Virus record (IMG/VR): IMGVR_UViG_3300044971_001605
Location: 1 to 24,462 of that record
Reading direction: 5' to 3' (one strand)
Origin: a virus
Length of the DNA: 24,462 nucleotides
In this document: in pieces, positions 1 through 24,462 of the stretch
How the letters are laid out: each line of letters begins with the position of its first letter
Position numbering within the stretch: position 1 is the first letter of the stretch
Made by a program: the position numbers and the translations under genes
The notes under the pieces: generated by a model
The model's database searches: none
The model's input: the letters and a program-made list of their open reading frames with translations, nothing else
Told to the model about the DNA's origin: nothing

Positions 1-1149
1 ATACGGCTGGCTGCACCGACCAATATAAAAATATACCTTGCCGCCCTTTACTGCTACCCATGTGTTTTCAGCATTGTTTTGCGGAGTGCGTGGGCACGAC
101 GAGTCCTCTTCTAAAGACTTGTGGCTGGTCATTACAGGCTTGTTGCCCTTGCCGCTCTTGGACGCTTTGGATTCTGCTCGTCGCTTTTGTGACACAGCAG
201 CCTTGCGTTCCTTGGGTGACATCTCGCCCACAGTTTCAGGAGTCTTGCCCACCTTACGCATAGGTCGGCACTTGGGGTACGAACCGCCTTCGCTGGCACT
301 CTTGCGACCACACGGGGGGTACTCTCCAGTTTTTGGATCACGCTTGCCACCAATGTTTACCCACTTCTGCTTGAACCAATCACCCAAGTCTTCGTCAATC
401 TTGCACGGTGGGGTTGGGAACTGTGTGTTGTGCTTGGAGAATCCACCTGTCTGACCGGGTGTGGGTGGGCGACGCTTGTTCTTGTCGCTTTCAATAATAT
501 TGGCAGCAGCGGTATGGTACAGTTCAGTAAAGTCAAACTCTTCTTTCATGCCCTTACGCATTCCACGCTGTAGTTCATCAAACAGGCGAACAGTATCGTC
601 ACGACTCGCAGCAGACGGCATTCCTTGTGCAAACGATTTCTTGTTGTCTTGTTCGGCAGCGGCTCGCATCTTGCTGGCACTCATGCCCTGCACACCTGTT
701 GCTTTGGGATCACGCTTGCCTGCCATGACGAAATCGTAACGCTTTAGTTTTAGTCGGCGTTTAGGATCAGAGTGCTTCATTAGTTTACGGATGTTTTTGT
801 CATCGTAGTCTTCGCTGCGATCTTCGCCACCCACAAACACCACATGCTCGTACCCCATCTCTGCAAGCGTGTACAGCAGATCAAATGGGGTCTTTATCTT
901 TTCAGAGTTTAAAAAATGTACTCCCGGGAATAGGCGTTTCAACCAAAAATATTTACGAGATGGCGACAACGGATTCTTTTTGGGATCGTGACTGCGACTA
1001 AACCCAATCGCGTGATCTGCTCCCATTTTGTGTGCCGTGTCTACCACCTTGTTGAAAAGGAGTTGGTGTCCCGAAGTTGGTGGCTGAAAACGACCGAAAG
1101 CAACTACAATAGTTTTGCTTCGTCGTGTATCCTTTATAGATTTAGCCAC
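1..1149 (-). CDS. Nucleotidyltransferase (HxGH type) fused to DUF5872-like domain, partial
   Basis: The gene begins at a GTG (1147-1149) behind a very strong ribosome site, GGAGGTGAT (1154-1162), and runs in frame off the left edge, giving at least 383 residues without a stop. Residues 14-30 hold the nucleotidyltransferase signature GRFQPPTSGH (19-28). This is the (H/T)xGH motif of the NadR/NMNAT/cytidylyltransferase superfamily, with Thr in the first His position. A second motif, GMSASKMR (155-162), matches the ISSTxxR phosphate-binding motif. Family knowledge: these enzymes transfer AMP or CMP from a nucleotide triphosphate onto a phosphorylated substrate. Residues 257-296 (DWFKQKWVNIGGKRDPK then PPCGRKSA and YPKCRP) resemble the small Cys-containing DUF5872 domain that I recall from phage and algal-virus proteins. 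The linker and tail are rich in Lys, Ser and Pro. The substrate cannot be told from sequence. The motif GKRDPK occurs twice (144-149 and 268-273). Confidence 0.85.
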   Translation of the reverse strand, partial: MAKSIKDTRRSKTIVVAFGRFQPPTSGHQLLFNKVVDTAHKMGADHAIGFSRSHDPKKNPLSPSRKYFWLKRLFPGVHFLNSEKIKTPFDLLYTLAEMGYEHVVFVGGEDRSEDYDDKNIRKLMKHSDPKRRLKLKRYDFVMAGKRDPKATGVQGMSASKMRAAAEQDNKKSFAQGMPSAASRDDTVRLFDELQRGMRKGMKEEFDFTELYHTAAANIIESDKNKRRPPTPGQTGGFSKHNTQFPTPPCKIDEDLGDWFKQKWVNIGGKRDPKTGEYPPCGRKSASEGGSYPKCRPMRKVGKTPETVGEMSPKERKAAVSQKRRAESKASKSGKGNKPVMTSHKSLEEDSSCPRTPQNNAENTWVAVKGGKVYFYIGRCSQPY

Positions 1150-1191
1150 TTTAGATCACCTCCCGTAATGCACTTGCGGTGCACCAACTCT

Positions 1192-2409
1192 TTACTGTTT
1201 CCACGATTTGGAAATCGTGAAGTTAGCCTTTGAAAACTCAATGCGATCAACTAATTTCACCGCATCGTTACTCAAACGATCTATTGCAACAAACCCTTCG
1301 GGAACTGTTGCCACATACTTGTCACCCTTCTGCACAAATGTTCCAAACTCTGTGGACAGGGTTCCCAATTTGCCTAGCACATACTTCTTGATCTGTGCTA
1401 CACGATTATGTAGCGTGAACAGCCGATTGATTTGGTTGCGGTTGTTACGCACATAATCCAGTGTTGGGGTTGGTGTTTTGGCAGGAACTTTGGTTTTTCG
1501 TTCTTTACGCTTGGCATCCACTTTAGCAGACAGGAATGTTAGCAGTTCATTGGTATCGCCTAGTTCGCGGCCGCTACGGATAATGCTGTTGAAATACATC
1601 TTGATCTCGGCTACAACTGCTGTGTTTTTGGCTAGCCCGTTCATTACTGCTCGCAACCCAATACCCTCACGAATAATATCGTCTATTTGGGTATTGATGT
1701 GTGCAATATCTTTGGTGGTAAACAAGCCGTCACCACGAGAGAATCGGTAGGTGGCGTTGTCGTACCATACGGTTTTGCTTTTGGCTAGTCCTTCAAGTGA
1801 AGGGTTGAACCGCACAACACGCAGATCAGCCATGCTGTCACCACCGTATTCGGTGTGGAACACAATACCAATCTTGGCTCCTCCGATTCGTGTGCCCAAA
1901 TGGGACTGCGGATCAACCGCGTACTTGATGGTGTTGGGCTGGAATGTAATGTACCGCTTGCCGTCAATGGTTTCAGTCTTGCGTGTCTCGCTGTCAAACA
2001 GCAGATCGCCTTGCAGAATGGTTTTGATGCGGAGTGTCTTGAAATACTTGAGTGCCAGTTTGAGTTTGGCGTTCAGCCCGTCAGCAGGATGGTTGGCATT
2101 AATGTCTGCATCGGTGTAGTTAATCTTGGGTGTCTTGTTGAACACACTCTTTGTGCCCACAAAAAACTTGCCGTTCTCGGGGTTGATGCCCATGATGACA
2201 GCAGGCGCACCGTCCCACTTGACTGAAATATCGTATGGCACGGTTTCATTGCCGTGTAGAGACTGCACCACACCACGCAGAGAGTTCATTGCTTTTGAGA
2301 AGCCTGCAAAACCGCTGTTGAAGATTTCGTCTTCAAGATGCTCTAAATGTACATTCTTGCCCCCTGTGCTTTTCAGGGATTCGGCTAGAAAGGGAATAAA
2401 GGAATTCAT
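1192..2409 (-). CDS. DUF6267-like protein with a ligase-type KWDG motif
   Basis: A protein of 405 aa. An upstream in-frame Met would add 27 residues, but I prefer the ATG at 2409 because a CTAAATAA box (2423-2430) and a GGGGTG ribosome site lie just before it, and because the protein then starts MNSFIPFLAES, like other proteins here. Residues 60-75 contain VKWDGAPAVIMG. KWDG (64-67) matches the KxDG nucleotidyl-lysine motif of ATP-dependent DNA/RNA ligases and capping enzymes. Further conserved-looking blocks are GKFFVGTKSVFNKTPKINY, ILQGDLLF and KIGIVFHTEYGG. From memory this is the family annotated DUF6267 in T4-like phages. A covalent nucleotidyltransferase activity is inferred from the motif only. 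The N-terminus ends in L-A-E before Ser, the T4 prohead-protease consensus, so it may be packaged in the head. It follows the exonuclease gene, and a repair or end-processing pair is possible. Confidence 0.85.
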   Translation of the reverse strand: MNSFIPFLAESLKSTGGKNVHLEHLEDEIFNSGFAGFSKAMNSLRGVVQSLHGNETVPYDISVKWDGAPAVIMGINPENGKFFVGTKSVFNKTPKINYTDADINANHPADGLNAKLKLALKYFKTLRIKTILQGDLLFDSETRKTETIDGKRYITFQPNTIKYAVDPQSHLGTRIGGAKIGIVFHTEYGGDSMADLRVVRFNPSLEGLAKSKTVWYDNATYRFSRGDGLFTTKDIAHINTQIDDIIREGIGLRAVMNGLAKNTAVVAEIKMYFNSIIRSGRELGDTNELLTFLSAKVDAKRKERKTKVPAKTPTPTLDYVRNNRNQINRLFTLHNRVAQIKKYVLGKLGTLSTEFGTFVQKGDKYVATVPEGFVAIDRLSNDAVKLVDRIEFSKANFTISKSWKQ

Positions 2410-2422
2410 GGGTTTCACCCCA

Positions 2423-2430
2423 TTATTTAG
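2423..2430 (-). promoter_or_regulatory. Candidate late promoter box CTAAATAA
   Basis: CTAAATAA on the minus strand, 13 bases before the ATG at 2409. It resembles the T4 late-promoter element TATAAATA. The TAA stop of the upstream exonuclease gene (2427-2429) is contained in the box. Assignment rests on recurrence of the same box before other genes in this window. Confidence 0.5.
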
Positions 2431-3092
2431 ACCGTAGAAACCTGTTCGGATTTCCATAGTGCAATAGCGTCCACGAGGGGTTCCACCCAATCGCGGGTGT
2501 GGGCTTCAAACACTTGGCACTCGCCTGTGCTGGCTACACCCATGATGATTGTAATATTGTCCACTCGCTGCCCTGTCAGGTCTTGCCACATGAGCGCGTA
2601 TGCGGCTCCTTGAGTAAAATAATCACCAATTGCGTCTTCACTCTTGGGATTCTTGGAAGTCTTGAAGTCCACCACGGACAGGTTGCCGTTGTATTCTGCA
2701 ATACAGTCGGTGCGTCCTGCCAATCCAATTTTCTTTGACCACAGGGGTACTTCAACCGCACGAATGTTGTCAATGCAGTCCAAATACGGCTGCATGGTGT
2801 GGAACATATCCAACTCTTCCGTGCCTGCGGCTTCTTGCAGCGAAGCCTCAAAACGGTTCTGTAAATAGTCCTCTATAAGAGCATGAACCCGAGTGCCACG
2901 AGACAGGATTCGTTTGGACTCTTCGGGATTCTCTCGTCGCCATTTTGCGAAGAACTTTCGCTTTGCCCATCCTGTAACAGTAGTCACAGACGGGAAAACT
3001 CCATCGGGTGTTGTGTACTGCCGAGAGCCGTTTGCCTCTGCGGCTGTTATATCCCCCGAAATATTCACAAAAGCATGACGAAAAGATTTCAT
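2427..3092 (-). CDS. PD-(D/E)XK exonuclease, MGME1/Cas4-RecB-like
   Basis: A 221-aa protein. The nuclease core is readable: RGTRVHALIEDYL (65-77) supplies the N-terminal helix with His70; GLAGRTDCIAEYNG (123-136) supplies Asp129; LSVVDFKTSKNPK (138-150) supplies the D-x-K pair Asp142 and Lys144; QGAAYALMW (161-169) is the QxxxY-type motif. This order and spacing match the MGME1-like branch of the RecB/Cas4 nucleases, which cut single-stranded DNA ends and are common in T4-like phages. Likely role: processing of DNA ends during replication, recombination or host DNA breakdown. The start at 3092 lies 2 bases past the stop of the 55-aa gene at 3095-3262, so translation is probably coupled; the ribosome site is weak. 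The N-terminus MKSFRHAF resembles the capsid-targeting type but has no (L/I)xE site. Confidence 0.88.
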   Translation of the reverse strand: MKSFRHAFVNISGDITAAEANGSRQYTTPDGVFPSVTTVTGWAKRKFFAKWRRENPEESKRILSRGTRVHALIEDYLQNRFEASLQEAAGTEELDMFHTMQPYLDCIDNIRAVEVPLWSKKIGLAGRTDCIAEYNGNLSVVDFKTSKNPKSEDAIGDYFTQGAAYALMWQDLTGQRVDNITIIMGVASTGECQVFEAHTRDWVEPLVDAIALWKSEQVSTV

Positions 3093-3094
3093 AC

Positions 3095-3262
3095 TTATTC
3101 GTCTTCAGATGGCTGTTCATCAACCGCTTCCACTTCGGGTTCAGTCTTGGGCTGTTGGGGAAGTGGAGTTTGGTTGCGTTCCATCCACCGCTTGGCAGCA
3201 GCGAATTCAGGCTTGTTCTGTTGCTGTTGCATCCATAGCAGCATATCTCTCATGTTTGGCAT
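3095..3262 (-). CDS. Hypothetical 55-aa protein
   Basis: A short gene of 55 codons starting ATG at 3262 behind GGAG with 8-base spacing (AGGAGATTAAACTATG). The product begins MPNMRDMLLWMQQQQNKP, then AAAKRWMERNQTP, and ends in a disordered acidic tail (EVEAVDEQPSEDE). A Gln-rich amphipathic helix followed by a Pro/Glu tail suggests a small adaptor, but no family is recognised. Its stop lies 2 bases before the start of the exonuclease gene. The good ribosome site and tight packing support it as real. Confidence 0.7.
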   Translation of the reverse strand: MPNMRDMLLWMQQQQNKPEFAAAKRWMERNQTPLPQQPKTEPEVEAVDEQPSEDE

Positions 3263-3319
3263 AGTTTAATCTCCTAATAGTATCTAGGTGTGTAATTTAT
3301 GAAATATTCAACAAAGTAT

Positions 3320-4138
3320 CTAGTTTGAATACTTGAGTGCGGCTTCGTAGCCTTCTAGCAACTCTTCCGATATTCGTGCGTACTCCGCAGCACCACGAAT
3401 AAATGATTCGGTCACAGCCTGTGTGAATGGATTGCTGCTACCAAACAGGACGATTGCTGGTAGACACACTCCAACCACGACTTCACGCAGATACGCGGTT
3501 TTTGCGTCAAACGAATACGAGCCGCTCGCCTGTTTCGCTTCCAATTCGTGTAGCACTTTTTGAAAAGCCGCCGAGTACGAGCCTGTGGCATCCAAGTTCT
3601 CCTTGCCGTGCTGAATGGTGTTACGGGTTGCGTCCACACACGCGGTCTGTATATTGTAGTCACACTCTTCTTTCATGGTGATGAATTCCAGTGGTTTTAA
3701 CGCTTTCCTAAACTTGGACAGCACAGCGTATCTGTCAAATATTTGTAGTTCTTCGTTTACAGAACGAACCAGTGCGTAATTGCTCATGGCTTCTGCAAGA
3801 GAATAGATTCGTGTAAACGCTTTGCTGTCGTTGAACGGGCGAGTGAATAGCGACTGTTCGTGAACTGTGGAGTGCCTGTAGACTGTGTTTGATATGTACG
3901 GCAGATACCGCAACTCTGCGTTGCCTGTACGGAACCACACAACAGGAGAAGCGTAACGCTCCACAAGACTGTCGATTACTGCCAGTGTGAGGCGTGGATC
4001 GCTGCCGTACTCTTCGTTGATGTATAGAGTCAGCGGAGTTTCAGTTTGATCGGAAAGCACGAAACCAATATCCGCTTGGGAATCGTTGCTGCGAACCTGT
4101 ATACGACCACCGTTGGGTGTCTTGTCACATTGAATCAT
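3320..4138 (-). CDS. Hypothetical protein, 272 aa
   Basis: A protein of 272 aa with start ATG at 4138 behind CAGGAAACTACACC (AGGAAA, 8-base spacing). No family is recognised. The N-terminal third is mixed beta (RIQVRSNDSQADIGFVLS, TLYINEEYGSDPRL). The rest looks mostly alpha-helical, ending in a helix with regular Glu/Ala (ISEELLEGYEAALKYSN). A hydrophobic run, VVVGVCLPAIVLFG (near residues 221-234), could be a buried helix or a single membrane segment. It has no (L/I)xE N-terminal peptide. The stop is TAG at 3320-3322. Same-strand context with virion-type genes suggests a late gene, but I assign no function. Confidence 0.8.
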   Translation of the reverse strand: MIQCDKTPNGGRIQVRSNDSQADIGFVLSDQTETPLTLYINEEYGSDPRLTLAVIDSLVERYASPVVWFRTGNAELRYLPYISNTVYRHSTVHEQSLFTRPFNDSKAFTRIYSLAEAMSNYALVRSVNEELQIFDRYAVLSKFRKALKPLEFITMKEECDYNIQTACVDATRNTIQHGKENLDATGSYSAAFQKVLHELEAKQASGSYSFDAKTAYLREVVVGVCLPAIVLFGSSNPFTQAVTESFIRGAAEYARISEELLEGYEAALKYSN

Positions 4139-4155
4139 GGTGTAGTTTCCTGTTT

Positions 4156-4701
4156 TTACTTGCGCTTGCGTGGACGCAAGCCGAACGAGAGCCGTTTACG
4201 CATAGAAATTTTACGCCGTCTTCTAGCCACATTACGCTTGGAACGAGCCTTGCGAGCAGACCGCTTGGAGCGCATCTTGAGTTTGCGTAGTTGAGAACCC
4301 GGTCGTCGCACACACACTCTTGCGCCCTTTTTCATCATGCCCGGTCCGCACTTGAAAATGATTCGCTTCTTGCCTTTACGAACCACGATCTTGCGACGAG
4401 CAGCAGCCTCGTTAATCATTTCGGTTTGCACTTCAACCGATTCTTCAATCTCTTCGTCTTCTTCGGCTTCAATTTCCACATCAATATCTGCTTGCTCCAC
4501 AGGATCAAGAATCTCAATCACGCCGTCTTTTTCTTCCCACTCAATGCCTTCTTCGTCAAGATACGCAATCACATCTTCACGATCAAAATTAGGCATATCA
4601 AGAACTATTTTGCTTTCGGTGAGTTCAGCATCAAACTCTTCAAAGAATAATCTCTGAAGTGAGTTGAATGCGTGATCTCGTAAGTCCTTGAAGTCTTTCA
4701 T
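4156..4701 (-). CDS. Charge-segregated protein with acidic middle and very basic C-terminus
   Basis: A protein of 181 aa from the ATG at 4701; a longer frame from 4728 would overlap the upstream gene, whose stop (4703-4705) is directly before this ATG. Residues 1-62 look globular. Residues 64-91 are strongly acidic (DIDVEIEAEEDEEIEESVE). Residues 102-181 are extremely basic, with a small motif FKCGPGMMKKGARVCVRRP (116-134) carrying two Cys, then runs such as KRNVARRRRKISMRKR. I recall similar tails in uncharacterised T4-like phage proteins. The basic tail is expected to bind DNA or RNA, and the acidic stretch may shield it or mimic nucleic acid. A role in the prohead core or genome condensation is plausible from the charge pattern, but this is inference. 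Confidence 0.82.
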   Translation of the reverse strand: MKDFKDLRDHAFNSLQRLFFEEFDAELTESKIVLDMPNFDREDVIAYLDEEGIEWEEKDGVIEILDPVEQADIDVEIEAEEDEEIEESVEVQTEMINEAAARRKIVVRKGKKRIIFKCGPGMMKKGARVCVRRPGSQLRKLKMRSKRSARKARSKRNVARRRRKISMRKRLSFGLRPRKRK

Positions 4702-4702
4702 T

Positions 4703-6562
4703 TTAGTCCCACAACATGTCGTTGCCACGATCTAGTACAATTTTGCGGGTACGCTTGTCTAGAACCTGTAGCCCTGTGCCTGCTGCTTTGAGTTCAACCT
4801 CTCGGCTACCAGCAGTCTCGTAAGTATCTATGCCCATCTTCTTGATCTTCTTGACCTTGAGTGTATACGGCTTACCGTTTTTCTCTCCGTACACTTCAAA
4901 CTTTGTGCCTGCGGGCTTGATGTTCATGGTGGCAATGAGTTGCTGTGCCATCTCAATGGCATTACCTGTGGCTGCTGCGCTTGCCTTCCACCCCTTTGCG
5001 CTTGGCTTGGGAAGCAGGTTGCCCATTGCATCAGTCTTGCGAGTCTTGAGTGGTTTGTTTGATCCCACGAATCGTGCAGGGTCATCGGTGTCTACACCGT
5101 AGCCAATGGTTCCTAGTTGTGGGTTGCGATCACGCTTTACCTTTACGGCTTCAAGCAGCGACTCAACCAAACGCTCACGAGACGAACGGGGGTCTACGAA
5201 TCCTTCTTTCATGGGCTTCTCCTTCTTTTCTTCCTTTGGCTTCTCACCCACAGTTGCACCCGAGCGGCTTTGGCTCATTAGTCCTGCATCCTGTTGGAAC
5301 TTGTTTGAGAACTGGATAATTTCATCAATAGGTACTGCCTTGCCACCCTTGGTAATGGTTCGGGTTCTCATCTTGGCATTTGTGCCTTGACCGTTTGCAA
5401 TATCTACTGCACATTGTGCTGCCCAACGGTGATGCCCGTCAATCACATAGCCGTCGCTTACATAGATGGGTTCAAGCAGGCGAGCAGCAGCCTTGCCGTA
5501 GTTTTGTGGGTCTTGCTGTGCGGCTACGAGTGTGCCGTACATGGCTGCAACTTTGGAGCCTAGTAGTTCACCCTGAATAGGCTTGAGTGAAGTGGCATCC
5601 ACTTCCTGATCGTTGATCTCGTAGCCTGCGTCTTTGAGTGCTTCCTGATACGCCTTCTCCATGTTGACTTCTAGTTTCAAGTCTTCGGGAGTTACTTGTT
5701 CAGGACTAGTGTATCCCTTGCCTGCCATGAGAGCCTTGAATGCAGGCGAATCAGGCTTCTTGGGATCAACCTGTGAAGAGAATTGCGGCATCTCTTTACG
5801 CACAATACCCTTTGTGGTCTTTTCACCCTTGCGGTCGTAGCAGAAACCAACTTGAGAAAACATCTTGTCACACAACTCAAAGTCAATCACTTTTTGCCCA
5901 CGCAGAGCAGCAAGTGCTGCGTGGTTCATTTCATCGGTGAATTGTTTTTCTGCGTTTGCGTCACCGAATACGGATTCGCTGTCGTCTCGTGGGCCAGCAA
6001 AGGTTTCGGTTTTGATAGCATTGGCTACCACATTAGCCTTGCGAATATCAGGTTTTAGTTTTCCGCTGCCCACAGGGTCTTCACGAAACGCTGCATCAAA
6101 AACTGTTTGTGGGTCTTCTGCGGCTACATCAGGATGCTCTTCTTCAGGCTGTGGTTGATCTTTAGCGGTTTTGGTGGGCTGATCTGCGGGCTTGCCTTGT
6201 TGTGGTGCTGCTTGTGGTTTGGCTTGAGATGCAGCAGCGGGAGCAGGTGCTTCAGCAGCCTGTGCCTGTGGTTTTTGCTTTTGATCCACAGTCTTGTCTT
6301 TTGCGTACCCGTCTTGATCTAGTGACACTTCCCGAGAAGAGTCAACTGTGCCGTGATCCACGCTGCCACCGCGTCCCTGTCCTTTTGAGTACACCTTTGC
6401 TTTTTGCTCGTCATCAAAGTAGTCCACGGTTCCAGATGGATTCTTTGCACCGTAGTGACCACTAGCGGTCTTCCACACTTCTCGCTCTTTGTGCCCTGTT
6501 TTTACGGGTGCTGCTTGAAGTTCAAGGATTACTGTGCGTAGACTCTTGTATTGGTCGCTCAT
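4703..6562 (-). CDS. Large protein with ParB/Srx-type GHHRW domain
   Basis: A protein of 619 aa from an ATG behind GGAG (6-base spacing), one base after the stop of the preceding gene. Residues 1-15 (MSDQYKSLRTVILEL) contain I-L-E, the T4 prohead-protease consensus. Residues 90-150 are a low-complexity Gln/Ala/Pro linker. Residues 318-420 hold a ParB-like domain: ATSLKPIQGELLGSKVA, then EPIYVSDGYVIDGHHRWAA with DGHHRW at 375-380, the G-H-H-R motif of the ParB/sulfiredoxin fold, which binds or hydrolyses nucleotides and in some members cleaves DNA. Residues 430-455 are a Lys/Glu linker. The C-terminal part (480-619) is unrecognised and includes a basic KVKKIKKMG strand. Activity is unknown: ParB-type CTPase or nuclease are both possible. 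Confidence 0.85.
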   Translation of the reverse strand: MSDQYKSLRTVILELQAAPVKTGHKEREVWKTASGHYGAKNPSGTVDYFDDEQKAKVYSKGQGRGGSVDHGTVDSSREVSLDQDGYAKDKTVDQKQKPQAQAAEAPAPAAASQAKPQAAPQQGKPADQPTKTAKDQPQPEEEHPDVAAEDPQTVFDAAFREDPVGSGKLKPDIRKANVVANAIKTETFAGPRDDSESVFGDANAEKQFTDEMNHAALAALRGQKVIDFELCDKMFSQVGFCYDRKGEKTTKGIVRKEMPQFSSQVDPKKPDSPAFKALMAGKGYTSPEQVTPEDLKLEVNMEKAYQEALKDAGYEINDQEVDATSLKPIQGELLGSKVAAMYGTLVAAQQDPQNYGKAAARLLEPIYVSDGYVIDGHHRWAAQCAVDIANGQGTNAKMRTRTITKGGKAVPIDEIIQFSNKFQQDAGLMSQSRSGATVGEKPKEEKKEKPMKEGFVDPRSSRERLVESLLEAVKVKRDRNPQLGTIGYGVDTDDPARFVGSNKPLKTRKTDAMGNLLPKPSAKGWKASAAATGNAIEMAQQLIATMNIKPAGTKFEVYGEKNGKPYTLKVKKIKKMGIDTYETAGSREVELKAAGTGLQVLDKRTRKIVLDRGNDMLWD

Positions 6563-6563
6563 A

Positions 6564-7055
6564 TCATGCTCCGTAACTGCGTGTCAGTTTGGTGATCCTG
6601 TCAATTTGAGTCTGTAGTTTTTCCGAACGGTTGGGCCAGTGAATGTACTCTTTCTGTGGGTTCTTCATCAAATTAGTTAGTAGAGGAAGTATCATGGCTT
6701 CCAACTCCAACAGTTTGGTTTTGCAGTCCTCACGCATAGCATTAGATCGTTCTTCAACCTCATCCAAAACTGCACTCAAGTTTTCGCCTTGAGCGTGTAC
6801 TGAAGCACTGAGTTCCCCCAACTCCATGTTTAGTACACGATCAATCTTTTCTTCCACACGGGTTAGTTGTGCAGGAGACGCTGGCTTGAAAGCCACAAGT
6901 TTAGCGTCTATTTCTGCAAGTCTAGCCTGTATAGCCGAAATGGCAGCACTTGACACCGCCGGTTGCGGTGGTGGTTGCGGTGGTGAAGGGGCAAGTACCT
7001 TTAACTCGTCTTCATCAACCGCTGTGAAACCGAAATCAAATTCGGTATCACCCAT
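6564..7055 (-). CDS. Coiled-coil protein with conserved EYIHWPNR tail
   Basis: A protein of 163 aa. The N-terminus has an acidic stretch and a Pro-rich linker (APSPPQPPPQP). Residues 36-125 form a long predicted coiled coil (SAIQARLAEIDAKLVAF, VEEKIDRVLNMELGELSAS). The C-terminus contains NPQKEYIHWPNRSEKLQTQI, a block I recall from hypothetical proteins of several T4-like aquatic phages. Likely a structural or scaffolding component with an oligomerising stalk, though no enzyme motif is present. The ATG at 7053-7055 follows the upstream stop (7063-7065) by seven bases, with only a weak GTGG ribosome site, so translation may be coupled to it. Confidence 0.8.
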   Translation of the reverse strand: MGDTEFDFGFTAVDEDELKVLAPSPPQPPPQPAVSSAAISAIQARLAEIDAKLVAFKPASPAQLTRVEEKIDRVLNMELGELSASVHAQGENLSAVLDEVEERSNAMREDCKTKLLELEAMILPLLTNLMKNPQKEYIHWPNRSEKLQTQIDRITKLTRSYGA

Positions 7056-7062
7056 ATACCAC

Positions 7063-7872
7063 TCAGTTTATGTTCCAAGTACCGCTACCACTAACAGGAG
7101 CATTGAAATAAATCATTGCGGTAAATCCTGCATTTACTTGTGTTCCGCTTGCGAAGTTTTCAAAAGTTGCTCCTGCCACTACAGCAGTATTGTTAGGCTG
7201 ACCACCTGTAGGCCCAGCAACACCTGTAAAAGCATTTACTCCAATTGTTTCAACGGTAAAAAGAGTTCCTGGGGATTTTGTAGCACCAGCCCACGGAGAT
7301 GCAAAAGCAATTTGTCGTGTTGCTGCCGAAGCCAAAGTGAATCCTCTTGGACTACCAACAACCGCAAAATCATTATTGCTGAAAGCCCCACCGAAATTAA
7401 TTCTGTCTCCAGTGTCTAGTGTTACCCCACCAACTATTCCCCAAGCAGTTGCACCAGTTGCACCGGGACTTAGTGTTCCACCCAATGAAATGCCGGAATA
7501 CATGACAGCCCTATGGTCTGCGCCGCTACGAACAAACTTCTTTAGGAAAATACCAACAGTTTGTCCTTCATTTGCTCCAATTATATTTCCATTTGGCAGA
7601 GTGCTACCACGGGGATTCTGTAGTTCAGCCTCCGTGGCAAATTCTGGTGTATTAGGTAGCAATCCCGGATAGATTGTGCCAAAAGGAGGGAATCCAGTAC
7701 CGGTAGTCAAACCAGTAATACCAAAGCCCAGTTTTCTCGCCATTTTTTCAATCATCTGTGCGCCTGTGCGACCAATTGCACCGCTTACACCGTGAGAGGT
7801 AAAAAGGTGGGCGAGAATGTTGCCTAGTTTGTTGGCTCGTGCTAGTTCTACTGATCCTGCGGTAAATGCCAT
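7063..7872 (-). CDS. Putative virion structural protein, Gly/Ala/Thr-rich
   Basis: A protein of 269 aa from an ATG behind AAAGGACATTCCG. The first 55 residues look helical (ELARANKLGNILAHLF, AQMIEKMARKLGFG). The remainder is beta-type, rich in Gly, Ala, Thr, Asn and Phe, with few charged residues after position 120 (for example GATAWGIVGGVTLDTGDR and TAMIYFNAPVSGSGTWNIN). This composition is typical of phage surface, decoration or fibre proteins, but I do not recognise a family. An ATAAATA box lies upstream (7916-7922). It differs in composition from its neighbours, which are charged and helical. Confidence 0.8.
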   Translation of the reverse strand: MAFTAGSVELARANKLGNILAHLFTSHGVSGAIGRTGAQMIEKMARKLGFGITGLTTGTGFPPFGTIYPGLLPNTPEFATEAELQNPRGSTLPNGNIIGANEGQTVGIFLKKFVRSGADHRAVMYSGISLGGTLSPGATGATAWGIVGGVTLDTGDRINFGGAFSNNDFAVVGSPRGFTLASAATRQIAFASPWAGATKSPGTLFTVETIGVNAFTGVAGPTGGQPNNTAVVAGATFENFASGTQVNAGFTAMIYFNAPVSGSGTWNIN

Positions 7873-7915
7873 CGGAATGTCCTTTCGATTGGGGGGAGTA
7901 ATTGCCTTGTCTACT

Positions 7916-7922
7916 TATTTAT
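7916..7922 (-). promoter_or_regulatory. Candidate late promoter box ATAAATA
   Basis: ATAAATA on the minus strand (in GAATAAATAAG), 43 bases before the ATG at 7872 and within a 77-base intergenic gap. It is closer to the canonical T4 late box TATAAATA than the CTAAATA copies, although its distance to the start codon is longer. Confidence 0.4.
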
Positions 7923-7949
7923 TCATTTCTGTAGCGTCACCCACGGAGT

Positions 7950-8900
7950 TTAATATTTGATTTGTTGTATGGGTTTATATTTAGGCTTGTTCAGCGACGC
8001 ACCATACGCTTGTAGCCCTGCAACCATAGAGTCCACGCCCCGTTGTGCTCGGGACGCTTCGTCTGCAATAGCCACACACTCGTCGTAAATACTTTTGCTT
8101 TTCACCACCAGCACCGTGTCTGTGCTCGGCCCGCCCATATCGCTGAAATGGCGATCACCCTGTGGGAATTCGTAGGACTTTAGCCCAATAGACGCACCCA
8201 CCCGTTGGGCTAGCCCACCGTAGATGCGCCCACGAGACGATTTAGCGTCCTGCTTGCGACCAAACAGTAGCCCACCAAAATCAGGTCGGCGGGTAAACGC
8301 TTTGGCAATCTCTATCACCGTGCCAAACACCCCGATGGACTGGCGTGGGTTCAGGTCGCCCACATCGTTGTCCACAAAATCGTTACTAGTGTTCCAGTCC
8401 GCAATGTGTTCGTCTGACCAGTAGTAGTGTCCGCTTATCTTGTCCAAATGGACAGGAAACGCTAGACGGGCAAAAGACAATTCGTATATCCGTTTACCGT
8501 CTGCTGTCACGAGTGGACGAATTTCGCTGCCCTTGTTCTCGCCCCACACAAATGCGTGCCCAAACGACACACGGAAAATGTGGGCTTGAATACTGGGCAA
8601 GTATAACATGCCTTGGGGAATCAGAAGCGGCGAAACCTTTTCCTGTACCCACTTGTCCATCTGCTCACCGCTTTGTACAGGAACACCGTAGCCGCTGTGG
8701 TATTTTCTGCCTGCGTTTCCCTTGTCAACACCAATCTCGGTGTCCAAGCCTTCGTTGCGGCTAACTGCAAAGTACCTGTGGTGCATCAAGTCTTCGTACT
8801 TGCCAACCCGACCCCATATTGTGGGCTTGGTGAGTTCTAGCCACGGTGCAGGGCGAGTAAACGCTTCGGTCAGATACGATTTGAACTGTAGACGGCTCAT
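7950..8900 (-). CDS. Hypothetical protein with capsid-targeting-like N-terminus, 316 aa
   Basis: A protein of 316 aa starting MSRLQFKSYLTEAF. The L-T-E before Ala is a textbook match to the T4 prohead-protease site, and the FKSYLTEA block is close to the T4 internal-protein leader MKTYQEFIAEA. No domain is recognised in the remainder. It is rich in aromatic residues (HHRYFAVSRNEG, GHYYWSDEHIADWN) and has a GRKQDAKSSRGRIYGG segment. Its ATG overlaps the stop of the preceding gene as ATGA, indicating translational coupling. I infer a head-packaged protein; the enzymatic role, if any, is unknown. Confidence 0.8.
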   Translation of the reverse strand: MSRLQFKSYLTEAFTRPAPWLELTKPTIWGRVGKYEDLMHHRYFAVSRNEGLDTEIGVDKGNAGRKYHSGYGVPVQSGEQMDKWVQEKVSPLLIPQGMLYLPSIQAHIFRVSFGHAFVWGENKGSEIRPLVTADGKRIYELSFARLAFPVHLDKISGHYYWSDEHIADWNTSNDFVDNDVGDLNPRQSIGVFGTVIEIAKAFTRRPDFGGLLFGRKQDAKSSRGRIYGGLAQRVGASIGLKSYEFPQGDRHFSDMGGPSTDTVLVVKSKSIYDECVAIADEASRAQRGVDSMVAGLQAYGASLNKPKYKPIQQIKY

Positions 8901-9382
8901 TGGGCAATTCGCTCCAACACAAACAGTTCACGCCCCATGCCCAAGGATTTTGTTGACTCAAGACGGTATCCTGCTTGTGCAGCGTATCGCTTGATAAGCG
9001 AGTTGTACAGTTTTACACGCGAGCCTGAACTGTACGAATATGTTTTTGCGTTTACTTCTGATTTGGCTGCGGTGAATGAAACCGTTTTTGGAGCGTAGCG
9101 TTTAACAAATCGTTTGAACCCGTCCATGACTGTTGCAAACACCTGTGTAGCCTTGCCTTCACCTGTGAGTGCAGTAGAACCACCGCGTGTAAAATCCATG
9201 TCCCAACCTTCGTCTTGTGGCTGAATGTACCCAAAGTTTATAACCAAGTAGTCTGCTTTGGGATCGGCTTCGTCACCGTCTGTGTAGTGGTACGCAGCGT
9301 GATCGGGGGCTTCCACCTTTTTCACAACCCGAAACGGCTTGTCGTACAGTTCAGTCAGATATGAGCGGAAATCGTGGTGCAT
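8897..9382 (-). CDS. Hypothetical protein, possibly GNAT-like, with capsid-targeting-like N-terminus
   Basis: A protein of 161 aa starting MHHDFRSYLTELYDKPF, with L-T-E at residues 9-11, nearly the same leader as the following gene (FKSYLTE). The middle (ATQVFATVMDGFKRFVKRY, KTVSFTAAKS) and the end (SRVKLYNSLIKRYAAQAGYR) show the helix followed by a strand and then an R-x-x-LY-x-x-L-x-x-R block seen in many uncharacterised phage proteins. This arrangement resembles the last helices and strands of N-acetyltransferases, but I see no clear acetyl-CoA binding loop, so GNAT is only a suggestion. It starts at a TAATG junction with the upstream gene and ends in an ATGA overlap with the downstream one, so the three genes are translationally linked. 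Confidence 0.78.
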   Translation of the reverse strand: MHHDFRSYLTELYDKPFRVVKKVEAPDHAAYHYTDGDEADPKADYLVINFGYIQPQDEGWDMDFTRGGSTALTGEGKATQVFATVMDGFKRFVKRYAPKTVSFTAAKSEVNAKTYSYSSGSRVKLYNSLIKRYAAQAGYRLESTKSLGMGRELFVLERIAQ

Positions 9383-10152
9383 TACGAGTTCAGGTAATCT
9401 AGTATTTCTTTGCCACGCAGCCAGCGGAGTTTCTGTGTGTTTCGTACCAAGCCTACTTCAAAGATTTCTACGCTGCCGCCCAAATCTATTATTTCTGGTC
9501 GCACGGATAGTATTTCACGAAGTGCGGCTTTAATGGAACTGCGATCAATGCCTTCAAGAGACGGTGTTTTTTCTCCACCGCTGTACACTTTGAGCCAACC
9601 CTTTATGTACGCAACACGCTGGACTTCGTAAGCCAAATCCATGTCCTCTTTTTCTATTCGCTCTTTGACTCGTTCAGCAGTGTACATGTGCTCGTCTCCG
9701 TTTTTGTCGTACCAACCCAAACCCCTTTGATTATAGTAGTATCCCTCTTTTTTTAATCCTTCATACAATTCTTGCTGACTAATACCGAAACGAGACGGGT
9801 TTCTTACCAATTGTGTTACATGGTAGCCGTTGCTGTGCGAGAATGTGTAGTTTTCCAGTTTGGGATTCCACCAGCCTGCAATGCTGGTCTTGTTGCCCCA
9901 CGGATACGGAGTACGAGACGGCTTTTGTGCTGCTGCTTTACGCTTGGCACGAATTCCTGCCCACGCTGCGGACAGGGCTTGCTTGTACCCCTTGCTTGTG
10001 CCTGCTGCACGCATCCTGCGATCAAATTCGTGTGTTAGTTTACGAGCACGAGGAGATTCAGGATCAGCACTCGCTGGGTCAAAAGCATTAGGGTTATCGT
10101 AAATGCCTAGACGCTCGTGTAGATTACGGATAAATTGGAAATAGTCTTTCAT
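9382..10152 (-). CDS. Hypothetical protein, 256 aa
   Basis: The start chosen is ATG 10152, giving 256 aa, because TAAAGGAAAACACATG puts a good ribosome site directly before it; an upstream in-frame start would overlap the previous gene. The product starts MKDYFQFIRNLHERL, with L-H-E at residues 11-13, a variant of the prohead-protease consensus. Visible segments: a basic helical region (RARKLTHEFDRRMRAAG, AWAGIRAKRKAAAQKPS), an aromatic central region (GYYYNQRGLGWYDKNGDEH), and a C-terminal alpha/beta part. No family is recognised. Its TAA overlaps the next ATG by one base (TAATG). Confidence 0.78.
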   Translation of the reverse strand: MKDYFQFIRNLHERLGIYDNPNAFDPASADPESPRARKLTHEFDRRMRAAGTSKGYKQALSAAWAGIRAKRKAAAQKPSRTPYPWGNKTSIAGWWNPKLENYTFSHSNGYHVTQLVRNPSRFGISQQELYEGLKKEGYYYNQRGLGWYDKNGDEHMYTAERVKERIEKEDMDLAYEVQRVAYIKGWLKVYSGGEKTPSLEGIDRSSIKAALREILSVRPEIIDLGGSVEIFEVGLVRNTQKLRWLRGKEILDYLNS

Positions 10153-10183
10153 GTGTTTTCCTTTAGAATATGTAGAGCAGGTT

Positions 10184-11104
10184 TCAACTCCACGGATCAC
10201 CCGAAAATTTAATGGTGGACGCTAATTTTTCAGATTCAAACTTGGCTCTCATTTTCAGGATTTTTTTACCACTTGCACTCACACCTATTGATTCGTTTCC
10301 AACTTTTTCTATTGAAATTTCACCCTTCATAATTGCGTCAAGTTTTTTGTTCTTGAGCGGGTCGTCTACTTTGGCAGTAATCTTTCCCGGTTTGTCGCCC
10401 ATGCCCGTGACTTTAACATACGGTGGGTATAAATCATTACTGGCATCCAACCAATTTTTCAATATGTAATCACGCAACTTTAAACTATCAAGTTCGTTCA
10501 AGCGGGTGTACATGATGTCTCGCACCTTGGCAAGCACTTGTGATCCTATCTCTTGTGTTTGTTTTTGTACGCCGGGTTTGTTACGAATAGCGTCTTTTCG
10601 TGCTTTTGAGTTTTCTGGTAGTTTAAATTTTTTTACAGCAGTGGTTACTGCTTCTGTGAGCACAGTGCTCAAATCCACTTCAAGTGCGGCTTCCACGGTT
10701 CCAATACCCGGATTCTTGAAACCAATATCACCCCCACCTGATGTGGATTTTGCGGACAGACCCAAGAATCCGTCAACTGGCCCTCTGGTGAATTGTATAA
10801 GAATGTCTGTGGGATTCTTGCGTGAGTCTACTTCTCGTCCAACCGCACGAGACAGCACACCCGGTCGTGCAGTCCACCACACCTTTTTTACTTTTCCAGA
10901 GTATTTGTGTGCTTTTGCCCATATCAAAAACTCTTCAACCATTCGTTCTGCCCGTTCAATTTGAATAGCAGTTCGTGACGCACCAATCACCTTGGATTTG
11001 CGATTGAATTGATTTTTTGCTTCGGCATCCCACCATTTACTACCTGCCAGTAAATAACCAACATAAATTTCATTCACATCTGCTAGGTCTGTGTTTGATG
11101 GCAT
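10184..11104 (-). CDS. Hypothetical protein, candidate PD-(D/E)XK-fold nuclease
   Basis: A protein of 306 aa from an ATG behind CGGAGAAGCAC, with a CTAAATAA box 20 bases further up. Residues 8-22 (ADVNEIYVGYLLAGS) form an N-terminal helix with a conserved-looking Glu. Residues 98-120 read PTDILIQF, then DGFLGLSAKSTSGGGDIGF, giving an Asp100 and S-x-K (Lys119) arrangement, followed by KNPGIGTVEAALEVD. An Asp at the end of one strand and (S/E)xK in the next is the layout of restriction-endonuclease-fold nucleases, with Ser in the position usually held by Asp or Glu. This is my inference from pattern, not a recognised family. The C-terminal half is basic. There is no (L/I)xE leader. Confidence 0.78.
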   Translation of the reverse strand: MPSNTDLADVNEIYVGYLLAGSKWWDAEAKNQFNRKSKVIGASRTAIQIERAERMVEEFLIWAKAHKYSGKVKKVWWTARPGVLSRAVGREVDSRKNPTDILIQFTRGPVDGFLGLSAKSTSGGGDIGFKNPGIGTVEAALEVDLSTVLTEAVTTAVKKFKLPENSKARKDAIRNKPGVQKQTQEIGSQVLAKVRDIMYTRLNELDSLKLRDYILKNWLDASNDLYPPYVKVTGMGDKPGKITAKVDDPLKNKKLDAIMKGEISIEKVGNESIGVSASGKKILKMRAKFESEKLASTIKFSGDPWS

Positions 11105-11124
11105 GTGCTTCTCCGTTATAGCAA

Positions 11125-11132
11125 TTATTTAG
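11125..11132 (-). promoter_or_regulatory. Candidate late promoter box CTAAATAA
   Basis: CTAAATAA, 20 bases before the ATG at 11104 and immediately downstream of the terminator hairpin of the preceding gene. Terminator followed by promoter is the expected order for a new transcription unit. Confidence 0.55.
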
Positions 11133-11133
11133 G

Positions 11134-11160
11134 CAAAAGAAAAACCCCCTTGCGGGGGGA
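11134..11160 (-). terminator. Intrinsic terminator (bidirectional-looking)
   Basis: Reading leftward, C5 (11155-11159) and G5 (11145-11149) form a GC-only stem around a short loop, followed by TTTTTCTTTT (11135-11144). It ends the 11187-11747 transcript. The opposite strand has ATTCTTTTTT after the same stem, so it could also stop rightward transcription. Confidence 0.8.
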
Positions 11161-11186
11161 TTCTTTTTTACAAATTGATTTTGGGT

Positions 11187-11747
11187 TTACCGTTTGTAAT
11201 TCCTGTAAGGGATGGTGCTCCTGCTGTCATCGTACTCTATTTCTCGCCCCGTATTACCGTAGTGAGTTCGTGCCCACTCTTTCTTGTCTGCGGCAGTCCA
11301 TTTACGATTTACTCGCTGATTGTACGCTGTACGAGTATCCACCACTTTGCCACCCGTGCCGTACACATTCTCTTTGTCAGCCTTTTCTGCTGCGTCTGTT
11401 GCCTTGAGTTTGCGTGCATCCGCTGCTGCGTCTTTTGCCTTGAGTTTATGTGCAACCGCTGCTCGCTTGCGTGCAGGCGTTGATGTGTCTTTTGCCTTGA
11501 GTCTATGCTTATCCGCTGCCTGTTTCTTTTTACGGATGCTTGAGTACATTTCGTAATCTCGTTCAGGAGTCTGCAAGTCTTCTAGTAGTGCCTGTGGATC
11601 AAGGTCTAGTGCTTCGCAAAGGTCAAGAATTACTGCTTCAAGAATACTGGTGTACTCCATAGCCTCGTCCAGTGCAGCAATTGGGTTTTGGATGCGTGCA
11701 ATGCTCTCGTTGAGCGAACGGAATGTGTTGGTGTTGAATCGTGCCAT
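11187..11747 (-). CDS. Lys/Ala-repeat protein with capsid-targeting-like N-terminus
   Basis: A protein of 186 aa from an ATG behind AAGGAGATACACTA. The N-terminus MARFNTNTFRSLNES has L-N-E before Ser, the prohead-protease consensus, and closely resembles the DUF6321-like protein at 22227 (MRFNSSKYRALNES). Residues 25-58 are an acidic helix. Residues 80-125 carry a repeated KLKAKD unit (RLKAKD, KLKAKD, KLKATD) rich in Lys and Ala, like a histone tail. Residues 128-136 read VYGTGGKVV. EDLQTPERDYEM (56-67) and VYGTGGKVV both recur in the adjacent gene, so the two proteins share modules. Likely a DNA-binding internal head protein (inference). Confidence 0.8.
   Translation of the reverse strand: MARFNTNTFRSLNESIARIQNPIAALDEAMEYTSILEAVILDLCEALDLDPQALLEDLQTPERDYEMYSSIRKKKQAADKHRLKAKDTSTPARKRAAVAHKLKAKDAAADARKLKATDAAEKADKENVYGTGGKVVDTRTAYNQRVNRKWTAADKKEWARTHYGNTGREIEYDDSRSTIPYRNYKR
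11395..11520 (-). repeat. 36-base tandem repeat coding KLKAKD units
   Basis: Two adjacent 36-base units (11395-11430 and 11431-11466) and a diverged third (11488-11520), sharing the core TTGCCTTGAGT on the plus strand. In the protein they encode repeating Lys-Leu-Lys-Ala-Lys/Thr-Asp blocks. Confidence 0.75.
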
Positions 11748-11767
11748 TAGTGTATCTCCTTGTGCTG

Positions 11768-11775
11768 TTATTTAG
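11768..11775 (-). promoter_or_regulatory. Candidate late promoter box CTAAATAA overlapping a stop codon
   Basis: CTAAATAA, 20 bases before the ATG at 11747. The last three bases, TAA, are the stop codon of the 11768-12709 gene. Confidence 0.5.
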
Positions 11776-12709
11776 TTTTCTTGGCTGTCTTGGCTGCTCG
11801 TGCTTTACGACGCTGCATTGCTGCCATGTTGGCGTTTACTCGTGCGCCACTCACCTCACGGTTGGTCTTGAAGCCTTTGCCTGTAAGCAGATTCTTGGAC
11901 GCTTGAAAGAAATCCACTTCGTCAATGATGCGTTCGTCTAGTTGTGCGCCTTCCTGTACCTTGCGCTTGGCTATTGCATCCAGTTTCTTGCTTTCACGAC
12001 GAGCGTACTCGTGGTGTGCCTTGGCTGCGGAATGGATGGGTGACTTCTCACCAGTGGGTGACACCGCACCTTTGCGGGTTTCGGCAGCAGCATTGCGCGC
12101 CCCACGAGCCAGCACTGCTTCACGCTCGGTGGGTGAGAGTTTCTGCTTGGGGTTGTTGAGTGCGTTCAGCATCCGCTCCCGTTCACGGGCAAACACCTTT
12201 TGTTGAGCAGGTGTCACGGCTTCCTTTACAGGCTTGCCCTTTGGTGCTTTTTTGTCCTGTTGCTTTGAGCGGAGCAGATCGCCCAGCGTGGGGTTGAATG
12301 GGTTGAACGGCTTTTTGTCACCGCCTTGTGGAGACGCGGATTCACGCACCACCTTGCCGCCCACACCGTATGTCTTTTTGCTGCTGCCTTCCTTGCGTTG
12401 AGTGGTGTACAGTGCATTTCGCTTTTTTACTGCTGCGTTGAAACGCTCTCCAGCCGCACGAAGTGCCTTTGCTGCCTTGGGGTTGGTGTCAGGAGACTTG
12501 GCTTCTGCGTCCCATGCCTGAATGTAGCGGCTAGACGCTGCGTCGCTGCCGTGTTCTGCTGCCTTCATCTTGCGCTTCATCTGCCGCTCACGAGCAGGGG
12601 TTTGGATGTCTTCCTCTACAGGTCGGGGTTGCCCGTTCACCACGCCGTTAATGGCAGCGGTCAGATCAGGGTGTTCGTCACGAGAAAAGGGGTTGTGGAT
12701 GGGGTTCAT
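11768..12709 (-). CDS. Basic, low-complexity hypothetical protein sharing modules with its neighbour
   Basis: A protein of 313 aa from an ATG behind ACAGGAGAACAACCCCAC. It is very rich in Lys, Arg and Ala, especially at the C-terminus (AAMQRRKARAAKTAKKTK). EDIQTPARERQM (33-44) and TYGVGGKVV (113-121) match blocks in the next gene (EDLQTPERDYEM and VYGTGGKVV) at similar spacing: 80 residues here against 72 there. A related block, PVKEAVTPAQQKVFARERER, appears around residue 160. No catalytic motif and no (L/I)xE leader are seen. A nucleic-acid-binding or head-internal role is inferred from charge and context only. Confidence 0.78.
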   Translation of the reverse strand: MNPIHNPFSRDEHPDLTAAINGVVNGQPRPVEEDIQTPARERQMKRKMKAAEHGSDAASSRYIQAWDAEAKSPDTNPKAAKALRAAGERFNAAVKKRNALYTTQRKEGSSKKTYGVGGKVVRESASPQGGDKKPFNPFNPTLGDLLRSKQQDKKAPKGKPVKEAVTPAQQKVFARERERMLNALNNPKQKLSPTEREAVLARGARNAAAETRKGAVSPTGEKSPIHSAAKAHHEYARRESKKLDAIAKRKVQEGAQLDERIIDEVDFFQASKNLLTGKGFKTNREVSGARVNANMAAMQRRKARAAKTAKKTK

Positions 12710-12732
12710 GTGGGGTTGTTCTCCTGTTTTTA

Positions 12733-12740
12733 TTATTTAG
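12733..12740 (-). promoter_or_regulatory. Candidate late promoter box CTAAATAA overlapping a stop codon
   Basis: CTAAATAA, 23 bases before the ATG at 12709. The TAA stop of the 75-aa gene (12737-12739) sits at the start of the box. Confidence 0.5.
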
Positions 12741-12964
12741 TGTTTACGGCTCCGCGCTTCGTTCATACCCACTGCAAGTTCGGCTCCAGTCTTGGACAGC
12801 CGCCCCTTCAGCACTTTAGCAATTTCACGGTGCAACCGCTTGTGGGCACGCTCACCCCGTGCGCCCGGATACTCCCGCAAATCGTTTGTGTTTGCCGCAC
12901 CCAAAGCACTAAGCGAGTCGCGTGCGAGCCGTGCTTCGGCAAAGAATGTGTGGGGGCATTTCAT
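12737..12964 (-). CDS. Hypothetical 75-aa protein
   Basis: I take ATG 12964 as the start, four bases after the stop of the upstream gene (12969-12971); an alternative start five codons earlier would overlap that gene. The product begins MKCPHTFFAEARLARDSL, is basic and helical (RAHKRLHREIAKVLKG), and ends in EARSRKH. The F-A-E before Ala at the N-terminus resembles the capsid-targeting leader but has Phe instead of Leu or Ile, so I do not count it as a clear case. No family is recognised. No strong ribosome site is visible, which fits coupling to the upstream gene. Confidence 0.65.
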   Translation of the reverse strand: MKCPHTFFAEARLARDSLSALGAANTNDLREYPGARGERAHKRLHREIAKVLKGRLSKTGAELAVGMNEARSRKH

Positions 12965-12968
12965 ACTT

Positions 12969-13388
12969 TTACTTGACACTCAACACTGTCAGCACACCGT
13001 CACTCCACTCGCCTGTGCCCACAGCGGTGCGTTCCAATTTGTCCCAGTCCGCTCGTGCGTCACTCTTGTGTACACGGGTACGCCCACGCATCCACCAGTC
13101 ACCACGAGACGGATTCCACCAGTACTCCCCACGGTAGTGGTACACATATTGGGAATCGGTAGCGTCTTCCACCCATGCGTGTACAGGCGTTTTGCCACTG
13201 GAAGCAGGTGTAAGCCTGTTGCCACTGTGCTGTTCGGGTTCCATTAGTATCCACGCGTGAATGACTGCGTGGGTACGCGAACTGTGCCGTACCTTTTCCA
13301 TGAACGCACTCATGGACGACTCCATACGGCTTTTACGGCGTGCTGCGTCGGTGGCGGCTTCGGTGATGTGGGCGGCAAAGCGTTTCAT
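12969..13388 (-). CDS. Hypothetical protein with capsid-targeting-like N-terminus, 139 aa
   Basis: A protein of 139 aa starting MKRFAAHITEAATDAARRK, with I-T-E directly before Ala, matching the T4 prohead-protease site. The body has two similar strands, HAVIHAWILMEP and TPVHAWVED, then an aromatic stretch YVYHYRGEYWWNPS followed by GDWWMRGRTRVH. No family is recognised, and the Trp-rich region suggests a small beta fold. The start overlaps the upstream stop as ATGA, so the pair is translationally coupled. Confidence 0.75.
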   Translation of the reverse strand: MKRFAAHITEAATDAARRKSRMESSMSAFMEKVRHSSRTHAVIHAWILMEPEQHSGNRLTPASSGKTPVHAWVEDATDSQYVYHYRGEYWWNPSRGDWWMRGRTRVHKSDARADWDKLERTAVGTGEWSDGVLTVLSVK

Positions 13389-13798
13389 ACGGTGGTTGTA
13401 CCCCTTTTAATCGTGCCGTGTAGTTGGCGAGAGAACAGGTTGGAGCGGTAGTCTAGTGGTGCGCCCACTACTGCGTTTCGTTCTGCCCAAGCACCGCCTG
13501 TGGTTCTGGACAGCACAAGGTCGCGTACTTCCACGGTGTCGCCCACACGGAGCGGAGGCAGGTCTTCCCGTGTTTCGCTCGTGCCGATATACCCCATGAG
13601 CATCCACCCTTCGGATGTGTGTATACGCACACGCCACCGCCAAAACAGTTTTTTATTTCTGTAGTTTTTGGTTAGCCGCCCGTGTACGGCTACCGCAGAG
13701 ATCACGGTTCCAGTAATGGTAAATCTACTAACAAAGTACTCGCCACGAGGGCGTGGGCTGTGTGTGTTGGTGGCGAGGTGTGCAGAAAACGATTTCAT
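13385..13798 (-). CDS. Hypothetical beta-rich protein, 137 aa
   Basis: Start taken at ATG 13798 (137 aa); a TTG two codons earlier is possible but less likely. The N-terminus MKSFSAHLATNTHSPRPRG resembles that of the next gene (MKRFAAHITEA) but lacks the Glu of the cleavage motif. The body is rich in beta strands (FTITGTVISAVAVHGRL, WRWRVRIHTSEGWMLMGYIG, VGDTVEVRDLVLSRT), consistent with a small barrel such as an OB-fold, though this is not a recognised match. No clear ribosome site is seen upstream. The 140-base gap before it contains no gene; it holds an AATATT-TGAG-AATATT palindromic pair near 13851-13866. Confidence 0.7.
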   Translation of the reverse strand: MKSFSAHLATNTHSPRPRGEYFVSRFTITGTVISAVAVHGRLTKNYRNKKLFWRWRVRIHTSEGWMLMGYIGTSETREDLPPLRVGDTVEVRDLVLSRTTGGAWAERNAVVGAPLDYRSNLFSRQLHGTIKRGTTTV

Positions 13799-13938
13799 GT
13801 GCAAATATGTAGGAAACCCCTATATCTGAATGCTATGGGCGTTTCTGTCTAATATTTGAGAATATTGCACCACATCGCCCCACTCTGCCCCACATTACGG
13901 AATACCTGAAATAATAGGGTTGAGCGTGTGATACGGCT

Positions 13939-14226
13939 TTACATTGCGCCGTATTTTTTACCACGCAGACTTGCGGCTTTATCTAAAGTGTTGTGTGTGG
14001 ACTTGGGCTGTCCCCGCTTCATTTTATTCATTAACGCCTTGAACTCGCTGCCTGGCCCCTTGGTAGCGTCCACCCCCATCGTACACACACTCACCCCACG
14101 CCGCACGCATTTCCGCTTTTTACATTTGGGACACGGGGCAGCACACGGGGAGTCGCGTTCTGGGATAGGCAGCACCGTCTCCCACGCGCCGCTGCATTTC
14201 TCACAATGGTATTCGTATACGGGCAT
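13939..14226 (-). CDS. FmdB-type zinc-ribbon protein
   Basis: A 95-aa protein with start ATG 14226 behind GGAGGATTTACACT, a very good ribosome site. The N-terminus MPVYEYHCEKC is the hallmark of the FmdB/CxxC zinc-ribbon family, followed by a second knuckle CPKCKKRKC. The four likely zinc ligands are Cys8, Cys11, Cys32 and Cys35. FmdB-like proteins are small putative regulators of transcription and occur in bacteria and phages. The C-terminal half is basic (NKMKRGQPKSTHNTLDKAA) and could bind nucleic acid. A 7-base stem, ATACGGC/GCCGTAT (13931-13937 and 13948-13954), spans its stop codon but has no leftward U-tract, so I do not call it a terminator. Confidence 0.85.
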   Translation of the reverse strand: MPVYEYHCEKCSGAWETVLPIPERDSPCAAPCPKCKKRKCVRRGVSVCTMGVDATKGPGSEFKALMNKMKRGQPKSTHNTLDKAASLRGKKYGAM

Positions 14227-14250
14227 AGTGTAAATCCTCCGCTCTATCTA

Positions 14251-14685
14251 TTACACACCCCCCTTGAGTTTCTTAAGGTAATTCTTTTTTTCTCGCAGCA
14301 GTACACGGCGAGGCATGGGCAATCTGAATTCTCGGCAGATTTCCAGTGCTTCCCGCTCGGTGGCTTCTTCCAAGGTGTAGTAGTCTTTCTCGTTGAAAAT
14401 AGGGTCATCACGCATCCACTGTAGAAAGTGGGCGTATTCGTGTGCTAGTGAGAACAGCCATTCGCTAGTACGGCGACCACCTGTGGCTACCTTTAAAGCA
14501 CCGCGTGCAGCAGAGGTACTCTTTGCAGTGTGGTCAGGCGGTTCAAAAATGCCTTGGCAGCGTTCGCCGTCCAATGAATTAATTTGGTAGCCGCTGCTCA
14601 TTACAAAACGAATATTGCACTTGCGGCACTGTGAGCGGATGGTGCGGATGAAGTCGCGGACACGGGGGTTCTTTAGGTACGCCAT
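14251..14685 (-). CDS. HExxH zinc metallopeptidase-like protein
   Basis: A protein of 144 aa with start ATG 14685 behind GGAGGATTCCACAC. Residues 77-90, LFSLAHEYAHFLQW, hold the zinc-protease motif HEYAH (82-86), with an aromatic-rich helix typical of minigluzincin/SprT- or IrrE-like domains. EEATEREALEICREF (106-120) follows about 20 residues later and could supply the third Glu ligand. Two Cys near residues 20-23 (CRKC) might form half of a knuckle. Substrate unknown: processing of a phage or host protein is the obvious option. It is the first gene of the leftward block, divergent from the VWA gene, which also carries an HExxH motif. Confidence 0.8.
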   Translation of the reverse strand: MAYLKNPRVRDFIRTIRSQCRKCNIRFVMSSGYQINSLDGERCQGIFEPPDHTAKSTSAARGALKVATGGRRTSEWLFSLAHEYAHFLQWMRDDPIFNEKDYYTLEEATEREALEICREFRLPMPRRVLLREKKNYLKKLKGGV

Positions 14686-14777
14686 GTGTGGAATCCTCCA
14701 GAGGTATGTTGCTATTCTACCACAAGGAAAATGGAAGAAAAGCGTAAACCCTTTATTTGAAAGCAGTTATACGCGCT

Positions 14778-14849
14778 ATTACCGGACATTGGAATACTTT
14801 AAATGGAAATACCCCTTGCAAAGCCCCGTTTTTATGGTATATTTTAGGT
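14778..14849 (+). promoter_or_regulatory. Sigma70-type promoter with upstream element, leaderless start
   Basis: TTGCAA (14816-14821), a 16-base spacer and TATATT (14838-14843), then 6 bases (TTAGGT) and the ATG at 14850. With standard geometry the first transcribed base is the A of the ATG, and there is no ribosome site. ATTACCGGACATT begins 38 bases before the -35 box, and AGCGTAAA 75 bases before it (14741). Both recur at the same distances before the promoter at 17231. Confidence 0.75.
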
Positions 14850-17132
14850 ATGCAGAACTCTACCGCTACGGCTACCACCGCCCCGAACACCTCCACCAAG
14901 AGCGTGCTTGCGCGTCTTCTTGCCACTGAAAACATTTCCGTGGAGCACAGCAATGTGCCCACCGCTGCGTTCGACTTGAAGACCCGCACCCTCATCCTGC
15001 CCCGTTGGAAGGATATGAGCAACGCGCTCTACGATATGCTTGTGGGTCACGAAGTGTCGCACGCGCTGCACACGCCGCAGACCGGCTGGAGCACGGACTC
15101 CAAGACGCTTGCCGCCAAGCACGGCGTGAGCGAGGGTGTGGCGCGTCAGTACCTCAACATTGCAGAAGACGCTCGCATTGAGCGACTGATTAAGAATCAG
15201 TTCCCCGGTCTGCGTGCAGACTTCTTCAAGGGTTACGGTGAACTGCTCGCGCAGGACTTCTTCAAGACGCAGGGCAGCGACTGGAACACCCTGTGCTGCG
15301 GCGACCGCGTGAACCTCCACTTCAAGTTGGGTCTGCACACTGGTGCAAGCATTACTTTCAACGCGCACGAGCAGGGCATCGTGGACGCGCTTGATGCTGC
15401 ACAGACTTGGGAAGACGCTGTTGCTGCTGCTGATGCCATGCTTGCGGTGGACGCTGGCAAGTGGATGAAGGAAAAGCAGGACAGCAACAGCGACCAGTCG
15501 GACGGCGCGAGTGGCTCGGGCGAAGGCGAAGAGCAGGAGAGCCAGTCACAGTCGGGCAGCGGTGAAGGCGAAGCCAAGAGCGAGAGCGGCAGCACCACTA
15601 CTGATGGTGGCGACGAATCCGCTAGCAACGGCGGTAGCCCTGAAGACTCGCAGGGTGGCGACACTGGTGGCAACCAGCCGTCGCACGGCAATTCGCAGAG
15701 CGAGAAGCCGCAGAGCGATATGCCCATGCCCACCACGCAGAGTGCTTTTGAGAATGCCATGAAGACGCTGAACGACACCAGCCGCAGCGGTTACGATGTC
15801 AAGACGCTGCGCGTGTGCGATACACAGGACGCTGTTGTGGACTTCAAGAGCGTGCTCGCTGATGTGGAGCGCATCGTGGCTCGTCTCAATCCCGTTGTGG
15901 AGCCGTTCCGCAGCGCAGAGTACAAGACTGCCAGCACCGCGATGGCTACCGCGTTTGATCGTCGCAAGTCTGCGGATATTTGGAAGCGCACCGTGATTGC
16001 CAAGACTGGTGGCGTTGATCCTCTCCGCATGACGCAGTACAAGTGGAACGAAGACATTTTCCGTCGCACCGCTCGCGTCACCACTGGCAAGAACCACGGC
16101 ATCGTGATTCTGCTTGACTGGAGCGGCTCCATGTGCAGCATCATGCAGCAGACTCTGGGTCAGTTGATCATCTTGACTGATTTCTGCCGCATGGCTGGCA
16201 TCCCCTTTGAAGTGTTTGCGTTCACCGATTCGCCGTACCTCAAGTTGGAGAAGGGGGTTGATCCGTACAGCGACGATGTGTACACGCAGTACAAGGCACA
16301 GCGCGAAGCGTGGGAAAAGCCCATGATTGGCAAGGCTGCAACCGTGCAGGTGAGTCTGCTGAATTTCTTTAGCAGTCGCATGACCGCTCCGCAGTACGAG
16401 CGCATGAAGAGCATGTTGTGGCGGCACTGGGGCACGATCACCAATGATCGCTGCTACCGCATGGGTTCCACGCCCACCGTTTCGGCACTGTACCACATTG
16501 TGCCTGTTGTGGAGAACTTCCTCAAGGTGAACCGCATTCAGATTGCACACACCGTGGTGCTGACTGACGGCGAAGCCACCGATGGGTTCTTCACGAACAC
16601 CAGTGGTAGTGGGTATCGCACCCACCATGTGATGCAAGACCCGCAGACTGGCGTGTCGTATGATATTGATACGCACTACTGCACGGGTGCTGACGGCAAG
16701 TACGGCAGTTTCCAGCGTGGCACTGTGCGTTGGGAAAACCCGTACAACGCTTCGGTGTGTGCTGCCATTGACATTCTGCGCCGTCGCACGGGTTCCAAGG
16801 TGCACTGGATCGGTCTGACCGAGCGTCAAAGCACTAATGTGCCCAACATGGGTGGCTTTGTGCCGTCTGCCAAGGGCAACAACTGGAGCCGTGACGGTTT
16901 TGCCCGTGGTACTGCGTGTGGTTTTGACACTGCGGTGGTGGCTGTGGCAGCGCGTTTCGGTGACGCAGGCAATAATGCGTGGATTGAACGGCAGATGCAC
17001 AAGATGGACGAGAAGATTGATGCGGCAAAGAGTGCCCGCACGCTGGTGACGGCTGTGGTGAACAAGCAGGCCATGGCAAATTCCATGCGTTCGCTGTCCA
17101 CCATCATCGGCGAGTACCTTGCACTGGCGTGA
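14850..17132 (+). CDS. CobT-like VWA protein with HExxH motif
   Basis: A 760-aa protein. The ATG at 14850 is preferred over upstream in-frame codons because the -10 box ends 6 bases before it. Residues 57-75 contain MLVGHEVSHALHTP, with HEVSH at 67-71, and IAEDARIE (104-111) may complete the metal site. Residues 207-290 are a low-complexity acidic Ser/Gly/Gln/Glu linker. The C-terminal VWA domain begins near 415: VILLDWSGSM supplies the DxSxS metal site (Asp423, Ser425, Ser427), GSTPT follows at 539-543, and VLTDGE carries Asp573. Family knowledge: AAA+/VWA pairs such as CobS-CobT or MoxR-VWA remodel protein complexes or insert metals, and cyanophages carry CobS. The next operon encodes the matching ATPase. 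Whether this is cobaltochelatase or a general remodelling pair cannot be decided here. The base composition is more GC-rich than the leftward block. Confidence 0.88.
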   Translation: MQNSTATATTAPNTSTKSVLARLLATENISVEHSNVPTAAFDLKTRTLILPRWKDMSNALYDMLVGHEVSHALHTPQTGWSTDSKTLAAKHGVSEGVARQYLNIAEDARIERLIKNQFPGLRADFFKGYGELLAQDFFKTQGSDWNTLCCGDRVNLHFKLGLHTGASITFNAHEQGIVDALDAAQTWEDAVAAADAMLAVDAGKWMKEKQDSNSDQSDGASGSGEGEEQESQSQSGSGEGEAKSESGSTTTDGGDESASNGGSPEDSQGGDTGGNQPSHGNSQSEKPQSDMPMPTTQSAFENAMKTLNDTSRSGYDVKTLRVCDTQDAVVDFKSVLADVERIVARLNPVVEPFRSAEYKTASTAMATAFDRRKSADIWKRTVIAKTGGVDPLRMTQYKWNEDIFRRTARVTTGKNHGIVILLDWSGSMCSIMQQTLGQLIILTDFCRMAGIPFEVFAFTDSPYLKLEKGVDPYSDDVYTQYKAQREAWEKPMIGKAATVQVSLLNFFSSRMTAPQYERMKSMLWRHWGTITNDRCYRMGSTPTVSALYHIVPVVENFLKVNRIQIAHTVVLTDGEATDGFFTNTSGSGYRTHHVMQDPQTGVSYDIDTHYCTGADGKYGSFQRGTVRWENPYNASVCAAIDILRRRTGSKVHWIGLTERQSTNVPNMGGFVPSAKGNNWSRDGFARGTACGFDTAVVAVAARFGDAGNNAWIERQMHKMDEKIDAAKSARTLVTAVVNKQAMANSMRSLSTIIGEYLALA

Positions 17133-17192
17133 GCCGCAGCACATTCTGCAAAAACAGCGTAAATTCCCTCCCCACAGGGGTTTACGAAGTGG

Positions 17193-17265
17193 ATTATCGG
17201 ACTTTTTGAATCGTTTTTCGCAAAAAACCCTTGACAGGAACCCAAAAATCGGGTAAATTATTGAT
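17193..17265 (+). promoter_or_regulatory. Sigma70-type promoter with upstream element, leaderless start
   Basis: TTGACA (17231-17236), a 17-base spacer and TAAATT (17254-17259), then 6 bases (ATTGAT) and the ATG at 17266, so transcription should start at the start codon. ATTATCGGACTTT at 17193 and AGCGTAAA at 17156 lie 38 and 75 bases before the -35 box, the same offsets as in the 14816 promoter. Confidence 0.75.
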
Positions 17266-18615
17266 ATGAAGAACTCTACCTACACTCTTACTTCGACCCA
17301 GCACGCCTTCGTTACCGCCGTTCGCCCGTATTTCCACGGAGGAAACTTCGGCAAGGGCGGCGGCGTGATGTACAGCGAACTGCTTGCTGCTGCCAAGCGC
17401 GCTGGCTACTCCGCAGTGCCCGCGTGGTGCATGACCGCAAGCCGCAAGTCCGGTCGTGGCTTCTACATGCTGCCCGAAATCATGGCAAGCGACTCGGATA
17501 TCACCGTGATCGCGGTGAAGCGTGGTCGCCCTGCGGGTGCAAAGACCGCAAACAGCGCAACCAAGACTCCCGCACCTGCTGCGGCTCCTGCGTCTCGCGC
17601 TGCTGCTGCGCTTGCGTCCGTGGTTGCGGACTCCTCGGTGGCTACGCGCATCACCACGGGCAGCGGCGTGTCGCTCACTGCTGATGCGGCGTGCATGGTG
17701 GCAAGCCTGACGGGCGGCGAGCGCACTTCGTTCACGCCTGACACCGACAGCAACTACATTGCGTGGGGCTACCACAGCGAAATCGAGACGATTATCGCGT
17801 CCAAGGCGTTTTGCCCTGTGTTCATCACGGGCATGAGCGGCAACGGCAAGACCACGATGGTGGAACAGGTGTGCGCCAAGTTGGGACGCGAGTGCATTCG
17901 CGTGAATTTCACCGTGCAGACGGATGAAGACGAACTGCTTGGCGGTTTCCGTCTGATTGCAGGCGAAACCAAGTTCGTTCCCGGTCCCGTGCTTGTGGCA
18001 ATGGAGCGTGGCGCGGTGCTGCTGCTTGACGAGGTGGATCTGGGCGGTCACGCCATCATGTGCTTGCAGTCGGTGCTGGAGGGCAAGGGCAAGTTCATCC
18101 CCAAGATTGGTCAGTATGTGCGTCCTGCTGCGGGTTTCACCATCGTGGCAACCGCAAACACCAAGGGCAAGGGCAGCGCAGACGGTCGCTTCGCTGGCAC
18201 GAATCAGTTGAACGAGGCGTTCCTTGACCGCTTCCACTTCTGCTACGAACAGGACTACGCAGAGCCGAAGGTTGAGAAGAAGATTCTCAAGAAGTACGCG
18301 GGTTCGCTCGGTGTGAGCGACGATGATTTCATGGACAATCTCGTGAACTGGGCTGATCTGGTTCGCAAGTCGTTCAAGCAGCAGATCGTGAACGAGATCA
18401 TCACCACGCGCCGTCTGCGTGACATCGTGTTCGCGTTCAGCGTGTTCGGCGACAAGATGCAAGCCATTGAGCGTTGCGTGTCGCGCTTCGATGAGGAGAC
18501 GAAGAATGCGTTCACGGAGTTCTACACCAAGATCGACGCGACTGCCAAGACTCCTGATCCTGTTGCGGCTCCTGTTGATGCCGCTCCTGCTGCTTCCACC
18601 AAGTGCCCCTTCTGA
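17266..18615 (+). CDS. cobS: CobS-like AAA+ ATPase (MoxR/AAA_5 type)
   Basis: A 449-aa protein. Residues 1-95 form an N-terminal domain with AVPAW (50-54), SGRGFYMLPEI (62-72) and KRGRPAGAK; an Ala/Pro linker follows (100-125). The AAA+ core has Walker A GMSGNGKTT (189-197), Walker B LLLDEVD (252-258), sensor-1 ATAN (295-298) and an arginine-finger region LDRF (320-323). EDELLGGFRL and the insert before sensor-1 are typical of CobS/MoxR ATPases. Family knowledge: CobS is the ATPase of aerobic cobaltochelatase and is common in T4-like cyanophages; it acts with CobT. Here the CobT-like partner lies directly upstream under a matching promoter. No CobN is present in the window. The C-terminal tail (427-449) is Ala/Pro-rich. 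There is no ribosome site; the start is leaderless. Confidence 0.88.
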   Translation: MKNSTYTLTSTQHAFVTAVRPYFHGGNFGKGGGVMYSELLAAAKRAGYSAVPAWCMTASRKSGRGFYMLPEIMASDSDITVIAVKRGRPAGAKTANSATKTPAPAAAPASRAAAALASVVADSSVATRITTGSGVSLTADAACMVASLTGGERTSFTPDTDSNYIAWGYHSEIETIIASKAFCPVFITGMSGNGKTTMVEQVCAKLGRECIRVNFTVQTDEDELLGGFRLIAGETKFVPGPVLVAMERGAVLLLDEVDLGGHAIMCLQSVLEGKGKFIPKIGQYVRPAAGFTIVATANTKGKGSADGRFAGTNQLNEAFLDRFHFCYEQDYAEPKVEKKILKKYAGSLGVSDDDFMDNLVNWADLVRKSFKQQIVNEIITTRRLRDIVFAFSVFGDKMQAIERCVSRFDEETKNAFTEFYTKIDATAKTPDPVAAPVDAAPAASTKCPF

Positions 18616-18635
18616 TCCACGAAAGGAAAACCACA

Positions 18636-18671
18636 ATGAATCCCACAATGAATCCCACAATGAATCCCACA
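18636..18671 (+). repeat. Triplicated 12-base start-codon repeat
   Basis: ATGAATCCCACA occurs three times in tandem (18636, 18648, 18660), encoding M-N-P-T three times. Each unit carries an in-frame ATG; only the first has the AAAGGAAAA ribosome site (18622-18630) at good spacing. Confidence 0.9.
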
Positions 18672-19010
18672 AAAGGACTACTCACAGGCATCACCATTGA
18701 ATCCGATGAATACAAGGATTCGTTCAAGCGGCGTATGCGCTTGTATCTCGCAAACGGATACACCATCAGCATGGTGTACGGCACAGGCATGTACTCGCAC
18801 ACTCTGAACGGTGAACGCCACGGTGATACACCCCCCGGCGGGCTGACCACGCCTGAAGCCAAGGCTGTGGAAATCGCGGTGCTTGATCCTATGGGCAAGT
18901 TTGTGCCCTTCAAGGACAGCGAAGAGGTTCGCGGATACACTGATATGGACACCATGCTTGGAATCGTGTGGTGGGCAGCGTCTCTGCCGCCACTTGCTGC
19001 TACTGTCTAA
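18636..19010 (+). CDS. Hypothetical protein with three tandem start codons, 124 aa
   Basis: A protein of 124 aa starting 20 bases after the ATPase stop, so probably in its operon. The ribosome site AAAGGAAAA fits the first ATG (18636). The product starts with M-N-P-T three times, then a compact domain: LTGITIESDEYKDSFKRRM, YLANGYTISMVYGTGMYSHT, a Pro/Gly turn, AKAVEIAVLDPMGKFVPF and a final helix (DTMLGIVWWAASLPP). No family is recognised. The alternating strand/helix pattern suggests a small alpha/beta fold. Position between the ATPase and the copy of its N-terminal domain suggests a linked function, by context only. Confidence 0.8.
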   Translation: MNPTMNPTMNPTKGLLTGITIESDEYKDSFKRRMRLYLANGYTISMVYGTGMYSHTLNGERHGDTPPGGLTTPEAKAVEIAVLDPMGKFVPFKDSEEVRGYTDMDTMLGIVWWAASLPPLAATV

Positions 19011-19042
19011 ATCTCTCAACTCACACACACAAAGGAAACACA

Positions 19043-19402
19043 ATGAACACCAACACCAACACCAACATCATGCTCCCCTCGTACACCCCCGGTCAGATCG
19101 CCTTTATTCAGTGGATTCAGCAGAACCGCAGCAAGATCACGGTTTTTGACGAATGCACCGTGAGCCGCAAGGAACTGCTGGCACTGCTCCAGAGTGATTC
19201 TGCGTACATTGCCGTGCCTGCGTGGATTGCTGCGCCCAAGTCGCGCCGTAGTGGTCGCGGAAACTACTTGATTCCTGAAATTAATGCAGAGATCAAGACG
19301 CTGGTCGTGAACACCAATAATCGCGGACGCAAGGCTGGCAGCAAGAATGTCAAGGGCACGGCTCCGGCTGCGGTTCCGTCTCCGGCTCCCGTCAAGGCGT
19401 AA
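19043..19402 (+). CDS. Stand-alone homologue of the CobS-like N-terminal domain
   Basis: A 119-aa protein with ribosome site AAAGGAAA and start ATG 19043. After an Asn/Thr repeat (MNTNTNTN), residues 14-105 align with residues 9-100 of the ATPase at 17266. Shared blocks are IAVPAWIAAPKSRRSGRG here against SAVPAWCMTASRKSGRG there, then YLIPEI against YMLPEI, then RGRKAGSKN against RGRPAGAKT. Both continue into an Ala/Pro-rich stretch, but this protein ends there (PAAVPSPAPVKA) and has no ATPase core. It could compete with, dock to or regulate the ATPase, or bind the same ligand. The homology is seen directly; the role is inference. Confidence 0.85.
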   Translation: MNTNTNTNIMLPSYTPGQIAFIQWIQQNRSKITVFDECTVSRKELLALLQSDSAYIAVPAWIAAPKSRRSGRGNYLIPEINAEIKTLVVNTNNRGRKAGSKNVKGTAPAAVPSPAPVKA

Positions 19403-19409
19403 ATTACCC

Positions 19410-19482
19410 GTCCCCGTAACTCAGTGGATAGAGTAGCCGCCTTCTAAGCGGCAAGTCAGTGGTTCAAATCCACTCGGGGACG
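19410..19482 (+). tRNA. tRNA-Arg (anticodon TCT)
   Basis: A complete 73-base cloverleaf. The acceptor stem GTCCCCG/CGGGGAC is perfect with discriminator G. The D stem is ACTC/GAGT, the anticodon stem GCCGC/GCGGC, the loop CTTCTAA with anticodon TCT at 19443-19445, the variable loop AAGTC, and the T arm AGTGG-TTCAAAT-CCACT. The 3' CCA is not encoded. It reads AGA. It lies 8 bases after the previous stop codon, inside what appears to be one transcript, so it must be cut out of a protein-coding message. Confidence 0.95.
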
Positions 19483-19523
19483 CTTCCCCCGTACACTCGC
19501 AAACCTACAAGGAAACACACAGC

Positions 19524-19727
19524 ATGTGCAAGCAACTCCGAATGAGTGATTTTGAGCGTTCCATCCGTTCCGATTCGCCCATGTACCCGCACGATCCTGA
19601 TGCGGATTGGGACGATGATTGGATCGAATTCCCCAGCGATGACGAAGGCGGCACAGACATGGAAGCCGATGTGACCGATTCTGCTGATGAATTCCCCGAT
19701 GAACCGTGGGACACCGACGCGGAATAA
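19524..19727 (+). CDS. Very acidic 67-aa protein
   Basis: A 67-aa protein between two tRNA genes, with start ATG 19524 behind ACAAGGAAACAC. By my count it has 17 Asp and 7 Glu but only four Lys/Arg, a net charge near -20. After a short mixed N-terminus (MCKQLRMSDFERSIRSDS) the chain is almost continuously acidic with spaced Trp/Phe/Pro (DADWDDDWIEFPSDDEGG). No family is recognised. Small, strongly acidic phage proteins are often nucleic-acid mimics that block host DNA- or RNA-binding enzymes, but this is inferred only from composition. A later ATG (19542) is possible. Confidence 0.75.
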   Translation: MCKQLRMSDFERSIRSDSPMYPHDPDADWDDDWIEFPSDDEGGTDMEADVTDSADEFPDEPWDTDAE

Positions 19728-19735
19728 ATGCACCC

Positions 19736-19808
19736 GGGTGCGTAATCCAACGGCAGAGATAGGGGACTCAAAATCTCCACAGTGTGGGTTCGAATCCCAC
19801 CGCACCTA
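19736..19808 (+). tRNA. tRNA with CAA anticodon (Leu) but short variable loop
   Basis: A 73-base cloverleaf. The acceptor is GGGTGCG/CGCACCT (one G-U pair) with discriminator A. The D stem is ATCC/AGAT (three pairs), the anticodon stem GGGGA/TCTCC, the loop CTCAAAA with anticodon CAA at 19769-19771, the variable loop ACAGT, and the T arm GTGGG-TTCGAAT-CCCAC. No encoded CCA. CAA reads the Leu codon UUG, yet the variable loop is only 5 bases, whereas bacterial tRNA-Leu normally has a long variable arm. The fold is clear; the charged amino acid is uncertain. Confidence 0.85.
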
Positions 19809-19855
19809 TTCTAATAGATACTTTGCCCCCATTAGTAGAGTTCTGCGGGCAACAG

Positions 19856-19891
19856 CCCTGATCGCGTAGTGCGGTCAGGGTTTTTTTATTT
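19856..19891 (+). terminator. Strong intrinsic terminator of the ATPase-tRNA operon
   Basis: CCCTGATCGC (19856-19865), loop GTAGT, then GCGGTCAGGG (19871-19880) form a 10-pair stem with one G-U pair, followed by TTTTTTTATTT. It closes the transcription unit that starts at 17266. Confidence 0.9.
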
Positions 19892-20450
19892 CTACAGGGG
19901 TTTCCCGCGTGTGTGGAAGCCCTGAACACGCGCTACAAACACGGTTGTTACGGGTCACGCGAGTCGGGCGTTTGCGGACCAGTCATTTCGGGCCCCTATG
20001 GGGTGGAGGGGGGCCGGCTAGCCGTACCGCGAAGAATCCCGAAGCCACAATTCAAAAATTGGGACTCCTAGAAATGCCTAAAGTAGATTTCAAATATTGG
20101 GACTCCTATGAGTCTCTCCCAAGATTTCAAATATTCGTTTACGGAATTCGCTTTTGGCGAACTTTACCTTCCACCTTTTCAAATATTCATCAGCACACGC
20201 ACGGCGTGCCGCCACACGCGCTGCCCCGCCTGTACCCCCATCAGCCCCACCCCACACAGCGCAGCCCCGTACAACGGCGCGTAGCCCCGTCCCCTATCCC
20301 TATACGGAACCCCATGCCCACTCTCTAATCGGTTACTGCCCGTGTTTTCAAATATGGGCACGGCACGCGCTGGTGCGGGAAGCACTTAAACTATTACGGT
20401 AACAGGTAAAGTTTTAATTCCACACTGGACGAAAAAAATATTCCACACCA
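19892..20450 (+). other. Non-coding region, about 560 bases, no convincing gene
   Basis: A gap between a terminator and a promoter. Open frames here are short of protein-like composition and lack ribosome sites. The left part is GC-rich with runs such as GGGCCCC and GGGGGGCC. The middle holds AT-rich TTCAAATAT repeats, and the right part has a CCCCNCCC-rich stretch (around 20200-20330). An origin, operator cluster or packaging signal are all possible; nothing here decides among them. Confidence 0.6.
20051..20356 (+). repeat. Five TTCAAATAT-type direct repeats
   Basis: Copies at 20051, 20089, 20126, 20178 and 20347. The first two extend to a 20-base repeat ending GGGACTCCTA, with one mismatch, 38 bases apart. 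The next steps are 37, 52 and 169 bases. They are AT-rich islands in GC-rich surroundings. Confidence 0.75.
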
Positions 20451-20478
20451 TTGCACTCCCACAGGGGTGTGTTATACT
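20451..20478 (+). promoter_or_regulatory. Sigma70-type promoter, leaderless start
   Basis: TTGCAC (20451-20456), a 16-base spacer, TATACT (20473-20478), then 6 bases (AGGGGC) and the ATG at 20485. The geometry is identical to the two promoters upstream, placing the transcription start on the A of the ATG, though AGGGG could also act as a very close ribosome site. Confidence 0.75.
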
Positions 20479-20484
20479 AGGGGC

Positions 20485-20880
20485 ATGACACAACCCGTTT
20501 ACCGCTTGTGGGCACGATTCGCGGAACCACGCACACCCGGTGCAAAGCACAACATCACCACCGTGCATCCGTACAACTACTATGTGGAATTCGCTCCTGA
20601 CCACGAAACCCGAAAGTGCACCATGACTATGGCATCGCCGGAATCACCGCTGTGGGCACGCACACCAATCATAGGCACGCTGGCGCGTAGGTACAATCGC
20701 AAGCACAAGACCGAATCTGGCACGATTATTATATACACGGAAACCGCTCGTCTTGCGTGGAGACTGCTGATTCGTAGCGGTTGGCACACCAGTGTTGCGG
20801 ACGCAAGCCGATGCGCGCCCACGGTGCTGCTTTCACAAGCAGAGTTGGATGCGGTGGTGTCGGTAGAGGTCAAGGCGTAA
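20485..20880 (+). CDS. Hypothetical protein, 131 aa
   Basis: A protein of 131 aa beginning MTQPVYRLWARFAEP, with the start fixed by the promoter, whose -10 box ends 6 bases before the ATG; an earlier in-frame ATG lies inside the promoter. It has a mixed fold: YNYYVEFAPDHETRKCTMTM, a basic helix (GTLARRYNRKHKTESG), a hydrophobic strand (TIIIYTETARLAWRLL) and a C-terminal helix. No family is recognised. It is followed after 3 bases by the 20884 gene, so the two form an operon, probably early given the promoter type. Confidence 0.75.
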   Translation: MTQPVYRLWARFAEPRTPGAKHNITTVHPYNYYVEFAPDHETRKCTMTMASPESPLWARTPIIGTLARRYNRKHKTESGTIIIYTETARLAWRLLIRSGWHTSVADASRCAPTVLLSQAELDAVVSVEVKA

Positions 20881-20883
20881 ACC

Positions 20884-21324
20884 GTGAACTACTTCTCGTC
20901 CACATTACTCACGCCGCTGCCACCAAAGGAGCCACTAGATATTACGCAAGAGTACCCGCTGCCCACCATGCACGGGTGGCGGGTGTGTGACGGTGTTGTG
21001 GGCGGCGACACCACCACCGTTTTGGCGTTCACGCCTAGTTGGGTGTGCCACCGTCGCAAGTGGCGTGTGGACGGCATGGATGTTACGGTTTGTGGTTACG
21101 GGGCACACGCACGCGCATGGCTGAATCCGCAAAGCCTGAAGCGCGAGGTGTGGTTGCGTAGTGTGTACACCATCCACATTCCCCACCTGTTTGTTGACGG
21201 CAAGGCTAGCATGACATGGAGTCAGGCACGAGAGTTGTGGAGCGCGTGCATGAATTTTGGTTTAGAGTATTGGGCCAACCGCAAGATTTGGTATCGGTGG
21301 GAGGGCAAGTGGGACGCGGTGTAA
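20884..21324 (+). CDS. Hypothetical protein, 146 aa, GTG start
   Basis: A protein of 146 aa from a GTG, 3 bases after the stop of the previous gene, with GAGGT about 12 bases upstream. It is rich in Trp and Tyr (GWRVCDGVVGGDTTTV, PSWVCHRRKWRVDGMDVTV, FGLEYWANRKIWYRWEGKW). Segment MTWSQARELWSACMNFGLEYW resembles an amphipathic helix. No family is recognised. The second gene of a two-gene early-type unit, it is followed by a short CGAT-A6-ATCG element and then the small-RNA candidate. Confidence 0.7.
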   Translation: MNYFSSTLLTPLPPKEPLDITQEYPLPTMHGWRVCDGVVGGDTTTVLAFTPSWVCHRRKWRVDGMDVTVCGYGAHARAWLNPQSLKREVWLRSVYTIHIPHLFVDGKASMTWSQARELWSACMNFGLEYWANRKIWYRWEGKWDAV

Positions 21325-21363
21325 GGCGATAAAAAAATCGTAAAGTTGCAACCACAGGAAACC

Positions 21364-21370
21364 TAAATAG
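21364..21370 (+). promoter_or_regulatory. CTAAATA box without a downstream gene
   Basis: CTAAATA on the plus strand, as before several genes here, but no reading frame with a ribosome site follows. The next landmark is an intrinsic terminator about 90 bases further on. Confidence 0.4.
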
Positions 21371-21374
21371 TTAC

Positions 21375-21493
21375 GGTCTGGGTTGGCGTGGACTGTGCGA
21401 ACAGATTACGCTACTCATGCAAAGGAACTTCGCTACCTTTCGACCGCCATAGTAGGGGGAGTCCCACGGGTAACGGGACTCCCCTCTTTTTTT
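21375..21493 (+). ncRNA. Candidate structured small RNA
   Basis: The stretch between a CTAAATA box (21364) and a strong terminator contains three hairpins: CTGT-GCGA-ACAG with a GNRA loop (21393-21404), AAAGG-loop-CCTTT (21421-21440), and the terminator stem itself. It has no credible coding frame. It may instead be the 3' untranslated region of the 20884 gene. Its existence as a separate RNA is inference. Confidence 0.4.
21456..21493 (+). terminator. Intrinsic terminator
   Basis: GGGGAGTCCC (21456-21465), loop ACGGGTAAC, GGGACTCCCC (21475-21484): ten perfect pairs, then TCTTTTTTT. It stops rightward transcription. The T-tract overlaps the stop codon of the convergent gene at 21492. Confidence 0.9.
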
Positions 21494-22166
21494 ATTCGGC
21501 TTCGGCTTCGCCTTCGGCTGCTTCTGCGGCGGTGTGGTACAGCGACCACACCTGTGTGGGATCGCCAATCAGCACAGTTCTGCTGACATACGCAGGAATC
21601 ACGGTAAGCGTATTGGTGGAGTAGTTTACCGCGCTAATAGTTCCGTTCCATTGCGTGCCTGCAGTGCTGCCGTCCACTGCGTACACCGTTGTGACAGGAG
21701 GCGTATACGCAGTTCCGTACAACGACACACCACCTGCAATGGTGAACGACACAGGCACGCCTGCTGTGAGTTGGCTCGCCACGCCTACTTGAGTAGTGGA
21801 CGACAGCCCCGGATAGTAACCCACCCATGTGTTTGCGGTGATTACTGAAGCGGTCAGACCTGTTACCGTGATGAATTCTGCGTCCAAACCACCGGCATCC
21901 AAGCCTTGATATTTCAACGGGAATCCGGCTGGACGCGGACGAGCGGGCCACCGTTCAATCGTTTCTTCCACCACAGCCTCACTAATGTCTGCCCGTTGGG
22001 GAACCACACCCGGTATACCAAACACAAAATCAGTAGTGACTCCACCCACATCAATGGTTGGGGGAGTACCAATATCTGAAAAATCAGGAGGAGTGGGTGG
22101 CTGCACACCAGCCAATGCGTTGTTTCGTGCGGCTTTCAGGGATTTGGTTGTGTTCCAATTTGTCAT
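21492..22166 (-). CDS. Putative virion protein, 224 aa
   Basis: The start chosen is ATG 22166, giving 224 aa, because GGTGGAGGAAATATATG places a strong ribosome site right before it; an earlier in-frame start at 22193 lacks one. The N-terminus MTNWNTTKSLKAARNNALAG is basic, then a Pro-rich segment (PPTPPDFSDIGTPP) leads to a Thr/Val/Gly-rich beta domain (FITVTGLTASVITANTW, SFTIAGGVSLYGTAY). The C-terminus is an Ala/Glu tail (EAAEGEAEAE). Composition fits a virion surface or fibre-associated protein, but no family is recognised. It is convergent with the small-RNA candidate and divergent from the 22227 gene. Confidence 0.75.
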   Translation of the reverse strand: MTNWNTTKSLKAARNNALAGVQPPTPPDFSDIGTPPTIDVGGVTTDFVFGIPGVVPQRADISEAVVEETIERWPARPRPAGFPLKYQGLDAGGLDAEFITVTGLTASVITANTWVGYYPGLSSTTQVGVASQLTAGVPVSFTIAGGVSLYGTAYTPPVTTVYAVDGSTAGTQWNGTISAVNYSTNTLTVIPAYVSRTVLIGDPTQVWSLYHTAAEAAEGEAEAE

Positions 22167-22205
22167 ATATTTCCTCCACCGTATGTAGAACACCCATAAA
22201 AAAAT

Positions 22206-22212
22206 CTAAATA
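22206..22212 (+). promoter_or_regulatory. Candidate late promoter box CTAAATA
   Basis: CTAAATA, 14 bases before the ATG at 22227 and just ahead of the GCGGAGGA ribosome site, the same arrangement as on the opposite strand in the leftward block. Confidence 0.55.
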
Positions 22213-22226
22213 CAGCGGAGGATTCT

Positions 22227-22769
22227 ATGCGATTTAATTCCAGCAAATACCGTGCACTGAATGAAAGCATTTCCCGTTTGGACGAGGCTCCGGGCAGCGG
22301 TGTGGAAGGCGACTACGAAGGCGAGATGTCTCGTGGCGAACTCAAGTCATTGATTGCCAACGCACAAGAACTCCTCAAGATGCTGGGTGAAGACGAGGAA
22401 ATTGAAGCGTGGGTACAGAGCAAAATCACCAAGGCTGCGGACTACATTTCAAGTGTTCGCAACTACATGGTGGGCGATACCGTGAACGAAGCCGTGGCTG
22501 CATGGCAGCGCAAGGAAGGCAAGAATCCTGAAGGCGGGCTAAACAAGGCGGGCGTGGAATCGTATCGCCGAGCCAATCCGGGCAGCAAACTGCAAACGGC
22601 TGTAACCACCAAGCCCAGTAAACTCAAACCCGGTTCCAAGAGTGCAAAGCGTCGCAAATCGTTTTGCTCACGAATGCAGGGCATGAAGAACAAACTTACT
22701 TCTGCTAAAACTGCAAACGATCCTGATTCACGAATCAACAAGTCGCTGCGAAAGTGGAACTGCCGCTAA
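22227..22769 (+). CDS. DUF6321-like protein with capsid-targeting-like N-terminus
   Basis: A protein of 180 aa behind CGGAGGATTCT. The N-terminus MRFNSSKYRALNES has L-N-E before Ser (residues 11-13), the prohead-protease consensus, as in the 11187 gene. Residues 20-85 form acidic helices (SRGELKSLIANAQELLKML). The C-terminal half holds AWQRKEGKNPEGGLNKAGV, then KRRKSFCSRMQGMKNKLT and DPDSRINKSLRKWNC, blocks I recall from the DUF6321 domain of T4-like phages and algal viruses. The basic Cys-containing blocks suggest DNA or RNA binding, and their function is unknown. A head-packaged protein is inferred from the leader. Confidence 0.82.
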   Translation: MRFNSSKYRALNESISRLDEAPGSGVEGDYEGEMSRGELKSLIANAQELLKMLGEDEEIEAWVQSKITKAADYISSVRNYMVGDTVNEAVAAWQRKEGKNPEGGLNKAGVESYRRANPGSKLQTAVTTKPSKLKPGSKSAKRRKSFCSRMQGMKNKLTSAKTANDPDSRINKSLRKWNCR

Positions 22770-22787
22770 CCACAAACGGGAGCGCAC

Positions 22788-23090
22788 ATGACACTACAGT
22801 ATCCAAGGCTTGATGGCGCAACAGGGCACGCTGAAATTTTAACCAGCGATGCGTTGAGCGTCAATCAAGTGGTTGAAGTAAACAATCTTTCGTTCATTGT
22901 TGCAAGCGATTTGGATGCTATTTTTAGAGATGAACTGATAGCGGGAGAAATTCCATTACCGTCACAAGGCTCAACCGGCTCAGCCGGTGTGTTGTCGTTT
23001 AACGGTGCAACAGGGCATGTGCAGGGTGTCAGCAGTTTCAACGGCGCAACAGGTGCGGTTGTGTATGTGATTGACGGCGGTGAAATCTAA
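22788..23090 (+). CDS. Tail-fibre-like repeat protein, 100 aa
   Basis: A protein of 100 aa behind GGGAGCGCAC. The second half repeats a motif SFNGATGxVxGV: LSFNGATGHVQGV, then SSFNGATGAVVYV, and GATGHAEIL near the N-terminus is related. Such FNGxTGxV repeats are common in phage fibre and collagen-like structural proteins. The N-terminal part (DALSVNQVVEVNNLSFIVA) is beta-like. It is short for a fibre, so it may be an attachment or tip protein. It follows the DUF6321-like gene by 18 bases, probably on the same transcript. Confidence 0.75.
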   Translation: MTLQYPRLDGATGHAEILTSDALSVNQVVEVNNLSFIVASDLDAIFRDELIAGEIPLPSQGSTGSAGVLSFNGATGHVQGVSSFNGATGAVVYVIDGGEI

Positions 23091-23093
23091 ATG

Positions 23094-23119
23094 AAAAGGG
23101 ACGGCATTTCTGCCGTCCC
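23094..23119 (-). terminator. Probable intrinsic terminator
   Basis: GGGACGGCA (23098-23106), loop TTTC, TGCCGTCCC (23111-23119): nine perfect pairs. Reading leftward it is followed by TTTTCATTT, so it probably ends the small-peptide and barrel-gene transcript. Rightward the U-tract is poor, though the stem lies just after the stop at 23090. Confidence 0.65.
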
Positions 23120-23142
23120 CTTCGTGTCTGTACAGTTACAGA

Positions 23143-23295
23143 TTACTTGCAGCACGCAGCAAGAGCCGCACCCACCGCGTTCCATGCCCACACAGCACCC
23201 TTCACAGCGAAGGGCAGCAGAGCAAGAAAACCAGCGAGTTGTAGTGGGTTCTTCCAGCAGAAGCAACCAGTAACGGGGCAATTAGTGTTCTTCAT
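23143..23295 (-). CDS. Small Cys-containing membrane peptide, 50 aa
   Basis: A 50-aa product with start ATG 23295 behind a strong AAAGGAGAATACAA. The N-terminus MKNTNCPVTGCFCWKNP has Cys at 6, 11 and 13, and the C-terminus ends CCK. Between them is a hydrophobic stretch (LQLAGFLALLPFA, then GAVWAWNAVGAALAA), long enough for one or two membrane passes. No family is recognised; a holin-like or superinfection-immunity peptide is possible. It lies 19 bases downstream of the outer-membrane protein gene and shares its leader sequence, so the two are probably co-transcribed. Confidence 0.7.
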   Translation of the reverse strand: MKNTNCPVTGCFCWKNPLQLAGFLALLPFAVKGAVWAWNAVGAALAACCK

Positions 23296-23314
23296 TTGTA
23301 TTCTCCTTTAAGAA

Positions 23315-24070
23315 TTAGAACTTGATACCAAGACCCAGAGTCACAGCCCACGAGTTCTCGTTGGCAGCGTTTACTTCCTGCCATACGGGAACGCCGAAGC
23401 CTGCGTTCAGGTCAACATTGTGTGAAACAGCCCATTCCGCCTTTGGGCCAAGGAAAGCCACATTGCTGCCCTCGGTGTACCATTGGTTCAGGTCTACGCC
23501 GACCTGTAGGCTGCTCCACTTGTAGGCAACAAACGACTCGGCATTCAAACCGTAGTTGTTAAAATTACCAAACACGGGACTATACGCATACGATCCAACC
23601 CAACGCACATCAAAGGTTTGAGCGTATACCATCGAACCCCAAGTCATGTCGTAATTGAAACCAACATGGGGATTCACATTATCAGTGCCGTAACCAGCCG
23701 AGGCTGTGGGCATCCACGCGCCACCTTCAACGGCAAAGTTGGTGTCAGCACCAAGAAACTTTACGCCCTTGACCAGAGCGTAGTCAACACCAAGGTCGAT
23801 TGCACCGTATCCAGTGGTGTCTTGCGAGTACACGGGAACAGTAATGTGCCAACCCACGAGGTCGTACAACTTGCCCTTTACAGACGAGTCAAGTTCCACA
23901 ACGGTGTCAACATTGGTCTTGCCCCAGAAGACCAAAGTCTCGTCCACACTCACGCTGTTGAACAGAGCAGCAGAGGGAGCGGTGACGGGAGCCTTGGCTT
24001 CAGGAGCCGTTTGTGCACTAGCCACGGTGGCAAGTGCGCCGAGTAGTAAAGTTGCAAAAGTAGTCTTCAT
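23315..24070 (-). CDS. Phage-encoded outer-membrane beta-barrel protein
   Basis: A protein of 251 aa from ATG 24070 behind AAAGGAGAAGATTG; a TTG directly before it is an alternative start. The N-terminus MKTTFATLLLGALATVASA is a textbook signal peptide cleaved before Gln. An Ala/Pro spacer follows. The body has regularly spaced amphipathic aromatic strands (GKLYDLVGWHITVPVYSQD, AIDLGVDYALVKGVKF, DVRWVGSYAYSPVFG). The last strand, WAVTLGLGIKF, ends in Phe, the recognition signal for the BAM complex. So it should be exported and inserted in the outer membrane. Phage-encoded porins are known in some temperate phages, where they can alter receptors; in a T4-like phage this is unusual. Possibly acquired from a host. 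Confidence 0.85.
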   Translation of the reverse strand: MKTTFATLLLGALATVASAQTAPEAKAPVTAPSAALFNSVSVDETLVFWGKTNVDTVVELDSSVKGKLYDLVGWHITVPVYSQDTTGYGAIDLGVDYALVKGVKFLGADTNFAVEGGAWMPTASAGYGTDNVNPHVGFNYDMTWGSMVYAQTFDVRWVGSYAYSPVFGNFNNYGLNAESFVAYKWSSLQVGVDLNQWYTEGSNVAFLGPKAEWAVSHNVDLNAGFGVPVWQEVNAANENSWAVTLGLGIKF

Positions 24071-24094
24071 CAATCTTCTCCTTTAAGAAAATGC

Positions 24095-24136
24095 CCTCCA
24101 CACGAAGGGTGCAGTATCTAGCGTGGCTTGTGGAGG
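24095..24136 (-). other. Inverted repeat in the barrel-gene leader
   Basis: CCTCCACA (24095-24102) and TGTGGAGG (24129-24136) can form an 8-pair stem with a 26-base loop in the 5' leader of the outer-membrane gene, 25 bases before its ATG. A regulatory hairpin is possible; no known riboswitch is recognised. Confidence 0.45.
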
Positions 24137-24240
24137 ATCACACAACCCCATCCCATACTTTATTCGGTGTTGCCTGTTTTTGGTGCAGAAACGGGGACTG
24201 GTGTATTTTTTATTGTTGGATAGTGGGAGCGTCTGCAAGC

Positions 24241-24247
24241 ATAAATA
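24241..24247 (+). promoter_or_regulatory. Candidate late promoter box ATAAATA
   Basis: ATAAATA in GCATAAATACTC, 53 bases before the ATG at 24301. Similar to the T4 late box; the distance is longer than for most copies here. Confidence 0.4.
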
Positions 24248-24300
24248 CTCTAAAATTGACAAATTTGTCGTGATACCCCCCGCCATTCAAGGAAATCCAA

Positions 24301-24453
24301 ATGCCATCACAAACATTTTACTGGGTAGGTTCTACTGCTGACAGCAACGATTCTCTGTCTTGGAGCGGTCTAGGAAATTGGAGAACTTTGGTTATTCCAA
24401 ACACACCCGGAGCCACAGTTGCAACTCTATCGGCAGCAGACCGTACCCAGTAA
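24301..24453 (+). CDS. Start of a virion-type protein, right end doubtful
   Basis: ATG 24301 behind CAAGGAAATCCAA. The product begins MPSQTFYWVGSTADSNDSLS, then WSGLGNWRTLVIPN. Openings of the form T(F/Y)YWVG followed by spaced Trp-Ser-Gly and Asn-Trp are common in phage structural and adhesin proteins. The apparent stop at 24451-24453 lies inside a 19-base inverted copy of 24309-24327 at the very end of the window, so the 50-aa length is probably artificial and the true gene is likely longer. I treat it as partial. Confidence 0.6.
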   Translation: MPSQTFYWVGSTADSNDSLSWSGLGNWRTLVIPNTPGATVATLSAADRTQ

Positions 24454-24462
24454 AATGTTTGT
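24309..24462. repeat. 19-base perfect inverted repeat reaching the window end
   Basis: ACAAACATTTTACTGGGTA (24309-24327) is the exact reverse complement of the last 19 bases (24444-24462). The arms are separated by 116 bases. Ending exactly on the last base suggests a fold-back at an assembly end. Confidence 0.9.

Follow-up and report, generated by a model that had tools for sequence, protein, structure and literature searches.

Host sigma70-type promoters six nucleotides before start codons predict leaderless mRNAs in uncultured T4-like phages

Introduction

To our knowledge, most known cases of leaderless mRNA in phages are single repressor genes or come from actinobacterial phages. With lambda cI and other phage repressors, a sigma70 promoter sets the first RNA base (+1) at the A of the AUG and initiation is by 70S ribosomes (PMC9031893), but this concerns one regulatory gene per temperate phage, whereas a T4-like genome of the kind described below has several such genes, of early, replication and regulatory types. 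For the cluster O mycobacteriophages (the Corndog group), SigA-like promoters with +1 on the start codon's first base have been predicted; their host commonly has leaderless mRNAs, and the available text of that account names three promoters and gives no genome-wide test (PMC4351075). On bacterial chromosomes the TA-led leaderless genes of Zheng et al. (2011), richest in Actinobacteria and Deinococcus-Thermus, lack a Shine-Dalgarno (SD) sequence and have a TANNNT whose first T is about 12 nt ahead of the start (PMC3160421). The placement of the -10 and the lack of an SD are the same in the case described here, but the setting is T4-like phages, the -35 is strong, and the genes concerned are mixed with an SD-led majority.

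The early promoters of T4 and the cyanomyoviruses are also pertinent, the host sigma70 consensus TTGACA/TATAAT being common to them and to the phages considered here, though the -10 of T4 and cyanophage controls mostly precedes the start by about 20-31 nt, with room for an SD leader. The place of the T4 MotA box (-30) is taken here by the -35 hexamer. Early sigma70 promoters have been predicted for the pelagimyophages Mosig and HTVC008M and the methylophage Melnitz, which are T4-like and of a separate lineage outside the present clade; leaderless geometry goes unmentioned in the available text of that work (PMC7029224, PMC9004378).

Promoter layout at three genes

The window, a 24,462-nt stretch of viral DNA (IMG/VR record IMGVR_UViG_3300044971_001605), has sigma70-type promoters 6 nt 5' of the ATG of two genes and a probable one at the same distance from a third (Table 1). 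A first-pass annotation had described three such promoters, each with its -10 exactly 6 nt before the ATG, and the hexamers read as it claimed, the third -35 being just a 3/6 match. Spacers between -35 and -10 are 16 nt for cobT, 17 nt for cobS and 16 nt for the third gene, and consensus scores are 9/12, 10/12 and 8/12, an extended -10 making up in part for the weak third -35. With d as the number of nucleotides between the end of the -10 and the start codon, the first T of the -10 is at -12 exactly when d=6, as at all three genes, which fits TANNNT about 12 nt before the start. The SD match at each of the three starts is 3 nt or less. The predicted leaderless layout is clear for cobT and cobS and probably holds for the third gene as well. 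When both hexamers are required to match at 4/6 or better, 2 of 22 window starts have a promoter at d=6, whereas shuffles give an expectation of 0.056 (P=0.002), a count in which the third gene, failing the -35 threshold, has no part.

Table 1. Promoters, upstream elements and genes in the window (positions are those of the window)
Feature	Position	Strand	Remarks
Element RTTAYYGGAC, ATTACCGGAC	14778..14787	+	28 nt before cobT -35
cobT promoter -35, TTGCAA	14816..14821	+	read from sequence; relatives keep TTGCAA/TTGCCA/TTGTAA
cobT promoter extended -10, TGG + TATATT	14835..14843 (hexamer 14838-14843)	+	ends 6 nt before ATG 14850
cobT-like gene, 760 aa, phrog_459 'peptidase'	14850..17132	+	PHROG E 8e-139; predicted leaderless, +1 = A of ATG
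Same conserved element, ATTATCGGAC	17193..17202	+	28 nt before cobS -35
cobS promoter -35, TTGACA, 6/6	17231..17236	+	read from sequence
cobS promoter -10, TAAATT	17254..17259	+	ends 6 nt before ATG 17266
cobS-like AAA+ ATPase gene, 449 aa, phrog_249	17266..18615	+	PHROG E 5e-103, Pfam AAA_5; predicted leaderless
Contrast gene directly downstream of cobS, leadered	18636..19010	+	purine-rich SD (gaaaggaaaaccaca ATG), no -10 at 6 nt
Contrast gene, second downstream, leadered	19043..19402	+	purine-rich SD (caaaggaaacaca ATG), no -10 at 6 nt
Third promoter -35, TTGCAC, weak, 3/6 to TTGACA	20451..20456	+	read from sequence
Third promoter extended -10, TGT + TATACT	20470..20478 (hexamer 20473-20478)	+	ends 6 nt before ATG 20485
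Third gene, 131 aa, no known family	20485..20880	+	predicted leaderless; near-identical strains only

The third gene is the weakest of the three. It has no match in Pfam or PHROG, its only IMG/VR relatives are 2 near-identical strains, and the -10 is unchanged in one of the relatives compared (L047), where the 150 nt upstream are just 81% identical (ungapped). An upstream element that precedes the other two promoters, RTTAYYGGAC, is missing from it. This element is found before cobT in eight contigs of the window's group, 28 nt from the -35 in close relatives and 27, 41 or about 68 nt in others. In six contigs it also precedes the cobS -35, at a distance of 17-18 or 28 nt. Among the matches listed by a DNA-only scan for element plus promoter most are chance; a few have a start codon at 6-8 nt, some of them cobS-like genes whose element is 17-18 nt distant.

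A sharp peak at six nucleotides across the clade

For genome-wide counts, nine contigs of the window's T4-like group were pooled and the -35 and -10 scored jointly out of 12, counts of TATAAT without a -35 having been abandoned as too noisy in AT-rich genomes. At a score of at least 11/12, 17 of 45 promoter-start pairs are at d=6, and d=6-7 hold 19 pairs as against 1.2 expected (P~1e-16). At a score of at least 10/12 there are 27 pairs at d=6, 5 at d=7 and 3 at d=8, with 3.4 expected for the first two bins together (P 2e-20), the thresholds having been picked after the first counts, though the d=6 peak is present at 9, 10 and 11. When cobS and cobT are left out, 24 pairs at d=6 and 4 at d=7 are retained at the same threshold (P 1e-16), where, as throughout, some instances are homologous and hence not independent, and gene starts other than Mosig's come from a simple codon-usage caller made for this analysis. 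Seven control phages pooled show no excess at d=6-7 (6 vs 6.1 expected); this holds for T4, cyanophage, Cr30, phiM12 and DLP6 controls, with T4 and the cyanophages peaking at longer leaders.

The starts concerned differ from other genes in two further respects. An SD match of at least 4 nt is present at 20% of 44 d=6-type starts as against 58-74% of other genes, and the base before the ATG is C or T in 42 of the 44 as against 48% elsewhere (Fisher p 2e-11), or in 26 of 28 when one representative per gene family is taken (p 6e-7). If +1 is the A of the ATG, a pyrimidine at -1 is what the initiator should show. The leaderless mRNAs forecast by the first-pass annotation thus find support in a clade-wide geometry, the lack of an SD and the -1 pyrimidine. 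Its statement that every other well-defined gene has a ribosome site is right broadly and not strictly, since 74% of the 19 other window genes have an SD match of at least 4 nt (26% in shuffles). Its idea of a specific regulon needs qualifying: the promoter layout goes beyond a small cobS/cobT set and is found at many other genes, while cobT and cobS do have in common the extra upstream element missing from the third gene.

The counts also bear on the closest competing possibility, that RNA begins 1-3 nt before the ATG, giving very short leaders that would affect translation in much the same way. Sigma70 transcription starts commonly shift by 1-2 nt, and in several relatives the distance is 7 or 8 nt (cobT 8 and cobS 7 in contig G001; a DUF5710 gene 8 in four contigs), which would leave a leader of 1-2 nt and speaks against strict leaderlessness. 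The sharpness of the pooled peak at 6 and the pyrimidine directly before the ATG, as expected for +1 at that A, make this a minority prospect. Read-through from upstream genes could, in addition, give leadered copies of the same message.

Genes with this layout in related phages include those for DNA polymerase, uvsY, gp55 and exonuclease, and the ones that can be named are of early, replication and regulatory types and not virion genes. Recurrence at many genes across an uncultured clade argues for a real expression strategy and not chance. A further reading would have T4-type late or middle promoters, dependent on gp55 or MotA, in place of host sigma70. Relatives do encode gp55 and gp33, and cobT and cobS do have an upstream element, but the -35 hexamers are clear (many TTGACA), the spacing is 16-18 nt, TATAAATA is not required and the gene types just named speak against it; a T4 late promoter (TATAAATA, no -35) was rejected for the window given TATATT, TAAATT and TATACT with -35 hexamers. 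Promoters of this kind are improbable here.

Conservation at cobT and cobS

Homologs of cobT from 74% to about 31% identity, the most distant at 31-36%, keep the -35, the -10 and the ATG at 6-8 nt while the surroundings have diverged. The distance is 6 nt in L050, L051, L053, L091, L092, L096 and L097, 7 nt in L098, L099, L100 and L101, and 8 nt in L102, with TATTAT, TACAAT or TATAAT among the -10 variants. Homologs of cobS keep the promoter mostly 6-7 nt before the start (9 nt in G013), with TAGAAT, TATAAT or TACAAT at 7 nt in most. The first-pass annotation had looked to related phages for a -10 before these two genes; in most the promoter is kept 6-8 nt upstream of both, and, instead of conserved ribosome sites lacking a promoter, relatives that keep the promoter have no ribosome site before cobT or cobS.

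Sequence cannot prove start codons, and ordinary promoters with normal leaders would be at hand if translation began at an SD-led codon farther downstream. That is very improbable, and wrong starts were rejected: between cobT of the window and of L050, codons 1-54 differ at 15 synonymous and 5 nonsynonymous positions, which argues that the N-terminus is translated; the cobS start codon and first residues are conserved, N-termini aligning from residue 1; the next in-frame start-like codons are mostly without a good SD; and the depositors of Mosig annotated four of its starts identically. Least probable of all is chance, with AT-rich intergenic DNA matching a loose hexamer consensus, for although a consensus scan of bases 1-20000 of the window has no excess (13 found, 15 expected), so that the hexamers alone are not significant and their position is, and although the third -35 is so poor, the d=6 peak and retention of the layout across deep divergence led to its rejection for cobT and cobS.

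Lineage and host

Five long-contig members of the group form one clade (support 1.0). Relatives G001 and G002 have the T4 core genes gp17, gp18, gp20, gp23, gp43, UvsX and gp55; from the reference set used, the 24-kb window itself has just cobS, cobT and an exonuclease homolog. The psbA gene (Photo_RC), taken as the mark of a cyanophage, was not matched in G001, G002, G010, G011, G012 or smaller contigs, which may be incomplete, and was matched in comparison contig G018; by this mark the group would not be counted among cyanophages. A genome scan with the cobS alignment gave no host match, and a gp23 scan was set aside because all its hits, at 45-60% identity, were in isolated bins spread over many phyla and are taken for phage contigs binned in error. 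WhiB was looked for and absent; a tmRNA DNA search covering 115 genomes from G025's class had no hits and is uninformative; and megablast of 20 kb of a relative against phage records gave no match.

The predicted layout is a property of the uncultured T4-like clade, and at least one pelagiphage isolate has it too. Mosig, an isolated Pelagibacter phage that like the window phage is T4-like with a cobT-like gene, has the same peak, with 6 pairs at d=6 and 0 at d=7 as against 0.7 expected (P 1e-4). HTVC008M and Melnitz have a weak d=6 excess and no strong peak, so pelagiphages as a whole do not share the strategy.

Proposed expression and its significance

Very probably, host sigma70 early-type promoters with the -10 fixed 6 nt before the start codon yield leaderless mRNAs, a distance at which transcription by host RNA polymerase would begin at the A of the ATG. 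In the best reading, early, replication and regulatory genes across the clade would form a set expressed in this way. Once the DNA has entered, the host holoenzyme would recognise the -35 and (extended) -10 with no need of phage factors, though at cobT and cobS a factor that binds RTTAYYGGAC may assist. By analogy with lambda cI, 70S ribosomes with fMet-tRNA may then bind 5'-triphosphate-AUG directly with no SD, and the leaderless genes would be made early under translational control unlike that of the SD-led majority of phage genes.

More tentatively, and rather doubtfully, these genes may be a separate leaderless class with 70S initiation, apart from SD-led late genes, and RTTAYYGGAC a new clade-specific activator site. 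If there is such a class, the phage could keep its members on when canonical initiation is limited by the phage itself or by stress of the host.

For these phages, the rule of a -10 box 6 nt before the ATG helps to correct gene starts and to forecast which genes are early. The strategy can be tested at once with Mosig and Pelagibacter HTCC1062. Leaderless messages look systematic here, being conserved in uncultured T4-like phages and extending in some members to DNA polymerase and the late sigma factor gp55, and this implies that the hosts of these phages translate such messages well.

Promoters abutting start codons

The first-pass annotation had placed before three ATGs a -35 box, spacer and -10 box ending 6 nt short of the start codon, and direct reading of the 24,462-base IMG/VR record finds this layout exact in all three. 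With the usual 6-nt discriminator, the predicted +1 is the A of each ATG. The -10 is of the extended type at cobT (preceded by TGG) and at the third gene (TGT), and is not at cobS. The first two genes match CobT-like (phrog_459) and CobS-like (phrog_249) families; the third, of 131 aa, found no family match in the same profile searches and is the weakest case of the three. A consensus scan of bases 1-20000 gave no excess of promoter-like sites over shuffles, so the hexamers by themselves prove nothing; their position does.

Features in the window and in the Pelagibacter phage isolate Mosig
Feature	Position	Strand	Detail
cobT promoter	ATG 14850	+	TTGCAA, 16 nt, TATATT, 6 nt; direct reading
cobS promoter	ATG 17266	+	TTGACA, 17 nt, TAAATT, 6 nt; direct reading
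Third promoter	ATG 20485	+	TTGCAC, 16 nt, TATACT, 6 nt; direct reading
RTTAYYGGAC, cobT	14778-14787		28 nt before -35
RTTAYYGGAC, cobS	17193-17202		28 nt before -35
Inverted repeat	17175-17183, 17225-17233		CAGGGGTTT / AAACCCCTG
tRNA-Arg(TCT)	19410-19483		downstream of cobS
tRNA-Leu(CAA)	19736-19808		downstream of cobS
Mosig starts, 6 nt from -10	MT647606: 95079, 96375, 111468, 15683

The gene after cobS opens with three head-to-tail copies of ATGAATCCCACA (18636-18671), so that one Shine-Dalgarno (SD) sequence is followed by three successive candidate start codons, all in frame. The tRNA pair follows cobS in the related contig G001 too.

Distance from -10 to start codon

Intergenic TTGACA/TATAAT-like sites with spacers of 16-18 were scored in related contigs (G001, 147 kb; G002, 113 kb; G010, 126 kb; G011, 119 kb; G012, 135 kb; plus others of smaller size), d being the distance that separates the -10 from any ATG at the head of an ORF of at least 40 codons; gene starts outside Mosig come from our own gene caller. 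Nine group contigs pooled gave, at scores of at least 10/12, d=6 in 27 pairs and d=7 in 5, against 3.4 expected for the two bins together (P 2e-20), and at 11/12 or more, d=6 in 17 of 45 pairs plus 2 at d=7, against 1.2, with the thresholds chosen after initial looks at the counts and homologous instances among the pairs non-independent. Excluding cobS and cobT alters the excess little, and G010, G011, G012 and G014 each peak with 4-5 at d=6. Seven control phages (T4, S-PM2, DSL-LC02, the comparison contig G018, Cr30, phiM12 and DLP6) pooled gave 6 at d=6-7 against 6.1 expected, their promoters lying mainly 20-31 nt upstream of the ATG. Mosig has 6 pairs at d=6, four with starts from the depositors' own annotation, and none at d=7; the pelagimyophage HTVC008M, though of the same host, shows, unlike Mosig, only a weak excess at d=6, as does the methylophage Melnitz.

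SD matches of at least 4 nt precede 20% of 44 d=6-type starts, the background level, versus 58-74% of other genes. Of these 44 starts, 42 have a pyrimidine immediately ahead of the ATG, versus 48% elsewhere (p 2e-11); when each gene family is counted once, the figure is 26 of 28. Sigma70 start sites prefer a pyrimidine at -1 and a purine at +1, a bias that SD-led genes have no reason to share. Across codons 1-54 of cobT, synonymous changes outnumber nonsynonymous ones 15 to 5, which is coding evidence for a translated N-terminus.

Conservation and placement

The search of relatives for -10 boxes before cobS and cobT bore out the first-pass expectation, with the layout conserved at 6-7 nt for cobS and 6-8 nt for cobT. 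At cobS the distance is 6 nt in the homolog locus L004 (82% identical) and 7 nt in L005-L008 (67-70%), of which L006-L008 start with GTG. Near relatives maintain it at cobT also, and among distant homologs reached by alignment search (31-42% identity) the -10 lies at 6 nt in L053, L091, L092, L096 and L097, at 7 nt in L098-L101 and at 8 nt in L102. Most cyanophage-like cobT homologs, from L105 onward, have a leader, and several (L107, L115, L129) a purine-rich ribosome site.

On a five-protein tree G001, G002, G010, G011 and G012 form one clade (support 1.0) separate from cyanophages, pelagiphages and T4. Since gp23 of G001 shares no more than 56% identity with phage records among the matches listed, we know of no isolate. 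Searches of the group contigs for psbA and WhiB found neither. G001 carries an S-adenosylmethionine lyase-like gene (PF23780; L061:775-1626), possibly anti-restriction, and a Mom-like DNA modification gene (PF25680; L057:13528-14445). Permuted two-piece tmRNAs (RF04321) occur in G001 (L060:15221-15501, 66.8 bits) and G002 (L067:2595-2872, 71.6 bits); PMC9004378 reports such genes for Melnitz and other aquatic phages.

Leaderless phage genes as a kind are already known, as in lambda cI (PMC9031893) and cluster O mycobacteriophages (PMC4351075), and a general remark in the literature is that phage transcripts are often leaderless; a TANNNT-at-12-nt definition of leaderless genes is in PMC3160421. 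No report for T4-like phages, pelagiphages or cyanophages was found in the literature searched, which excluded most subscription papers.

Upstream element and gene set

RTTAYYGGAC stands upstream of the cobT, cobS and DUF5710-gene promoters in 18/18 cases tested from eight contigs, and is absent upstream of the third window gene. Its commonest spacings to the -35, 16-18 or 27-28 nt, are about one helical turn apart; in four contigs cobT has it 41 or 67-69 nt upstream. The matches listed from a pattern scan of DNA alone include more cobS-like genes, again with the element at 17-18 nt. The element is read as a putative binding site of some factor. The inverted repeat flanking element and -35 at cobS, a feature that may be an operator, hairpin or terminator, recurs at about 126890-126960 in G001 and about 98195-98260 in G002; at the G002 DUF5710 promoter both arms are altered together (CAGGGGATTC / GAATCCCCTG).

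The layout also precedes DNA polymerase gp43 (G010), uvsY and gp55 (G011), exonuclease genes (G010, G012, G015), UvdE, WYL_2 and DUF5710 genes in G001 (8 nt for the DUF5710 gene) and, in Mosig, gp33 and gp62, with no virion gene among those of recognised name. This set fits an early, replication or regulatory class, the timing being what we infer from it.
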